A program made the position numbers and the translations under genes. DNA of 64,000 nucleotides, taken from Roseateles depolymerans (GTDB lineage Bacteria; Pseudomonadota; Gammaproteobacteria; Burkholderiales; Burkholderiaceae_C). The notes beneath the pieces are model-generated. The model was not told the DNA's origin. It ran no database searches and worked only from the letters and a program-made list of their open reading frames with translations. Position 1 is the first letter of the stretch. Each line of letters opens with the position of its first letter. Below, piece by piece: positions 1 to 64,000 of the stretch. Location of the stretch: positions 625,694-689,693 of the forward strand of contig NZ_QUMT01000002.1 of assembly GCF_003387155.1 (NCBI RefSeq), written 5' to 3'.

Positions 1-2
1 CC

Positions 3-47
3 CAAGAAGACGAGTCCGTCCAGGAACTGGACGCAGTGGCCTGCTGA
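3..47 (+). CDS. 3' end of an unidentified gene (partial)
   Basis: The window opens inside a plus-strand frame that ends at a TGA at 45-47. It encodes an acidic tail of 14 residues, QEDESVQELDAVAC. The other two plus frames read straight through this stretch without a comparable end. Only the tail is present, so neither family nor function can be named. It could equally be a chance frame. Confidence 0.3.
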   Translation, partial: QEDESVQELDAVAC

Positions 48-156
48 AGATCGACTGCAGCGGTCGGGCTCACTTGCCGGTCTCCGCGACCGGTCTCAAC
101 GGCCAGTTTCAGCGGCCAGTTGGCCCTTGCAGCGCCGTTGATCGACGCCCGCTGGC

Positions 157-435
157 TCAGAGCTCCTGGCCGTACTGGTCTCGGTAAGCGACCCGCAGCG
201 CCCGGCAGTGCGCCAGAGCCTGTCGCCGGGCCTCTTCGCCCAACTCCGCCCGCGCGGCCGCAAGATCACATTGGTGAACCGCCTCGGCTGCCGCGGAGAG
301 TTCGCGCCGGCGCGATTCCGGATAGACCAGCGCCAGCACCGCCATCGCGCACATGCCGGCGACCAGCAGTTTGCGGGCCACGCCATGCAGCCAGCCGGAT
401 GGCTCCTGGCATCCTTGTTGTGTTGTTGGATTCAT
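157..435 (-). CDS. Small membrane-anchored hypothetical protein
   Basis: This encodes a 92-residue protein of unknown function. The start is placed at the ATG preceded by GAGGGTGGG; the frame is open further upstream, but that part reads as low-quality arginine/proline-rich sequence. Residues about 21-38 (KLLVAGMCAMAVLALVY) form one transmembrane segment. A cytoplasmic or periplasmic Glu/Ala/Arg-rich helix with two cysteines follows. No catalytic motif is visible. It is divergent from the small gene that begins at 628 and has no clear operon partner. Confidence 0.5.
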   Translation of the reverse strand: MNPTTQQGCQEPSGWLHGVARKLLVAGMCAMAVLALVYPESRRRELSAAAEAVHQCDLAAARAELGEEARRQALAHCRALRVAYRDQYGQEL

Positions 436-627
436 CCCACCCTCGTGAACGCTGCTGTGGCGCAGCTTTTTCGCCCGAGCCGGGATTCTCAGGCCATCCG
501 GGTTCGCATCCCGCCCCAGGGATGAGGGGGGAAGGCCTCGGGTGTGACGCACCGCACAGCGAAGCGGTCAGTCTTGGCATACTGCGGGCCGTTCATTGTT
601 CCAACCCGATTGCCGGTTCCGATTCCC

Positions 628-846
628 ATGTCATCGACCCCGTCCACGCCCTCCCAGGAGACCCTGGTCATCACCCCCGAAGAGCGCGCGGCCCTGTACT
701 TCATTCCGCAGGCGCCGGGCGGCATGATCGTCAGCGAAGAGATGCAGCAGCGGCTGCAGGACAAAGGCCTGGCCACCGGCATCCGTGAGGACGGCCGGCG
801 CTGGCTCACCGAGTTGGGAGACCGGGTCCGCCTGGGCAAGCTCTGA
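628..846 (+). CDS. Small conserved-looking hypothetical protein
   Basis: This encodes a 72-residue soluble protein. The start chosen is the ATG beginning MSSTPSTPSQETLVITPEER, because the upstream part of the open frame is compositionally odd. The body has a short amphipathic helix (ITPEERAALYFI), a Gly-Gly turn and a C-terminal RRWLTELGDRVRLGK segment. No known domain was recognised. It converges on the glutathione transferase gene that ends at 890. Confidence 0.5.
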   Translation: MSSTPSTPSQETLVITPEERAALYFIPQAPGGMIVSEEMQQRLQDKGLATGIREDGRRWLTELGDRVRLGKL

Positions 847-870
847 CCCGGCCAGCGGCGCTTCGACGTT

Positions 871-900
871 CAGCGCCGCTCAGCGCTGATCAGCGCCGCT
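871..900. repeat. Decamer tandem repeat (3 copies) at a stop codon
   Basis: Three consecutive 10-bp units read CAGCGCCGCT, CAGCGCTGAT and CAGCGCCGCT. The array overlaps the minus-strand stop codon of the glutathione transferase gene at 890-892. It is short, probably arose by slippage, and has no evident function. Confidence 0.6.
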
Positions 901-1582
901 TGTATTGCGACGAACCGAAGAGGTTCTCGCGCGCCTTGTCGTCGACCAGCGGCTTGCGCCGTTCGGCCAGCACCTCCACCGCCCGCTGCACGGCGGGGCG
1001 GGCTGCGATCTCGTCGAACCATCCCTTGAGGTGGGTGAACTCGCTCAATTCCACGCCCTGGTTCTTCCAGCTGCGCAGCCACGGGAAGATGGCCATGTCG
1101 GCGATGGTGTAGAGGTCCCCGGCGATGTAGCGGCTCTGGGCCAGGCGCTTGTCGATCACCCGGTACAGCCGCTGGGCCTCGTTCGTGTAGCGCTCGATGG
1201 CGTACTCGATCTTCTCGGGTGCGTAGATGCGGAAGTGGTGGGCCTGCCCCAGCATCGGGCCCACACCGCCCATCTGGAACATCAGCCACTGCAGCACCTC
1301 ATACCGCCCGCGGGTGTCCTCCGGCAGGAACTGGCCGGTCTTGCCCGCCAGGTAGAGCAGGATGGCGCCCGATTCGAACATCGACATCGGCGCGCCGTCC
1401 GGGCCGTCCGGGTCCACGATGGCCGGAATCTTGTTGTTCGGGCTGATGCGCAGGAAGGCGGGGTCGAACTGGTCCCCGGCGCCAATATCCACGGGAATCA
1501 CCCGGTAGGGGAGGCGACATTCCTCCAGCATGATGTGCACCTTGTGCCCATTGGGCGTGGGCCATGAATACACTTCGATCAT
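890..1582 (-). CDS. Nu-class glutathione S-transferase / disulfide-bond oxidoreductase (YfcG-like)
   Basis: This encodes a 230-residue cytosolic glutathione-dependent oxidoreductase. Residues 1-80 form the thioredoxin-fold domain with the nu-class TPNGHK motif near residue 9 (the family uses Thr/Asn here to bind glutathione) and the ISPNNKIPAIVD cis-Pro motif. The rest is the all-helical C-terminal domain. YfcG/YghU enzymes of E. coli reduce disulfides and peroxides using glutathione; the same role is inferred here. The start is the ATG of MIEVYSWPTPNG; about 75 further residues open upstream do not resemble the family. It is divergent from the hypothetical gene at 1641, with 58 bp between starts. 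Confidence 0.85.
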   Translation of the reverse strand: MIEVYSWPTPNGHKVHIMLEECRLPYRVIPVDIGAGDQFDPAFLRISPNNKIPAIVDPDGPDGAPMSMFESGAILLYLAGKTGQFLPEDTRGRYEVLQWLMFQMGGVGPMLGQAHHFRIYAPEKIEYAIERYTNEAQRLYRVIDKRLAQSRYIAGDLYTIADMAIFPWLRSWKNQGVELSEFTHLKGWFDEIAARPAVQRAVEVLAERRKPLVDDKARENLFGSSQYKRR

Positions 1583-1640
1583 CTTGTGTTCTCCGTTGGG
1601 GCGCAGGGCCAGGTTCCGGCCCCCGCGCTTCCCCAGCCTC

Positions 1641-2387
1641 ATGGTAATCAAACAAATCAGACAGTGGTTCACCGTTCGTGCCAATGCCGCGCGGTGGCGT
1701 CCGCTGACGGAGTGGGCCGAGCAGCGCGGCGGCGTGCTGCGGCATACCCGCGACGGCCGGGGTTTTGTCATCGACCTGCCCCGGGCGCTGCCCGGGCTGA
1801 CCCGCATCGAATGGGGCCCGTCCCAGCGCAGCTACATCAAGGGCGCGGAGCTGCGCATGCGCTGCGAGCTGAAGCTGCATCCGGACCTGCAGATGATGAT
1901 CATCGAGCGGCAGCTGATGGACGAGCTCGAGCGCAGCGTCTTCGAGGCCTACACCGACACCCTGCGCACCCGCGTTGACACCGACACCCCGGAGGAAATG
2001 CGCTGGCTGGTGATGTTCCCGAAGCAGCCGGTGCAGGAGTCCAAGCTGGTGAAGCAGCGTTTTGGTGCGGTGAGCGTGAGCCGGGAGCTGTCCAGCAACT
2101 GGTTGTCGCCGGAGCTGTGTGCGCGGCTGGCGCAGGCCAGCCAGGACATCCTGGTGGAGGGGCGTCCGTTCGTGCTGCTGAGCCTGCGCGGCAACATCTA
2201 CCTGCGCACGGCCATGCCGGATGCGACGCTCAATGAGGTCCAGGGCCTGGTGAGCGTGCTGGAGGCAGCGGCGCAGAGCGCCCAGGACCTGAGCCGCCGC
2301 AATGGCGGGGATGCGATGTGGCCCACCACGACATCGGCCGCCTGGCACAACCGGGCGGCCGAGAGCGAGGACGGCGCTTCGGCTTGA
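1641..2387 (+). CDS. Hypothetical protein, 248 aa
   Basis: The family is not recognised. The start is the ATG of MVIKQIRQWF; the upstream open frame overlaps the divergent transferase gene and is unlikely to be coding. The protein is soluble, with no signal peptide or membrane segment. It is rich in charged helices (MIIERQLMDELERSVFEAYTDTLRTR), with a predicted mixed alpha/beta N-terminal half containing IEWGPSQRSYIKGAELRMRC. The last 40 residues are low-complexity and probably disordered. Its only context clue is the divergent YfcG-like gene. Confidence 0.6.
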   Translation: MVIKQIRQWFTVRANAARWRPLTEWAEQRGGVLRHTRDGRGFVIDLPRALPGLTRIEWGPSQRSYIKGAELRMRCELKLHPDLQMMIIERQLMDELERSVFEAYTDTLRTRVDTDTPEEMRWLVMFPKQPVQESKLVKQRFGAVSVSRELSSNWLSPELCARLAQASQDILVEGRPFVLLSLRGNIYLRTAMPDATLNEVQGLVSVLEAAAQSAQDLSRRNGGDAMWPTTTSAAWHNRAAESEDGASA

Positions 2388-2523
2388 GCTCGCTCGGCGG
2401 CCACCCAGGCCGCTTCAGATTGGGCTTACTGGGATCACGCGTGGCCAATCACGCGCGACAGATCACGTGCGGCAGATCAGGCCTGCCGCGGATCTGGTCG
2501 GCTTCCGCCCAGCGCCGTCCGGC

Positions 2524-3600
2524 TCAAGCCCGCTGGGCAAACTGCCAGCCCAGCGCCGCCATCGGCACTGCGCCCGCGGCAGCCTCCCGGGCCCGCGCGC
2601 TCGACGCGGTGCCGTCCTCGACCCGCTTGGCGATGCCTTGCAGGATCGCGGCAATGCGGAACAGGTTGTAGGCCAGGTAGAAGTTCCAGTCCTTCATGAC
2701 CGTCTCCACATCCGCTCGGCCGGTCCGCTCGCAATAACGGCGCACATAGCTCAGCTCATCCGGAATGCCCAGCCCGGCCAGGTCCACACCGCCCAGGCCC
2801 CGCGCCGCGCCGCTCTGGCGGATATGCCAGGACATGCAGTGATAGCTGAAGTCCGCCAGCGGATGCCCCAGGGTGGATAGCTCCCAGTCCAGCACGGCCA
2901 GCACACGCGGCTCGGTCGGGTGGAAGACGAGGTTGTCCAGCCGGTAGTCGCCGTGCACGATGGACACCTCGCGCTCATCCCGCGCCGACGCGGGAATGTG
3001 CTGCGGCAGCCAGTCGATCAGCCGGTCCATCGCTTCATTCGGGCCGGTGACCGAGGCCTGGTATTGCTTGCTCCAGCGGCCGATCTGCCGCTCGAAGTAG
3101 TTGCCCGGCTTGCCGTACTGCTCCAGCCCGACCGCCTTCACATCCACCTGGTGCAGGGCGGCCATGACGCGGTTCATCTCGTCGTAGATGGCACTGCGCT
3201 CGGCATTGGAGGCGCCCGGCAGCGACTGGTCCCACATCACCCGGCCCTGTACGAAGGCCATGATGTAGAACGCGCGGCCGATGATGGACTCGTCCTCGCA
3301 CAGCGCCAGCATCTGCGGCACCGGCACGTCGGAGCCGGCCAGCGCCCGCATCACGGTGAACTCCCGCTCGATGGCATGGGCCGACGGCAGCAGCTTGGCC
3401 ACCGGGGCCGGCTTGGAGCGCATCACGTACTGCATCTGCGGCGTGATCAGCTTGTAGGTGGGATTGGACTGTCCCCCCTTGAACTGCTCCACGCTCAACG
3501 GCCCATGAAAGCCCGGTACATGCTGGCTCAGCCAGGCCTGCAGGGCTTCGATGTCCATGGGTTGGGCGAGGGCCCGCGTGCCGGTGAATACGTCGTCCAC
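2524..3600 (-). CDS. APH/ACAD10-type phosphotransferase family protein
   Basis: This encodes a 358-residue aminoglycoside-phosphotransferase-fold kinase of the type linked to acyl-CoA dehydrogenases in proteobacteria. The catalytic loop HGDYRLDNLVF and the metal-binding LDWELSTLGHP are intact. GTG at 3600 is chosen as start because AGGAGA lies just upstream and the family's opening (DIEALQAWLSQHVPGF) follows directly. The substrate is unknown; the ACAD10/11 relatives phosphorylate hydroxyacyl-CoAs, so a role in fatty or hydroxy acid breakdown is inferred. An aminoglycoside-resistance role is unlikely. The Crp/Fnr regulator gene lies upstream on the same strand with 73 bp between them. Confidence 0.8.
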   Translation of the reverse strand: MDDVFTGTRALAQPMDIEALQAWLSQHVPGFHGPLSVEQFKGGQSNPTYKLITPQMQYVMRSKPAPVAKLLPSAHAIEREFTVMRALAGSDVPVPQMLALCEDESIIGRAFYIMAFVQGRVMWDQSLPGASNAERSAIYDEMNRVMAALHQVDVKAVGLEQYGKPGNYFERQIGRWSKQYQASVTGPNEAMDRLIDWLPQHIPASARDEREVSIVHGDYRLDNLVFHPTEPRVLAVLDWELSTLGHPLADFSYHCMSWHIRQSGAARGLGGVDLAGLGIPDELSYVRRYCERTGRADVETVMKDWNFYLAYNLFRIAAILQGIAKRVEDGTASSARAREAAAGAVPMAALGWQFAQRA

Positions 3601-3673
3601 GATGTCTCCTGTTTTTCGAAAGGGGTCGGGTGGCGCCACCGCAGCCCCTGCGTCGCAGGGCGTGGGGCGGCGT

Positions 3674-4390
3674 TCAGCGGTTGGCAATGGCCAGCAGCTT
3701 GTCCTTGCTCAGCAGCACGAGCCGGGTGGGTTCCACCCGCACCGCGCCTTCGCGCTCGAAGCCCTTGAGCTCCTGATTGACCCGCTGCCGGGACGCACCC
3801 AGCAATTGCGCCAGGTCTTCCTGCGCCAGCTGCAGGCCGATGCGGATTTCCTCCGTGCCCTCGGCGCCCTGCGACACCCCGTAGCTGCGGGCGAGCAGCA
3901 GGATCTGCTTGGCCAGGCGGGAGGCCAGCGGCCGGGTGTTGAGGTCTTCCACCACGTCGAACATCAGCCGCAGGCGGCGGCAGTTCAGGCGCAGCAGGGC
4001 TTCGTAGAGCTCGGTGTGGCGGGACAGCAGGTCCTTGAAATCCGCCTTGCGCACCACCAGCAGCGTGGTCTCGCCATGGGCGCTGGCATCGTGGGTGCGC
4101 GGCAGGCCGTCGAACAGGGCAATGTCGCCAAACCAGGTGCCAGGCTCGACATAGGTCAGCGTGACCTGCTTGCCGGACAGCGAGACCGAACTCACCCGCA
4201 CCGCGCCCTTGGCCACGCCCACCCATTCCACCGCGGGTTCGCCGCGCACGGACATCAGGGCGCCGTCGGGCACGCGGCGGACAAACGCGCGCGCCAGGAT
4301 GTCGCTGCGCAAGGGCAGAGACAGTTTGGAAAACCAAGGCCCCGACTCGATGTTGTTGCGTTCAGAAATTGAAAGAACCGAGCTGTTCAT
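3674..4390 (-). CDS. Crp/Fnr family transcriptional regulator
   Basis: This encodes a 238-residue cytosolic DNA-binding regulator. Residues about 20-140 form a cyclic-nucleotide-binding-type beta-roll (ARAFVRRVPDGALMSVRGEP, then GTWFGDIALFDGLPRTHDA). The C-terminal winged helix contains EDLAQLLGASRQRVNQELKGF. There is no N-terminal cysteine cluster, so it is not an iron-sulfur FNR-type oxygen sensor. Its effector cannot be read from sequence. It is followed by the APH-like kinase gene, with which it may be cotranscribed. A 6-bp dyad with a 6-bp centre lies just before its start and could be an autoregulatory site. Confidence 0.88.
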   Translation of the reverse strand: MNSSVLSISERNNIESGPWFSKLSLPLRSDILARAFVRRVPDGALMSVRGEPAVEWVGVAKGAVRVSSVSLSGKQVTLTYVEPGTWFGDIALFDGLPRTHDASAHGETTLLVVRKADFKDLLSRHTELYEALLRLNCRRLRLMFDVVEDLNTRPLASRLAKQILLLARSYGVSQGAEGTEEIRIGLQLAQEDLAQLLGASRQRVNQELKGFEREGAVRVEPTRLVLLSKDKLLAIANR

Positions 4391-4399
4391 GCTTTGTCG

Positions 4400-4417
4400 C
4401 TGGCGTGACAGCGCCAG
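4400..4417. promoter_or_regulatory. Dyad CTGGCG-N6-CGCCAG upstream of the Crp/Fnr gene
   Basis: This is a perfect inverted repeat with a 6-nt centre, 10-27 bp upstream of the regulator's ATG on the minus strand. The half-site/N6/half-site geometry matches Crp-family operators, although the half-site sequence is not that of E. coli Crp. It may be an autoregulatory site or simply a leader hairpin. Confidence 0.35.
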
Positions 4418-4531
4418 TCGTCTCCAGATGCGTCGGGCCTATTGTGTATGACGAGGCGGCCCGACGCGGCCGGGTTGACGATGGCTTTGGGTAAACCAGA
4501 ACGATGCAGAACCCGCCAGGAGCGCTGAACG

Positions 4532-4554
4532 CGCGCTGGCCTTGCACCAGCGCG
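4532..4554 (-). terminator. Stem-loop downstream of the TonB receptor gene
   Basis: A perfect 8-bp GC stem (CGCGCTGG / CCAGCGCG) with a 7-nt loop begins about 24 bp after the stop codon. No T-tract follows on the minus strand, so it is at best a weak or factor-assisted terminator. Confidence 0.3.
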
Positions 4555-4577
4555 GGGGGGCACTCAGGCGCGTGCGC

Positions 4578-7004
4578 TCACCAGCGATAGGCCAGCTTGG
4601 CCACGTACTGCCGGCCGTTGAATCCGAAGGGCGAGAAGCTGCTGTAGCGCAGGATGCCGCCCACCGAATTGGCGGCCAGCACCGGGTCCGGGTAGCGGTT
4701 GCCCAGGTTTTCCACGCCCAGTTGGGCGTCCCAGGGGCCCTGGGTCCAGCCGGCCGACACATCCACCAGCCAGGCGGCACTGAAGCGCTGGTCATTGACC
4801 GGGTTGCTCTGCCGCACCTCGTAGTGGCCATAGCGTGTGGTGGCCACCCGCGCATTCCACGCCCCCCACTGATGCTGCGCGGCCAGCAGCAGCTTGGTGG
4901 TAGGGGCGCTCACGGTGGCGCGGGCCAGGGTCACCCGGTCGATCAGTTGGAGGTTGTTGTCCGTCAGCACCTGCGGATTGGCGTCGACGCCCCGGATGCT
5001 GTTCTTGTTGTGGTTGAAGGCCAGCGTGTAGGTGCCACGTCCGCCCACGCCCCAGTCCTGCTGCAGGCTGCTGACCAGGTCCACGCCGCGGGTGCGGGTG
5101 TCCAGCGCATTGGTGAAGTAGCGCCCGGCGCTGACCAGCACACCCTGGGCCGCCAACTGGTTGCGCAGCGCCGTGGGCAGGCTGAGGTTGGCGGACAGCA
5201 GGATGCGGTGGTCGATGTCGATCTGGTAGACATCCAGGGTGGTCTGCCACTGCCGGGTCGGCTGCCACTGCAGGCCCAGGCTGGCCTGGCGGGACTTCTC
5301 TGCCTTGAGCGGCTGCGCCCCCAGTGCCTGCGCCGCCGCCGAGCCGACCGGGAAGGTCCCGGCCTCCACCAGCGCACCGTTGATGAGGTTGGTGGAGGTG
5401 GTCGCGAAATACTGCTGTGCCAGGGACGGCGCACGGAAGCCGCTGGACAGCGTGCCGCGCACCGACAGGCTGGAGGCCACGACATACCGGCCGGACAGCT
5501 TCAGCGCCGAGGCATGGCCGAAGTCGCTGTAGTCCTCGACACGGGCGGCCACGGACGTGCTGAAGTCCCGGGTCCATGACCCTTCCAGGCCGGCATAGAC
5601 CGACACATTGTCCCGACGATGGCTGCCCGCATTGCTGGGCTGAAAGCCCGGAAAGCCCGACGCGCCGCCGCCGGTGTAGCTGCCGGGCTCCCCCGCCTCG
5701 ATCGAATACCGCTCCTGCCGCCACTCGGCGCCGACCGACAACACGGCCGGGCGGAATCCTCCCCAGTCGATTTCCCGTGAGGCATCGACATTGGCCAGCG
5801 TCTGCCGGTTGCTCAGCCGGCCTGCATCGAAGCGGGTGGGGCTGGCGGCGCCCAGCGAGTAGTTGGCGGTGTTGGCCACGGCGATGTCGAACTCGTTGCG
5901 CCCGTGGTTGAGGCTGGCGTCCCATTGCCAGGCGCCGGCCTGTCCGCGCACACCCAGCACCAGGCTCGCGTCCTGGCTGGTGCTGTCCTCCAGCGGCAAA
6001 AAGCCTTCCGGATACAGCGACCCCACATTGTTGGCCACGGCGGTGGCCTGCGTGCGCCAGAAGGCGGCGGAGACCGTGTCCCGGTGGCTGTAGCTGGCAA
6101 CCGAATAGACCTGCAGGCCAGCGGCCTCCAGTTGGCCATTGAGAATCACCGACTGCTGGGTGCTGTCCGGGTCGCCCAGGCGGTTGTTGACCTGGCCCCG
6201 GCGGGGCTCGGTGGCGGCGTCCCGCGTGTCCACGCCAGCGCGATTGGTGCGCTGCTGATGGCGGTTCTCCGCCGCCAGCCGCAGCCATCCGGCGTCCCCC
6301 AGCGCGAGGCCGAACTGGGCCGACACAATGGCCCGCCCGCCGTCCCCGGCATCGGTCTGGCCCCAGTCGCCCGCAATGCTGCCGCCGGTGGGGCCTTTCT
6401 TCAGGACGATGTTGATGACGCCGGCAATGGCGTCCGAGCCATATTGCGCCGCGGCGCCGTCCCGCAGCACCTCCACCCGGTCGATGGCGGCGATGGGAAT
6501 GGCGTTCAGGTCCACCGGCGCCGAGCCGCGACCCTGGGTGCCGTTGATGTTGACGACGCTGCCGCTGTGGCGGCGTTTGCCGTCGATCAGCACCAGCGTC
6601 TGGTCCGGCGACAGTCCCCGCAGCTGTGCGGGGCGGACCGCGTCGGACGCGTCCGTCAGCGAAGGACGGGGGAAGTTCAGCGAGGGCAGCAGCTGTGCCA
6701 GCGCGGTGGCGAGTTCGGTGCTGCCGCTGCGTCGCAGTTCTGCCGCATCGATCACATCCACGGGGGACTCGGACTCGGCCAGCGATCGGTCACTGCGCCG
6801 GGTGCCGGTCACCACCACGGCCTGGAGACTGGCCTGGGCTCCGGCAGAGGCGCTGGCCCCGGTAGCGGTGGCGGGCGGTGGGGTCTGTGCCAGGGCAGGG
6901 GCGCTCATGGCGCTCATGGCGGTCATTGCAGTCATGGCGGCCAGCGAGGACAGCGTGCTTGCGGCCAGCGCCAGGGAGGTCGTCGTGAACGGAAACGCAG
7001 GCAT
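4578..7004 (-). CDS. TonB-dependent outer-membrane receptor
   Basis: This encodes an outer-membrane active-transport barrel of about 808 residues. An Ala/Met-rich signal peptide ends near PALAQ. The plug domain follows with RGLSPDQTLVLIDGKRR and VEVLRDGAAAQYGSDAIAGV, both hallmarks of TonB-dependent receptors. The long beta-barrel ends in YVAKLAYRW, a terminal aromatic as required for barrel insertion. The start is set at MPAFPF. The NG-rich plug (VVNINGTQGRGSAPVDLN) resembles receptors that are not simple siderophore transporters. The substrate is not predictable and no transport partner or riboswitch was identified nearby. Confidence 0.9.
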   Translation of the reverse strand: MPAFPFTTTSLALAASTLSSLAAMTAMTAMSAMSAPALAQTPPPATATGASASAGAQASLQAVVVTGTRRSDRSLAESESPVDVIDAAELRRSGSTELATALAQLLPSLNFPRPSLTDASDAVRPAQLRGLSPDQTLVLIDGKRRHSGSVVNINGTQGRGSAPVDLNAIPIAAIDRVEVLRDGAAAQYGSDAIAGVINIVLKKGPTGGSIAGDWGQTDAGDGGRAIVSAQFGLALGDAGWLRLAAENRHQQRTNRAGVDTRDAATEPRRGQVNNRLGDPDSTQQSVILNGQLEAAGLQVYSVASYSHRDTVSAAFWRTQATAVANNVGSLYPEGFLPLEDSTSQDASLVLGVRGQAGAWQWDASLNHGRNEFDIAVANTANYSLGAASPTRFDAGRLSNRQTLANVDASREIDWGGFRPAVLSVGAEWRQERYSIEAGEPGSYTGGGASGFPGFQPSNAGSHRRDNVSVYAGLEGSWTRDFSTSVAARVEDYSDFGHASALKLSGRYVVASSLSVRGTLSSGFRAPSLAQQYFATTSTNLINGALVEAGTFPVGSAAAQALGAQPLKAEKSRQASLGLQWQPTRQWQTTLDVYQIDIDHRILLSANLSLPTALRNQLAAQGVLVSAGRYFTNALDTRTRGVDLVSSLQQDWGVGGRGTYTLAFNHNKNSIRGVDANPQVLTDNNLQLIDRVTLARATVSAPTTKLLLAAQHQWGAWNARVATTRYGHYEVRQSNPVNDQRFSAAWLVDVSAGWTQGPWDAQLGVENLGNRYPDPVLAANSVGGILRYSSFSPFGFNGRQYVAKLAYRW

Positions 7005-7319
7005 GAGGGTCAGGGCTCCACCGTGGAAAGCCGCCAGGGTGCCGCCAGCAGCGCAGCGGCGCAAAGAAGCGAACAGAGCAAGCTTATGGGTTGACGCCGG
7101 GCAGCGGACATGTCGTCCTTCAGTCCGGGGTCAAGGGTTCTGGTTCTGCGTCGTGTACGGTGTCTGCCATGCGCCCGGGGCTGTGCGTGCTCCACCCCGT
7201 GTGGCGGGAAGACGTGGCAACCGGGGCATTCCGACGAGGGAATGCGGGGGGAAACCCCGTCTCGGATGTAAAAGGCCGTGCTAGAGTGAAACGCACCCAA
7301 CAAGCCTTTTCAAAGTGGG
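7005..7319. other. Divergent intergenic region with two adjacent hairpins
   Basis: This 315-bp region separates the TonB receptor (minus) from the FimV-like gene (plus). It contains GCATTCC-6 nt-GGAATGC at 7226-7245 followed at once by CGGGG-5 nt-CCCCG at 7245-7259, about 60 bp before the FimV-like start, in the direction of its leader. No cobalamin-box, c-di-GMP or other riboswitch consensus was recognised. No gene is supported here. Confidence 0.5.
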
Positions 7320-9482
7320 ATGAATAGACAACATCACAGCCAGCGGGCCCGCTGTCCCGCCCCCAGCGCGCTGATGCTCGCTTGCCTGGCGATGATGTCC
7401 ACCTCCGCATGGAGCCTGGGTGTGGGCCGCCCCCAGACCGCGTCGTCGCTGGGTCAGCCGCTCAACCTGTTTTTCCCGGTGCAGATCGCGCCGGGGGAAG
7501 TCGTCACCGCGGACTGCATTCGCGCCGATGTCACCGCCGGTGAATCCCAGTTGCCCAGCTCCAGCCTGCGCTGGCAGCTGGAAACCGACGGGCAGCAGAC
7601 CCTGCGCGGCGTGCGGCTGCGCAGCAGCCAGTCCATCAATGAACCGCTGGTGGTGGTCAACCTGACCCTCGGTTGCAGCAGTTCATTTACGCGCCAGTAC
7701 ACCGCCTTCATCGACCCGCCCGGCCACAGCGCGGAGCCACTGGCCGATGCCGGCTCGCAGTCCGAGACCGCGCTGGCCCCGGCCTTCCAGGTGGCCACCG
7801 GCGGCGAGACACGCATCAACGCGCGGGACGCATCGCCCTCGCGCACCCGGTCCGGTCCGATTCCGGACATCTCCGGCGCGGCCGCCCCCGCCTCGGCCGC
7901 CAGCGCACCTCCGCGCAAGCGTCGGCAGACGGCGGCGCGCAACGCTGGGAACGTGGCCGCTGCGGCGGCTGCAGCGGCGCCGCAGAAGTCCGGCGGTGCG
8001 CGCCTGTCCATGGAGCCCGCAGAGATCCTGGCCCCTGCACCCAACGCCCCGCTGATTGCCGAGGCTGCCAGTGCGGCCAGCGCCGCTGCCGAGGCGCGCG
8101 CCCAACTGGCGGTCATGGAAAAGCGCGTGGCCGATCTGCAGGCGGAGCAGCGCCGCACCAATGACGTCCTGCAGGCCTTGCGCGAAGAACTCAAGGCCAC
8201 GCGTGAGCAGCGCGACAGTGCCGGCACGCCGGTGTGGATGCTGGCGCTGACGTTGCTCAGTCTGGCTCTGGCCGCCAGCAGCCTGCTGCTGTGGCGCAAC
8301 CGCGGTCGCGACCGCAAGGATGCCCCGCAGACCTGGTGGGGAGAGGCGCAGGGCGAAGGCGCGCAAGCCGGCGCTGCGGTGCCGTCCGGCCCGGGTGGCC
8401 CGGGCAGCGGAGCCGGAGCCCCGGGCGCGGCCGGCGCGGACCTGGATTCAGGCACCGGTGCGCTGCACAGCGCGCCCGGTGCGGCCGCCGCCGCATTGGT
8501 GGCCCTGGACCGCAAGGAACTCAGCGCCGCCACGCACGCGCCCACCACCATGCCGATGCCACTGAGCATCACCGATCCTGAACGCACCATGCAGTTGCCG
8601 CCACGCGCGGCCCCTGCGCCGTCGCCGGAGGTGAGCGCCGCCGCGTCCGGGCTGCAAGCCAGCCGCCCGGGTCGCAGTGCCGCCACCGCCGCGGCAGATG
8701 ACGCGCTGGACGCACTGGCCAGCCTGGATGCCATGCAGCCGCTGAGCTTCGAGATGCGCGAGCCTCCCGGCGACACCCGTCCGGCCCCGCTGCTGCGAGA
8801 CCTCAACGGCCTGGGCGCCGTGACGGTGGAAGAGCTGATCGACCTGGAGCAGCAGGTGGACTTCTTCCTGGTCCTGGGCCAGGACGATGCCGCCATCGAG
8901 CTGCTCTCCAGCCGCCTGGGCGAGCGGGACGCGGCCAGCGGGCTGCCCTATCTGAAGCTGATGGAGCTCTACCAGCGCCGCGCGGACCGGGCCTCCTTCG
9001 ACCGTGTCGCGACCCGTTTCAGCCAGCAGTTCCGCGCCCGTCCGCCAGCGTGGAGTGACGACCTGAACGAAGGGGCGGGCCTGGAAGCCCATCCGGAGCT
9101 TGTGGACCGCCTGCAAAGTGCCTGGGTGGATGCAGCGGGCAGCATGAGCCTGTTGCAGGACCTGTTCTCGCACCATCAGGAATACAGCGGCGAGCTGGGC
9201 CTGCCGGCTTACCGCGACCTGCTGCTGCTGTACGCAGTGGCGCGAGACCGCGCCGAACATGAATCGCGGACGCAGGACATCGACGTCTTCCTGCCGCTGG
9301 ATGCCACGGCGCCGCCGGACATGATGGCCACCATGACGTGGCAGGCCCCGGCGTCGGCGCCTGCTGCGGGGAGCAGCGGCCGGTCGCTGCGGCCTGGGGT
9401 GGGGCAGTCGCTCGATGTCGACCTGGACCTCACGCTGGCCAACGACGACGATGACCAGCCCAAGAAGCCCAAGGCTTACTGA
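7320..9482 (+). CDS. FimV-like inner-membrane protein
   Basis: This encodes a 720-residue protein resembling FimV/HubP-type polar organisers. After a signal sequence the N-terminus carries the FimV-like segment LGVGRPQTASSLGQPLNLFF. An Ala-rich linker and a coiled coil (about residues 255-305) follow. A transmembrane segment then appears (WMLALTLLSLALAASSLLLW) with a long cytoplasmic part. The C-terminal third has VTVEELIDLEQQVDFFLVLGQDDAAIELL, the TPR-like FimV C-terminal motif. No LysM domain is visible, unlike Pseudomonas FimV. A role in polar assembly or motility is inferred. The start follows GTGGG and gives MNRQHH. Confidence 0.75.
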   Translation: MNRQHHSQRARCPAPSALMLACLAMMSTSAWSLGVGRPQTASSLGQPLNLFFPVQIAPGEVVTADCIRADVTAGESQLPSSSLRWQLETDGQQTLRGVRLRSSQSINEPLVVVNLTLGCSSSFTRQYTAFIDPPGHSAEPLADAGSQSETALAPAFQVATGGETRINARDASPSRTRSGPIPDISGAAAPASAASAPPRKRRQTAARNAGNVAAAAAAAAPQKSGGARLSMEPAEILAPAPNAPLIAEAASAASAAAEARAQLAVMEKRVADLQAEQRRTNDVLQALREELKATREQRDSAGTPVWMLALTLLSLALAASSLLLWRNRGRDRKDAPQTWWGEAQGEGAQAGAAVPSGPGGPGSGAGAPGAAGADLDSGTGALHSAPGAAAAALVALDRKELSAATHAPTTMPMPLSITDPERTMQLPPRAAPAPSPEVSAAASGLQASRPGRSAATAAADDALDALASLDAMQPLSFEMREPPGDTRPAPLLRDLNGLGAVTVEELIDLEQQVDFFLVLGQDDAAIELLSSRLGERDAASGLPYLKLMELYQRRADRASFDRVATRFSQQFRARPPAWSDDLNEGAGLEAHPELVDRLQSAWVDAAGSMSLLQDLFSHHQEYSGELGLPAYRDLLLLYAVARDRAEHESRTQDIDVFLPLDATAPPDMMATMTWQAPASAPAAGSSGRSLRPGVGQSLDVDLDLTLANDDDDQPKKPKAY

Positions 9483-9530
9483 CGCTGAGGGGCGCTGAGG
9501 GTCGCTGAAGGACCCTGAAGGACGCTGAAA
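9481..9530. repeat. Decamer tandem repeat (5 copies) beginning at a stop codon
   Basis: Five 10-bp units of consensus GACGCTGAAG run from the stop codon of the FimV-like gene towards the convergent aminotransferase gene. A 6-bp GCCTGA/TCAGGC hairpin follows at 9538-9554. The array may be a slippage product; a role in ending transcription is possible but not shown. Confidence 0.7.
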
Positions 9531-9548
9531 AGGTCGAGCCTGATTCGC

Positions 9549-10757
9549 TCAGGCCGCCCCTGGCAGCTTTCGCAGCCGATCCAGCGCCAGATCCAGCGTC
9601 TCGTCCTTCTTCGCGAAGCAGAAGCGGATGATGGACGGGCGCCCGCCGGTCGAGGCCGGGGTGCTGTAGAACGCCGACATGGGAATGGCCGCCACACCCG
9701 CTTCCCGGGTGAGCCACTGACACAGCGCCATGTCGTCCATCCCGGCCAGCGGTGCAGGCAGGCCGCTGTAATCCACGCACTGGAAGTAACTCCCGGGGCA
9801 GGGCAGCAGCTTGAACGGGGTGCCCGCCAGCCCGGCGCGGAAGCGGTCCCGCTTGCGCTGGTAGAAGTCGCTCAGACCCAGGTAAGGCGCCGGATCGGCC
9901 ATGTAGGCCGCCAGGCCCACCTGCATCGGCGAGTTGACGGTGAAGACGTTGTACTGGTGCACCTTGCGGAACTCGGCCATCAGCGGCGCCGGCGCCGCCA
10001 CGAAACCGACCTTCCACCCGGTCACATGGTAGGTCTTGCCGAAGCTCGACACCACGAAGCTGCGGGCGGCCAGGGCCGGGAGCCGCGCCACGCTCTGGTG
10101 CTGCTGGCCGTCGTAGACCATGTGCTCATAGACCTCGTCACTGACCACCAGCACGTCGGTGCCGTCCAGCAGCTGGGCGAGCTGGCGCATCTCGTCGGCC
10201 GTCCAGACATTGCCGCTGGGGTTGTGCGGCGTGTTGATCATCAGCACGCGGGTGCGCGGCGTGAGCGCTGCGCGGATGCGCTCGAAGTCCGGCCGGAAGG
10301 TGTGCGGGTCCAGCGGCACCGGCACCATGGTGCCGCCGGCCAGGGTGATGTTGGGGCCGTAGCTGTCGTAGGCCGGCTCCAGCACGATGACTTCATCGCC
10401 AGGATGCACGACCGCCAGTAGGGCGGTCAGGATGCCCTGGGTGGCACCGGCGGTGACGGTGATCTCCCGGTCCACGTCATAGCGGTGGCCGTAGAGGGTC
10501 TCGATCTTGGCGGCAATCGCCTGCCGCAGCGCAGGCGCGCCGGGCATCGGCGGGTACTGGTTGTGGCCGCTGCGCATGGCCCGGTCCACCGCGTCCAGCA
10601 GGGCTGGATCGCCCTCGAAGTCCGGGAAGCCCTGGCCCAGGTTCACGGCGCCATGCTGCTGCGCCAGCGCGGACATCACGCTGAAAACGGTGGTGCCCAG
10701 TTGCGGCAGGCGGCTTGCCACCGCCGGCGTGTGCGGTGTGGGGTACGCTTGGATCAT
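9549..10757 (-). CDS. PLP-dependent aminotransferase, methionine aminotransferase (YbdL-like)
   Basis: This encodes a 402-residue fold-type I class I/II aminotransferase. It has the GQGFPDFEGDP opening of the YbdL/kynurenine aminotransferase branch, the NTPHNPSGNVW motif, VVSDEVYEHMVYDG, and the PLP-binding lysine K241 in SSFGKTYHVTGWK. The YbdL branch prefers methionine and aromatic amino acids with 2-oxo acids as acceptors. The start is only 7 bp after the cysB stop, so it is probably the last gene of the lptF-lptG-cbiX-cysB run. That fits a sulfur-amino-acid role, by inference. Confidence 0.85.
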   Translation of the reverse strand: MIQAYPTPHTPAVASRLPQLGTTVFSVMSALAQQHGAVNLGQGFPDFEGDPALLDAVDRAMRSGHNQYPPMPGAPALRQAIAAKIETLYGHRYDVDREITVTAGATQGILTALLAVVHPGDEVIVLEPAYDSYGPNITLAGGTMVPVPLDPHTFRPDFERIRAALTPRTRVLMINTPHNPSGNVWTADEMRQLAQLLDGTDVLVVSDEVYEHMVYDGQQHQSVARLPALAARSFVVSSFGKTYHVTGWKVGFVAAPAPLMAEFRKVHQYNVFTVNSPMQVGLAAYMADPAPYLGLSDFYQRKRDRFRAGLAGTPFKLLPCPGSYFQCVDYSGLPAPLAGMDDMALCQWLTREAGVAAIPMSAFYSTPASTGGRPSIIRFCFAKKDETLDLALDRLRKLPGAA

Positions 10758-10764
10758 GGTGACT

Positions 10765-11709
10765 TCACAGCCCGTAGTCGTTGGAATCTCCGCTCATGGC
10801 GCGCTGCAGCAGGCTGCGATTGAGGCGGTCCGACAGCAGCTCGGCAAAGCTGTAGACATAGTTGCGCAGGTAGGCGCCGCGCTTGAAGGCGATGCGCGCA
10901 ATGTTTTGGCCCAGCAGGTGGCCCAGCGGCCGCGAGACCAGTTCCCCACCCGGCGGGTCTTCCCGCACCGCCATCTCGGCCACGATGCCGATGCCCAGGC
11001 CCAGCCGCACGTAGGTCTTGATCACGTCCGAGTCGATGGCCTCCAGCACGATGTTGGGCGTCAGGTGGCGCTGGGCGAAGGCCCGGTCGATGCGGGTGCG
11101 GCCGGTGAAGCTGGGGTGATAGGACACCAGCGGCTCATGGGCGATCTGCTCCAGGTCGATGCGCTCCATCTGCGCCAGCGGATGCTCGGCCCGCATCACC
11201 AGCACGTGCTGCCATTCGTAGGCCGGCAGTGTCACCAGTTCTTCGAACTGCGACAGGGATTCCGTGGCCAGGCCCACGTCCGCCGTCTCGTCGATCAGCA
11301 TGCGGGCGACCTGGTCCGGGCTGCCCTGATGCAGGCCGATGTTGACCTGCGGGAACTGCCGACGCAACTGCGTCACCGGGCCGGGCAAGACGTAGCGGGC
11401 CTGGGTGTGGGTGGTGGCGATGGAGAGGGTGCCGGCGTCCTGCTTGGAATACTCCTCGCCGATGCGCTTGAGGTTGCCCACCTCGCGCATGATGATCTCG
11501 ATCGACTTGAGCACCTGCCGGCCGGGCTCGGTGATGCTGCGTAGCCGCTTGCCGTGCCGGGAGAAGATGTCCACGCCCAGCTCTTCCTCGAGCTCCAGGA
11601 TCGCCTTGGACACGCCGGGCTGGGAGGTGTAGAGCGCCTTGGCGGTCTCGGTGAGGTTGAGGTTGCGGCGTGCCGCTTCCTGCACGAACCGGAACTGATG
11701 CAGATTCAT
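10765..11709 (-). CDS. cysB: CysB-type LysR family regulator of sulfur assimilation
   Basis: This encodes a 314-residue LysR-type regulator. The N-terminal helix-turn-helix (MNLHQFRFVQEAARRNLNLTETAKALYTSQPGVSKA) and the effector domain with ATTHTQARYVLP closely match the CysB/Cbl group. That group senses N-acetylserine or sulfate status and activates sulfate uptake and reduction genes. Its start overlaps the end of cbiX by 4 bp (ATGA), indicating translational coupling, and the aminotransferase follows 7 bp later. The symbol rests on family resemblance; Cbl or another paralogue cannot be excluded. Confidence 0.85.
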   Translation of the reverse strand: MNLHQFRFVQEAARRNLNLTETAKALYTSQPGVSKAILELEEELGVDIFSRHGKRLRSITEPGRQVLKSIEIIMREVGNLKRIGEEYSKQDAGTLSIATTHTQARYVLPGPVTQLRRQFPQVNIGLHQGSPDQVARMLIDETADVGLATESLSQFEELVTLPAYEWQHVLVMRAEHPLAQMERIDLEQIAHEPLVSYHPSFTGRTRIDRAFAQRHLTPNIVLEAIDSDVIKTYVRLGLGIGIVAEMAVREDPPGGELVSRPLGHLLGQNIARIAFKRGAYLRNYVYSFAELLSDRLNRSLLQRAMSGDSNDYGL

Positions 11710-12311
11710 GGCTGGCGGGTGGCTTCGGTCGCCGACGCGGCCGCCGGATCTTGCGGTGCGGTCAGCAGGGCGCCGGGCAGGGAGGAGACGGCGGAGACCA
11801 CGTCCAGCGTGGCGGCGGCCATGGCGCGGATGACGGACGGCTGCTCGCCAATGGCGTCATGCAGCAGGAAGAGCACGCCGGGGTATTCACGGCGCAGGGC
11901 CTCCACCTGCGGCGGCACGTCCCGGCGGACATGGCCGCTGGAGCCGAGGAACATCGGCACGATCTGGATGCGCTGGCAGCCCAGGGCCACCAGGGCGCCA
12001 GCGGCGGTGGCCAGGTCGGGGGTCATCAGTTCCAGATAGGCCAGTGCCAGCGGCAGGCCGGGCCGGCGGTTCTGAAGCTCGGCCGCGATGGCCTGGAACG
12101 GCGCCGCCCAGGCGGGGTCGCGCGCGCCGTGCGCAAACAGCAGCAGGCCGTCCCCGTTGGCGGACTCGGGCTCCGGGCGGCCGCTGGGGAAGGCGGCGGA
12201 TGCAGGCGGGGCGGAAGGCGCTGAAGGGACGGAGGGCACGGAAGGCACGGAGCTGGTGGAAGCCGCGGAAGCCGCGGACGTTGCGGACGTGGGGGGGGAG
12301 GGCTTGGTCAT
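11706..12311 (-). CDS. cbiX: CbiX/SirB-type chelatase
   Basis: This encodes a protein of about 201 residues with a single chelatase domain starting at LLLFAHGARDPAW; the histidine of FAHGAR is the metal-site residue of the CbiX/SirB family. These enzymes insert cobalt or iron into sirohydrochlorin. Beside cysB, iron insertion for sirohaem (sulfite reductase cofactor) is the likely role. The first 50 residues are low-complexity Ser/Pro/Val/Ala (SVPSVPSVPSAPSAPP), coded by near-repeats at about 12200-12300, and look disordered. The start is taken as MTKPSPP; an in-frame ATG lies six codons upstream. It lies between lptG and cysB with minimal spacing. Confidence 0.8.
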   Translation of the reverse strand: MTKPSPPTSATSAASAASTSSVPSVPSVPSAPSAPPASAAFPSGRPEPESANGDGLLLFAHGARDPAWAAPFQAIAAELQNRRPGLPLALAYLELMTPDLATAAGALVALGCQRIQIVPMFLGSSGHVRRDVPPQVEALRREYPGVLFLLHDAIGEQPSVIRAMAAATLDVVSAVSSLPGALLTAPQDPAAASATEATRQP

Positions 12312-12330
12312 GGCCAGGGTGTCCTTCACT

Positions 12331-13494
12331 TCAACGGTAACGGACCAGCCAGCCGAAGGCGGCCATGGAAATGCCCAGGTAGAACAGGCTTGGCGCGGAG
12401 GCCACCAGCCAGGGCGTCCAGTCCCGCAGCAGGCCGACGTGGCCGGTGATGGCGTTGAGCACCACGAAGCTGATGCCCAGCATGATGCCGCCGAACACCT
12501 TCACGCTGATGCCGCCGGAGCGGAAGTGAAGATAAGCGAAGGGCAGCGCCAGGGCCACCATCACCATGCAGGCGAAGGGATAAAACGCCTTGCGCCAGAA
12601 CTGGATCTCCGGCTGCTGGGACGCCTGTTCCTGCGACGACAGGTGGCGGGTGTAGCGGTACAGCTCCAGCGTGGACATGTTCCAGGTGGGCTGCACGGCC
12701 GCGGCCACCACCCCGCTGGGCAACTGGCTCTGCCAGCTGTACTGCGGCAGCAGCAGTTCGCGCACGCTCGGGTTGTCGCTGAGCTTGTCCTGCGGGGCCT
12801 GCGAGTTCTTCGGGTCGGTCACGCTGCCGGCGGCGCGGTTGAGCGGGGTGAGGGCGCGGGTCCACTGCATCAGCTTGACGTCCTGCAGCTGCCAGCGGCC
12901 GCTGCTGTCCACCGCGCCTTGCCGGGCGGTCAGCCGGGTGGTCATGGCGCCCTTGGGGTCGAATTCCATGATCAGCACGTCTTCCATCACCCCGCTGGCC
13001 TTGGCGCGGCCGACATGAACGGCATAGCTGTAGTCGCCGTCCCGGTCTTTCATCCAGGCGCCGGACGCGTTGGTGACGCCGCCGTTGCCGGTGGACTTGA
13101 GCAGTTGCGCCTGCTTGTCCGCCCAGGGCGTGAGGTAGTCGCCCACCACGAAGGCGGTCAGGGCGAAGAAGAGGGCAATGATGCTGAGCAGGCCCAGCGC
13201 CCGCGCCGGGCTGAGGCCGCCGGTGCGCAGGATGGTGAATTCGCTGGACTGGGCCAGGCGGGCCAGGCTGAAGATGGTGCCGATCAGCACGGCGATGGGC
13301 ATCAGCTCATAGAAGCGGCCCGGCATCTTGAGGATGCAGGACCAGATGGCCCAGCCCACGCCCAGGCCCAGGCGCTGGAAGCGGTCCAGGTCGTCGATGA
13401 AATCAACGAAGAAGAACAGGGCCAGGAAGCCGGCCATCACCAGGGCGAAGGAGCTGAGGATGTCCCGGTAGAGCAGGCGGCGGACGGTCTTCAT
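12331..13494 (-). CDS. lptG: LPS export permease LptG
   Basis: This encodes a 387-residue inner-membrane permease subunit of the LptB2FG ABC exporter, which extracts lipopolysaccharide from the inner membrane. An N-terminal transmembrane segment (SFALVMAGFLALFFFVDFIDDL), a periplasmic beta-jellyroll region in the middle and C-terminal membrane helices (LFYLGISMAAFGWLVRY) match the family. The coupling region with SSEFTILRTGGLS is present. It overlaps lptF by 4 bp and is therefore probably cotranslated with it. Confidence 0.93.
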   Translation of the reverse strand: MKTVRRLLYRDILSSFALVMAGFLALFFFVDFIDDLDRFQRLGLGVGWAIWSCILKMPGRFYELMPIAVLIGTIFSLARLAQSSEFTILRTGGLSPARALGLLSIIALFFALTAFVVGDYLTPWADKQAQLLKSTGNGGVTNASGAWMKDRDGDYSYAVHVGRAKASGVMEDVLIMEFDPKGAMTTRLTARQGAVDSSGRWQLQDVKLMQWTRALTPLNRAAGSVTDPKNSQAPQDKLSDNPSVRELLLPQYSWQSQLPSGVVAAAVQPTWNMSTLELYRYTRHLSSQEQASQQPEIQFWRKAFYPFACMVMVALALPFAYLHFRSGGISVKVFGGIMLGISFVVLNAITGHVGLLRDWTPWLVASAPSLFYLGISMAAFGWLVRYR

Positions 13495-14696
13495 ACCGGC
13501 ACTCCCGGCGTGGTGGGGTTCTGCATGGACAACGGGGTGCCGAGTGCGGGCGCGATGATGGGGGCGGCCGGCGGGGGCGGTGCGGCCGGCGGCGGGGCAG
13601 GCGGGCTGGGTGGCACGCGCTTCCAGGGCAGGCTGAAGCGGTTGCCCATGTCGCGCCAGGCCAGCAGCAGCATGTTCACGACGAAGGCCAGGCCGTGCAG
13701 GCCCAGCAGGCTGCTGCCCAGCGCGTATTTGCCGTTCACCACCCAGCTCTGCGTCAGGTTGATCAGGTTGAAATACACGATGAAGGCCAGCAGGGCGAAC
13801 AGCAGATTCCAGTTGCTGGCGCGTCGCGGATTGGTGGCCGAGATGCCGATGCCCAGCAGCACCAGGTTGACGCAGCCCAGGATCATGCCGAAGCGGTAGG
13901 CCAGCTCGCCGTCGTTGGGCTTGCTGCGGTTGGCCAGCAGTTCGAAGGTGGACAGGGTCTTGGGCGGGCGGGTGTCGCTGCTGCGCATGACGCCGTCGTC
14001 CACGGTGACCAGGTAGCGGTCGAATCGGGCGACGGACTTGTCGCCGTTGCGGGTGTCGACGTCGTTGCGCTGGCCGTGTTCCAGCACCAGCAGCCGCTGG
14101 TCGTTCTGGGTGACCAGCGAGCCCTGGGCGGAGGTGGTGACCGATTCCAGGTGCTCGCTGTTGCTCATGATGAACACGTTGCGGGCGGCGGCCTCATTGG
14201 TGGGGTCGCGTTCGATGAAGAACACGCGACTGCCGTCGTTGGAGGTCTGGAACTGGCCGGGGGCGACGCGGGAGAGGTCGCTGCGCTGCTCGAATTGCTG
14301 GCGCAGCTGGGCGCTGCTGTTGTTGCTCCAGGGCCAGACGATGGTCATGAGCAGGGCCACGACCAGGATGACGGGCCAGGCGGTGGCCAGCACGGGGCGG
14401 ATGAAGCGGGAAAGTCCGAGGCCGCTGGCGAACCAGATGGTCATCTCGGATTCCTTGTACATCCGGCCCAGGGACATCACCACGGCCACGAACAGGGACA
14501 GGCTGAGCATGACGGGCAACTGCGCCAGGGTCAGGTAGCCCAGGGACAGCAGCACGTGCTGGGGCGCGACGGAGCCTTTGGCGGCCATGCCGAGGGAACG
14601 CACCAGCAGCATCGTCACCACGATGGTGAGGATGACCACGAAAGCGAGGCCGAAACTTCGGGCCGTTTCCTTGCGTACGGTTGAATCGAATAACAT
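13491..14696 (-). CDS. lptF: LPS export permease LptF
   Basis: This encodes a 401-residue partner of LptG. The N-terminus (MLFDSTVRKETARSFGLAFVVILTIVVTMLLVRSLG) and the coupling motif KESEMTIWFASGLGLSRF are typical of LptF. The periplasmic domain lies between the first and second membrane halves. The last 40 residues are Pro/Ala-rich (PPSPPAPPPAAPPPPAAP), an extension beyond the usual family end that is probably disordered in the cytoplasm. The gene is divergent from pepA with only 28 bp between start codons, so the two promoters must overlap or lie inside coding sequence. Confidence 0.93.
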   Translation of the reverse strand: MLFDSTVRKETARSFGLAFVVILTIVVTMLLVRSLGMAAKGSVAPQHVLLSLGYLTLAQLPVMLSLSLFVAVVMSLGRMYKESEMTIWFASGLGLSRFIRPVLATAWPVILVVALLMTIVWPWSNNSSAQLRQQFEQRSDLSRVAPGQFQTSNDGSRVFFIERDPTNEAAARNVFIMSNSEHLESVTTSAQGSLVTQNDQRLLVLEHGQRNDVDTRNGDKSVARFDRYLVTVDDGVMRSSDTRPPKTLSTFELLANRSKPNDGELAYRFGMILGCVNLVLLGIGISATNPRRASNWNLLFALLAFIVYFNLINLTQSWVVNGKYALGSSLLGLHGLAFVVNMLLLAWRDMGNRFSLPWKRVPPSPPAPPPAAPPPPAAPIIAPALGTPLSMQNPTTPGVPV

Positions 14697-14724
14697 CCGG
14701 GCACTTTATCTACTTCTCGGTATT

Positions 14725-16185
14725 ATGGACTTTCGCACTCTGTCCGCGTCGCAGGACGCGCTGGCGTCGCAAACAGCAGACGCTCTGGTGGTTGTGATGG
14801 CTGGTGACACGCTGCCTGCTGGCTTGGACAAGACCGTTGCGGGTCTGGTCAAGGACGCCATCAAGCTGGGTGATTTCGAGCTGAAGGCGGGTCAGGTGGT
14901 GACCCTGACGCGTCCGGCCGGTGTGAAGGCCGCACGCCTGGTGCTGGCGGCCAGCGGCAGCTCGCTGAAGGCGGGTCGTGCAGCGGTGGCGGCTGCGCTG
15001 GGTCAGGTCAAGGGTCGCGGCGTGTCGCATGCGGCCATCGCCCTGGTGGGGTTCGAGGCTTCGCTGACGGAATCGCTTGTGGAGCAGACGGTGTTGGCGG
15101 CGCATGAGGCGGTGTATGTGTACCGTGCCACCAAGCCGAGCGCTCCGGCGGCTTCCAAGCTGGAGAAGATCACGCTGCTGGTGGGCAAGGACGATGCCAA
15201 GGCGGTCAAGGCCGGTCTGACGCGTGGTCAGGCGGTGGCCAATGGCATTGCACTGGCCCGCGAATGCGCCAATCTGCCGCCGAACGTGGCTACGCCGACC
15301 TATCTGGGCGAGCAGGCCAAGGCTCTGGGCCGCAGCCATGGCCTGAAGGTCGAGGTGATGGACCAGAAGGCGATCGAGAAGCTGGGCATGGGCTCCTTCC
15401 TGTCGGTGGCCAAGGGGTCGGCCGAGGCGCCGCGTTTCATCGTGGCGCGTTATGAAGGTGCGGCCAAGACCCAGGCGCCGGTGGTGCTGGTGGGCAAGGG
15501 CATTACCTTTGACTCGGGCGGCATTTCGATCAAGCCGGGCGCCGGCATGGACGAGATGAAGTTCGACATGGGCGGCGCGGCCAGCGTGCTGGGCACGCTG
15601 CGTGCGGTGGCCGAGCTCAAGCCGAAAATCAATCTGGTGGTGATCGTGGCGGCTTGCGAAAACATGCCGAGCGGCAATGCGGTCAAGCCGGGCGACGTGG
15701 TGACGTCGATGTCGGGCCAGACGATCGAGATCCTGAATACTGATGCGGAAGGCCGTCTGATCCTGTGCGACGCGCTGACCTACGCGGAGCGCTTCAAGCC
15801 GGCGGTGGTGGTGGACGTGGCCACGCTGACGGGCGCCTGCGTGATCGCCCTGGGCGGTGTGCGCAGCGGCATGTATGCCAGCGACGATGAGCTGGCAGCC
15901 TCGCTGAGCGCTGCCGGTGAAGCCGCGCTGGATCCGTGCTGGCGTCTGCCGCTGGACGACGACTATGCGGAAGGTCTGAAATCCAACTTCGCGGACGTGG
16001 CGAACGTGGCGGGCCGCGAAGGTGGTTCGATCACGGCAGCCAAGTTCCTGCAGCGCTTCGCTTCGAAGTACCGCTGGGGGCATCTGGACATCGCGGGTAC
16101 GGCGTGGAAGGGCGGCGCCGCCAAGGGTGGCACGGGTCGTCCGGTCGGTCTGCTGACGCACTTCGTGCTGTCGCAGGTCCGCTGA
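14725..16185 (+). CDS. pepA: Leucyl aminopeptidase (cytosol aminopeptidase, M17)
   Basis: This encodes a 486-residue dinuclear-metal aminopeptidase that removes N-terminal residues from peptides. The C-terminal catalytic domain contains VGKGITFDSGGISIKP, the M17 signature NTDAEGRL at about residues 338-345, and MKFDMGGAA. The start is the ATG of MDFRTLSASQDAL, consistent with family length. PepA of E. coli also binds DNA; whether this one does is unknown. Divergence from lptFG followed by holC is an arrangement common in proteobacteria. Confidence 0.95.
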   Translation: MDFRTLSASQDALASQTADALVVVMAGDTLPAGLDKTVAGLVKDAIKLGDFELKAGQVVTLTRPAGVKAARLVLAASGSSLKAGRAAVAAALGQVKGRGVSHAAIALVGFEASLTESLVEQTVLAAHEAVYVYRATKPSAPAASKLEKITLLVGKDDAKAVKAGLTRGQAVANGIALARECANLPPNVATPTYLGEQAKALGRSHGLKVEVMDQKAIEKLGMGSFLSVAKGSAEAPRFIVARYEGAAKTQAPVVLVGKGITFDSGGISIKPGAGMDEMKFDMGGAASVLGTLRAVAELKPKINLVVIVAACENMPSGNAVKPGDVVTSMSGQTIEILNTDAEGRLILCDALTYAERFKPAVVVDVATLTGACVIALGGVRSGMYASDDELAASLSAAGEAALDPCWRLPLDDDYAEGLKSNFADVANVAGREGGSITAAKFLQRFASKYRWGHLDIAGTAWKGGAAKGGTGRPVGLLTHFVLSQVR

Positions 16186-16204
16186 GCGAGCTGGGGAGTT
16201 CCTG

Positions 16205-16645
16205 GTGACCGAAGTCAATTTCTACACCGGAGTTCCCGACCGGCAGGCCTACGCCTGCCGACTGCTGCGCAAGACCTTGGGCGCCGGGCTCAAAACCGGC
16301 GTCTGGGGGCCGATGCGGCTGCTGGAGCGGCTGGATCAGACGCTCTGGACCTTCGATCCCCAAGAGTTCCTGCCCCACGTGCTGGTCAAGCCGGACACGC
16401 CCACAGCGCTGCGGGAGCAGACGCCTGTGCTGCTGTCCGATCGGCTTGAAGACCTCGTGGGGTGCCAGGCACTCCTCAACTTCGAGCCAGACCCGCCGCC
16501 GGAGTTGGAACGGTTTCAGCGGGTGCTGGAACTGGTGTCGACCGAGCCGGAACAAGTCGCGGCAGGGCGGGTACGGTTCAAGACCTACAAGTCACTGGGC
16601 TTGGCGGTGAATCACTTTAATCTCGCCGCTTCTGGCGGGGGCTGA
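16205..16645 (+). CDS. holC: DNA polymerase III chi subunit
   Basis: This encodes a 146-residue chi subunit that links the clamp-loader complex to single-stranded-DNA-binding protein. The N-terminal VNFYTGVPDRQAYACRLLRK and the FLPHVLVKPDTPTALREQTPVLL stretch match HolC. The start is GTG at 16205 preceded by GGGGAG. It lies 19 bp after pepA, suggesting cotranscription. The C-terminus (NHFNLAASGGG) is slightly extended compared with short family members. Confidence 0.88.
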   Translation: MTEVNFYTGVPDRQAYACRLLRKTLGAGLKTGVWGPMRLLERLDQTLWTFDPQEFLPHVLVKPDTPTALREQTPVLLSDRLEDLVGCQALLNFEPDPPPELERFQRVLELVSTEPEQVAAGRVRFKTYKSLGLAVNHFNLAASGGG

Positions 16646-16666
16646 TTTCGTTCTTTGCCTGCGGAC

Positions 16667-16769
16667 GAAAGGACCGGGCCGGGGCCTGTTTGCTCCATGT
16701 CCCTCCTGTCCCGCTTCGCGGGCCATTCCTTCCTTGACTTCCGCAAACAGGCCCCGGCCCGGTCCTTTC
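16667..16769 (-). repeat. Long-stem inverted-repeat element, copy 1
   Basis: Perfect 27-bp inverted arms (16667-16693 and 16743-16769) flank a 49-nt core (16694-16742). Read on the minus strand the core starts GGAAGTCAAGGAAGGAATGG, then has a small hairpin CCCGC-GAA-GCGGG, then ACAGGAGGGACATGGA. The same core, with three substitutions, recurs at 18737-18785 between unrelated arms. Two of those substitutions are compensatory within the small hairpin. The element class is not recognised. Confidence 0.85.
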
Positions 16770-16776
16770 CAGCACG

Positions 16777-16981
16777 TTGACTGCGACGGACGTACCGGCG
16801 CGCTGCTCTATCGGTCGTTGACTGCGATCGGCCGCCCGGCTCGCTTCGTTCTAAGGGGTTCACTGCGACGGGCCGGCCAGCTCCCCGCTCTCTAGGTCTT
16901 TGGCTCCGACGGCTCTCCCGCATCTCTCTTCTCTCACGCGTTGCCGGCGACGGCCCTCCTGGTGCGAAGGTTCCAGGCTTG
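16777..16981. repeat. Degenerate 41-bp tandem array, 5 units
   Basis: Units begin at 16777, 16818, 16859, 16900 and 16941, exactly 41 bp apart. Each opens with a variant of TTGACTGCGACGG (TTGACTGCGATCG, TTCACTGCGACGG, TTGGCTCCGACGG, TTGCCGGCGACGG). The remaining 28 bp are looser but share a CCGGC...CGCTCTCTA-like pattern. 41 is not a multiple of three, so the array is not coding. It starts 8 bp after the inverted-repeat element. Confidence 0.75.
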
Positions 16982-17468
16982 CAGATCTTGCGAGTCAGCC
17001 ATCGGGCGTGATGGCGCCACGCTCCCCCAACCTCAACCCCATCAAGACTGCATTGTGGTTTGGGCCGCAGCCCTTGCCCTTGCCGTTGTCCTCGCCCTCA
17101 CCGGCACCCGCACCCGCACCCTCGCTGCCTCCATCGCCATTGGGCTCGTTATCGGCAACGTTCGGAGCGTTGAATGATGGTTTGTGTGGTGAGTCGCACT
17201 GGGTTTTGGAGGGGAGTGCGGGAATCCGCACTCGGCGTTTTGCCCCGATGTGGTCGGGGTTTGCACAGGATGGGGGCTTGCGTGCACGGGCGTCGAGCAT
17301 GCGTGAAATGCCCATTGGGGAATGCCCAGGTGAACGGGGCGCGACAACGTCGTTGGCACGAGTGGGTTCACAGCATTTTCACTATGGCTCCCAGAGGGGA
17401 AAGGGAGTATGTTCCAGCGCGTTGAGAACTCAACGTCATTCCACATATCCCGAGTCGGAGGTTCTTAG

Positions 17469-18608
17469 ATGCAAACCAAGCTGAATGTGATCGTGGGCGC
17501 TATCGCCATGACCCTGAGCGGTGTCGCCATGTCGCAGGAAGTGGTGAAGATCGGCCACGTGGGCCCGACCAGCGGCGGCATTGCCCACCTGGGCAAGGAC
17601 AACGAGCTGGGCGCACGCATGGCCATTGATGAGCTCAATGCCAAAGGCGTGACCATCGGCGGCAAGAAGGTGAAGTTCGAGCTGCTGGCTGAAGACGATG
17701 CTGGCGATCCGAAGCAGGGCACGGCCGCTGCTCAGAAGCTGGTGGACTCGAAGGTCAACGGCGTCGTGGGCCACCTGAACTCCGGCACCACCATCCCGGC
17801 CTCGAAGATCTACAGCGACGCGGGCATTCCGCAGATCTCGCCGTCGGCCACCAACCCCAAGTACACCCGCAACGGCTACAAGACGGCTTTCCGCGTCGTG
17901 GCTGACGACGTGCATCTGGGTGGCACGCTGGGCAAGTACGCCGTGACCACGGTCAAGGGCAAGTCCATCGCCGTCATCGACGACCGCACCGCTTACGGCC
18001 AAGGCGTGGCGGACGAGTTCGAAAAGGGCGTGAAGGCTGCTGGCGGCAAGGTCGTCGGTCGCGAATTCACGAACGACAAGGCTACGGACTTCACCGCCAT
18101 CCTGACCTCCCTGAAGGGCAAGAAGCCCGACGTGGTGTTCTTCGGTGGCATGGACGCCGTTGCCGGCCCGATGCTGCGCCAGATGAAGCAACTGGGCATC
18201 GAAGCCAAGTTCATGGGCGGTGACGGCATCTGCACGGCTGAGCTGCCGAAGCTGTCCGCCGGCACCATGGCCGACAACCAAGTTGTCTGCGCTGAGGCTG
18301 GTGGCGTGGAAGGCGAAAGCAAGAAGTCGCTGGATGCCTTCAAGTCCAAGTTCAAGGAAAAGTACAAAGTTGACGTCCAGATCTACGCTCCTTACGTCTA
18401 TGACGCTGTGAACGTGATGGTGGCCGCCATGGTCAAGGCCGGTTCTGCCGAGCCGGCCAAGTACCTGCCGGTGCTGGCCAAGACCGAAGGCTACAAGGGC
18501 GTGACGGGCACCATCGCCTTCGACGACAAGGGCGACATCAAGAACGGCGCTCTGACCCTGTACACCTACAAGGGTGGCAACCGCGAGCAGCTGGCCGTCG
18601 TCCGCTGA
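17469..18608 (+). CDS. Branched-chain amino acid ABC transporter substrate-binding protein
   Basis: This encodes a 379-residue periplasmic binding protein of the Leu/Ile/Val family. A signal peptide of about 22 residues ends near GVAMSQE. The mature start VVKIGHVGPTSGGIAHLGKDNELGARMAIDELN is the family signature. GGAGG lies 7 bp before the ATG. It collects hydrophobic amino acids for a LivHMGF-type importer; no permease or ATPase gene lies nearby, so the partner is elsewhere. Codons are strongly biased and a near-ideal terminator follows, both suggesting high expression. Confidence 0.9.
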   Translation: MQTKLNVIVGAIAMTLSGVAMSQEVVKIGHVGPTSGGIAHLGKDNELGARMAIDELNAKGVTIGGKKVKFELLAEDDAGDPKQGTAAAQKLVDSKVNGVVGHLNSGTTIPASKIYSDAGIPQISPSATNPKYTRNGYKTAFRVVADDVHLGGTLGKYAVTTVKGKSIAVIDDRTAYGQGVADEFEKGVKAAGGKVVGREFTNDKATDFTAILTSLKGKKPDVVFFGGMDAVAGPMLRQMKQLGIEAKFMGGDGICTAELPKLSAGTMADNQVVCAEAGGVEGESKKSLDAFKSKFKEKYKVDVQIYAPYVYDAVNVMVAAMVKAGSAEPAKYLPVLAKTEGYKGVTGTIAFDDKGDIKNGALTLYTYKGGNREQLAVVR

Positions 18609-18627
18609 TCCCGCTCCGCCAACCAAG

Positions 18628-18655
18628 AACGCCACCTTCGGGTGGCGTTTTTTTT
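18628..18655 (+). terminator. Rho-independent terminator
   Basis: A perfect 9-bp stem AACGCCACC / GGTGGCGTT with a TTCG tetraloop runs into a tract of eight T. It begins 20 bp after the binding-protein stop codon and is a near-ideal intrinsic terminator. Confidence 0.95.
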
Positions 18656-18714
18656 CGCCCCGCGCAACCGCGCGCAGGGGAGGGCAGCGCAGGCAGCGAG
18701 TGTGACGAGAGGGG

Positions 18715-18807
18715 CATGAGCCCGGGGGGTATTGACGGAAGTCAAGGAAGGAATGGCTCGCGGAGCGAGACAGGAGGGACATGGAGTCAATACCCCCCGG
18801 GCTCATG
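18715..18807 (+). repeat. Long-stem inverted-repeat element, copy 2
   Basis: Perfect 22-bp arms (18715-18736 and 18786-18807) flank a 49-nt core (18737-18785) that matches copy 1 at 46 of 49 positions. The small internal hairpin is CTCGC-GGA-GCGAG, against CCCGC-GAA-GCGGG in copy 1, a compensated C-G to T-A pair change. The arm sequences are unrelated to those of copy 1. The orientation is opposite to copy 1. Confidence 0.85.
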
Positions 18808-19294
18808 GCCCGCATGCTCGGTCCGTCGCATGCTGTGCAAACTCGGTCCCCCGCATGCTCCGCCCGCCAGGTCCACCGAATCCACCCCCACACCCGCGCA
18901 AAAGCAATCCCCCCAACCCGACACCACGTGTCCCCCGAACACGGGGTCATCCCCCCCACTCGCGTGCATTCCCGCACGTGGCACCCCCAAAGCATTCAGT
19001 CAGGGGGTTTGCGCCCCTGCGCCCCTGCCGACAATGGCGCCGTCATGTTGCGAAAAGGGCATTTCGGGCACCTGAACGCGATGGACATCCGTGGTGGATT
19101 TCTCTCTGAGCACCAACGGCCCCGCTCCCCTGCAAACGGGGGGCTTTCAAGGCCTCAGGTGGGAGGCATGATCCGCCCGCATCAAACGTTGCCAAATGTA
19201 TCTTTTGACAGCGTGCAAAGCGGGCGGACGCAGGGGAAAGCCAGGCGGTCGATCCAGCATCCAAGAGATGCCTTGACCTGCTGTGGGGACTGGC

Positions 19295-20674
19295 ATGATT
19301 CGAATTTTTAATCACTACCTCCATCGTCGCACCCTGATCCAGGTGTGCTTCGACCTGGGGCTCATCGTGGCGGCCGTCTTCGCTGTGGCACTCAGCCAGA
19401 GCAGCAACGAACACATGGTCACCTTCGCCGCGTCCTATGGGATCTCCCTGGCCGGTGGCATGTTTGTCATCAATTCCGCCTCCGGCCTCTACCAGCAGTC
19501 CCACAAGCGCTCGCTCACCCAGTCCTGCGCCCGTGCACTCTTCGCGCTGCTCATCGGCCTACCGCTCGCCTACGGCCTGTTCAGCCTGATGCCGGCCACC
19601 GCCTCCCACCGCGAACTCATCACCACCACCGCCATGCTGGCCGTCGGCATGGTCATGATCCACCGCGTGTATGCCGCCCACGCCGGCGCCCAGTCCAGCG
19701 GTCGCACCAAGATTTTGATCTTCGGCAGCGGCGCCGCCGCCCTGGCCGTCAGCAACAGCCTGCGCGCCGCCGACCCGCATGCCCAGATCGTCGGCTTCCT
19801 GCCTGGCCCCAATGAGGTGGACCCGCTGGTGCCGCCCCATGAACTGATCACCTCCGACGAATCCCTCACCGAGGCCGCCCTGCGCCTGGGCGTGGACGAA
19901 ATCGTCGTCGCCCTGTCCGAGCGCCGCGGTGGCAGCATGCCGCTGCGCCAGCTGCTGGACTGCAAGCTCTACGGCATCCGCGTCGTGGACCTGGCCACCT
20001 ACTTCGAAAAGACCCTGGCCCAGATCAAGATCAGCCACGTCCACGCCGGCTGGCTCATCTTCGGCGACGGCTTCAACCAGGGCATGCTGCGCAGCGCCGT
20101 CAAGCGCGTCTTCGACCTGGTCTCCTCGTTCGTGCTGCTGATCACCACCATGCCGGTGATGCTGGTCACCGCCGTGCTCATCAAGCTCGAATCGCCCGGC
20201 CCGGTGTTCTACACCCAGGAGCGCGTCGGTCTGAACGGCCGCACCTTCAAGGTCATCAAGTTCCGCAGCATGCGCCAGGACGCCGAAAAAGACGGCCGGC
20301 CGCAATGGGCCTCCAAGAACGACAGCCGCGTCACCCGCATCGGCAACATCATCCGCAAGGTGCGCATCGACGAGCTGCCGCAGCTCTTCAACGTCCTGCG
20401 CGGCGAAATGAGCATGGTCGGCCCCCGGCCCGAGCGTCCCTTCTTCGTCGATGAGCTGGTCGCCAACATTCCCTACTACGCCGTGCGCCACAGCGTGAAG
20501 CCCGGCGTCACCGGCTGGGCCCAGGTCCGTTACGAATACGGCTCCACTATCGAGGATTCGCTGGAAAAGCTGCAGTACGACCTCTACTACGTCAAGAATC
20601 ACACCCTGTTCCTGGACCTCCTGATCATGCTGGAGACCGTGGCCGTGGTGCTGACCGGCCGGGGCGCCCGCTGA
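19295..20674 (+). CDS. EpsB-type sugar transferase, PEP-CTERM-associated
   Basis: This encodes a 459-residue inner-membrane phosphoglycosyl transferase that starts polysaccharide synthesis by moving a sugar phosphate onto undecaprenyl phosphate. The N-terminal third has several membrane segments. The middle is a nucleotide-binding-like domain (TKILIFGSGAAALAVSNSL). The C-terminal catalytic region carries KRVFDLVSSF, SPGPVFYTQERVGLNG, FKVIKFRSMR, and the DELPQLFNVLRGEMSMVGPRPERP signature. It matches the variety found with PEP-CTERM/exosortase loci (TIGR03013-like). The start is MIRIF after GTGGGGAC. prsK follows, supporting the assignment. Confidence 0.88.
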   Translation: MIRIFNHYLHRRTLIQVCFDLGLIVAAVFAVALSQSSNEHMVTFAASYGISLAGGMFVINSASGLYQQSHKRSLTQSCARALFALLIGLPLAYGLFSLMPATASHRELITTTAMLAVGMVMIHRVYAAHAGAQSSGRTKILIFGSGAAALAVSNSLRAADPHAQIVGFLPGPNEVDPLVPPHELITSDESLTEAALRLGVDEIVVALSERRGGSMPLRQLLDCKLYGIRVVDLATYFEKTLAQIKISHVHAGWLIFGDGFNQGMLRSAVKRVFDLVSSFVLLITTMPVMLVTAVLIKLESPGPVFYTQERVGLNGRTFKVIKFRSMRQDAEKDGRPQWASKNDSRVTRIGNIIRKVRIDELPQLFNVLRGEMSMVGPRPERPFFVDELVANIPYYAVRHSVKPGVTGWAQVRYEYGSTIEDSLEKLQYDLYYVKNHTLFLDLLIMLETVAVVLTGRGAR

Positions 20675-20747
20675 ACGCCCCTGCGGTGTCCCCGCGGACG
20701 TCGCGAGTGACCCACGCCTTCGTCGGTCCCGCGGCACGCCGTGCGCG

Positions 20748-22916
20748 ATGCTGAGCGATCTGTCTTCTCCCTCCCTCCTGGCAGCAGCCTCCGGCCTGCT
20801 GTGCCTGCTGGCGCACCTGGCGCTGGCGGTGGTCGTCTGGCCGCAAATCCAGCGTCAGCCCCGCCGCGCCCTGCGCCTGCAGGCCGCCTTGCTGCTCACC
20901 GCCGTCTGGGCCGCCCTGGACACCGTCGAGGCCCTGGGCTGGGTCTCCGGACGCGGCCCCCTGACCCAACTCGCCTTGCCCGTCGCAGACGCCCTGCGGT
21001 ACGGCGCCTGGTTCGCCTTCATCCTGGCCCTGGTGGAACTGCCGCCCCAGCCGGACGGGCGGCGCGCCTCCGGTGTGCCAGGCTCGCTCCAGGTCCTGGC
21101 CTGGTCCTGCGTCGTCATCGCGGCCGTGCTGCCGATGTGGCGCCTCTGGGGCGACACCCCGGTCCTGCTGATGCAGCGCCCCATGGCCCTGGCCTCGCTC
21201 GGCCTGGGCGTGCTGGGCCTGGTGCTGCTGGAGCAGATGCTGCGCAACATCGACCGCGATGCCCGCTGGAATGCCAAACCGGTCTGCCTGGGCCTGGGCG
21301 CGGTGTTTGTGTTCGACGTCTTTGTCTTCTCCCAGGCGTCGCTCTTCCAGCAGTTCGACGGCGACGCCCTGAGCGTCCGCGCCCTGGTCCACAGCATGGC
21401 CGTGCCGCTGCTGTGGCTGGCCAGCCGCCGGCACCGCAAATGGCTGGACAAGCTGCACGTCTCCCGCGCCGCCGCCTTCCAGTCGCTGACGCTGCTCATC
21501 GTGGGTGTCTACCTGCTGGTGGTCTCGGGCCTGGGCTACTACGTCCGCTACACCGGCGGCGAATGGGGCAGGGCGCTGCAGCAGGTGCTGCTGGCCGTGG
21601 GCGTGCTGGCGCTGCTGCTGATGGCCCTGTCCGGATCGATGCGGGCCAAGCTGCGGGTCTACATCAGCAAGAATTTCTTCAGCTACCGCTACGACTATCG
21701 GCAGGAGTGGCTGCGCTTCACCGGCATGCTGTCGGCCAGCGCCTCGCCAGCGCAGCTGGGAGAGTCGGTCATCCACGGCATGGCCAACCTGGTGGAAGGC
21801 CCGTCCGGTGCACTCTGGCTGCGCCGCGGCCCCGCCGCCGAGGACTTCGTGCAGACCGCCCGCTGGAACCTGCAGGAACATCGCGACAGCCTGGTGCCCG
21901 ACGAGGCCCTGCTGCGCTGGTTGCAGTCACGCGCCTGGATCATCGACATCCCGGAATGGCGCCAGCATCCGGAGGTCTATGAGCAGGTGGCGCTGCCCCC
22001 TGCCTTGGCCGACGACGAACGCCACTGGCTGATCGTGCCGTTGATTCAGGCCGGCGGCCTGATCGGCTGGGTGGTGCTGGGCCAGCCCCGCACCCCGCTG
22101 GAGCTGAACTGGGAAGTGCGCGACCTGCTGCGCACCGCCGCCCAGCAGGCCGCCAGCTACCTGGCGCAGATGCAGGCCACCGAAGCGCTGCTGGAGGCGC
22201 GCAAGTTCGAGGCCTTCAACCGCATGTCGGCCTTCGTGGTGCATGACCTGAAGAACATCATCACCCAGCTGTCGCTGATGATGAAAAACGCCAAGCGGCT
22301 GCGCGACAACCCCGAGTTCCAGCAGGACATGCTGGACACCGTCGAGAACTCGCTGGAGAAGATGCGCCAGCTCATGCTGCAGCTGCGCGAAGGCGACAAG
22401 CCGCATCACGGCAGCACCGGCGGCGTGGCGCTGGCCCCCATCGCCCGGCGGCTGGCGGCATCGGCCGTCTCCAAGGGCCGCGCCCTGGAGCTGGACCTGC
22501 GGGACGAGGTCAGCGCCCGCGGCCATGAAGAACGCATCGAACGCGTCCTCGGCCATGTGGTCCAGAACGCGCTGGATGCCACCCCGATTGAGGGGAGGGT
22601 TTTACTGCGCTTACAACGCATCGGCAGCCATGCCCAGGTGGAAGTGGAGGATACTGGTTGCGGCATGACGCAGGAGTTCATGGACCAGCGCCTCTTCAAG
22701 CCCTTCCAGACCACCAAGAGCGCTGGCATGGGCATCGGGGCCTACGAGAGCTACCAGTACCTGCAGGAACTTGGAGGAAAGATCAACGTGGAGAGCGCCC
22801 CCGGCCGTGGTACGCAGGTCAAGATCCTGCTGCCGCTGTTCTTTGCCGATGCCGAGCCCGTGCGCCGCCATGGCGAGCCGGATGCCGGTCGTGACGCAAC
22901 GGTCACGCGTCCGTGA
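20748..22916 (+). CDS. prsK: XrtA/PEP-CTERM system histidine kinase PrsK
   Basis: This encodes a 722-residue membrane histidine kinase. Eight or so hydrophobic segments cover the first 300 residues. A GAF-like domain follows (FTGMLSASASPAQLGESVIHGMANLVEGPSGALW). The dimerisation/phosphoacceptor helix has FVVHDLKNIITQLSLM with His499. The ATPase domain shows VLGHVVQNALDATP, VEDTGCGM and GMGIGAYES. The unusual membrane-plus-GAF layout and the position before prsR and prsT identify it as PrsK, which is thought to control exopolysaccharide and PEP-CTERM protein genes through PrsR. Confidence 0.9.
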   Translation: MLSDLSSPSLLAAASGLLCLLAHLALAVVVWPQIQRQPRRALRLQAALLLTAVWAALDTVEALGWVSGRGPLTQLALPVADALRYGAWFAFILALVELPPQPDGRRASGVPGSLQVLAWSCVVIAAVLPMWRLWGDTPVLLMQRPMALASLGLGVLGLVLLEQMLRNIDRDARWNAKPVCLGLGAVFVFDVFVFSQASLFQQFDGDALSVRALVHSMAVPLLWLASRRHRKWLDKLHVSRAAAFQSLTLLIVGVYLLVVSGLGYYVRYTGGEWGRALQQVLLAVGVLALLLMALSGSMRAKLRVYISKNFFSYRYDYRQEWLRFTGMLSASASPAQLGESVIHGMANLVEGPSGALWLRRGPAAEDFVQTARWNLQEHRDSLVPDEALLRWLQSRAWIIDIPEWRQHPEVYEQVALPPALADDERHWLIVPLIQAGGLIGWVVLGQPRTPLELNWEVRDLLRTAAQQAASYLAQMQATEALLEARKFEAFNRMSAFVVHDLKNIITQLSLMMKNAKRLRDNPEFQQDMLDTVENSLEKMRQLMLQLREGDKPHHGSTGGVALAPIARRLAASAVSKGRALELDLRDEVSARGHEERIERVLGHVVQNALDATPIEGRVLLRLQRIGSHAQVEVEDTGCGMTQEFMDQRLFKPFQTTKSAGMGIGAYESYQYLQELGGKINVESAPGRGTQVKILLPLFFADAEPVRRHGEPDAGRDATVTRP

Positions 22917-22959
22917 CGCGGACGTCGTGCGCCCGCGTTTGATCCGCCCGCGATCCCAG

Positions 22960-22991
22960 TGCCCCCGTAGTGCCCCGTAATGCCACCGTAA
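22960..22991. repeat. Three imperfect 10-11 bp direct repeats before prsR
   Basis: TGCCCCCGTAG, TGCCCCGTAA and TGCCACCGTAA lie end to end in the prsK-prsR gap. The third ends 7 bp before the prsR start. This is probably a slippage product; an operator role is possible but not shown. Confidence 0.5.
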
Positions 22992-22998
22992 GAGCCCG

Positions 22999-24360
22999 AT
23001 GAGCGCCCAGCCTCCCTCCCTGCTGATCGTCGAGGACGATCTGGCCCTGCAGAAGCAGCTGAAGTGGTCGATGGACCGTTTTGAATCCGTCACCGCGGAC
23101 GATGTCGCCAGCGCGGTGCTGCAATTCCGTCGCCACAAGCCGGCCGTGGTCACCATGGACCTGGGCCTGCCGCCCGACCAGGACTCGGTCTCCGAAGGGT
23201 TCCGGCTTCTGGAAAAGCTCATCGAGCTGGAGCCGACCACCAAGGTCATCGTGCTGACCGGCCAGAACGACCAGAACAATGCCCTGCGCGCCATCCGCAT
23301 GGGGGCCTACGATTTCCTGGCCAAGCCGGTCGACCCGGATGTGCTGGTGCTGACCGTCGAGCGCGCCATGCGCCTGCACGAGTTGCAGCAGGAGAACCAG
23401 CGCCTGCTGACGCAGCAGGAGGGCGAACCCACCGGCAAGCTGCTGACGCGCGATGCGCAGATGCAGCGCCTGTGCCGCACGATCGAGCGGGTGTCGGCCA
23501 GTGACGCCACCGTGCTGCTGCTGGGCGAATCGGGCACCGGCAAGGAACTGCTGGCCCAGGCCCTGCACGATGCCTCGCGCCGCAAGGGCCGGTTCGTGGC
23601 CATCAATTGCGCCGCCATTCCCGAAGCGCTGCTGGAAAGCGAGCTCTTCGGCTACGAGCGCGGCGCCTTCACCGGCGCCACCAAGACAACGGTGGGTAAG
23701 ATCGAAACGGCCCACGGCGGCACGCTGATGCTCGACGAAATCGGCGACCTGCCGATGTCGCTGCAGGCCAAGCTGCTGCGCTTCCTGCAGGAGCGCAACA
23801 TCGAGCGCCTGGGCGGCCGGCAGGAGATTGCGGTGGACGTGCGCATCGTCGGCGCCACCCATCAGGACCTGAAGGCCCAGATCGAGCAGGGCCTGTTCCG
23901 CGAAGACCTGTACTACCGCCTGGCCGAGATCGTCGTCGACATCCCGCCGCTGCGTGACCGGGCCGGAGATGCGGTGCTGCTGGCCCATGCCTTCCTGCGC
24001 CGCTTCTCATCCGAGCAGCGCCGGCCCATCCTGCGCCTGACGGACGAGGCCATCCGGGCCGTTGAAGCCCACCGCTGGCCCGGCAACGTGCGCGAATTGC
24101 AAAACATGATGAAGCGCGCCTCCATCATGGCCGACGGCGACCGCATCACCGCCGAGGACCTGGGCCTGGCCGTGCCGGACGCACCGGCGGCCGACGACAC
24201 CGAACTGGACCTGCGCACCGTGCGCGAGCGGGCCGAGCGCCAGGCCGTGGTCGCGGCGCTGTCCCGAACCGATAACAACATCGCCAAGGCGGCCGATCTG
24301 CTGGGAGTCAGCCGGCCGACCTTGTACGACCTGATGGCCAAGCTGGGACTGAAGACCTGA
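22999..24360 (+). CDS. prsR: PEP-CTERM system response regulator PrsR (sigma-54 activator)
   Basis: This encodes a 453-residue NtrC-type regulator. The receiver domain has the phosphoacceptor Asp54 in TMDLGLP. The AAA+ domain has the Walker A GESGTGKE at about residue 176 and the sigma-54 contact loop GAFTGA at about residue 222. The Fis-type helix-turn-helix ends the protein ([26 protein letters not shown]). It is expected to be phosphorylated by PrsK and to activate sigma-54 promoters of exopolysaccharide and PEP-CTERM genes. No convincing -24/-12 site was found by eye before the local genes. Confidence 0.93.
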
Positions 24361-24403
24361 GCCGCGGCCCCTTTGCAGACGAGAGCATCCGAGAGAGACA
24401 AGC

Positions 24404-27352
24404 ATGTCCCGAGACGCCAAGAACAGCCGTTACAGCCGCCCTCAAGCCCCGACCGCCCACCATGGCGCGTCTGCCGATGATCCTGCCGGTGCGCATGCCG
24501 GGACATCCGCTCAGCGCCCCTTTGCGCCCTCGCGCCTGGCGCGTGACCTGAGCCGCGGGGCCGGCATCCTGGCGCTGGGCTCGGCCCTGCTGCTCGGTGG
24601 GTGCCTGGGCGAGTCGGCGCAGGACATGGTCAAGTCCGCCCGCGAGCACCTGGACAAGAAGGATCCCAAGGCCGCCATCATCCAGCTCAAGAATGCGCTG
24701 CAGAAGGACGGCACGCTCGGCGAGGCCCGCTATCTGCTGGCGCGCGCGCTGCTGGATGCGGGCGATGTGCCGGGGGCTGTGATCGAGGCCGACAAGGCCA
24801 AGGCGCAGGGCTACACCAGCGACAGCCTGACGGCCCTGCAGGCGCGTCTGCTCCTGCTCCAGGGCAAGCCGGAAGAGGTGGTGAGCCAGTTCGCGGGCCG
24901 GCATCTGGCCAGTGCACCGGACGAGGCGGATCTGCAAGGCAGCCTGGTCGGTGCCTACCTCGCCAAGCGCCAGTTGCCGGAAGCCCGCGCGGCGGCCGAT
25001 GCGGCCCTCAAGGCCCAGCCCGACAGCATGACCGTGCAGCTGATGAACGTGCGTCTGATGACTGCCGAGGGCAAGCTCAAGGACGCGCTGGCCCAGCTCG
25101 ACACGCTGCTGGCCAAGTCTCCCAACGCTGCCGAAGCCTGGCAGGCCAAGGGCGATTTGCTGGAGCTGGCCGATGCGCCGCAGGACGAGCGTATCGACGC
25201 CTACCGCAAGGCCCTGGCGCTGGACAAGAAACTGGCGGCGGCCCACTCCGGCCTGATCACCAGCCTGATGCGCAAGGACGACAAAGCCGCGGCCAAGGAG
25301 GCCGTGGCCGCGATGAAGACCGCACTGCCCACCCACGCGCAGACCTTCTACTACGCCGCCATCTTTGCGCTGGAAGACGGCAACGTGAAGGAAGCCACCG
25401 AGCTCAGCCAGGCCTTGCTGAAAATCGCGCCGGGCAATGAGCGTGCGCTGTACCTGGCCGGCCGCGTGGCGCAGGCCTCAGGCGACCTGCGCCAGGCCGA
25501 GAGCAACTTTGCCAAGGTGGTGAGCACCACGCCGGACGCTCCGCAGGCGCGCATTGCACTGGCGCAGGTGCAACTGCGCGGCGGCGATGCGGACCAGGCG
25601 TGGACCACGCTGCAGCCTCTGCTGGAGGGCAAGCCCGGCCCCAGCGGCGAAGCCCTGGCCCTGGCCGCGGAGATCAAGCTCAAGCAAGGGCAGGGGGACG
25701 ATGCAGAGCGTCTGCTGGCCCGCGCCGCCGAGCTGAACCCCAAGGACATCACCAGCCGCGTCGGCCTGGCGCTGACCCAGGCCCGCAAGGGTCAGGAAGC
25801 GCAGGCCGTGGAGGCCCTGCGCAAGCTGTCGGCCGAGGACAAGGGCATCACCGCCGACCTGGCCCTGGTGAGCCTGGCCCTGCGCAAGAAGGACTGGGCC
25901 CAGGCCGACGAGGTGATCAACGGCATCGACCGCAAGACCCCGCAGAGCGGCGCCGCGCCGGAACTTCGCGGCCGTGTCGCCCTGTTCCGGGGGGACCGCG
26001 ACGGCGCCCGCAAGCAGTTCGAGGAGGCCATCCGCCGCGAGCCCAAGGCCCTGGCGCCGGCCAACAACCTCGCCGCGATGGACCTGCAGGACCGCAAGCC
26101 GGGGGACGCCGCCAAACGCTATGACGCCGCCATCAAGGCCGATCCGAAGAATGTGAAGCCGGTGATGGCGCAGATGGGCGTGCGGGTGACGCATGGGCTC
26201 ATCAAGCCGGACGAGGCCATCCAGCAACTGGGCGACATCGTGCGCCGCTTCCCCAGTGAAGCCGCGCCGCGCCTGGCCCTGGTGAGCCTGCTGGTCAACA
26301 AGCAGGACCTGAAGCAGGCGGCGTCGGTGGCGCAGGAAGGCATCGTGGCCAATCCCGACTCCGCCGAACTGGTGGATGCGCTGGGCCAGGTGCAACAGGC
26401 CCAGGGGGAGCGGCAGTCCGCCATCAACAGCTTCAACAAGGTGGCCGCGCTGTCGCCCAAATCGCCGCTGGGGCACCTGCGCCTGGCGGACCTGTACATC
26501 GCGGGCGGCACGCCGGCGGACCGCGACCAGGCCGCAGCGTCCCTCAAGCGCGCGCAGGCCATCGCCCCCGGAGACGGCGAGATGGCCGAGAAGGTGGCCG
26601 GCAAGGCTTTGATGATCGGCCGGCCGGAAGTGGCCCTGCAGGCGGCCAAGGGCTTGCAGTCCACCCGTCCGACCTTTGGCCTGGGCTGGAAGCTGGAAGG
26701 GGACGTGGCCCGTGCCCGCAAGGACTGGCCCGCTGCGCTGGCCGCCTACCGGCGTGCGGAGCAGCTCTCCAAGTCGGCCGGTGCCACCGTGCCCAACACC
26801 GCGCTGGCGGTGGCCCTGCACAGTGTGCTGGTGGAGTCGGGCAAGGGCGAAGAAGCGAAGCAATTTGCGAATGCGTGGGTCAGTCAACACAAGCAGGACG
26901 CTCTTTTCAGGTACCACCTGGGCGATGTGGCCCTCACCAAGGGCCAGTGGGACCTGGCGGAGCAGTACTATCAAGGCGTGCTTGCCGACACCCCGGACAA
27001 CGCGGCTGCGGCCAACAACATCGCGTGGCTGAAGCTGCGCGCGGGCCGCACCGACGAGAGCCTGAAGTATGCGGAGAAGGCCAACCAGCTGCGGCCCAAG
27101 GTGGCGCCGTATCTGGACACCTGGGCCGAAGCCCTGGCGGCCAAAGGCCAGACCGACAAGGCCATCGAGGTGCAGCAGCAGGCGGTGAGTCAGGCACCGA
27201 ATGTGCCTGCCTACCGGTTGCGGCTGGCACAGTTGTATGTGACGGGCGGCAAGAAGGCCGAGGCGCAGACCGAACTCAAGCGCCTGGCCGACCTGGGACC
27301 ACAATTCGAGCAACAAGCCGAGGTGCAGAAGCTGCAGGCCGCGATCCGATAA
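24404..27352 (+). CDS. prsT: PEP-CTERM system TPR-repeat lipoprotein PrsT
   Basis: This encodes a 982-residue lipoprotein made of many tetratricopeptide repeats (for example AREHLDKKDPKAAIIQLKNALQKD, and later LLADTPDNAAAANNIAWLKLR-type units). The lipobox LLLGGC places the acylated cysteine at about residue 67. That makes an unusually long 66-residue leader, whose first 40 residues are polar; a later start is possible but no in-frame ATG exists. Position after prsR matches PrsT, thought to act in assembly of the exopolysaccharide/PEP-CTERM envelope system. It is followed by the acyltransferase gene. Confidence 0.9.
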   Translation: MSRDAKNSRYSRPQAPTAHHGASADDPAGAHAGTSAQRPFAPSRLARDLSRGAGILALGSALLLGGCLGESAQDMVKSAREHLDKKDPKAAIIQLKNALQKDGTLGEARYLLARALLDAGDVPGAVIEADKAKAQGYTSDSLTALQARLLLLQGKPEEVVSQFAGRHLASAPDEADLQGSLVGAYLAKRQLPEARAAADAALKAQPDSMTVQLMNVRLMTAEGKLKDALAQLDTLLAKSPNAAEAWQAKGDLLELADAPQDERIDAYRKALALDKKLAAAHSGLITSLMRKDDKAAAKEAVAAMKTALPTHAQTFYYAAIFALEDGNVKEATELSQALLKIAPGNERALYLAGRVAQASGDLRQAESNFAKVVSTTPDAPQARIALAQVQLRGGDADQAWTTLQPLLEGKPGPSGEALALAAEIKLKQGQGDDAERLLARAAELNPKDITSRVGLALTQARKGQEAQAVEALRKLSAEDKGITADLALVSLALRKKDWAQADEVINGIDRKTPQSGAAPELRGRVALFRGDRDGARKQFEEAIRREPKALAPANNLAAMDLQDRKPGDAAKRYDAAIKADPKNVKPVMAQMGVRVTHGLIKPDEAIQQLGDIVRRFPSEAAPRLALVSLLVNKQDLKQAASVAQEGIVANPDSAELVDALGQVQQAQGERQSAINSFNKVAALSPKSPLGHLRLADLYIAGGTPADRDQAAASLKRAQAIAPGDGEMAEKVAGKALMIGRPEVALQAAKGLQSTRPTFGLGWKLEGDVARARKDWPAALAAYRRAEQLSKSAGATVPNTALAVALHSVLVESGKGEEAKQFANAWVSQHKQDALFRYHLGDVALTKGQWDLAEQYYQGVLADTPDNAAAANNIAWLKLRAGRTDESLKYAEKANQLRPKVAPYLDTWAEALAAKGQTDKAIEVQQQAVSQAPNVPAYRLRLAQLYVTGGKKAEAQTELKRLADLGPQFEQQAEVQKLQAAIR

Positions 27353-27395
27353 GCCAAAGGCCGGCAGCCGACCGCACCGCTAGGGAGACGGTCAT

Positions 27396-28697
27396 ATGAG
27401 CCAGATTCGTCGATCCGGTCTGCGCAAGCGCTTCCATCAGGGGCTGCGCAAGCTGTTTTCGAGCCTGCCCAAACCCTGGCGCTTTGCGGTCTACCGCCGC
27501 ATGGTGGACTGCGATCCCGCCCCCAGCGACAGGCTGGAGCTGAAGGTCGCGGAGACCGAGGAAGAGCTGGAGGCGTGCTTTCACATCCTGCATGACGCGT
27601 ATGTGGGCAGCGGCTTCATGAAGCCGGACCCCAGCGGCCTGCGCGTCACCATCTACCACGCGCTGCCGACCACCACGACCCTGTGCGCCAAGTACGACGG
27701 CGAGGTCGTGGGCACCATCTCGATGGTGCGCGAAGGGGTGTTCGGCTTTCCGCTGCAGTCGGTGTTCGATCTGGAAGGCGTGCGAGCCAAGGGCGGCAAG
27801 GTGGCGGAGATCTCCGCCCTGGCGGTGGCGCCGGCGTTCCGCAAGACAGGCGGCGCCATTCTGTTCCCGCTGATGAAGTTCATGCACCAGTACTGCACCG
27901 AGTTCTTCGACACCCGGCATCTGGTGATTGCGGTGAACCCGGACAAGATCGAGCTGTATGAAGCGCTGCTGTTCTTCAAGCGACTGAAGGAGCAGACGGT
28001 CGACAACTACGACTTCGCCAACGGGGCACCGGCCGTGGGCGCCACGCTGGACCTGCAGGAGGCCGACGAGGTCTTCGCCCAGGGCTATCGCGGCCGGCCC
28101 CTTCGCAAGAATCTGCATCAGTACTTCTTCCGCCAGAAGCTGCCCAACATCAAGCTGCCGGAGCGGCGCTATCACACCACCAACGATCCGGTGATGACGC
28201 CGCATCTGCTGGACCATTTCTTCAACCAGCGGGTGCAGGTGTTTGCGCAATTGCCGGATCGCAAGAAGGCGCTGCTGTGGTCGGTCTACCGGCAGCCGGA
28301 GTTCCGCCCGGTGCTGCCAATGCTCAGCGGTGGCGAGGACCTGGGACGCGCCTTGCGGCAATACCCGCGTTACTCCATGCGCTGCCCCGGTCACATCGAC
28401 CTGCCGGCGGTGAATGGACTGCCGGCCATCGGGCATGTTCAGCTGGATGTGATCGAAGTGTCGGCCCAAGGCTTCCAGGCGGAATGCAAGCATGAGCTGC
28501 CCCTGAACGTGGAAGGCCGGGTGGAGATTGAACTCGGGCACAACACTCGCGCTCGGTTGCTGGCCCATGCGGTGCGCAAGCGGGAGACGGAGCAGGGGAC
28601 CTTCTACGGTTTTCGGATCGACGATCCGGACCGCACCTGGCGCAGTTTTGTCTCGGAACTCGAGATGGGGCAGACGGCGCGGGATCTGGCGGCGTGA
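27396..28697 (+). CDS. FeeM-like N-acyltransferase fused to a PilZ domain
   Basis: This encodes a 433-residue cytosolic protein. Residues about 45-225 resemble the GNAT-fold N-acyl amino acid synthase/autoinducer-synthase family seen with PEP-CTERM loci (EEELEACFHILHDAYVGSGF; GGKVAEISALAVAPAFRKTGG). The C-terminal part looks like PilZ: RYSMR supplies the RxxxR c-di-GMP motif and EVSAQG a variant of the D/NxSxxG motif. The likely activity is acylation of an amino acid or other amine, possibly tuned by c-di-GMP. The family assignment is firm for the N-terminus and moderate for PilZ. It follows prsT with 43 bp and overlaps the protease gene. Confidence 0.78.
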   Translation: MSQIRRSGLRKRFHQGLRKLFSSLPKPWRFAVYRRMVDCDPAPSDRLELKVAETEEELEACFHILHDAYVGSGFMKPDPSGLRVTIYHALPTTTTLCAKYDGEVVGTISMVREGVFGFPLQSVFDLEGVRAKGGKVAEISALAVAPAFRKTGGAILFPLMKFMHQYCTEFFDTRHLVIAVNPDKIELYEALLFFKRLKEQTVDNYDFANGAPAVGATLDLQEADEVFAQGYRGRPLRKNLHQYFFRQKLPNIKLPERRYHTTNDPVMTPHLLDHFFNQRVQVFAQLPDRKKALLWSVYRQPEFRPVLPMLSGGEDLGRALRQYPRYSMRCPGHIDLPAVNGLPAIGHVQLDVIEVSAQGFQAECKHELPLNVEGRVEIELGHNTRARLLAHAVRKRETEQGTFYGFRIDDPDRTWRSFVSELEMGQTARDLAA

Positions 28698-29641
28698 CTG
28701 ATGAGAGCAACGACATGAAGCATGACAGCAAGGCCGCGGGGACTACCGCACCTGCACCCTGCGCCGAAACCGCGGGCCTCAACCGGCGACAGACGCTTGG
28801 CTGGGCGGCAGCGTCGCTGATGGGGCGGCCGCCCGTTGCCGCAGGGGCGGCGGGACTGACGGCGGGACTGACGGCGGGACTGGTGACCGGGCTGTTCAGC
28901 CCCCAAGCGGCCCACGCGCAGGAAATGTCCAACATGCTGCCGGACCTGATCGACAAAAGCCGACAGGCGGTGGTGGCCGTGGGCACCTTCAGTGCCACGG
29001 ACAACCCGCGCTTCGGCTTTCGCGGCACCGGCTTCGTGGTGGGCGACGGCAAGACCATCGTTACCTGCGCCCATGTGATTCCGAACCCGCAGGAGAAGGA
29101 CCTGGCCATCCTCGTGCCGGGATCCGGCTCGCCCACGGGCCAGCCCCAGCAACGCCCAGTCCGCCTGCTGCGGCGGGACGCCACGCGGGACCTGGCGGTG
29201 CTGGCGCTGGAGGACGGCGCGGCGCTGCCCGTCACGCTGACGCTCGCCTCGGTGGACGACAGCGCCACGGTGGTGAGGGAAGGGGTGGCGGTGGCGTTGA
29301 TGGGTTATCCGCTGGGCACCTCGCTGGGCGTGCAACTGGTGACGCATCGCGGCATCGTCGCGGCGCTGACCAAGGCAGCGCTGCCGGCGCCGACCTCCGG
29401 CAACCTGTCGGAGCGGGCCATCCGGCAACTGCGGGCGGGCGATATGGAGTTCCTGCAGCTGGATATCACCGCTTATCCAGGCAACAGCGGTGGGCCGCTG
29501 CTGGACATCCGCACCGGCAAGGTGGTGGGCGTGGTGAACATGGTGGCGCTCAAGAGCACCCGTGAATCGGCGCTGAGCGCGCCGAGCGGGATCAGTTATG
29601 CGGTGCCGGTGAAGTACGTGCTGCCGCTTCTGGTGCCTTGA
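28694..29641 (+). CDS. Trypsin-like serine protease with twin-arginine-type leader
   Basis: This encodes a secreted or periplasmic S1 serine protease of up to 315 residues. The triad is visible: His in TCAHVIP, Asp in ATRDLAVL, Ser in YPGNSGGPL. The leader has NRRQTLGW followed by a hydrophobic Ala/Gly-rich stretch ending in AAHAQE, suggesting Tat export. That stretch contains near-perfect 12-bp repeats (GLTAGLTAGL) at about 28849-28880. No PDZ domain follows, unlike DegP. GTG at 28694 overlaps the upstream stop (translational coupling); ATG at 28715 is the alternative start. Its place after the acyltransferase suggests a link to the PEP-CTERM locus, by inference. Confidence 0.8.
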   Translation: MTDESNDMKHDSKAAGTTAPAPCAETAGLNRRQTLGWAAASLMGRPPVAAGAAGLTAGLTAGLVTGLFSPQAAHAQEMSNMLPDLIDKSRQAVVAVGTFSATDNPRFGFRGTGFVVGDGKTIVTCAHVIPNPQEKDLAILVPGSGSPTGQPQQRPVRLLRRDATRDLAVLALEDGAALPVTLTLASVDDSATVVREGVAVALMGYPLGTSLGVQLVTHRGIVAALTKAALPAPTSGNLSERAIRQLRAGDMEFLQLDITAYPGNSGGPLLDIRTGKVVGVVNMVALKSTRESALSAPSGISYAVPVKYVLPLLVP

Positions 29642-29936
29642 TCGCGGACTTCTGCAACTGTGCATCCAGCGCTTGTGCCAGCTGGACGTCACGCTCGGTG
29701 ACCCGGCCCTGGTCATGCGAGGTCAGCCAGACTTCGACCACCTTGTAGACATTCAGCCACTCCGGATGGTGGTCCATGCGCTCACAGGTGAAGGCGGCCT
29801 GGCACATGAAGCCAATCGCTTCGGGGAAGCTGCCGAACTCGATCCTTCGGTAGAGTTTGTTGTCCTTGAACGTCCACTCGGGAATGGATGCTAAGTGCTG
29901 TGCTGAGAGTTCTACTGGACGTGCGGGTGTCGGCAT
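29592..29936 (-). CDS. phhB: Pterin-4a-carbinolamine dehydratase
   Basis: This encodes a 114-residue cytosolic enzyme that dehydrates 4a-hydroxytetrahydrobiopterin to recycle the pterin cofactor of aromatic amino acid hydroxylases. The family motif appears as ERMDHHPEWLNVYKVVEVWLTSH with D..LA following, giving the catalytic histidine pair. Length is normal apart from an Ala/Pro-rich tail of about 15 residues. It is convergent with the protease gene and their 3' ends overlap by 50 bp. No phenylalanine hydroxylase gene lies in the window. Confidence 0.9.
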   Translation of the reverse strand: MPTPARPVELSAQHLASIPEWTFKDNKLYRRIEFGSFPEAIGFMCQAAFTCERMDHHPEWLNVYKVVEVWLTSHDQGRVTERDVQLAQALDAQLQKSAIKAPEAAARTSPAPHN

Positions 29937-30043
29937 GGCTGCGCCTCCTGAGGAGATCGGTTTTATCTAGGGATGGCCTTCGCGAGTCGGCCTCCTAGGA
30001 TAGTGGCGACGCGCACAGCGCGCGCCACCATCAGGGAGCAACC

Positions 30044-30832
30044 ATGAAACGAGCATTGAGCGCCGCGCTGCTGGGCGCTGCCGTGTCCTTGTCAGCGCAG
30101 GGCGCTGCCGTGGTGAACGGCGATTTCGAAAGCGGCACCTTGAACGGCTGGTACGCCAGCGGGGCGTTCGTGGGTGGGTCGTCCACGGCCATTGTGAATG
30201 CGGGCAATGGGTATCCAGCGCTGACGGGCAACCAGTCGGCGTTGATCGTGGCGATGTCGCTGCATGACCTGAACGAGAACGTGACCTGCACGAGCGACCC
30301 CTGGAACATCAACTGTCCGCAGCCGGCGCCCTTCAGTCCGTCGGGCGCGGCGGCGCCCACCTTCTTCTCCCAGAACCTGGCGGGCCGTTTCCTTCGAGGG
30401 GGCTTTATCGCGCAGGACGTGAATGTCTCGGCCGGTGACACGCTCGACTGGCTGTCGAAGCGATTCGGCGAAGTGGCCGTGGGCACGGCGGGCAGTGCGG
30501 GCAATGTCGACAATGCCTTTTTCATTGCGTCCAATGGCATCACGGAGGCGGTGATCGACCTGCGCAGCAGCACGTCGTCCTTCACCTTCGGACAGGGCGG
30601 ACTGTGGTCGATTTACTTCGGTGTGCAGCAGACGGAGGATCCGACTCTCTACAGCGCCTTGCAGGTCGATGCCATCGCCCTGCGGAGCACCGAAGTGCCG
30701 GAACCCGCGTCGCTCGCGCTGGTTTTGGCCGGCGGCGGGGCACTGTTCTGGCAGCGCCGGCGGAACACCGGCCGCGCTCGTGTCGCGCTCGCCCTTGACA
30801 TCACGCCATCCGCAGCCCATCCCGCAGCTTGA
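30044..30832 (+). CDS. PEP-CTERM-tagged secreted protein
   Basis: This encodes a 262-residue exported protein. An N-terminal signal peptide ([21 protein letters not shown]) precedes [18 protein letters not shown], a carbohydrate-binding-like beta-sandwich opening common in this class. Near residue 218 the sorting signal [20 protein letters not shown] plus RRR appears: the PEP motif, hydrophobic span and basic cluster recognised by exosortase. The reading frame continues 22 residues beyond the basic cluster, which is unusual. AGGGAG lies 5 bp before the start. It is convergent with the chemoreceptor gene and overlaps it by 32 bp. Confidence 0.88.
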
Positions 30833-32375
30833 AGCGCGAGATCATCTCCGTCAGCGCCTGCGCCTGTTGACGCAGGCTCTCGGCCGCGGCTGCGCTTTCT
30901 TCCACCAGCGCCGCGTTCTGCTGCGTGCCTTGGTCGATGGCCGACACCGCGGCATTCACTTCTCCGATGCCGGTGCTTTGCTGTTCGCTGGACTGGTTGA
31001 TGTCGGTCATCAGCTCCGTCACCGTCCGCACTTGACGAACGATGTCCTCCATCGTGCGGCCTGCCTCGTTGACCAGGGCGCCGCCCGCATCCACCTTCTC
31101 CACGCTGTCCGAGATCAGCGTCTTGATTTCCTTGGCTGCATTGGCCGAGCGCTGGGCCAGAGCCCGCACTTCACCCGCCACCACCGCAAATCCACGCCCT
31201 TGCTCACCGGCCCGTGCCGCTTCCACCGCGGCATTGAGCGCCAGGATGTTGGTCTGGAAGGCGATGCCGTCAATCACACCGATGATGTCGTGAATACGGC
31301 GGCTGGATCCATTGATCGCTTCCATCGTGCTGATCACCCGGCCCACCACCTCGCCGCCCTGGCCGGCCACCTTGGCCGCTTCGCTGGCCAGGTCGGTCGC
31401 CTTGCGGGAGGTCGCGGCGCTGTGCTGCACCGTGGAGGTCATGTGGGCCATGGACGAGGCCGTCTGCTGCAGCGCACTGGCCTGGGACTCGGTCCGCGCC
31501 GACAGGTCCTGATTGCCGATGGCGATCTGCGACGAGGCGGTGGCGATGCCGTCCGCCGCTTCCCGCACATTGGTCACCATGCCGGACAGGTTGTCACTCA
31601 TGGCGCGCAGCGCCGCGAGCAACTGGGCCATCTCGTCCTGTCCGCTCACCTCGATCTCCTGCCGCAGATCACCCTGCGCCACGGATTGCGCCAGGCTGAT
31701 GGCATGCGACAGCGGACGGGTCACGGCGCGGCTGATCAGCCAGCCCAGCACCCCCGCCGCCAGGGCCGCCACCAGCGCGCTGATGCCCAGCATCCAGCGG
31801 TCCTGGGCCAGACGGGCCGTCGCATCGGCCGTCTCGCTGGCGGCGCGCTGGTCCTCATACGCAATGAAATCCTTGGTGGCTTTGAGCAGTGCGGCCAGCA
31901 GCGGGCGGCACTCATTGTTCATCTTGGTGATGGCCTCGTCCCGCTGGCCCTGCTGGGCCATGGCGACGATGCTCAGCGCCACCGGCCCGTATTTCTCTTC
32001 CACGGACGCGACGGCGGCGAACAGGTCGCGGTCCTTGGCCGTTGCCGTCGGGTCCGACATGTCCTTCTTCAGCTTGTCGAGGCTGTCCTGAACCGCCTTG
32101 TGGGCCTCGGTCACCGCCGCGTATTCCAGGCGGCGGTCGTCCGCCGTGCTGACCAGCACCAGATTGCGCGCTGCGATCGCCCGAGACTTGGTCGCCGTTT
32201 CCAGCTCACTCACCAGCCGCTGCCGGTAGCCCACGCCGTCCAGGTAGTCCTGGAACCGGCTGTTGGCATGGTCCAGCCACACGAGGGCGGCGCCCGCCAC
32301 GAGCGCCACGATCAGGGCCATCAGGCCAAAGCCTGCCCAGAGTTTGGTCTTGACCTTCAGTGACAGCAGCTTCAT
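30801..32375 (-). CDS. Methyl-accepting chemotaxis protein
   Basis: This encodes a 524-residue membrane chemoreceptor. It has an N-terminal membrane helix ([21 protein letters not shown]), then a four-helix-bundle-type periplasmic sensor of about 150 residues. A second membrane helix follows ([20 protein letters not shown]), then HAMP, then the signalling domain with [20 protein letters not shown], the hairpin tip that binds CheA/CheW. There is no C-terminal CheR-binding pentapeptide. The ligand is unknown. No other chemotaxis gene is close. Confidence 0.93.
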
Positions 32376-32543
32376 AGGGGGCCTCTCGCGACAAATGGAT
32401 TCGGTTCAGTGCAAGCGAATCTTCGGATAGCGCCCCGCGCAGCAGAAGAGCGAACTGGCGATGACACGGGCCGGGGACCGGCTGATTTGGCTGTCCGGCG
32501 TTGACCTACAGGGTAAACCCGCTCCGGTGAGGCGGGCTGCTCG

Positions 32544-33521
32544 TCACGCGCCGAAGGCGTGCGCTAGGCCCGCCACTTCCCGCTCAAAAATCATGCGCTC
32601 GCGCATCACCGCCTGCCGCGCGGGCAGGCTCAGGTCCAGATAGAACTCGTACTGCTGCATCAGCTGCCGGGCCCCGGCGAAGACCTGGTCCACCTGGTCC
32701 GGCTTGAAGTAGCACTCCGCCGGAAGCAGGTAGTCCCGGGCGGCGCCCACATCCAGCGCAAACACGCAGCAGTTGCGCGTCAGGGCCTCGCGGGCCAGCC
32801 GGTCCTTGCCGGGGAAAGTGCCCAGGTCGATGAACAGCCGGCTGCGGCCCAGCGCCTCATACACCTGCGCCCGGCTCATGCCGCGGATCAGATGCACCCG
32901 GCAGTCGTTCTCCCGCTCCAGCCGCGCGGCAATGGCGGCGACGTCATACAGCACCTTGTGATTGGCATTGATGGCGATGTCGGTCTTGGGCCACTGCTGC
33001 GCCGCATCGGCGCCCGGGGTGTAGTCCGACAGCGGCAGCGTCCGGTGGCAGCCCAGCGCTCGGATCACCTGATGCGCATAGCTGGACTGGTAGGTGTGCA
33101 GCACCCGTTCGGTCCGAAGGGCATTGAGGTTGACCTTCTGCACCGACAGATATTCAAACGCGTTGTCGATGCTCAGCCACCAGACCATGGGCGTGCAGGG
33201 CTGGAAATAGCGCAACCAGTGCACGTAGGTCTCGGCCAGCACCACGCAGGTGTCGGCATTCATCACGATCTGCTCGGCCAGCCGCACCTGGTACTTCTCG
33301 TAGTCCGCCACCGTGTTGGGCCGGGGCTGCAGGCGCAGCGCCGTCTCGGGGCCCAGGCCGTTGCCGCGATGCAGTTGGTCGATGGCGGCCAGATCGCTGG
33401 GCAGCACATACCAGACCCGTGCGTCATGGCCCTGCCGCAAAAGAGCGTCGGAGAGCTGATGCAGGGCCTCGGGCCCGCCGGTCTGCACGCCGTGGGGGAT
33501 CAGGATGATGATCTGTTTCAT
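32544..33521 (-). CDS. Glycosyltransferase (GT-B-like)
   Basis: This encodes a 325-residue cytosolic protein. The N-terminus IIILIPHGVQTGGPEALHQLSDALLRQGHDARVWYVLP has the glycine-rich loop and helix of GT-B glycosyltransferases that lack a clear Pfam match. The C-terminal half has IDLGTFPGKDRLAREALTRNCCVFALD, comparable to the donor-binding E-x7-E region of GT1/GT4 enzymes. Donor and acceptor are unknown. It is the last of three co-directional transferase-type genes downstream of the two giant repeat-protein genes, which suggests it modifies them or builds a cell-surface glycan. Confidence 0.65.
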   Translation of the reverse strand: MKQIIILIPHGVQTGGPEALHQLSDALLRQGHDARVWYVLPSDLAAIDQLHRGNGLGPETALRLQPRPNTVADYEKYQVRLAEQIVMNADTCVVLAETYVHWLRYFQPCTPMVWWLSIDNAFEYLSVQKVNLNALRTERVLHTYQSSYAHQVIRALGCHRTLPLSDYTPGADAAQQWPKTDIAINANHKVLYDVAAIAARLERENDCRVHLIRGMSRAQVYEALGRSRLFIDLGTFPGKDRLAREALTRNCCVFALDVGAARDYLLPAECYFKPDQVDQVFAGARQLMQQYEFYLDLSLPARQAVMRERMIFEREVAGLAHAFGA

Positions 33522-33575
33522 CGTGGGGCTCGGTGCTGGAAGCGTGAAGGGGCAGGGCGCGAAAAGGGTCCGCCT

Positions 33576-34466
33576 TCAGGCCTGCGGCGGCGTGGCGGCA
33601 GACGTCGCGGCGGTGGCCGCTGCGGCCACCGCGTCCGCGGCTTGCAAGGCCGCCAGCCGCTGCTGCAAGCGCTGCGCTGCGGCCGGAGACACCACCTGCA
33701 GGCCAGGCAGCAGATAGTTGCTGCGGCTCTTGATGATTCGGTCGGAGAGATGCTCCACCAGGAAGTCCGGACTCTCCCGATACACCGACGGCAGATGGAA
33801 GATGCCGTGGAAGCCGAAGGTCGGGAAGGGCACGGCCGGGAACTCCACCGAGAAGTGCTGGGCGATGGCCTTGGGGGCGAATCGGCAGCCCTGGCGCTCC
33901 AGCGTCTCGCGCATGCGGCGGCAGATGAAGAGGTCCTCCGCCTCGGTCGGATCGTCATAGTCCAACTGGGCCACGGCCTGCACCAGGCGCCGGGAGCGCC
34001 AGGAAAACCCGCCATTGCCCACCTCATGCCGGTCGTAGTTGGGCCACGGCGCGCCGATGTAGTCGTAATGCAGGAAATGCGGCGAGAACTGATCGGCATT
34101 GAGCACGAAGCCGTCGTACTGGATGACCAGCACGAAATCTGCGCTCAGATGCCGCGCCAGCTCCCGGGTGACCAGCAGGTTGTACTCGCTGATGGACCGC
34201 AGGGTCGGAATGCGGATCACCGGCAGGCCGGGCCACAGCTCGGGCTTGTCGGAATAGATCAGCACCTGGGAGAAGGGCAGCCCCTGGCGCTCCATCGACT
34301 GCATGCTGTGCAGCAGCGCCTGACGGGCCAGCTGATGCAGGTCGGTGTCGATGATCGCCACCGCCAGGCTGGGCCCCGCGGCGCGCGGCGGCGCCACGGA
34401 CGGATCGTTGGCGGCAGGGTCGGACGTTGCAGACGTGCCGGCGGCGCCGGAGGAGGTGGGGGTCAT
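33576..34466 (-). CDS. DUF5672-type glycosyltransferase-like protein
   Basis: This encodes a 296-residue protein. Core features are VLVIQYDGFVLN (a DxD-like region), YDYIGAPWPNYDRHEVGNGGFSWRSRRLV, and a later EDLFICRRMRETLE segment, all typical of DUF5672 proteins that occur in glycan loci and are thought to be GT-A-like transferases. The first 35 and last 25 residues are Ala/Ser/Thr/Pro-rich and look disordered. It sits between the two GT-B-type genes (11 bp after the upstream one), so it is probably cotranscribed. Activity is inferred from family and context only. Confidence 0.7.
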   Translation of the reverse strand: MTPTSSGAAGTSATSDPAANDPSVAPPRAAGPSLAVAIIDTDLHQLARQALLHSMQSMERQGLPFSQVLIYSDKPELWPGLPVIRIPTLRSISEYNLLVTRELARHLSADFVLVIQYDGFVLNADQFSPHFLHYDYIGAPWPNYDRHEVGNGGFSWRSRRLVQAVAQLDYDDPTEAEDLFICRRMRETLERQGCRFAPKAIAQHFSVEFPAVPFPTFGFHGIFHLPSVYRESPDFLVEHLSDRIIKSRSNYLLPGLQVVSPAAAQRLQQRLAALQAADAVAAAATAATSAATPPQA

Positions 34467-34477
34467 GAGACGCCTTG

Positions 34478-35635
34478 TCAGCAGAGGTCGAGCAGTTGGC
34501 GAGTCACCTGGGCCCAGGAAAAACGCTGGGCCAGCCGCTGGCGGGCGGCTTCCCGGCGTGCGGGCGGTGGCAGGCGTTTTTCAACGACCTGCAGCATGGA
34601 TTCGCGCAGGTCTTCCAGGTCCGGCACCACAAACGCACCGCCGACCGGTTGCGGCGCATCGGCCGGCGTGCCGGGGCGGGTGAACAGCCGGTGGCAGAGT
34701 TCGGGCGGGGTGAAGTCGTCGGTGGCGCCGCCGCCGCTGACGATCACATGGGTGCCGCAGCCCATGGCTTCGAGCACCGGCAAATTGAAGCCTTCGGCCC
34801 GGTAGGGCGAGACATAGGCGTCCGACAGCGCATACAGCGAGCGGATCTGCGGCAGGTTGAGACTGGTGGACAGCACCGCAATGCCGTCCCGCACCACGGG
34901 CAGGCCCAGTTGCGGCGCTCGGGCGGCCATTTCCGCGAACACGCGCTCCACCGAGATGCCGTAAAGGCCCTGATGGTCCTTGAGGATCAGCCGCACCGGC
35001 AGGCCGGACAGCCGCAGCTCCGCAAAGGCCAGCAGCAGCAGATCGATGCCCTTGTTCCAGGTGGCCACGCCGACATTGGTGAAGACGGTTTCCTCCGGCC
35101 GGATGTTCAGCGCGGCGCGGGCCTGCTGGCGCTGCTCCTCGGTCATCGGGAAGAAGGTGTCGGTCTTGTAGCCGTGGGGCACGACCTCCACCTTGTCCGG
35201 GTCGAACCCATACTCCACCAGCCGGGCCTTGGACCAGCGGGTGGGGGTGATGACCTGGTCCTCGCCCTGGGTGAAGGCGGAGGGCTGCAGCTCCGGCGGA
35301 TCAAAGCTCTTGCCGCTCAGGCCGAACTCGGTCACGACGAAGGTGAGGTGGCGCCGGGCCAGGGACGGATGGGTGAGCCGCACCGGCGAGGCAATGCGCA
35401 GGCAGGTGTCCATCACCCGCTCGCCGGGGTCCGGCAGGCCGTCGATGACGGCACGCTCCTCGGGCGAGAAGCCGGAGTCCAGCTTGCTGCGGTCCCAATG
35501 CGGCATGAAGAAGGGCGCGTCCCGGTGGAAGAGCTGGAAGCGCGGGTCCTTCACCATCTCCAGGATCTGGTTCTGGTTGACCATGGCGATGGAGTGATTC
35601 ACTCCCCGCCAGCCCTCGATGCACAGAGTTTTCAA
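34478..35635 (-). CDS. Glycosyltransferase family 4-like protein
   Basis: This encodes a protein of about 385 residues. VEVVPHGYKTDTFFP opens the C-terminal Rossmann domain, FTNVGVATWNKGIDLLLLAFAEL is the classic GT4 segment, and SPYRAEGFNLPVLEAMGCGTHVIVSGGG carries the E-x7-E donor-binding motif. TTG at 35635 is the preferred start because GGAAGGA lies just upstream; an ATG at 35680 would add 15 poorly fitting residues. It is the first transferase gene after the smaller giant repeat-protein gene, 242 bp downstream of it. Substrates are unknown. Confidence 0.8.
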   Translation of the reverse strand: MKTLCIEGWRGVNHSIAMVNQNQILEMVKDPRFQLFHRDAPFFMPHWDRSKLDSGFSPEERAVIDGLPDPGERVMDTCLRIASPVRLTHPSLARRHLTFVVTEFGLSGKSFDPPELQPSAFTQGEDQVITPTRWSKARLVEYGFDPDKVEVVPHGYKTDTFFPMTEEQRQQARAALNIRPEETVFTNVGVATWNKGIDLLLLAFAELRLSGLPVRLILKDHQGLYGISVERVFAEMAARAPQLGLPVVRDGIAVLSTSLNLPQIRSLYALSDAYVSPYRAEGFNLPVLEAMGCGTHVIVSGGGATDDFTPPELCHRLFTRPGTPADAPQPVGGAFVVPDLEDLRESMLQVVEKRLPPPARREAARQRLAQRFSWAQVTRQLLDLC

Positions 35636-35716
35636 CGCGACGTCCTTCCGGTTGGCCCCGGGCACCCGTGGACGGGCCACGATGGGGCAGCTTCAGGCCC
35701 ATTGTGTCGCGATGGT

Positions 35717-35747
35717 GAATCCGGGCAAGCGGCGAAAAGCCGGATTC
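35717..35747. repeat. Inverted repeat between giant gene 2 and the glycosyltransferases
   Basis: GAATCCGG (35717-35724) and CCGGATTC (35740-35747) form a perfect 8-bp stem with a 15-nt loop in the 242-bp gap. There is no T-tract, so it does not look like an intrinsic terminator. It could be a processing or attenuation site. Confidence 0.5.
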
Positions 35748-35877
35748 TGTCCGGGCATCTCTGTCTGGGCGCCTTCGGCCGGACGGTTGGGGTCGGACAT
35801 GCCTGGCTGGCATGCCTGGCCTTCCTGTCTGGGGTCTGGGCCTGCGTCCCCGGCTGCCGGGCGCCGATGCCGCCGGA

Positions 35878-38800
35878 TCAGATCAGCGGCGTGGCGGTAT
35901 TGTCGTCGTCCGAATGGCGCCGCATCAGCGGCAGATGCGCCATGGGCGCATGGCCGGCGTCCGCGGAGGGGCTGACCGGGACCGCGGCGGACAGCAAGCC
36001 GCCCGCATCCTGCCCCGCGTGGCCGGGCGCCGCCAGCACATCCGACGCCTGGACGCTGGTGCCGCCCTTGGCGAACCAGACGTCCGCCATCTCATGCGTC
36101 ACCCCGTCGGCCGTCTTGTAGCCCGAGATCAGCGCCAGCCGGTTGCCGTTGTCCTGGGCCGAGCTGACCTGAGCATTCAGATCCAGCTCCACGATGCCCA
36201 GCTCCGCCAGCGTCTTGAGCTCGCCCGCGTCGGTCTTGCCGTCGCCATTGGCATCAGCCCAGATCCGCAGCTCGGAGAACCCGGCATCCGCCGCCGTCAG
36301 CTTGTGGTCGTGGTTGCTGTCCATGGCCATCATGGCCTGGTAGCCATTGGCCGCATGCTGCCCGTTGGCCAGCACCGTGCCGGAGCCGAACAGCTCCGCG
36401 CCGGAATTGATCACCCCGTCGCCATTGAGGTCCCGCGCCAGCAGGCCGTTGCCGCCGGCCATCCAGCCCCACTGCTGCTGATGCCCGGTGCCGTTCATGT
36501 CGAACATCACCCCATGCTCGGACGCCACGGTCGACAGACCCGTCCCATCCAGGTTGAGCATGATGGGCGTGGCCAGGAACAGCGCATCGAGCTGCTTGCC
36601 GGTCATCGCATGCAGCGCATCGGTGCTGAAGGCCAGCACCTGATCCATGTTCAGGGCCGCCAGGTCGCGGGTCTCCAGGCCGATGACGGCATCGCTGGTG
36701 ATGGCGTGGATCTGGTCCACCGTCAGGGCGCGGGCCTGGTCGCGGGTGAGGGCGGTCAGATCCTCGCTGGACATGACCGCAAAGCCGTCGGACGAGATCG
36801 CCGCAATCTGCAGGCTGGTCATGGCGGCGATGTCGCGGCTGTCCAGCGCCTGGATGGCGTCGGTGTTCAGCGCGGCGATCTGCTCGGTGTGCAGGGCGCG
36901 CAGCACCTGGGTGCTCAGCCCGTTGATCTGGTCCGACCCCAGGGCCGCGATCATGTCGGTGCCCAGCCCGTTCAGCATGCTGGAGCTGAAGCCACGCATG
37001 GCGGCGGAACTCAGCGCCGCGAAATCCTCGGTGGCGAATCCGCCCAGCTGGTTGAGCGTCAGCTCGGCCACCTGCGTGCTGGTCAGCAGGTGCATCTGGT
37101 CGGTGTTGAGCGCGGAAAAATCTCCGGCGTCCATCACCCGGATGGCCCGTCCCGGCAACATGGCGATGTCCTGCGGGTCCAGCGCGGCAATCTGGTCGCT
37201 GGTCCAGGCCAGCACCTGCACATTGGTCAGTGCGGCGACCTGGTGGGTGTCCAGCGCCGCGATCTGGTCGGTATGCATCGCGGCGGCCTGCTGGAAGGTC
37301 AGCGACGCCACCTGTGAGGTGTTCAAGGCCTGGATCTGGTCCAGCGTCAGCCAGCCGATCTGGTCGGTGGTCAGGGCCCGCAGCGAGGTCGTGTGCAACT
37401 GGGCCAGGTCCTGCGTCTCCAGCGCCGCCACCTGGCTGGCATCCAGGGCCGCCAGTTGCGACGAGCGCAGGGCCGCGAACTGCGCGGTGGTCAGCGCCTG
37501 CAGCACCTCACTGGGCATCGCGGCAATCTGCAGCGAGGTCAGCGCGGCGATCTGCTTGGCCGAAAAGGTCGCCATCTGCGCGCCGTCCAGCGACGCGAAC
37601 TGGTCGCTGCCCAGCCCCAGCAAGGCGGTGCTGGAAATCTTGGACAACTGCCCCGGCGAGAGGTGGTCCAGTTGGTCCACCGTCATGCCCATCAGCTGTT
37701 TCGAGGTGAGCGACGCCAATTGCGCATCGGTCAGGCTGGCGACGCTGTCGCCGCTCAAGGCCGCAATCTGGGCCGAGTTCCAACCCGCCAGGGCGCGGGT
37801 GCTGAGGGCGGCCACGTCGGCCAGCTCCAGGTTGGCGATCTGGTCGGTGGTCAGCGCAGCGATCTGCCGCGAAGACAGCACCGCGTACTGCGCCGTGTTC
37901 ATCGCGTTCAGATCGCCCTGGGACCAAGCCGCGAGCTGGGCGGTGGTCAAGGCGGCGATCTGGTTGGTGCGCATCGCATCGATCTGCGAGTCCACCAGGG
38001 CATTGAGCTGGGTGGTGCTCAGCGCTTGCACCGCCGTCACGCTCAGGCCGATCACGCCCTGGCTGGAGAGCGCATCGATCTGGTCGGGCGTCATCGCCGC
38101 AACCTGGCTGGTGCTGAGCTGCGCCGTCTGGCTGCTGCCGAAGGCGCCAAACTGCTCCCGGGTCATCTGCCCGATCTGGGTGGCCCCCAGCACCGTCAGG
38201 TAGGCCGGCTTGATGGCGGCCAGCATCTCCGGCGCCAACTGCCCGATTTCATTGCTGGAAATGGCAGCGATCTGGAACGACGTCAGCGCCGCAAAATGCT
38301 GGGTGCCCAGTGCATTGAACTGCTCATGGTCCAGCTCCCGGACCTGGGCGGTGCTCAGGGCGACGAGCTGGCTGGTGCGCAGCGAGGTGAGGGCGCTGGC
38401 GCCCAGGGCATCGAACTGGTCCGATGTCAGGCCCTTGATGGCCAGCGTGTTGATGGCGGCCAGGGCATCGGTGCTCAAAGCCGTGATCTGGTCCACCCGC
38501 AGCGCGGCGATCTGCCCGGAATTAAGCACCTGCGACTGCGCGGTGGTGATGCCGCCCACCAGCGACACATCCAGCGCGCTGATCTGCGCCGTGCTGAGCG
38601 ACCGGATCACCGTGCCGGACAAGGCCCCAAAGTCCTCCGACTGGAGCAGCGACACCTGTTCGGTGGTCAGGCCGCGGAACTGCTGGGAGCTGAATGCGGA
38701 GAACTGCCCCGTGGTGAGGCTGTTGAGGTCGTCCGGCGTCAAGGCGGACAACTGTGCCGTGGTCAGCGCCCGCACCTGGGCCGAGGTCAGGGCCACCAGT

Positions 38801-40302
38801 TGATCGGTGGTGAGCAGATCGAGCTGATCGGTGGTCAACGTGGCCACCACCCGGGTGGACAGTGCCTGGATGGCACCGGTGCTCAGCGACATCAACTGCT
38901 CGGACGTGAGGTCGCTCAGTTGACGGGTGCCGATGGCACCGGCCTGGCTGCTGCTCAGGGCCGCCAGTTGACCGGGGTCCAGCGCCGCCAGTTGCGCGCC
39001 GCTCAGCCCCTTCAGCGCGGTGCTGCTCAGGGCGGCCAGGTCCTCGGTGGTCAGCGAATGCAGCTGGCTGCCGGACAGGGCGGCCAGTTGGCTGGACGTC
39101 AGGGCATGGATCTGGCTGGTGGTCAGGGCCGCCAGATCGTCGGTGTCGAAGGCGGCCAGTTGCCGCGTGGTGATGGACTGGATCTGCGCGGTCTTGAGCG
39201 CCGCCAGTTGCTCCGGATCCATCGCCGCCATCACGTCCGGCCGCAGTCCAGCCAGGGCGGCACTGCTCAGCGACCGCAATTCATCGGTGCTGAAGGAGGG
39301 CAGTTGCTCCGAATGCAGGCCTTTGAGCTGCAGCGAGGTGAAGCTGGCCACCTGCTGGGCCGTCAGACCATTGAGCTGGTCGGAGCTCAGCGCCGACAGC
39401 TGGGCCGAGTCCAGGGCCCGCAGACCCTTGGTGCCGATGACGCCCAGGTCCTCGGCCTCCAGCGCCGCCACCTGGGCGGTGTTGAGCGCCTTGATCTGCA
39501 GGGTGCCGACCGCGCTCATCTGCTCGGTGGTCAGGGCGGCCAGGTTGTCCGTGGTCAGGGTGCGGAACTGCTGGCTCGTCAGGGCGCTGATCTGGCGGGA
39601 GTCCAGGCTGACCAGCGCATCGGAGCTCAGATGCGAGACAGCGGTGGTCGTCAGATAGCGCACCGCCTGGGTGTTCAGCGCATGCAGCGCATCACTGGTG
39701 AGACTGTTGAGCTGCTCGGCCGTCAGGCCCCGGCTCTGGTTGCCGCTGAGGGTGTTGATCTGGGCGGTGTCCAGGGCCTGGAGCTGGTCGGTGCTCAGCG
39801 AGCCGAGCTGGCCGGTGCTCAGCGCCTTGACCTGCTGGGCGGTCAGCGCCGCTACCTCGTCGGTGGCCAGCAGCGCGATCTGGGCGGTGTTGAGGCCCCG
39901 CACCTGCACCGAGGTCAGCGCCTGAATCTGGGTGCTGTCCAGGGCGCTGAACTGCACGCTGTCCAGCCGCCGCAGGCGGTCGATGGTCAGCGCGGGCACC
40001 TGGTCGGTGGTCAGCGCATGCACCTGGTCCGAGGTCAGGGCCTGCACCGTCAGCGTGCTGAGCGTACGGATGGCGGCGGTGCTGATCGCCTGCACATCGG
40101 TCAGCTCCATGGCGGACAGTTGCCCGGAGGCCAGCGACGTCAGCTGGCGGGCGGTCAGCGCATGCACCTGGTAGGTCGTCAACCCGACCACCTGGGCGGC
40201 GGTCAGCAGTGCCCATTCCTCACCGGTCAGCGTGTTGAGCTGGGCAGTGGTCAGGGCCCCGATCTGTTCCGGGGTCAGCGCTGAGACGTCGAAGGTGGCC
40301 AT
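35878..40302 (-). CDS. Giant octapeptide-repeat protein 2 with calcium-loop C-terminal region
   Basis: This encodes a 1474-residue protein. From about residue 7 to 1238 it is a run of some 150 octapeptides of pattern [AS]-L-[TS]-[TS]-x-Q-[IVL]-x. The last 236 residues are a different region starting DALFLATPIMLNLDGTG. That region holds Asp/Asn-rich loops of EF-hand/dockerin type (DLNGDGVINSGAE, DSNHDHKLTAAD, DANGDGKTDAGE) and ends in TATPLI. There is no Sec signal; a C-terminal type I secretion signal is inferred. Its DNA keeps the 408-bp (17-octad) register of its larger neighbour, but individual octads have diverged more. The ATG has only a weak ribosome site. No enzymatic motif is visible. 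Confidence 0.85.
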   Translation of the reverse strand: MATFDVSALTPEQIGALTTAQLNTLTGEEWALLTAAQVVGLTTYQVHALTARQLTSLASGQLSAMELTDVQAISTAAIRTLSTLTVQALTSDQVHALTTDQVPALTIDRLRRLDSVQFSALDSTQIQALTSVQVRGLNTAQIALLATDEVAALTAQQVKALSTGQLGSLSTDQLQALDTAQINTLSGNQSRGLTAEQLNSLTSDALHALNTQAVRYLTTTAVSHLSSDALVSLDSRQISALTSQQFRTLTTDNLAALTTEQMSAVGTLQIKALNTAQVAALEAEDLGVIGTKGLRALDSAQLSALSSDQLNGLTAQQVASFTSLQLKGLHSEQLPSFSTDELRSLSSAALAGLRPDVMAAMDPEQLAALKTAQIQSITTRQLAAFDTDDLAALTTSQIHALTSSQLAALSGSQLHSLTTEDLAALSSTALKGLSGAQLAALDPGQLAALSSSQAGAIGTRQLSDLTSEQLMSLSTGAIQALSTRVVATLTTDQLDLLTTDQLVALTSAQVRALTTAQLSALTPDDLNSLTTGQFSAFSSQQFRGLTTEQVSLLQSEDFGALSGTVIRSLSTAQISALDVSLVGGITTAQSQVLNSGQIAALRVDQITALSTDALAAINTLAIKGLTSDQFDALGASALTSLRTSQLVALSTAQVRELDHEQFNALGTQHFAALTSFQIAAISSNEIGQLAPEMLAAIKPAYLTVLGATQIGQMTREQFGAFGSSQTAQLSTSQVAAMTPDQIDALSSQGVIGLSVTAVQALSTTQLNALVDSQIDAMRTNQIAALTTAQLAAWSQGDLNAMNTAQYAVLSSRQIAALTTDQIANLELADVAALSTRALAGWNSAQIAALSGDSVASLTDAQLASLTSKQLMGMTVDQLDHLSPGQLSKISSTALLGLGSDQFASLDGAQMATFSAKQIAALTSLQIAAMPSEVLQALTTAQFAALRSSQLAALDASQVAALETQDLAQLHTTSLRALTTDQIGWLTLDQIQALNTSQVASLTFQQAAAMHTDQIAALDTHQVAALTNVQVLAWTSDQIAALDPQDIAMLPGRAIRVMDAGDFSALNTDQMHLLTSTQVAELTLNQLGGFATEDFAALSSAAMRGFSSSMLNGLGTDMIAALGSDQINGLSTQVLRALHTEQIAALNTDAIQALDSRDIAAMTSLQIAAISSDGFAVMSSEDLTALTRDQARALTVDQIHAITSDAVIGLETRDLAALNMDQVLAFSTDALHAMTGKQLDALFLATPIMLNLDGTGLSTVASEHGVMFDMNGTGHQQQWGWMAGGNGLLARDLNGDGVINSGAELFGSGTVLANGQHAANGYQAMMAMDSNHDHKLTAADAGFSELRIWADANGDGKTDAGELKTLAELGIVELDLNAQVSSAQDNGNRLALISGYKTADGVTHEMADVWFAKGGTSVQASDVLAAPGHAGQDAGGLLSAAVPVSPSADAGHAPMAHLPLMRRHSDDDNTATPLI

Positions 40303-40448
40303 TCAGTCGATCAATCAGATGCCAGGGTGAAAGCCAAAACCGGAACCAGGGTTCGGATGCAACAACGGCCGCTCGAGGCGGCCGCACCCCGAAGGGCGGA
40401 AAAAGAGCGTCGGCCCCGGCGCTTGCGCCACCGGGGCCGGGACCCGCC
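40303..40448. other. Gap between the two giant genes
   Basis: 146 bp, containing a strong minus-strand stem-loop followed by a T-tract (40400-40439) and a second CGGCCGCCTCGAG-type palindrome (40370-40384). Gene 2 therefore either has its own promoter here or depends on read-through; no clear promoter was seen. Confidence 0.5.
40400..40439 (-). terminator. Intrinsic terminator after giant gene 1
   Basis: On the minus strand a GC-rich stem (CGGCCCC...GGGGCCG with a GCGC inner stem) starts 9 bp past the stop codon. It is followed, six bases later, by five T. It should end or reduce transcription before giant gene 2. Confidence 0.7.
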
Positions 40449-43400
40449 TTAGATCAGCGGTGTGTTGCCGTTCTCCTCGTCGAGCTTGGGCTTGGACAGC
40501 GCCGCCAGCAGGTCATGGTGGACCGTGGTGCCGGTGGTGGCCGTGGTCACCGAGGTGGTGGCCGGCGTGCCGGTGGCGGAGGTCGCCGAGCTGCCCGGAT
40601 CGCCCAGCAGGTTGGCGGTCGGTGCGGCCAGCAGGTCGCCCAGGGCCGGCGCATGCGCCGTGTGGGCATTCTGCGGGCTGCCGTCCTTGGCCAGCCAGAC
40701 GTCGGTCATCTCGTGGGTTGTGCCATCCGCCTTGGTGTAGCTGGAGACCAGGCCCATCACGTTGCCGTTCTGCACATCCGAGCCCTTGGTGGCGTTCAGG
40801 TTCAGGTCGGCGATACCCAGATCGGCCAGGGTCTTGAGCTCACCCGCGTCGGTCTTGCCGTCGTGGTTCGCATCCACCCACACCTGCAGCTTGCTGAAGT
40901 TGCCGTCCAGGGCGTTGATGTGGCCGTCGTGGTTGCTGTCGAGTGTGCCCAGGGCCGTGAAGCCGTCCGCACCCTTCTGACCGTTCACCACCGTGCCCGC
41001 GCCGAACAGCTCGCCGCCGTTGTTGATCTTCCCGTCGCCGTTCAGATCCATCACCAGCAGGCCGTCGTTGCCACCCACCCAGCCCCACTTGTCGTTATGA
41101 CCGGAGTTGTTCAGGTCGAAGTGGACGCCCTGGCTGGCCGACAGCGTCTGGATGCCGTTGCCGTCCAGGTCCAGCATGATCGGCGTGGACAGGAAGAGCG
41201 CGTTGCGCTGTTCATTCGACCAGCCGGCCTGTTGCTCGGATGTGATGACCAGCGACTGCGCCATGCTCATCGAGGCCAGATCCTGCGTGTCCCAGCCGAT
41301 GAACTGATCCGAGCTCATCGCCGCGATCTGGTCGGTGGACAGCCCCTGCACCTGCACCGAGGTTAGCGCACGGATGTCTTCGGAGCCGAAGGCCACGATC
41401 TGGTCGGTGGTCAGCGCATGGATCTGCGCCGAGGTCATCGTCGCGAAATGCTGGCTGGTCAGGGCCGTGATGTCGTCGGTCGTCAGGGCCGCGATCTGGT
41501 CGGTGCCCAGGGCGCGGATCTGTGCGGTCGAGAACTCATGGATCTGCTCGGTCGTCAGCGCCGCCACCTGGTCGGTGCTGAAGGCATGGACGGCCGCCGT
41601 GCTCAGCGCATGGATGCCGGCCGTGGTGATCGAGCCGATGTCGGCCGTCTCGATGCCCACGATCTGCGCGCTGCTCACCGCGCCCCACTGCGAGGCCGTC
41701 AGGGCATGGATCTGATCCGAGCTGAAGGCTTCGAAGTCCGCGGAACCGAAGGCCACCATGTTGGCGCTGCTGATGGCCGCCAGGTCGCCGGTGTCCAGCG
41801 CCGCCACCTGGTCGGTGGTGAAGGCATGCAGTTGCGCCGAGTTGAACGCCACCACCTGGGCCGAGGTCAGGGCCGCGACGTCATCCGTCGCCAGCTGGCT
41901 CACCTGCAGGGTGGAGAAGGCCGCCACCTGCTGGGTGCTCAGCGCGGCGATCTGGTTGGAGTCCAGGGCCTCGAGCTGGGCGCTGTCCAGCGAGCGGATG
42001 GCCAGCGTGCTCAGGGCGCGCAGGTCGGCCGTCTCGAAGGCCGCCATCTGGTCGGTGGTCAGGCCATCGACCTGGGCGGAGCTCAGCGCTGCCGCCTGGA
42101 TCGAGCTCAGGGCCACGATCGCTTCGGTGCTCAGCGCGCCGATCTGGGCCGAGCTCAGCGCCTGCAGCTGGGTGCTGGTCAGCGCCGCCACGTCGTCGCT
42201 GGTCATCGTCGAGACCTGCGCGGTGGTCAGGGCCTGCAGCTGGCCGTTGGTCAGGGCGCGGATCTGGCCGCTGGTCAGCGCGTTCAGGTCGTCGCTGGTC
42301 AGGTTGGCGATCTGGGCCGTGGTCAGGGAATTAACCTGGCTGGTCGTCAGGGCCGCGATCTGGTCGCTGTCCAGGGCCTCGAGCTGAGCGCTGCTCAGGG
42401 CACGCAGGGCCACGGTCGAGAGCGACTTCAGGTCACCGCTTTCGATCACCGCCATCTGCTCGGTCGTCAGACCCTGCACCTGGGCGGAGGTCAGTGCCGC
42501 CACCTGGGTGGAGGTCAGCGCCACCACCGCGTCGGTGGCGAGCGCCCCCACCTGGGCCGAGTTCAGCGCCTGGATCTGGCTGGAGGCCAGGGCCGCGACG
42601 TCGTCGCTGGTCATGGTGGAGACCTGCGTCGTCGTCAGCGACGCCACCTGGGCCGTGGTCAGCGCACGGATCTGGGCGCTGGTCAGGGCGTTCAGGTCGT
42701 CGCTGGCCAGGTTGCTCACCTGACCGGTCGTCAGCGCGGCCACCTGGGCGGTGGTCAGCGCCTGGACCTGGTCGGTGCCCAGGGCATTGACCTGGTCGCT
42801 GGTCAGGCTGCGCAGGGCCGAGGTCGTCAGGGCCTTGAGGTCGCCGGTTTCGATGGCGGCGATCTGGTCGGTCGTCAGGCCCGCCACCTGCTTGGTGCCG
42901 AGGGCGGCCACCTGCAGCGAGCTCAGCGCTTCGATTGCATCGGTCGCCAGCGCACCCACCTGGGCCGAGCTCAGCGCGGCCACCTGGTTGGTCGCCAGGG
43001 CGGCCACGTCGGCCGTCTCCATGGTGTTGATCTGGCCGGTCGTCAGCGCGGCCACCTGGGCCGTGCTCAGCGCCTTGATCTGAGCGCTGGTCAGGGCGTT
43101 CAGGTCATCGCTGGTCAGGTTGCTGATCTGGCCGGTGGTCAGCGCGGCGACCTGGGCGGTGCTCAGGGCGGCGATCTGGTCGCTGTCCAGGGCTTCCAGC
43201 TCGGCGCTGCTCAGCGCGGCCACCTGGGCGGTGGTCAGCGCACGCAGCTGGCCGGTGGTCAAGGCCGCGAAGTCGTCGGTCGCCAGCTGGCTGACCTGGC
43301 CGGTCGTCAGCGAAGCCACCTGCGTCGTCGTCAGCGCCTGCACCTGATCCGAGCTCAGGGCCTGCAGCTGGTCGCTGGTCAGGGCGCGCAGGGCGACGGT

Positions 43401-46400
43401 GTTCAGGGACTTCAGGTCCGCCGATTCGATGGCGGCCATCTGGTCGGTCGTCAGACCGGCCACCTGGCGGCTCGTCAGCGCGGCGACCTGGCCCGAGGTC
43501 AGGGCCACGATGGAATCCGTCGCCAGCGCACCGACCTGGGCCGAGCTCAGCGCGGCAATCTGGTTGGTGGCCAGGGCCTGGACATCGTCGCTGGTCATGG
43601 TGGAGACCTGCGCCGTCGTCAGCGCCGCGACCTGCTGGGTGCTCAGGGCCTTGATCTGGGCGCTGGTCAGCGCATTCAGGTCGTCGCTGGAGAGGGTGCT
43701 CACCTGGCCGGTGGTCAGGGCCACCACCTGCTGGGTGCTCAGCGCCGCCACCTGGTCGGAGCCCAGGGCATCCAGCTGGGTGGAGGTGAGCGACTGCAGG
43801 GTGTTGGTCGTCAGCGCCTTGATGTCACCGGTCTCGATGGCCGCGATCTGGTCGGTCGTCAGGCCGGCGGCCTGGCGGCTGGTCAGCGCGGCGATCTGGC
43901 CGGAGCTCAGGGCCACCACGGCGTCGGTGCTCAGCGCTCCCACCTGGGCCGAGCTCAGCGCGGCCACCTGGTTGGAGGTCAGGGCGGCGACGTCGTCGCT
44001 GGTCATGTTGGAGACCTGACCCGTCGTCAGCGCGGCCACCTGCTGGGTGCTCAGGGCCTTGATCTGGGCGCTGGTCAGGGCATTCAGGTCGTCGCTGGCC
44101 AGGCTGCTGATCTGGCCGGTGCTCAGGGCCGCCACCTGGGCGGTCGTCAGCGCGGCGATCTGGTCGGAGCCCAGGGCGTCGATCTGGTCAGTGGTCAGCG
44201 AGCGCAGGGCGGTCGTGGACAGGGCCTTGAGGTCGCCCGTCTCGATGGCGGCCATCTGGTCGGTCGTCAGGCCGGCGACCTGCTTGCTGGTCATCGCGGC
44301 GACCTGGCTGGACGTCAGTGCCTCGACCGCATCGGTCGTGAGCGCACCCACCTGGCCGGAGCTCAGGGCGGCGACCTGGTTGGTCGTCAGGGCGGCGACG
44401 TCGTCGCTGGTCATGGTCGAGACCTGGCCGGTGGTCAGGGCGGCCACTTGCTGGGTGCTCAGGGCCTTGATCTGGGCGCTGGTCAGGGCGTTCAGGTCAT
44501 CGCTGGAGAGCGTGCTCACCTGGGTGGTCGTCAGCGCGGCCACCTGGGCGGTGGTCAGCGCCTGCACCTGGTCGGAGCCCAGGGCATCCAGCTGGGTGCT
44601 GTCCAGGGCGCGCAGGGCGGTGCTGGTCAGGGCCTTGAGGTCGCCGGTTTCGAGGGCGGCGATCTGGTCGGTCGTCAGGCCGGCCACCTGCTTGGTGGTC
44701 AGCGCCGCCACCTGGACGGAGCTCAGGGCCACGATGGCTTCGGTGCTCAGCGCACCCACCTGGGCGGAGCTCAGCGCAGCCACCTGGTTGGTCGCCAGGG
44801 CGGCCACATCGGCCGATTCCATGGTGTTGATCTGACCGGTCGTCAGCGCGGCCACCTGGGCGGTGGTCAGCGCCTTGATCTGGCTGCTGGTCAGCGCGTT
44901 GAGGTCGTCGCTGGCCAGGGTGGAGATCTGGGCCGTCGTCAGGGCGGCGACCTGGTTGGTGGCCAGGGCCGCGATCTGGTCGCTGCCCAGGGCATCCAGC
45001 TCGGCGCTGCTCAGCGCGGCCACCTGGGCGGTGGTCAGGGCGCGCAGCTGGCCGGTGGTCAGGGCGGCGAAGTCGTCGGTGGCCAGCTGGCTGACCTGGG
45101 TGGTCGTCAGCGAGGCGACTTGGGCGGTCGTCAGGGCCTGCACCTGGTCGGTGCCCAGGGCCTGAAGCTGATCGCTGGTCAGGGCGCGCAGGGCCACCGT
45201 GTTCAGGGCTCGCAGGTCGCCGGTTTCAAGGGCGGCGATCTGGTCGGTCGTCAGGCCAGCCACCTGGCGGCTGGTCAGGGCGCCGACTTGCGCGGAGGTC
45301 AGCGCTTCGATGGCGTCCGTGGCCAGCGCACCCACCTGGGCCGAGCTCAGCGCGGCGATCTGGTTGGTGGCCAGGGCCTGCACGTCGTCGCTGGTCATGG
45401 TGCTGATCTGACCGGTGGTCAGGGCGGCCACCTGCTGAGTGGACAGCGCACGGATCTGGCCGCTGGTCAGCGCGTTCAGGTCGTCGCTGGTCAGGTTGCT
45501 CACCTGGCCGGTGGTCAGGGCCGCCACCTGCTGGGTGCTCAGCGCCGCGATCTGGTCGGAGTTCATCGCCTCCAGCTGCGCGGAGGTCAGCGACGCCAGC
45601 GTGTTGGTGGTGATGGCCTTCACATCGGCCGATTCCAGCGCGGCGATCTGGTCCGTGCCCAGGCCCGCAGCCTGCTTCGAGCTCAGAGCCGCCACTTGCG
45701 TGGAGCTCAGGGCCACGATGGCCTCGGTGCTCAGCGCGCCCACCTGGGCGGAGCTCAGCGCGGCCACCTGGTTCGTTGCCAGGGCGGAGACGTCGGCCGA
45801 CTCCATGGTGTTGACCTGGCCGGTCGTCAGTGCTGCCACCTGGGCCGTGCCCAGCGCGCGGACCTGGCCGCTGGTCAGGGCATTGAGGTCGTCACTGGTC
45901 AGGCTGGAGACCTGGCCGGTGCTCAGCGAGGCCACCTGGGTGGTGGTCAGCGCCTGGACCTGGTCGGACCCCAACGCATTGAGCTGGTCGGAGGTCAGCG
46001 AGCGCAGGGCCGCCGTGTTCAGGGCCTTGAGGTCGCCGGTTTCGATGGCGGCCATCTGGTCGGTCGTCAGGCCCGCCACCTGCTTGGTGGTCAGCGAGCC
46101 GATCTGGGTCGAGCCCAGGGCCACGATGGCATCGGTGCTCAGGGCGCCGACCTGGGCCGAGCCCAGCGCCTGCAGTTGGTTGGTCGTCAGGGCCGCGACG
46201 TCGTCGCTGGTCATGGTGCTGACCTGGCCGGTCGTCAGGGCGGCCACCTGCGCGGTGCTCAGGGCCTTGATCTGGGCGCTGGTCAGGGCGTTCAGGTCAT
46301 CGCTGGACAGCGTGGAGATCTGGCCGGTGCTCAGCGAGGCCACCTGGGTGGTGCTCAGCGCGGCGATCTGGTCGGAGCCCAGCGCATCGAGCTGGCTGCT

Positions 46401-49400
46401 GTCCAGGGCGCGCAGGGCGGTGGTGGACAGGGCCTTGATGTCGCCGGTTTCGATGGCGGCGATCTGGTCGGTCGTCAGGCCCAGGGCCTGCTTGCTGGTC
46501 AGGGCGCCGACCTGGGTGGAGGTCAGGGCCGCGACGTTGTCGGTGGACAGGGCGCCGATCTGGGTGGAGCTGAACGCGCCGACCTGGCCGCTGGTCAGGG
46601 CCTGCACATCGGCGCTTTCCATGCCGCGGACCTGGTCGGTCGTCAGCGCGGCGATCTGGGCGGTACCCAGGGCACGGATCTGGGCGGTGCCTAGCGCATT
46701 GAGGTCTTCACTGCCCAGGGCCACCACTTGCTGGGTGCTCAGGGCGGCGACTTGCGCGGTCGTGAGCGCCGCCACCTGGTCGGAGGTGAGGGCGGCCACC
46801 TGGTCGGTGGTCAGCGCACGCAGGGCCTGCGTGGACAGGGCCTTCACATCGACGGTTTCGATGGCGCCGACCTGGTCGGTCGTCAGGCCACCGACCTGCT
46901 TGGTGCTGATCGGCGCAATCTGCTGAGAGCTCAGTGCAGCGATGTTGTCGGTGGACAGGGCACCCACCTGAGCCGAGCTCAGCGCGGCAATCTGGTTGGT
47001 GCTCAGGGCCTGCACGTCCTCGCTGGTCATGGTGCTGACCTGCGCGGTGGTGAGCGCGGCGACCTGCGCGGTGGACAGCGAACGGATCTGGCCGCTGGTC
47101 AGGGCGTTCAGGTCGTCGCTGGAGAGGTTGCTGACCTGGGTCGTGCTCAGCGCGGCCACCTGGGCGGTGTTCAGCGCGGCGACCTGGTCGGAGCTCAGGG
47201 CGTCCAGTTGGCTGCTGTCCAGCGAGCGGATCACCGCCGTGGTCAGCGCCTTCAGGTCACCGGTTTCGATGGCGGCGATCTGGTCGGTGCCGAGGCCCGC
47301 GGCCTGCTTGGTGCCGAGCGCAGCGACCTGCGAGGAGGACAGCGCAGCGATGTTGTCGGTGGCCAGCGCAGCAATCTGTGCGGAGCCCAGGGCCTGCACC
47401 TGCGCGGTGGTCAGCGCCTGCACATCCTCGCTGGTCATGTTGTGGATCTGGTCCGTCGTCAGCGCGGCGATCTGGGCGGTGCCCAGGGCGCGGATCTGCG
47501 CGCTGCCCAGGGCATTCAGGTCGTCGCTGGACATGGCGGCCACCTGGCCGGTGGTCAGCGCGGCGACCTGCGCGGTCGTCAGGGCGGCCACCTGGTCGGA
47601 GCCCAGGGCATCGAACTGGTCGGTGGTCAGGGAACGGATGGCGCCGGTGGACAGGGCACGCAGGTCGGCCGTTTCAATGGCGGCCACCTGGTCCGTGCTC
47701 AGTCCGGAGATCTGCTTGGTGCTCAGCGCAGCGACCTGGGTGGAGCTCAGGGCGGCGATGTTCTCCGTCGCCAGCGCACCCATCTGGGCGGAGCTCAGCG
47801 CGGCGACCTGGTTGGTGGTCAGCGCCTGCACATCGGCGCTTTCCATGCCTTGGACCTGGTCGGTCGTCAGGGCGGCGACTTGTGCAGTGCCCAGCGCACG
47901 GATCTGGGCGCTGCCCAGGGCGTTCAGGTCATCGCTGGACATGGCGGCCACCTGGCCGGTGGTCAGCGCGGCGACCTGGCCGGTGCTCAGGGCCTGGACC
48001 TGGTCGGAGCCCAGGGCATTGAACTGGTCGGTGGTCAGCGAGCGGATGGCCGCGGTGGACATCGCGCGCAGGTCACCGGTCTCGATGGCAGCGACCTGGT
48101 CGGTCGTCAGGCCGGAAATCTGCTTGGTGCTCAGGGTGGCGACCTGGGCCGAGGTCAGGGCGGCGACGTTGTCCGTCGTCAGCGCGGCCATCTGGGCCGA
48201 GCTCAGCGCCTGCACCTGACCGGTGCTCAGGGCCTGCAGGTCGGCGCTTTCCATGCCGTGGACCTGGTCGGTCGTCAGCGCGGCGACCTGGGCGGTGCTC
48301 AGGGCGCGGATCTGGCCGGTGCCCAGGGCATTGAGGTCATCAGTGGCCATGGCGGCCACCTGGCCGGTCGTCAGCGCGGCGACCTGCTGGGTGGTCAGCG
48401 CACCGACCTGGTCGGAGGTCAGGGCGTCGAACTGGGCCGTGGTCAGGGAACGCAGGGCGTTGGTCGACATCGCGCGCAGGTCGCCGGACTCGATGGCGGC
48501 GACCTGGTCGGTGGACAGGCCCAGCAGCTGCTTGCTGGTCAACGAGGCGACCTGACCCGAGGTCAGCGCCACGATGGCCTCGGTGGACAGCGCGGCGATC
48601 TGAGCCGAGCTGAGCGCACTGATCTGGCCGGTGGTCAGCGCCTGCACATCGGCGCTTTCCATGCCCTGCACCTGGTCGGTGGACAGGGCGGCGATCTGGG
48701 CGGTGCCCAGGGCGCGGATCTGGCTGCTGTCCAGCGCATTGAGCTCATCGGTGGAGAGCACCTGCACCTGGGCGGTGGTCAGGGAGCCGACCTGGCTGGA
48801 GCTCATGGCGGCGATCTGGTCCGAGCCCAGGGCCTGGACCTGGTCGGTGCCCAGCGACCGCAGCGTGGCGGTGGAGATGGCCTTGATGTCGTCCGTGCCG
48901 ATGGCCGCGATCTGGTCGGTCGTCAGGCCCTTGGCCTGGGTGGAGGTGAGGGCGCCGATCTGGCCGGAGCTCATCGCCTCGATGGAATCGGAGGTCAGGG
49001 CGCCGAGCTGGCTGGAGCTCAGGGCGCGCACCTGCGCGGTCGACAACGCCTGCACATCGTCGCTGGCCAGGCCGCCGATCTGGTCGGTGGACAGGGCAGC
49101 GATCTGCTGCGTGGTGATGGAACGGATCTGGTTGGTGTCCAGGGCCGAGATGTCGTCGCTGCTGAGCTGGCGGATCTGGCTGGTGGTCAGCGCGGCGATC
49201 TGCTGGGTGGTCAGTGCGGCGACCTGGCTGGAGCTCAGCGCGGCCACCTGGTCGGTGCCCAGCGCATGGACGGCGGCGGTGCTCAGGGCCTTGACGGCGT
49301 CGGAGGTCAGCGCGGCGGTCTGGTCGGAATTCAGGGCAGCGGCCTGGGTGCTGGTGATGGCAGCGGCCTGCTGGGTGCCGAGGGCGGCGACGCCGTCGGT

Positions 49401-49907
49401 GGCAATGGCAGCGACCTGCGCGGAGCTCAGGGCACGGATCTGGTCCGTCTTCAGGGCCTGCAGGTCGTCGGAGGTCAGGGTGCTGATCAGCGAGGTGGAG
49501 ATGGCGGCCACCTGCTGGCTGCTCAGCGAGCGAATCTGGTCGGAGCCCAGCGCATTCAGGTCATCGGACTCGAGGTTGCGCACCTGCTGCGTGGTCAGCG
49601 AGCCCACCTGGCGGGTGGTCATCGCGCCGAACTGGTCCGACCCCAGGGCATTGATCTGCTCGGTGGTCAGGCTGCGGATCGCGGCGGTGCTGAGCACCTG
49701 CAGGTCCTGCGACTCGATGGCGGCGATATTCGTGGTCGTGAAAAACGACACGGCCTTGGTGCCCAGCGAGGCAAATTGCTCGGTGGTCAGGGCCTGGAAC
49801 TGTTCGGTGGTGAACGCCGCCCAGTCCTCGCTGGTCAGACGCGCAAGCGTCGTGGACGTCAGCGTCTGGATCTGGTCGGTGGACAGGTTGGTAATGAGCG
49901 ATGCCAT
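40449..49907 (-). CDS. Giant octapeptide-repeat protein 1 with calcium-loop C-terminal region
   Basis: This encodes a 3152-residue protein, the largest in the window. Residues about 5-2900 are some 360 octapeptides such as ALTTDQIA, ALSSAQVG and GLTTDQMA. They form a 17-octad, 136-residue unit: a marker octad (S-D-D-L) recurs at exactly 408-bp steps. Within each unit the Gln becomes Asp at octads 1, 5 and 12. T/S-x-x-Q resembles a helix capping box, so a solenoid of short helices is a reasonable guess. The last 251 residues have three calcium-type loops (DLNGDGKINNGGE, DSNHDGHINALD, DANHDGKTDAGE) and end NTPLI. No Sec signal. GGAG precedes the ATG by 7 bp. A secreted adhesin or surface-layer role is inferred. 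Confidence 0.9.
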   Translation of the reverse strand: MASLITNLSTDQIQTLTSTTLARLTSEDWAAFTTEQFQALTTEQFASLGTKAVSFFTTTNIAAIESQDLQVLSTAAIRSLTTEQINALGSDQFGAMTTRQVGSLTTQQVRNLESDDLNALGSDQIRSLSSQQVAAISTSLISTLTSDDLQALKTDQIRALSSAQVAAIATDGVAALGTQQAAAITSTQAAALNSDQTAALTSDAVKALSTAAVHALGTDQVAALSSSQVAALTTQQIAALTTSQIRQLSSDDISALDTNQIRSITTQQIAALSTDQIGGLASDDVQALSTAQVRALSSSQLGALTSDSIEAMSSGQIGALTSTQAKGLTTDQIAAIGTDDIKAISTATLRSLGTDQVQALGSDQIAAMSSSQVGSLTTAQVQVLSTDELNALDSSQIRALGTAQIAALSTDQVQGMESADVQALTTGQISALSSAQIAALSTEAIVALTSGQVASLTSKQLLGLSTDQVAAIESGDLRAMSTNALRSLTTAQFDALTSDQVGALTTQQVAALTTGQVAAMATDDLNALGTGQIRALSTAQVAALTTDQVHGMESADLQALSTGQVQALSSAQMAALTTDNVAALTSAQVATLSTKQISGLTTDQVAAIETGDLRAMSTAAIRSLTTDQFNALGSDQVQALSTGQVAALTTGQVAAMSSDDLNALGSAQIRALGTAQVAALTTDQVQGMESADVQALTTNQVAALSSAQMGALATENIAALSSTQVAALSTKQISGLSTDQVAAIETADLRALSTGAIRSLTTDQFDALGSDQVAALTTAQVAALTTGQVAAMSSDDLNALGSAQIRALGTAQIAALTTDQIHNMTSEDVQALTTAQVQALGSAQIAALATDNIAALSSSQVAALGTKQAAGLGTDQIAAIETGDLKALTTAVIRSLDSSQLDALSSDQVAALNTAQVAALSTTQVSNLSSDDLNALTSGQIRSLSTAQVAALTTAQVSTMTSEDVQALSTNQIAALSSAQVGALSTDNIAALSSQQIAPISTKQVGGLTTDQVGAIETVDVKALSTQALRALTTDQVAALTSDQVAALTTAQVAALSTQQVVALGSEDLNALGTAQIRALGTAQIAALTTDQVRGMESADVQALTSGQVGAFSSTQIGALSTDNVAALTSTQVGALTSKQALGLTTDQIAAIETGDIKALSTTALRALDSSQLDALGSDQIAALSTTQVASLSTGQISTLSSDDLNALTSAQIKALSTAQVAALTTGQVSTMTSDDVAALTTNQLQALGSAQVGALSTDAIVALGSTQIGSLTTKQVAGLTTDQMAAIETGDLKALNTAALRSLTSDQLNALGSDQVQALTTTQVASLSTGQVSSLTSDDLNALTSGQVRALGTAQVAALTTGQVNTMESADVSALATNQVAALSSAQVGALSTEAIVALSSTQVAALSSKQAAGLGTDQIAALESADVKAITTNTLASLTSAQLEAMNSDQIAALSTQQVAALTTGQVSNLTSDDLNALTSGQIRALSTQQVAALTTGQISTMTSDDVQALATNQIAALSSAQVGALATDAIEALTSAQVGALTSRQVAGLTTDQIAALETGDLRALNTVALRALTSDQLQALGTDQVQALTTAQVASLTTTQVSQLATDDFAALTTGQLRALTTAQVAALSSAELDALGSDQIAALATNQVAALTTAQISTLASDDLNALTSSQIKALTTAQVAALTTGQINTMESADVAALATNQVAALSSAQVGALSTEAIVALSSVQVAALTTKQVAGLTTDQIAALETGDLKALTSTALRALDSTQLDALGSDQVQALTTAQVAALTTTQVSTLSSDDLNALTSAQIKALSTQQVAALTTGQVSTMTSDDVAALTTNQVAALSSGQVGALTTDAVEALTSSQVAAMTSKQVAGLTTDQMAAIETGDLKALSTTALRSLTTDQIDALGSDQIAALTTAQVAALSTGQISSLASDDLNALTSAQIKALSTQQVAALTTGQVSNMTSDDVAALTSNQVAALSSAQVGALSTDAVVALSSGQIAALTSRQAAGLTTDQIAAIETGDIKALTTNTLQSLTSTQLDALGSDQVAALSTQQVVALTTGQVSTLSSDDLNALTSAQIKALSTQQVAALTTAQVSTMTSDDVQALATNQIAALSSAQVGALATDSIVALTSGQVAALTSRQVAGLTTDQMAAIESADLKSLNTVALRALTSDQLQALSSDQVQALTTTQVASLTTGQVSQLATDDFAALTTGQLRALTTAQVAALSSAELEALDSDQIAALSTAQVAALTTGQISNLTSDDLNALTSAQIKALSTAQVAALTTGQINTMETADVAALATNQVAALSSAQVGALATDAIEALSSLQVAALGTKQVAGLTTDQIAAIETGDLKALTTSALRSLTSDQVNALGTDQVQALTTAQVAALTTGQVSNLASDDLNALTSAQIRALTTAQVASLTTTQVSTMTSDDVAALASSQIQALNSAQVGALATDAVVALTSTQVAALTSAQVQGLTTEQMAVIESGDLKSLSTVALRALSSAQLEALDSDQIAALTTSQVNSLTTAQIANLTSDDLNALTSGQIRALTNGQLQALTTAQVSTMTSDDVAALTSTQLQALSSAQIGALSTEAIVALSSIQAAALSSAQVDGLTTDQMAAFETADLRALSTLAIRSLDSAQLEALDSNQIAALSTQQVAAFSTLQVSQLATDDVAALTSAQVVAFNSAQLHAFTTDQVAALDTGDLAAISSANMVAFGSADFEAFSSDQIHALTASQWGAVSSAQIVGIETADIGSITTAGIHALSTAAVHAFSTDQVAALTTEQIHEFSTAQIRALGTDQIAALTTDDITALTSQHFATMTSAQIHALTTDQIVAFGSEDIRALTSVQVQGLSTDQIAAMSSDQFIGWDTQDLASMSMAQSLVITSEQQAGWSNEQRNALFLSTPIMLDLDGNGIQTLSASQGVHFDLNNSGHNDKWGWVGGNDGLLVMDLNGDGKINNGGELFGAGTVVNGQKGADGFTALGTLDSNHDGHINALDGNFSKLQVWVDANHDGKTDAGELKTLADLGIADLNLNATKGSDVQNGNVMGLVSSYTKADGTTHEMTDVWLAKDGSPQNAHTAHAPALGDLLAAPTANLLGDPGSSATSATGTPATTSVTTATTGTTVHHDLLAALSKPKLDEENGNTPLI
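41473..49570. repeat. 408-bp higher-order tandem repeat within giant gene 1
   Basis: The marker TCGTCGCTGG (or a close variant) starts at 41473, 41881, 42289, 42697, 43105, 43681, 44089, 44497, 44905, 45481, 45889, 46297, 46705, 47113, 47521, 47929, 48337, 48745, 49153 and 49561. Seventeen of the 19 intervals are exactly 408 bp; two are 576 bp (408 plus 168, that is seven extra octads). The base period is 24 bp. Confidence 0.92.
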
Positions 49908-50355
49908 CTTTGAAGCTCCGTGGGACTATGGGCCGGTGCGCCCATAGGCGCTCGTTGTCGATCTCAAACTGCAGGGGGGGTCGAGCGACCGGCTCCCGTC
50001 ATTCGGTTTTCGGACACGAATTGACAAACTTGAGCCAGCTCAGAAATGGTATGGCGCTTGTCTTTACGTTGAAGCAAACAAAAGGCGCCCTTGTCGGCCT
50101 CAGTTCACGGTAACGAGCGCTGCGTACAGCCCGTGGATGCGGGGGGTGGGGGTCTTGCGTTCAGCCCGTGTTCATCGGCCTTGCGGCGCGGGTCCGAAGC
50201 CATGCGGCACGCCGCAGCGGTGGCGGCGTGACAAAAGTCGCATTTCAGGAATGTTGCTGCGGCCGGTGCAATATCGGGCCGGTTTTTGTGTCGCCGCTGA
50301 CATGGTTTCAGCGACTTTTATCGCGAAGCCCAAATGATTGAAATTCGGGTGTGAC
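49908..50355. other. 448-bp region upstream of giant gene 1
   Basis: This region has visibly lower GC than its surroundings in the middle part. It holds a leader hairpin at 49926-49947 and, on the minus strand, a possible but weak promoter (TTGTCA, 17 bp, GAATGA) around 50000. An inverted pair AAAAGTCGC (50233-50241) / GCGACTTTT (50311-50319) lies close to the end of the GntR gene. No gene is supported. Confidence 0.5.
49926..49947 (-). promoter_or_regulatory. Leader hairpin before giant gene 1
   Basis: CTATGGGC and GCCCATAG form a perfect 8-bp stem with a 6-nt loop, 19 bp upstream of the ATG and just upstream of the GGAG ribosome site. It may stabilise the very long mRNA or affect translation. 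Confidence 0.5.
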
Positions 50356-51039
50356 TTATTGCGTAGAGGGCGCGGCCGGGGCGGTATGGCCGGTCGCTTT
50401 GAGGCCGTGCTCAAAATGCAGACGCATCAATCGGGCGACCGTGTCGGGGTCGCGTTGCAACAAAGCGTGAAGAATGTCGCGGTGTTCCTGCAGGGAATCC
50501 TGGAGGCGTCCCTGCATAAAGAGGGAATGGTGCCGGTTGAGTTTCATCACCCGGCGCAGGTCGGTGATGAATTGCAGCCGCCAGCGATTGCCGTCCAGCT
50601 CGATGATGCGCAGATGAAAGCGTTCATTCGCCGCGAAGAACCGCTCCCGGTCCGGCAGGGATGCTTCCAGCACCTCATGCAGGGCCGTCAACTCGGCCAG
50701 GTCCGCGTCGGAGCCCTGGCGGGCGACCTGCGCGGCGGCATCGCTCTCCAGCAGGGACAGCAGTTGATAGGCCTCCCGGACATCCCGCTCGGACATTTCC
50801 GTCACATAGGCGCCGCGGCGGACCCGCATCGTCACCAGGCCTTCGCTGGCCAGCACCTTCAGGGCCTCACGCAGAGGCGTGCGGCTGATGCCCAGCTCGG
50901 CGCAGAGCTTGAGCTCGTCGATCCAGCTGCCCGGTTCCAGTTCCCGATTGAAGATGCGCTGGCGCAGCCGCTCCGCCACCTCTTCATAGAGGGCACGCGG
51001 GGCCAGCGGGGCTGACATCGACGAGGGTAGGGGCGACAT
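50356..51039 (-). CDS. GntR family regulator, FCD subfamily
   Basis: This encodes a protein of about 227 residues. The winged helix-turn-helix is at residues about 15-80 (RALYEEVAERLRQRIFNRELEPGSWIDELKLCAELGISRTPLREALKVLASEGL). An all-helical FCD ligand-binding domain follows, with the metal-binding pattern including FHLRIIEL and EHRDILHAL. FadR-like members bind organic acids or acyl-CoAs. It is divergent from the propionyl-CoA operon, so it probably controls it, perhaps sensing a pathway acid or CoA ester. The start is uncertain: ATG at 51039, ATG at 51018 or GTG at 51081 are all open, none with a good ribosome site. Confidence 0.85.
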   Translation of the reverse strand: MSPLPSSMSAPLAPRALYEEVAERLRQRIFNRELEPGSWIDELKLCAELGISRTPLREALKVLASEGLVTMRVRRGAYVTEMSERDVREAYQLLSLLESDAAAQVARQGSDADLAELTALHEVLEASLPDRERFFAANERFHLRIIELDGNRWRLQFITDLRRVMKLNRHHSLFMQGRLQDSLQEHRDILHALLQRDPDTVARLMRLHFEHGLKATGHTAPAAPSTQ

Positions 51040-51143
51040 ATAGAAAGGGAGTGGGTCCACCGACGCGGGCGACTGACGCACCGTCTTTGCGGTTCGTCAG
51101 CCTCCATCACTCAGGTCGGCGTCAGAGTGTAGTCAAATCTTGA

Positions 51144-51159
51144 ATTCATAATTATGAAT
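51144..51159. promoter_or_regulatory. 16-bp palindrome, candidate GntR operator
   Basis: ATTCATAATTATGAAT is a perfect 16-bp palindrome in the gap between the GntR gene and the methylmalonyl-CoA mutase gene. A TATGAT hexamer at 51171-51176, about 27 bp before the mutase start, is a candidate -10 box; the palindrome would overlap the matching -35 area. AT-rich palindromes of this size are usual FCD-GntR sites. Confidence 0.6.
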
Positions 51160-51202
51160 AAGCGGGGCGCTATGATCGCCGTCGCCTCAGGAGATAGCTT
51201 TC

Positions 51203-53452
<2,250 letters not shown>

Positions 53453-53456
53453 GGCG

Positions 53457-54536
53457 ATGCGCGCCGAATCGCCTTCTTCGCCGGCAGCGGCTGCCGGAGC
53501 GCCCGCAACCCTCTCGCCGGTGGTGGCGGGGTTGGTCCAGGACATCCTGGCCGGCGCCGGTCCGCGCCAGCGTCGCGCCATGGCCAAGGCCATCACGCTG
53601 CTGGAATCCACCCGCAATGACCACCGGGTCCAGGCCGATGCGCTGCTGACCGAGTTGCTGCCGCGCACCGGCGCGTCCTTTCGCCTGGGCATCTCCGGCG
53701 TGCCGGGGGTGGGCAAGAGTACCTTCATCGAAACGCTGGGCCTGTCGCTCATCGAGCAGGGCCACCGCGTGGCGGTCCTGGCCATCGACCCCTCCAGCAG
53801 CGTCTCGGGCGGCTCCATCCTTGGCGACAAGACGCGCATGGAGCGCCTGTCCATGGACGAGCGCGCCTACATCCGTCCCAGCCCCTCCAGCGGCACGCTG
53901 GGCGGCGTCGCCGAAAAAACCCGCGAGGCCATGCTGGTCTGCGAGGCGGCGGGCTTTGACGTGGTGATCGTGGAGACGGTCGGCGTCGGGCAGAGCGAAA
54001 CCGCCGTGGCCGGCATGACCGACATGTACTGCCTGCTCCAACTGCCCAATGCCGGGGACGATCTCCAGGCCATCAAGAAAGGCGTGATGGAGCTGGCGGA
54101 CCTCGTGATGATCAACAAGGCCGATCTGGACGATGCGGCGGCCACCCGCGCACAGGCCCAGATCACCTCGTCGCTGCGGCTCTACGGCATGCACCGGCGC
54201 ACCGCGCCCGAGGTGGCCGCCGCCGCCTGGCAGCCGCGGGTGATGCGGCTGTCCGCGCTGAAGGGGCAGGGCCTGGCCGAGTTCTGGTCCGCCGTGACCG
54301 AATTCAGAACCGTCCAGGACCGCAACGGCGGCCTGGCCCATAAGCGACGCCAGCAGGCCCGCACCTGGATGTGGGAACGCATCCAGGCCGGCCTGCAGCA
54401 ACAGTTCATGTCCGCCCCCGCCGTGCGGCAGGTGATGGACGAGACCCTGGCCCAGGTGCTGGAAGGCCGGCTGGCCGCCTCGACGGCGGCGCGCCGGCTG
54501 CTCGCACGATTCTCCGGAGACAACACAGATGCATGA
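53457..54536 (+). CDS. meaB: MeaB-type GTPase, methylmalonyl-CoA mutase chaperone
   Basis: This encodes a 359-residue G3E P-loop GTPase. Walker A GVPGVGKS lies at about residues 81-88, the [12 protein letters not shown]-type switch is present as [13 protein letters not shown], and the base-recognition motif is NKAD. MeaB/ArgK proteins load and protect adenosylcobalamin on the mutase. The start four bases after the mutase stop and the 8-bp overlap with the next gene indicate tight coupling. The short Ser/Pro/Ala stretch at the N-terminus is variable in the family. Confidence 0.93.
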
Positions 54537-56061
54537 CATTCAACAAATGCTCGAAAACAAGCGCGAGCAGGCCCGCCAGGGTGGGGGAGAACGCCGCATC
54601 GCGGCCCAGCATGGCAAGGGCAAGCTGACCGCGCGGGAGCGGCTGGACCTGCTGTTTGACGACGGCACTTTCGAAGAATGGGACATGTTCGTCGAGCACC
54701 GCTGCGTGGACTTCGGCATGGCCGACCAGCGCATTCCGGGCGACGGCGTGGTGACCGGCTACGGCATGATCAACGGCCGCCTGGCCTTTGCCTTCAGCCA
54801 GGACTTCACCGTCTTTGGTGGGGCCCTGTCCGAAGCCCATGCAGAGAAGATCTGCAAGGTGATGGACCAGGCGATGAAGGTCGGCGCGCCGGTGATCGGC
54901 CTGAATGATTCGGGCGGCGCGCGCATCCAGGAAGGGGTGGCGTCCCTGGGCGGATATGCCGAGGTCTTCCAGCGCAATGTGATGGCCTCGGGCGTCATTC
55001 CGCAGATCAGCATGATCATGGGCCCCTGCGCCGGTGGCGCGGTCTATTCCCCGGCCATGACCGACTTCATCTTCATGGTGAAGGACTCGAGCTACATGTT
55101 TGTCACCGGCCCGGAAGTGGTCAAGACGGTGACGCACGAGGAAGTGACGGCGGAAGAGCTGGGCGGTGCCGCCACCCACACCAGCCGCAGCGGCGTGGCG
55201 GACCTGGCGTTGGAGAACGACGTCGAAGCCATCCTGATGCTGCGACGCTTCTTCAACTACCTGCCGCTGAACAACCGCGAGAAGGCGCCGTGCCGCCCCA
55301 GCGGCGACCCGGGCAATCGTCTGGACCATTCGTTGGACACCCTGGTGCCGGACAACCCGAACAAGCCCTACGACATGAAGGAGCTGATCCTGAAGGTGGT
55401 GGACGACGGCGATTTCTTCGAGCTGCAGCCGGAGAACGCCAAGAACATCATCACCGGCTTCGGGCGCATGGAAGGGCAGACGGTGGGCATCGTGGCCAAC
55501 CAGCCGCTGGTGCTGGCCGGGTGCCTGGACATTCGCAGCAGCATCAAGGCCGCGCGCTTCGTGCGCTTTTGCGATGCCTTCAATATCCCGGTGATCACCT
55601 TCGTGGACGTGCCCGGGTTCATGCCGGGCACCAGCCAGGAGTACGGCGGCATCATCAAGCATGGCGCCAAGCTGCTGTATGCCTATGCGGAGTGCACGGT
55701 GCCCAAGGTGACGGTGATCACCCGCAAGGCCTATGGCGGTGCGTATGACGTGATGAGCTCCAAGCACCTGCGCGGCGATGTGAACTTCGCCTGGCCCAAT
55801 GCGGAGATCGCGGTGATGGGGGCCAAGGGCGCGGTGGAGATCATCTTCCGCGAGGACAAGAACGATCCGGTCAAGCTCGCGGCGCGGGAGGCGGAATACA
55901 AGGAGCGGTTTGCCAATCCTTTCGTGGCGGGCGCACGCGGCTTCATTGACGACGTGATCCAGCCGCATGAGACGCGCAAGCGCATCTGCCGCTCGCTCGT
56001 GATGCTCAAGGACAAGCAGCTCGACAACCCGTGGCGCAAGCACGGGAACATTCCTCTGTAA
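54529..56061 (+). CDS. pccB: Propionyl-CoA carboxylase beta subunit (carboxyltransferase)
   Basis: This encodes a 510-residue carboxyltransferase that moves the carboxyl group from biotin to propionyl-CoA, giving methylmalonyl-CoA. Both crotonase-like halves are present: [20 protein letters not shown] and [16 protein letters not shown] in the first; [28 protein letters not shown] and [15 protein letters not shown] in the second. Length and sequence match PccB rather than AccD. GGAG precedes the ATG, which lies inside the end of meaB. pccA follows after 12 bp. Confidence 0.94.
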
Positions 56062-56073
56062 GGAACCGCTCCC

Positions 56074-58122
56074 ATGTTCAAGAAGATTCTGATTGCCAAC
56101 CGCGGTGAGATCGCCTGCCGCGTGATCCAGACGGCGCGCCGCATGGGCATCGCCACGGTGGCCGTGTATTCGGAGGCGGACAAGGACGCGCGGCACGTGG
56201 AGCTGGCCGATGAGGCCGTGCTGCTGGGGCCGGCGCCCTCGCGCGAGTCGTATCTGGTGGCCGACAAGATCCTGGCCGCGGCGCGTCAGACCGGCGCCGA
56301 AGCCATTCATCCGGGCTATGGCTTCCTGTCGGAGAACGAGGACTTCGCCCGTCGCGTGGAAGAGGAAGGCCTGGTGTTCATCGGGCCCAAGCACTATTCC
56401 ATCGCCGCCATGGGCGACAAGATCGCCTCCAAGAAACTGGCCGGCGAAGCCCGCGTCAACACGATTCCCGGCCACAACGAGCCGATCGAGTCGGCGGAAG
56501 AAGCCGTGCAGATCGCTCAGCGGGTCGGGTATCCGGTGATGATTAAGGCCAGCGCCGGTGGCGGCGGCAAAGGTCTGCGCGTGGCCTTCAACGACAAGGA
56601 ATGCTTCGAAGGCTTCACCAGCTGCCGCAATGAAGCCCGCAACAGCTTCGGCGACGACCGGGTCTTCATGGAGAAGTTCGTCGAGGAACCCCGCCATATC
56701 GAGATCCAGGTGCTGGGCGACAGCCATGGCGAGGTGGTCTACCTCTGGGAGCGCGAATGCTCCATCCAGCGCCGCCACCAGAAGGTGATCGAGGAGGCAC
56801 CGTCCCCCTTCATCAGCGAAGCCACCCGCCGCGCCATGGGCGAGCAGGCCGTGGCCCTGGCCAAGGCGGTGAAGTACCAGAGCGCCGGCACCGTGGAATT
56901 CGTGGTCGGCAAGGACCAAAGCTTTTACTTCCTGGAGATGAACACCCGGCTGCAGGTGGAGCATCCGGTCACCGAATGCATCACCGGGCTGGACCTGGTG
57001 GAGCAGATGATCCGCGTGGCCGCGGGCGAGCCGCTGTCCTTCCGGCAGGAAGACCTCAAGCGTGACGGCTGGGCCATCGAATGCCGCATCAATGCGGAAG
57101 ACCCGTTCCGCAACTTCCTCCCGTCCACCGGACGCCTGGTCAAATACCAGCCGCCAGACACGACGATGGCGGCGGCCCGGCCAGAGCGTTTCGGCGTGCG
57201 GGTGGACACCGGCGTCTACGAAGGCGGCGAAATCCCGATGTTCTATGACTCGATGATCGCCAAGCTCATCGTGCATGGCACCGACCGCGCGGATGCGATT
57301 GCCAAGATGCGGGAAGCGCTCAACGGCTTTGTCATTCGCGGCATCTCCAGCAACATCCCGTTCCAGTCCGCACTGCTGGCGCATCCGGATTTCCAGGCTG
57401 GCCACTTCAACACCGGCTTCATCGCGCAGCACTACGCCAGCGGCTTCCATGCCGAGGACGTGCCGCATGACGACCCCGACTTCCTCGTTGCGCTGGCCGG
57501 CTTCATCCGCCGCAAGGCCCGTGAGCGTGAGGCAGGCATCAGCGGCCAATTGCCCGGCCACGAGGTGAAGGTGGAGACCGACTATGTGGCCGTGGTCCAT
57601 GAAGGCGGCGGGCGCTTCAGCCGCTTCCCGATGAGCATCACGGAATACGTCGGCAGCCTGGGCGAGGCCCTGGTGAGCGTGGGCGGCGGCCAGTCCTACC
57701 GCATCGTCAGCCAGTCGCGCCTCAATGACATCCGCATCAGCGGCACGGTCAACGGCCGCGCCTTCACTGCCCAGGCCGAGCGCGGCACGCCGAAGGCGCC
57801 GCTGGCCTACCGCATCCAGCACAACGGGCGGGCCATCGAGGTGACCGTGTTGTCGCCGCGCGCCGCCGAGCTGCATCAGCTCATGCCCTACAAGGCGCCG
57901 CCCGACACCAGCAAGCAGCTGCTGTCCCCGATGCCGGGCCTGCTGGTGCACATTGCGGTGCAGCCCGGCCAGGCGGTGCAGGCCGGTGAGCGCCTGGCGG
58001 TCATCGAGGCGATGAAGATGGAGAACATCCTGCTTGCCACCCAGGACGTGAAGGTGGCCGAGGTGCTGGCCAAGACCGGCGAAAGCCTGGCGGTGGATCA
58101 GCCGATCCTGCGCTTTGAATGA
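56074..58122 (+). CDS. pccA: Propionyl-CoA carboxylase alpha subunit (biotin carboxylase + BCCP)
   Basis: This encodes a 682-residue protein that carboxylates biotin with ATP and bicarbonate and carries the biotin. The biotin carboxylase domain covers residues 1-450 ([48 protein letters not shown]). A linker/BT domain follows. The biotinyl domain ends the protein with AMKMEN, Lys648 being the biotin site. AAGGA precedes the start. The 3' end overlaps the upstream part of the VOC gene's open frame. Confidence 0.94.
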
Positions 58123-58132
58123 GGGCCGCACC

Positions 58133-58597
58133 ATGAGCGACAAACCGTACCGGATTCTGGGCATCCAGCAGATCGCCATCGGCGGGCCGGACAAGCAGGC
58201 GCTGCGGCGCCTGTGGGTGGACGTGCTGGGGCTGAGCGTGACCGGTCAGTTCACTTCCGAGCGCGAGAATGTGGATGAGGACATCTGCACCATCGGCAGC
58301 GGCCCGCACCGGGTGGAGGTCGACCTGATGCAGCCGCTGGACCCGGACAAGAAACCGGCCGTGCATGCCACGCCGCTGAACCACGTCGGCCTGTGGGTGG
58401 ACGATCTGCCCAAGGCGGTGGAATGGATGACGGCCCACGGCGTGCGCTTCGCTCCCGGCGGCATTCGCAAAGGCGCTGCGGGTTTCGACATCTGCTTCAT
58501 CCATCCCAAGAGCAATGACGAGTTCCCGATCGGCGGGGAAGGGGTGCTGATCGAGCTGGTGCAGGCGCCGCCGGACGTGATTGCTGCACTGGGCTGA
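58133..58597 (+). CDS. VOC-family protein, candidate methylmalonyl-CoA epimerase
   Basis: This encodes a 154-residue protein of the vicinal-oxygen-chelate fold. [20 protein letters not shown] supplies the second-module histidine and [10 protein letters not shown] the C-terminal glutamate ligand. The first-module ligand position, usually His in DHIGIAV, appears as Gln in IQQIAIG. Its place at the end of the propionyl-CoA operon fits an epimerase converting (S)- to (R)-methylmalonyl-CoA, but a lyase-like or other VOC role cannot be ruled out. The ATG of MSDKPY, 10 bp after pccA, is preferred to an ATG six codons upstream that lies inside pccA. Confidence 0.75.
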
Positions 58598-58714
58598 GCG
58601 AAACAGCCCTGTCCTGAGGCGATGGGTCCTTGTCATCCCCCATCCGGGAGAGTGAACCAGCGCCAGTCAGGGAGAGGGGGGCGCTTGGCGTAGCGGTCCC
58701 CGCTGACAGAATCA

Positions 58715-58736
58715 GGACCTCGATCTTCGAGGGTCC
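58715..58736 (+). promoter_or_regulatory. Hairpin covering the ribosome site of the sensor kinase gene
   Basis: GGACCTCGA pairs with TCGAGGGTCC across a 3-nt loop with one bulged G, ending 2 bases before the ATG at 58739. The only Shine-Dalgarno-like sequence, GAGGG (58729-58733), is in the 3' arm. Translation could therefore be limited by this structure. Confidence 0.5.
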
Positions 58737-58738
58737 GC

Positions 58739-61738
58739 ATGAGGCGACGCCGTATCTTTTTCGCATGGGTCGCAGCGCTCATCTTCGCCCTTGTTTCCCC
58801 GGCCACGTGGGCGCAGGGCCAACGCCACCTGGAACACTTTGCCTGGACCGATGTGCGCGGCGCACCCGGCGACGTGGCGGGCATTGCCCAAACCGCCGAC
58901 GGCCTGCTGTGGCTGGCCACCGACCGCGGGCTGGTGCGTTTTGACGGCGAGCATTTCCAGCTGGTGAACCTGGCGCCACCAGACGCCACCGAGCCGCAGA
59001 ATCTGGCGGATGTGTTTGTCATGCCGGACCAGTCGCTGATGGTGAGCTACCGTTCGTATGGCGTCGTACGGTATTGGCCCTCCACCCATCGAGTGGTCCG
59101 TCAGGGGCCGGCCTCCGGCCTGCCGGTGGCCCGGGCGGCTGGATTTGCAGTGGTCCAGGGGACGCTGGTGGTCGTCACCACCGCAGGGGTCTATTGGCAG
59201 GACGGTGAGCAGTGGCGCAAGTGGGCGCTGGGTCCTGCCCTGGGCGACGGTTATGTGGACATGATCTTCCCGGACGTCGATGGCACCTTGCTGCTGCGGA
59301 CCGAACACCTTCAATGGTTGCGGGCGCCCAGGCCGGGTGCGCCCGCGGTGCCGGCGGCCGAGCTGGCCGAAGTCGCCAATCTGTACCAGCTGCCGGATGG
59401 TCGATGGGTGCGCTGGATGAAGAACGGGGATCTCGTCCAGCCCGGGCTGCCCGCAGCGCCGGGGACGTCCGGAAAGCCTGGGACCCCCGGGCCTCCCCAG
59501 GTGCGGCACCTCGGACTGGAAGCACCCTACGGATTCATGCTCGATGCGCACGGCGACCTTTGGGTCTTCTTCACCGAGCACGGAAGCCTGCTCGTTCCGC
59601 AGGTGTTCGACGCGCGCCGCCCTTTGCAGCGCATTCGTCCGGCCGACATCACCGGGGTGAGCGGACCGGTGATGCTGTCGTATTTCCTGGATCGACAGGG
59701 CACCGTGTGGATGGGCACGTCCACCGGTCTGGACCGGTTTGGCATGGCGCCGGTCAATCCGGTGAAGCTGCCCGGCCGCGTGGGCGGGACGATCGGGCCG
59801 GACGCCAGGGGCGGCGTCTGGGTGACGCGCCAGGGCATTGCGCCGCTGTACATCCGCCCCGACCTGACCCAGCATCAGACCCTCGGCGATGACGAGGTCA
59901 AGAGCCATGGAGGCACCGCGGTCTACACCGCGCGGTCCGGTTCCGTGTTCATCGGGGGCTACGAACGGGTGTGGCAACTGGTGGGGGAGCACAGTGTCCC
60001 GCTGCAGCCGATGCCTGAGGCTGCGCAGGGTCGGTTGGTGCAGTCCCTGGCCGATGATCCAGACGGGCGCCTGTGGATGAGCCTGATGGACGGCGGCCTG
60101 TGGACGTGGAGGCAAGGTCGCTGGCAGTCGGTGACCGACGGCACCCTGGCGGGCCGGTGCACCATCCTCGCGGCGACGCCTCAAGGCATCGCCGCCGGGT
60201 TCGAGGATGGACGGCTGGTGCTGATCGACCACGGCCACTCCCGTCGCGTGCCCTTGCCGTCTGGCCTGGGTCGGATCCTGGCCCTGCATGCGAAGGGCGA
60301 CCAGCTCTGGGTCGGCGGCGATCAAGGGGTGCTGCTTGTGCGTCCGGGCAGCGTGGTCCCGCTGGTGCTGCAAGGCGCATCGCCGGGACGGGTCACCGGC
60401 ATTGTGGAATCGACCTCGGGGGATCTGTGGATCAACGAGGCCAATGGGCTGATCCGCATTGCCGCATCGGTGTTGGCCACCTGGCGCGCATCACCGCAAA
60501 CGCCCGTTCCCGCCGAGCGATATGGACCCACCGATGGCGTGCATGGGGCCTTGCATCCCAACCGGACGTTTCCGTCGCTGGTCGAGGAGCCTTCGGGCCG
60601 CCTGTGGATCAATCGTGGAGGCATCATCGCCTGGTTCGATCCGCAGGCCTTGCCGACCACTCGGACGGCCCTGCGGCCCTTGATCCTTGAAGCGGCGGTG
60701 GACGACACGCCGGTCTTCCCGCCGAACCGCATCGTGGCGAGCACGCCGGAGCAGCAGATCCGTCTGGTGTTTGCGGCGACCGATCTCCGGGATGCCGTCA
60801 CCACGCAGTTCCGCGTCATGCTCGAAGGCCTGGACAGCGATTGGACCTTGCTCGGCAACAACCGACGTTTTGCTTTCGGAGGGCTTGCGCCGGGCCACTA
60901 TCGTTTGAAGGTGCAGGCCGCAACGCCGCGCCAGCCGTGGGACGACGCGCAGATGGCGGTGGTGGAGGTGCAGGTGCTGCCGGCCCTCTACCAGACGTGG
61001 TGGTTCCGGGCCACGGTGATCCTGTTGGTGATGGTGACCGTCACGTTGATGATCCGGATCCGGATCCGATGGTTGCTGCGGCGGTCCGAGCAGTTGCTGG
61101 AGCTCAAGCTCCGGGAGCGCGAGCGGATCGCGCGGGACCTGCATGACAGCCTGCTACAGAGCATCGTCGGGCTCGTGCTCCAGATCCAGAGACACCTCCG
61201 GGGATTGGACGCCACGCATCCGGTGCGCCAGAAAGTGGAAGCGGCGCTGGAGCAGGCGGAAGGGGTCGTGGAGGAAACGCGGGAGCAACTGGTCAACGTT
61301 CGAGGGGAAGGCGTCGCGAGGGATCTGGCGATCAGTCTACAAAAGTCGCTGGCGGGTCTGCTGGCGGCAGAAGGGTGGGTGCTCAGGCTGTCCGAGCAAG
61401 GCCGGCAACGGTCGGTCCACCCGATCGTGGTGGAGGAGCTGATGGCGATCGTGCTGGAAGCGGCCCGGAATGCGATCTCGCATTCCGGCGGCCAGGCACT
61501 GGTGCTGGAGGTGAGCTATGGACGGCGAGACCTGCAGGTGCGTGTGGAGGACAACGGTCGCGGCATGGCGAAGTCCCTGGCCACCGGTGCGCAGGCGCCG
61601 CCGCTGCATTTTGGGCTGCGCGGCATGAAGGAGCGCGCCGAGGTGATCGGCGCCAGGATCGATTGGCTCCAGGGCTCGGCCGGCGGCACCTGCGTCCGGG
61701 TGACCGTGCCTGCCGGACTGGCCTATGTCTCCCGGTGA
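58739..61738 (+). CDS. Sensor histidine kinase with periplasmic beta-propeller (HisKA_3 type)
   Basis: This encodes a 999-residue membrane kinase. After a signal/anchor helix (FFAWVAALIFALVSPATWAQ) there is a large periplasmic region of propeller blades (GLLWLATDRGLVRFDGEHF; GTVWMGTSTGLDRFG; GDLWINEANGLIRIA). A Y_Y_Y-type beta domain follows (FRVMLEGLDSDWTLLGNNRRFAFGGLAPGHYRLKV), then a membrane helix (about residues 758-780). The kinase core has ERIARDLHDSLLQ with phosphoacceptor His802, and the ATPase N and G boxes (AARNAISHSGG, EDNGRGM). A LuxR-type response regulator would be its usual partner, but none is adjacent. The signal is unknown. Confidence 0.9.
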   Translation: MRRRRIFFAWVAALIFALVSPATWAQGQRHLEHFAWTDVRGAPGDVAGIAQTADGLLWLATDRGLVRFDGEHFQLVNLAPPDATEPQNLADVFVMPDQSLMVSYRSYGVVRYWPSTHRVVRQGPASGLPVARAAGFAVVQGTLVVVTTAGVYWQDGEQWRKWALGPALGDGYVDMIFPDVDGTLLLRTEHLQWLRAPRPGAPAVPAAELAEVANLYQLPDGRWVRWMKNGDLVQPGLPAAPGTSGKPGTPGPPQVRHLGLEAPYGFMLDAHGDLWVFFTEHGSLLVPQVFDARRPLQRIRPADITGVSGPVMLSYFLDRQGTVWMGTSTGLDRFGMAPVNPVKLPGRVGGTIGPDARGGVWVTRQGIAPLYIRPDLTQHQTLGDDEVKSHGGTAVYTARSGSVFIGGYERVWQLVGEHSVPLQPMPEAAQGRLVQSLADDPDGRLWMSLMDGGLWTWRQGRWQSVTDGTLAGRCTILAATPQGIAAGFEDGRLVLIDHGHSRRVPLPSGLGRILALHAKGDQLWVGGDQGVLLVRPGSVVPLVLQGASPGRVTGIVESTSGDLWINEANGLIRIAASVLATWRASPQTPVPAERYGPTDGVHGALHPNRTFPSLVEEPSGRLWINRGGIIAWFDPQALPTTRTALRPLILEAAVDDTPVFPPNRIVASTPEQQIRLVFAATDLRDAVTTQFRVMLEGLDSDWTLLGNNRRFAFGGLAPGHYRLKVQAATPRQPWDDAQMAVVEVQVLPALYQTWWFRATVILLVMVTVTLMIRIRIRWLLRRSEQLLELKLRERERIARDLHDSLLQSIVGLVLQIQRHLRGLDATHPVRQKVEAALEQAEGVVEETREQLVNVRGEGVARDLAISLQKSLAGLLAAEGWVLRLSEQGRQRSVHPIVVEELMAIVLEAARNAISHSGGQALVLEVSYGRRDLQVRVEDNGRGMAKSLATGAQAPPLHFGLRGMKERAEVIGARIDWLQGSAGGTCVRVTVPAGLAYVSR

Positions 61739-61981
61739 GGCGCTCCGGCCTACCTTTGACCTTGGCACCTAGGGGAGCAGAGAGCCGGACGAGTAGAGGC
61801 AATGAAGAGCTGCGCGCAAGCCACTGGCCAGTTCAAGTCATGCCGCCCGTTTTATCCAGTCAAGCGGGACTGTTGAGCCCACTGATTTGCAATTTTCTAG
61901 CAGCGCCCGCTGCGAGAGACTGCCGTTATCTCTCCATCGGTTCTATCCAGGAGTAGTCAACGTGGCAGCATTCCCGCTCGA
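61739..61981. other. Intergenic region before the accessory gene pair
   Basis: 243 bp with AT-rich patches (for example TTTGCAATTTTCTAG near 61890). A good ribosome site AGGAG at 61949-61953 is followed by GTG at 61962, opening only a 7-codon frame (VAAFPLE) whose stop overlaps the GTG at 61982. This could be a leader peptide coupled to the next gene, or a sign that its 5' end is disrupted. Confidence 0.4.
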
Positions 61982-62695
61982 GTGATCTCACATCGAGTTG
62001 CCGAACAGCTGCGCAACTCGGTGGTGGGCACCATGGACGAAACGACGAAAGCATGGTTTGTCACTTCAACGGTGACGGTGAAGAGGCATCGCGATCTTGA
62101 AGGCTGGCTTAGCGATGAGGAATTGATCCGCCTGTCAGGCGCGCCTAAGAACAGCATCTTGAACGTCAGTGTTCTGGATGGGCGTGCCATCGAGCTTCGC
62201 GTCACCAATTCCGACATTCTCCGGGAGGACATGGTCCGATTGCTGATCCAGGAATCGGACGGTTATTCGTTTCACGTCTTGAATGCCGCATTCGTCATCA
62301 ACGATTGGTTGCTGTCCCGGGGCATCGGCCCCAGAGGCGTGGTGATCCAGCTTCATCAGGCGCGAGAGCTCGGCTTCATTCGTTGTGTACGAACCTGGGC
62401 CCTCGGCAACCGAGCGTCGTTCGAGGCTGAAGTGCCGCTACGAGGCTATTACGTCTGGCCTCTCATGGGTTTCGATGCGCCGATTCCGAAACATTTGATA
62501 GACCACCCAGAGCTCCCCACTCAGATCGACCGTCACTCTTCGCTGCTGGATTTGATGAGCACGCCGGAAGGGGGGGCGTTCTGGTTCGAGCATGGGGAGA
62601 CGCTTTGGACTGAATTCGACCTGCGTCCCAGCTCGAGGAGTTGGAGGCGTCTAGCCCAATATACTGAAGACCGCCACATTGAGGTGCTGCCATGA
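61982..62695 (+). CDS. Unrecognised protein, 237 aa, lower-GC accessory gene
   Basis: The family is not recognised. The protein is soluble, mixed alpha/beta, with no signal or membrane segment. Notable stretches are FHVLNAAFVINDWLLSRGIGPRGVVIQLHQARELG and RGYYVWPLMGFDAPIPKHLIDHPELP. Codon use and GC are visibly lower than in neighbouring genes, suggesting acquisition from elsewhere. The start is uncertain: GTG at 61982 lacks a ribosome site of its own, ATG at 62033 is the alternative. It overlaps the next small gene by 4 bp (ATGA). It may belong to a toxin/immunity or effector set, but this is only a guess from the context. Confidence 0.6.
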   Translation: MISHRVAEQLRNSVVGTMDETTKAWFVTSTVTVKRHRDLEGWLSDEELIRLSGAPKNSILNVSVLDGRAIELRVTNSDILREDMVRLLIQESDGYSFHVLNAAFVINDWLLSRGIGPRGVVIQLHQARELGFIRCVRTWALGNRASFEAEVPLRGYYVWPLMGFDAPIPKHLIDHPELPTQIDRHSSLLDLMSTPEGGAFWFEHGETLWTEFDLRPSSRSWRRLAQYTEDRHIEVLP

Positions 62696-62886
62696 ATGCC
62701 CTTGAATTCCTGCGTCGTGTGACCCGCCCCATGTCCATGGCTGAGGCCAACCAGCTGGGTGCTTCGCGGGGGGCTGGGCGGGAAAATGCCACTTGCGATG
62801 ACACGCTCAGTGTCCAGCGCGCGGCTGCTGGACCTCGCCTGTGCACGACCCCGATGGGTGAGTCCACGACCCAACCAGTGACCTAG
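62692..62886 (+). CDS. Small protein coupled to the preceding gene, possibly truncated
   Basis: This encodes 64 residues beginning MNALEFLRRVTRPMSMAEANQLGASRGAG. The start overlaps the upstream stop as ATGA, supporting translational coupling. After residue 35 the sequence becomes low-information and cysteine/proline-containing, as if the original frame had been lost. It may be the remnant of a longer gene. No function can be proposed. Confidence 0.4.
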   Translation: MNALEFLRRVTRPMSMAEANQLGASRGAGRENATCDDTLSVQRAAAGPRLCTTPMGESTTQPVT

Positions 62887-62941
62887 CGCCAGCGGCGGCG
62901 GGGGGAGGTCGGTAAAGACCCGGCCCCCGAACTGCTGCTCA

Positions 62942-64000
62942 TCACTGCTTCAACGTCGCCGACAGCTCTGCCAGTCGCGCAAACTCGGCGCGGTTTCCGT
63001 AGCGGTCTTCGCCGCGCGACTCACGCGCCAGCTTCACGAATTGGGTGGGGCCGTAGTCGCCGATCAGGCTGCTGCCGCGCAACCACTGGCCCCAGGCGGC
63101 CACCGCCACCGCGAAGCGGGCATCGGCATCGAGCGAGTCCACCGTCGGCAGCGAGGCAGGGCGGTTCACCGGCAGTTCCGTCAGTAGGCTGCGTTCCTCG
63201 CCGGGTTGCTTGTAGCGCAGCTTCACCCAGGCCAGTTCGTTCATCCGGGCGTTGGTGCCGGCATCGCGGGTGCCGCGCGCATCGCTGGCGGGCTGTTGAC
63301 CCTGCTTGCGGTCCTTGCTGTCTTCACTGCCATACCTCAGCGGGTCCACCGTCCCCTTGGCGCCCTTCGGAATGAACTCATACAGGGCCGTGACCTGATG
63401 GCCGGCGCCGATGTCGCCTGCGTCCACCTTGTCGTTGTTGAAATCTTCCCGCTTCAGGGCATGCAGCTCATAGCCGATCAGGCGATATTCCTGCACTGTC
63501 GCCGGATTGAACTCCACCTGCAGCTTCAGGTCTTGTGCAATGACGGCCAATGTCGAGGTCATTTCATTGACCAGCACCTTGTGCGCTTCCTGCAGCGAAT
63601 CCAGGTAGTGATAGCTGCCATTGCCCACATCCGCCAGACGCTTCATCAGCGCCTCGTTGTAGTTGCTGTCTCCAACGCCCAGCGTCGTCAGGCTGATGCC
63701 CTTCTTGCGCTGCTCTTCCACCAAGGTCTTCAGGATCAGCGGGTCGGTGACGCCAATGTTCAGGTCGCCGTCGGTGGCCAGCAGCACGCGGTTGATGCCG
63801 TCCTTGATCAGGCCTTCACGGGCCTGCGCATACGCAAGGCGGACGCCGCCTTCCCCGTAAGTGCCGCCGCTGGCGCGCAACTGGTCGATGGCCTGGTTGA
63901 TGCGGTCCTTCTGATCCCCCGGCGTCGGTGGTAGAACCACCTGCGAGCCGCTGGCATAGGTCACCAGGCTGACCCGGTCCTGCGGGCGCAACTGCGCGGT
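62942..64000 (-). CDS. VWA-domain protein, YfbK-like (5' end outside the window)
   Basis: This is the C-terminal 352 residues of a larger protein; the frame is open to the window edge. The visible part begins inside a von Willebrand factor A domain (RVSLVTYASGSQVVLPPT, then RASGGTYGEGGVRLAYAQA and VLLATDGDLNIGVTD, supplying the Thr and Asp of the metal-ion site). The YfbK-type C-terminal domain follows (EFNPATVQEYRLIGYELHALKREDFNNDKVDAGDIGAGHQVTALYE). Such proteins are usually exported lipoproteins or periplasmic proteins of unknown role; the N-terminal signal cannot be checked here. Confidence 0.88.
   Translation of the reverse strand, partial: TAQLRPQDRVSLVTYASGSQVVLPPTPGDQKDRINQAIDQLRASGGTYGEGGVRLAYAQAREGLIKDGINRVLLATDGDLNIGVTDPLILKTLVEEQRKKGISLTTLGVGDSNYNEALMKRLADVGNGSYHYLDSLQEAHKVLVNEMTSTLAVIAQDLKLQVEFNPATVQEYRLIGYELHALKREDFNNDKVDAGDIGAGHQVTALYEFIPKGAKGTVDPLRYGSEDSKDRKQGQQPASDARGTRDAGTNARMNELAWVKLRYKQPGEERSLLTELPVNRPASLPTVDSLDADARFAVAVAAWGQWLRGSSLIGDYGPTQFVKLARESRGEDRYGNRAEFARLAELSATLKQ

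Follow-up and report, generated by a model that had tools for sequence, protein, structure and literature searches.

A 3152-residue ALTTAQ-repeat protein of Roseateles depolymerans with 17-octad units, a candidate exported and glycosylated alpha-solenoid rod

FlmG is an enzyme of the TPR-GT41 kind. In Caulobacter it acts as a cytoplasmic protein O-glycosyltransferase (PMC7591256). Low cytosolic calcium keeps FrpC-type domains, for which the entries PDB 6sjw and 6sjx are available, from folding, according to PMC7078468, and mesothelin is described (PMC10035497) as a right-handed spiral of 24 short helices in nine layers. For repeats of eight residues, the closest entries are the Pfam ALTTAQ repeat (PF20080), whose entry text, in the part available, names neither a function nor a 17-repeat unit nor a 3.4-repeat charge period, and HeliScrew4 (PDB 9zem, sequence record), a 120-aa chain of LTPEQIAAL-like octads.

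We analyzed a window of 64,000 nucleotides from Roseateles depolymerans that carries two such proteins, P0001 and P0002. The host of P0001 is an environmental bacterium. The features of the locus are as follows.

40449..49907, minus strand: P0001, 3152-aa ALTTAQ-repeat protein (open reading frame; PF20080, 108 stretches)
41199..49886, minus strand: octad array of P0001, 362 ungapped octads (residues 8-2903) in 17-octad units
47847..48662, minus strand: segment modelled with AlphaFold2, two 17-octad units, 34 helices
44847..45014, minus strand: extra 7-octad block, octads 203-209, putatively about two turns (phase path 15 to 9)
43047..43214, minus strand: second extra 7-octad block, octads 278-284 (phase path 15 to 9)
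40680..41183, minus strand: calcium domain resembling the FrpC self-processing module, with Thr-Pro for Asp-Pro (6sjw, E 7.1e-35)
40452..40679, minus strand: T/S/A-rich C-terminal tail, acidic residues followed by TPLI, possible secretion signal (from sequence; putative function)
35878..40302, minus strand: P0002, 1474-aa paralogue, 155 repeats and a like C-terminal domain (weak 17-period, strong 3.385-repeat charge period)
34478..35680, minus strand: GT4-type glycosyltransferase, directly downstream (PF00534, E 5.7e-13)
33576..34466, minus strand: DUF5672 protein, next in the row (PF18922, E 6.6e-21)
32544..33521, minus strand: conserved protein, next in the row (nine orthologues at 80-97%)

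Both P0001 (2540.9 bits) and P0002 (678.8 bits) belong to PF20080 by its curated cut-off of 26.4; other Pfam matches on the repeats (CAAP1, HTH_25, Sigma70_r4_2, LRR_EndoS and others) were taken as repeat cross-matches. The original prediction had described the open reading frame at 40449-49907 as a 3152-residue protein with a base period of eight residues, and we found exactly 3152 residues, on the minus strand (which the prediction had left unstated), of which residues 8-2903 form 362 consecutive octads with zero residues of slip. The self-identity of P0001 was greatest at a lag of 136 residues (0.586), compared with 0.33-0.40 at the smaller lags divisible by eight (8 to 128) and 0.344 at lag 144. 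The Asp said to replace Gln in octads 1, 5 and 12 of the unit is placed non-randomly: over octads 5-350, counted by 17-octad phase, octad position 5 is acidic at phases 13, 0 and 7, matched to these octads by spacing (22/22, 19/19 and 18/20 octads, respectively), and the Ala/Thr octads 8 and 13, matched likewise to phases 3 and 8, have neither Gln nor an acid at this position in 18/19 and 20/20 cases. Octads of the form [ST]xD[LFVI] make 50 pairs exactly 17 apart, whereas 2000 random placements gave 10 on average and at most 18. The marker had been overcounted: we count 15 exact SDDL strings instead of 20 positions, with nine successive intervals of exactly 17 octads instead of 17 intervals of exactly 408 bp. 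As to the exact register, the 17-octad phase is present but is shifted by the two 7-octad blocks and lost near both ends, with breaks at octads 5 and 351. The repeat is real, and the observation is in part confirmed.

The predicted stacking of short helices was supported by AlphaFold2, which modelled two consecutive units (34 octads) as 34 helices, one per octad, with a pLDDT of 96.4 and a pTM of 0.87. Because the modelled helices mostly begin at octad position 3 (spanning positions 3-8 or 3-7), the N-cap would be the T/S of position 2 and N3 the Q/D of position 5, in agreement with the capping box proposed for T/S-x-x-Q. Fold searches found no solved structure that was clearly the same, with mesothelin and ARM proteins appearing as distant matches: in Foldseek, mesothelin matched weakly (E 1.1e-4, TMq 0.32; TM 0.18-0.36 among its chains with E below 0.001), and in the VIA fold search the best Z was 9.7 (7qlr), with ARM proteins at about 6-7.4. 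HeliScrew4 was absent among the fold matches listed (library to April 2026), an absence that is uninformative.

The number of octads, 362, is kept in P0001 and in 9/9 complete orthologues outside Paucibacter, and each P0001 unit compared with the orthologue L014 found its own counterpart as best match in 6/8 cases. The equal count of 362 octads in L113 is a coincidence; at 32% identity, this protein was rejected as an orthologue. The 17-repeat unit recurs in other lineages at a mean of 7.57 to 8.28 residues per repeat, which disfavors slippage of a fixed length of DNA; together, the constant octad number, the matching of units to L014 and the recurrence at varied residue counts support the predicted structural superunit. 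Whether 17 is universal, a question raised with the prediction, has a mixed answer: several lineages share this unit, but 24, 27, 34 and 61 repeats are also seen as unit sizes. All of these sizes, 17 included, lie near whole numbers of 3.4-repeat turns, and the inserts measure +7 and +7 octads inside P0001 and +58 (3 x 17 + 7) and +7 in Paucibacter. L122/L148 and L143, with periods of about 28 aa, had appeared as deviants, but counting by repeats restored a 17-repeat unit; this switch from residues to repeats was made after the deviation had been seen, and both counts are reported. L144 (128 aa), likewise considered as a counterexample, has 17 repeats by this count, yet lacks a charge period.

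The charge of P0001 varies with a period of about 3.40 repeats (3.405; power 97.5, shuffle 95% of 8.3). In P0002, where the 17-period is weak (lag-17 identity 0.285, median 0.25), the charge period is 3.382-3.385 repeats, or 27.05 aa (power 40.7, shuffle 95% of 7.9). Among 66 proteins, comprising open reading frames of at least 30 octads and seven fetched later with a limit of 20, a significant charge period was present in 53, of which 50 fell at 3.30-3.50 repeats, and absent in 13; outside the Roseateles/Paucibacter set, 26 of 29 significant proteins fell in this band, the lineages sharing ancestry and hence not being fully independent in these counts. The three exceptions were L111 (4.795), L113 (2.395) and L123 (2.115), and only L130 among the proteins with 24-repeat units (L111, L112, L113, L118 and L130) was significant in the band when counted by repeats. 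Four of the seven later-fetched proteins gave significant periods, of 27.05, 27.25, 27.9 and 28.2 aa (3.395-3.415 repeats), three of the four belonging to genomes (G557, G471 and G416) of which another locus was already in the set. Eight superperiods that we picked, one per lineage (136, 134, 217, 192, 271, 139, 489 and 216 aa), were scanned from 15 to 60 for a common divisor. The best was 27.15 aa, near the charge period of P0002, which is weakly tandem; at 27.1 the mean cosine was 0.93, with a probability by chance of about 1e-5. For 22 proteins picked from the 66, with the turn fitted within 3.3-3.5, bases and acids had mean directions more than 120 degrees apart in 20. From these periodicities, we infer that the octad rod makes one superhelical turn per 3.4 helices, in which case 17 helices would equal five turns. 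We could not derive this value from stereochemistry: a scan of ideal backbones allowed about 2.2-4 helices per turn, but the best-packed 5% lay at 2.2-2.9 (median 2.46), below 3, so that 3.4 is not favored over other values.

At the C-terminus, the 6sjw match (E 7.1e-35) extends over P0001 residues 2909-3076, establishing homology to the FrpC module. We found Thr or Ser before Pro in 21/21 ALTTAQ-linked modules fitting our sequence pattern, and among 18 other FrpC-type modules listed, 7 had Asp and 11 had Ser or Thr; loss of the scissile Asp is not special to the ALTTAQ family. With this Asp replaced, the calcium domain should fold without self-cleavage. No glycine-rich RTX nonapeptide family was present among the Pfam matches of P0001 and P0002 listed up to E 1, and no known type I secretion signal was identified in P0001; the acidic tail, ending in PLI or PLL, is only suggestive of a secretion signal.

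Within 20 kb of a family gene, GT41 was found in at least 10 of 20 family-bearing genomes and, among the matches listed, in none of G000, G384, G580, G581, G065, G117, G129, G089, G181 and G085; for Burkholderiales, the count was 6/10 genomes against 0.27 expected under random placement, with kinship ignored. A type I secretion HlyD gene lay within 16 kb in 9/20 family-bearing genomes and was not seen within this distance in 11/20. The 11 loci inspected in detail were those with GT41 or HlyD seen nearby and do not constitute a sample. GT41 and HlyD genes are no more than about 10 kb apart in the genome studied here, in Paucibacter and in G348, G471, G045, G041 and G077; the first of these has a GT41-ABC-HlyD-OEP (outer-membrane protein) operon, 518 kb from the P0001 locus. 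This ABC transporter was considered as a marker of ALTTAQ proteins and rejected: close homologues occur in 59/300 genomes of the order and ALTTAQ proteins in 12/300, with four in common, so that it hardly tracks them. The HlyB model TIGR01846 gave 47 matches in the same genome, none above the cut-off, and these were used for placing candidates. CDP-glucose genes adjoin GT41 in G560. The GT4 gene follows in nine close-relative loci, about 4 kb further on in L014 and L022; over 5.5 kb downstream in Paucibacter L020, no such gene was found. In G416, an ALTTAQ gene adjoins the gene for a GT41-GT4 fusion, whose GT4 half shares 40% identity with the GT4 protein at 34478-35680. The protein at 32544-33521 had no Pfam match and a low-confidence AlphaFold2 model (pLDDT 48), and a PDB sequence search with it and the 33576-34466 protein returned nothing useful.

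We consider it fairly probable that P0001 and P0002 are exported, glycosylated alpha-solenoid surface rods with 3.4 helices per turn, 17 helices being five turns. Each octad would form one short helix, as predicted for P0001, in a very long rod that may coil at about 3.4 helices per turn, judging from the periodicity; at this pitch, 17 helices return the same face into register after five turns, and 7, 10, 17, 24, 27, 34, 44 and 61 helices, the recurring unit, lag and insert sizes, would all end near whole turns. An acidic stripe may run along one side and a basic stripe roughly along the other. Helices usually pack at 9-10 A per turn, and with this packing assumed, the rod would comprise about 106 turns and be perhaps 100 nm long. 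Export probably takes place through a type I system, perhaps that of the GT41-ABC-HlyD-outer-membrane-protein operon, after which extracellular calcium would make the calcium domain at the rod end fold, with no self-cleavage. Thr/Ser of the octads may be O-glycosylated in the cytoplasm by the GT41 of this operon, by the downstream GT4 or by both. The product, probably an exported, O-glycosylated surface rod as far as can be read from sequence, could be a long fibre for adhesion or matrix building. More tentatively, ALTTAQ proteins in general may be an undescribed class of type I-secreted, O-glycosylated fibres of about 100 nm with whole-turn helix counts and straight acidic and basic stripes, a proposal that we would stop short of calling probable.

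The 17-octad unit might instead be the residue of old 408-bp tandem duplications, the 3.4 period being inherited and without geometric meaning. Block duplication did occur, because the units in octads 51-187 of P0001 are 62-83% identical to each other; in addition, all members of PF20080 are of common ancestry, and most 24-repeat members lack a 3.4 charge period by repeats. However, the charge period stays near 3.4 in lineages with units of 17, 27 and 34 repeats, the 17-repeat unit persists across the range of repeat lengths given above, and P0002 combines little block identity with a strong period, so that we regard duplication alone as unlikely. A low-complexity expansion without a folded product is very improbable: the sequence is highly repetitive, with long open frames on the opposite strand too, but the 362 octads are kept in orthologues, codon positions 1 and 2 are more identical to L014 than position 3 (0.847, 0.881 and 0.667 over octads 51-187), and the modelled octads reach a pLDDT of 96.

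Two further alternatives concern glycosylation and export. The rod might lack glycosylation, its stripes, with acids as numerous as 246, serving calcium binding or self-association, and the glycosyltransferases making envelope polysaccharide, which the GT4 and CDP-glucose genes could serve; GT41 was also not near in 10/20 genomes among the matches listed. The FlmG precedent (PMC7591256) and the closeness of GT41 to HlyD in the host genome and six others speak against this reading, which is the least unlikely of the alternatives without being likely itself. An intracellular scaffold or ligand-binding ARM-type solenoid would agree with the mostly ARM and mesothelin fold matches, with a signal peptide not being seen by eye in P0001 and with the lack of type I secretion families among the window proteins scanned (part of them). 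We nevertheless find it rather improbable, since the protein carries towards its C-terminus a domain of the secreted FrpC type, unfolded at low cytosolic calcium (PMC7078468), and type I secretion genes adjoin in relatives. If the exported, glycosylated rod is correct, the pitch of the solenoid sets the length of the superrepeat, turning a curious repeat into a checkable rule; selection would keep the number of helices and not of residues, and one could predict which insert sizes are allowed and where charges and sugars are placed.

Among open-licence papers, we found none naming HeliScrew or ALTTAQ, none evidently about such octad rods, and none on the proposed partnership of GT41 enzymes and type I secretion, papers on HMW1C and OGT being among those found. 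An exported glycosylated fibre would likewise give a proposed function to a Pfam repeat whose entry, in the part available, names none; the P0001 octads score far above the cut-off of its model of 38 positions. Like mesothelin and ARM-HEAT superhelices, P0001 may form a right-handed spiral of short helices, but sequence kinship is not shown and P0001 has one octad per helix. HeliScrew4 matches P0001 at E 2.4e-17, but is a short chain and apparently designed, judged by its name and regularity; the rod would be its natural counterpart. The calcium domain resembles the FrpC module in its 168 C-terminal residues and four calcium-loop motifs readable by eye, differing in that P0001 and P0002 have Thr-Pro in place of its N-terminal scissile Asp-Pro. 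As in FlmG-type systems, a presumed protein-modifying GT41 gene stands beside a presumed substrate gene in ALTTAQ relatives; however, FlmG modifies flagellins, whereas a giant octad rod is the presumed substrate in the ALTTAQ case, with a type I secretion operon as partner.

The two ALTTAQ-repeat genes and the genes following them are arranged as follows.

40449-49907, minus strand: P0001, the ALTTAQ-repeat protein of 3152 aa
35878-40302, minus strand: P0002, its paralogue, with 155 ALTTAQ-type repeats
34478-35680, minus strand, downstream of P0002: GT4 glycosyltransferase
next after the GT4 gene, minus strand: DUF5672 protein
next after the DUF5672 gene, minus strand: conserved protein without family

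Long open frames also occur on the plus strand at P0001; the minus-strand frame has a third-position coding pattern (gc3-gc2 0.42), and orthologues agree better at the first two codon positions than at the third. Residues 8-2903 form 362 unbroken octads with zero slip, of the form L-T-T-x-Q-V-x-A, and these match the Pfam ALTTAQ repeat (PF20080), of which P0001 is clearly a member. Of 300 genomes from the order, 12 carry the family (E up to 1e-7), as do 12 of 48 from another class (E up to 1e-8). The genome itself is 5.66 Mb, and its near relatives are named Roseateles, Mitsuaria and Paucibacter or are MAGs named Rubrivivax or Burkholderiaceae. Elsewhere in the window, a FeeM-type N-acyl amino acid synthase gene (27396-28697) adjoins genes for a trypsin-like protease and a large TPR protein.

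We found that self-identity of P0001 was 0.586 at a lag of 136 residues, compared with 0.33-0.40 at the smaller multiples of eight (8 to 128), and that octad position 5 was acidic in 59 of 61 octads at phases 0, 7 and 13 and neither Gln nor acidic in 38 of 39 at phases 3 and 8. Both the 17-octad period and the fixed places of the Asp and other non-Gln octads in the original prediction are thus borne out, but its exact register holds only in part: the 17-octad phase stands, while two extra seven-octad blocks, both at the same place within the unit, shift the register, which is lost toward both ends. All nine complete orthologues outside Paucibacter keep 362 octads; the Paucibacter orthologue has 427, its two inserts measuring 58 (3x17+7) and 7 octads. 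Comparison with the close-relative orthologue L014 gave each unit's own counterpart as the best match in six of eight cases, so the units are of long standing and most have been conserved one by one.

A structure model spanning two units, 272 aa in all, and built on an alignment with 33 rows from the window and relatives (pLDDT 96.4, pTM 0.87) contained 34 helices of 5-6 residues, one per octad. Octad positions 1-2 lay outside the helix, an arrangement in which position 2 (T/S) would serve as N-cap and position 5 (Q/D) as N3, in agreement with the capping box (T/S-x-x-Q) and short stacked helices proposed earlier. Matches to solved structures were only distant in both Foldseek (mesothelin, E 1.1e-4, TMq 0.32) and VIA-align (ARM proteins and a phage receptor-binding protein, Z <=9.7). 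By sequence, the solved chain nearest to the octads was HeliScrew4 (9zem, E 2.4e-17).

The net-charge spectrum of P0001 over octad index had a dominant peak at 3.405 (power 97.5; 95% of shuffles below 8.3), and that of P0002 peaked at 3.382 (power 40.7; shuffle 95% level 7.9). Since 17/5 = 3.40 matches this charge period, we read 3.4 helices as one putative superhelical turn and 17 helices as five turns. Tandem arrays show only harmonics of their own unit, so period and unit are interdependent in them; the argument therefore leans on members with weak tandem repetition and on one harmonic prevailing across different units. P0002, whose identity at the 17-octad lag is small (0.285 against a median of 0.25), has a barely visible tandem repeat, yet offers the clearest independent evidence for a 3.385-repeat period. 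Superperiods vary by lineage (Rugamonas 217 residues, Pseudoduganella 134, others 192, 271, 139, 489 and 216), and the best common divisor of eight, P0001 included and chosen by us as one per lineage, was 27.15 aa (scan 15 to 60; chance about 1e-5), close to the charge period of P0002, 27.05 aa.

Among 66 proteins (59 earlier and seven new), 53 had a significant charge period, at 3.30-3.50 repeats in 50. All 24 from Roseateles, Paucibacter and near kin fell in this band; of the other 42, 29 were significant, 26 of them in the band and three outside it (L111 4.795, L113 2.395 and L123 2.115 repeats), and 13 lacked a significant period. Seven proteins fetched after the idea had formed yielded four significant periods, all at 3.395-3.415, three of the four being from genomes already sampled through another locus. 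The 24-repeat units are the weak spot of the 3.4-repeat model: only L130 of five such proteins (with L111, L112, L113 and L118) was significant in the band, and the model leaves the other four unexplained. The 17-repeat unit recurs at 8.00 (P0001), 7.90 (L025), 8.20 (L122), 8.28 (L143) and 7.57 (L144) mean residues per repeat, suggesting that helix count is what is kept. The L144 ORF (minus-strand offset 8734) has a 128-aa superrepeat of 17 shortened repeats and no charge period.

If 3.4 repeats are taken as one turn, the mean directions of acids and bases are >120 degrees apart in 20 of 22 chosen proteins, which would place them on roughly opposite sides. In P0001, 324 of 327 charges are at octad positions 2, 4, 5 and 7, and, in the 12 ideal models listed as best packed, positions 2, 4 and 7 face outward. 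In the ideal-model scan 3.4 helices per turn was sterically possible, but the best-packed models were at 2.2-2.9.

The GT4 gene and the familyless gene were each present at nine close-relative loci (about 4 kb further on in L014 and L022), and neither was found at the Paucibacter locus L020. In genome G416, a GT41-GT4 fusion is encoded immediately after the ALTTAQ gene, and its GT4 half shares 40% identity with the window's GT4; in G560, a TPR-GT41 gene comes next after the ALTTAQ gene, and then genes for glucose-1-phosphate cytidylyltransferase and CDP-glucose 4,6-dehydratase. Among the matches listed for 20 genomes carrying the family, GT41 lay within 20 kb of the ALTTAQ gene in at least 10 and was not seen there in the other 10. 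These included at least six of 10 Burkholderiales (G348, G560, G557, G416, G471 and Paucibacter; 0.27 expected by random placement, relatedness ignored) and four genomes of another class, G045, G041, G077 and G105, the linkage in the near-kin first three being probably one event. HlyD lay within 16 kb in nine of the 20 (G348, G560, G557, G471, Paucibacter, G045, G041, G077 and Rugamonas); GT41, ABC and HlyD genes adjoin the ALTTAQ gene in G348, and ABC and HlyD genes directly follow it in Rugamonas. The window's own genome has a GT41-ABC-HlyD-outer-membrane-protein operon (G000:C2:136030-143396; L136 8031-15397) 518 kb from the ALTTAQ locus, with no large gene beside it in the 19 kb read. The Paucibacter order, with GT41 and HlyD 19 and 15 kb from the ALTTAQ pair and a glucose-1-phosphate cytidylyltransferase gene between, looks like that of this operon, judged on GT41 and HlyD alone. 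Other arrangements were, in another class of bacteria, an ORF of 3767 aa that matches GT41 several times and lies about 2.5 kb away from an ALTTAQ gene (L141 5251-16554), a Pseudoduganella ALTTAQ gene beside a FliR-like export gene and other flagellar-looking genes (L025 10019-18211), and one before flagellin-like genes, judged by eye (G471, L124 129-1532).

From this GT41/type I secretion arrangement and the precedent of FlmG, which is akin to GT41, we infer that the ALTTAQ protein is probably an exported, glycosylated rod; its pairing as substrate with these genes and a role in adhesion would follow the same reading. Two observations count against export and glycosylation: half of the genomes lack the linkage, and within the order the ABC gene of the operon shows little co-occurrence with ALTTAQ genes (59 and 12 of 300 genomes, respectively, with four in common).

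Membership in PF20080 and FrpC-module homology are known features, whereas neither the proposed five-turn rule nor a connection of the family with GT41 and type I secretion was found in the literature searched. The C-terminal domain of P0001 is homologous to the FrpC self-processing module (6sjw, E 7.1e-35), described in PMC7078468 as having four EF-hand-like loops, and four such loops are readable by eye in P0001; P0002 also ends in such a domain, judged by sequence likeness. However, P0001 lacks the FrpC cleavage site: Thr precedes the scissile Pro, and all 21 ALTTAQ-linked modules caught by the search pattern have Thr or Ser in that place, suggesting a calcium-folded cap that is not self-cleaving. 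Of 18 other FrpC-type modules in that search, seven have Asp and 11 Ser or Thr; Asp loss is therefore not special to the ALTTAQ family. A third FrpC-module protein (1177-aa ORF, G000:C2:1122719-1123240) is encoded in the same genome, away from the ALTTAQ locus. Mesothelin, in which 24 short helices wind into a right-handed spiral with nine layers (PMC10035497), resembles the spiral of short helices predicted for the octads, the fold match being distant. FlmG, a cytoplasmic protein O-glycosyltransferase (PMC7591256), is of the kind proposed for GT41 beside ALTTAQ genes.
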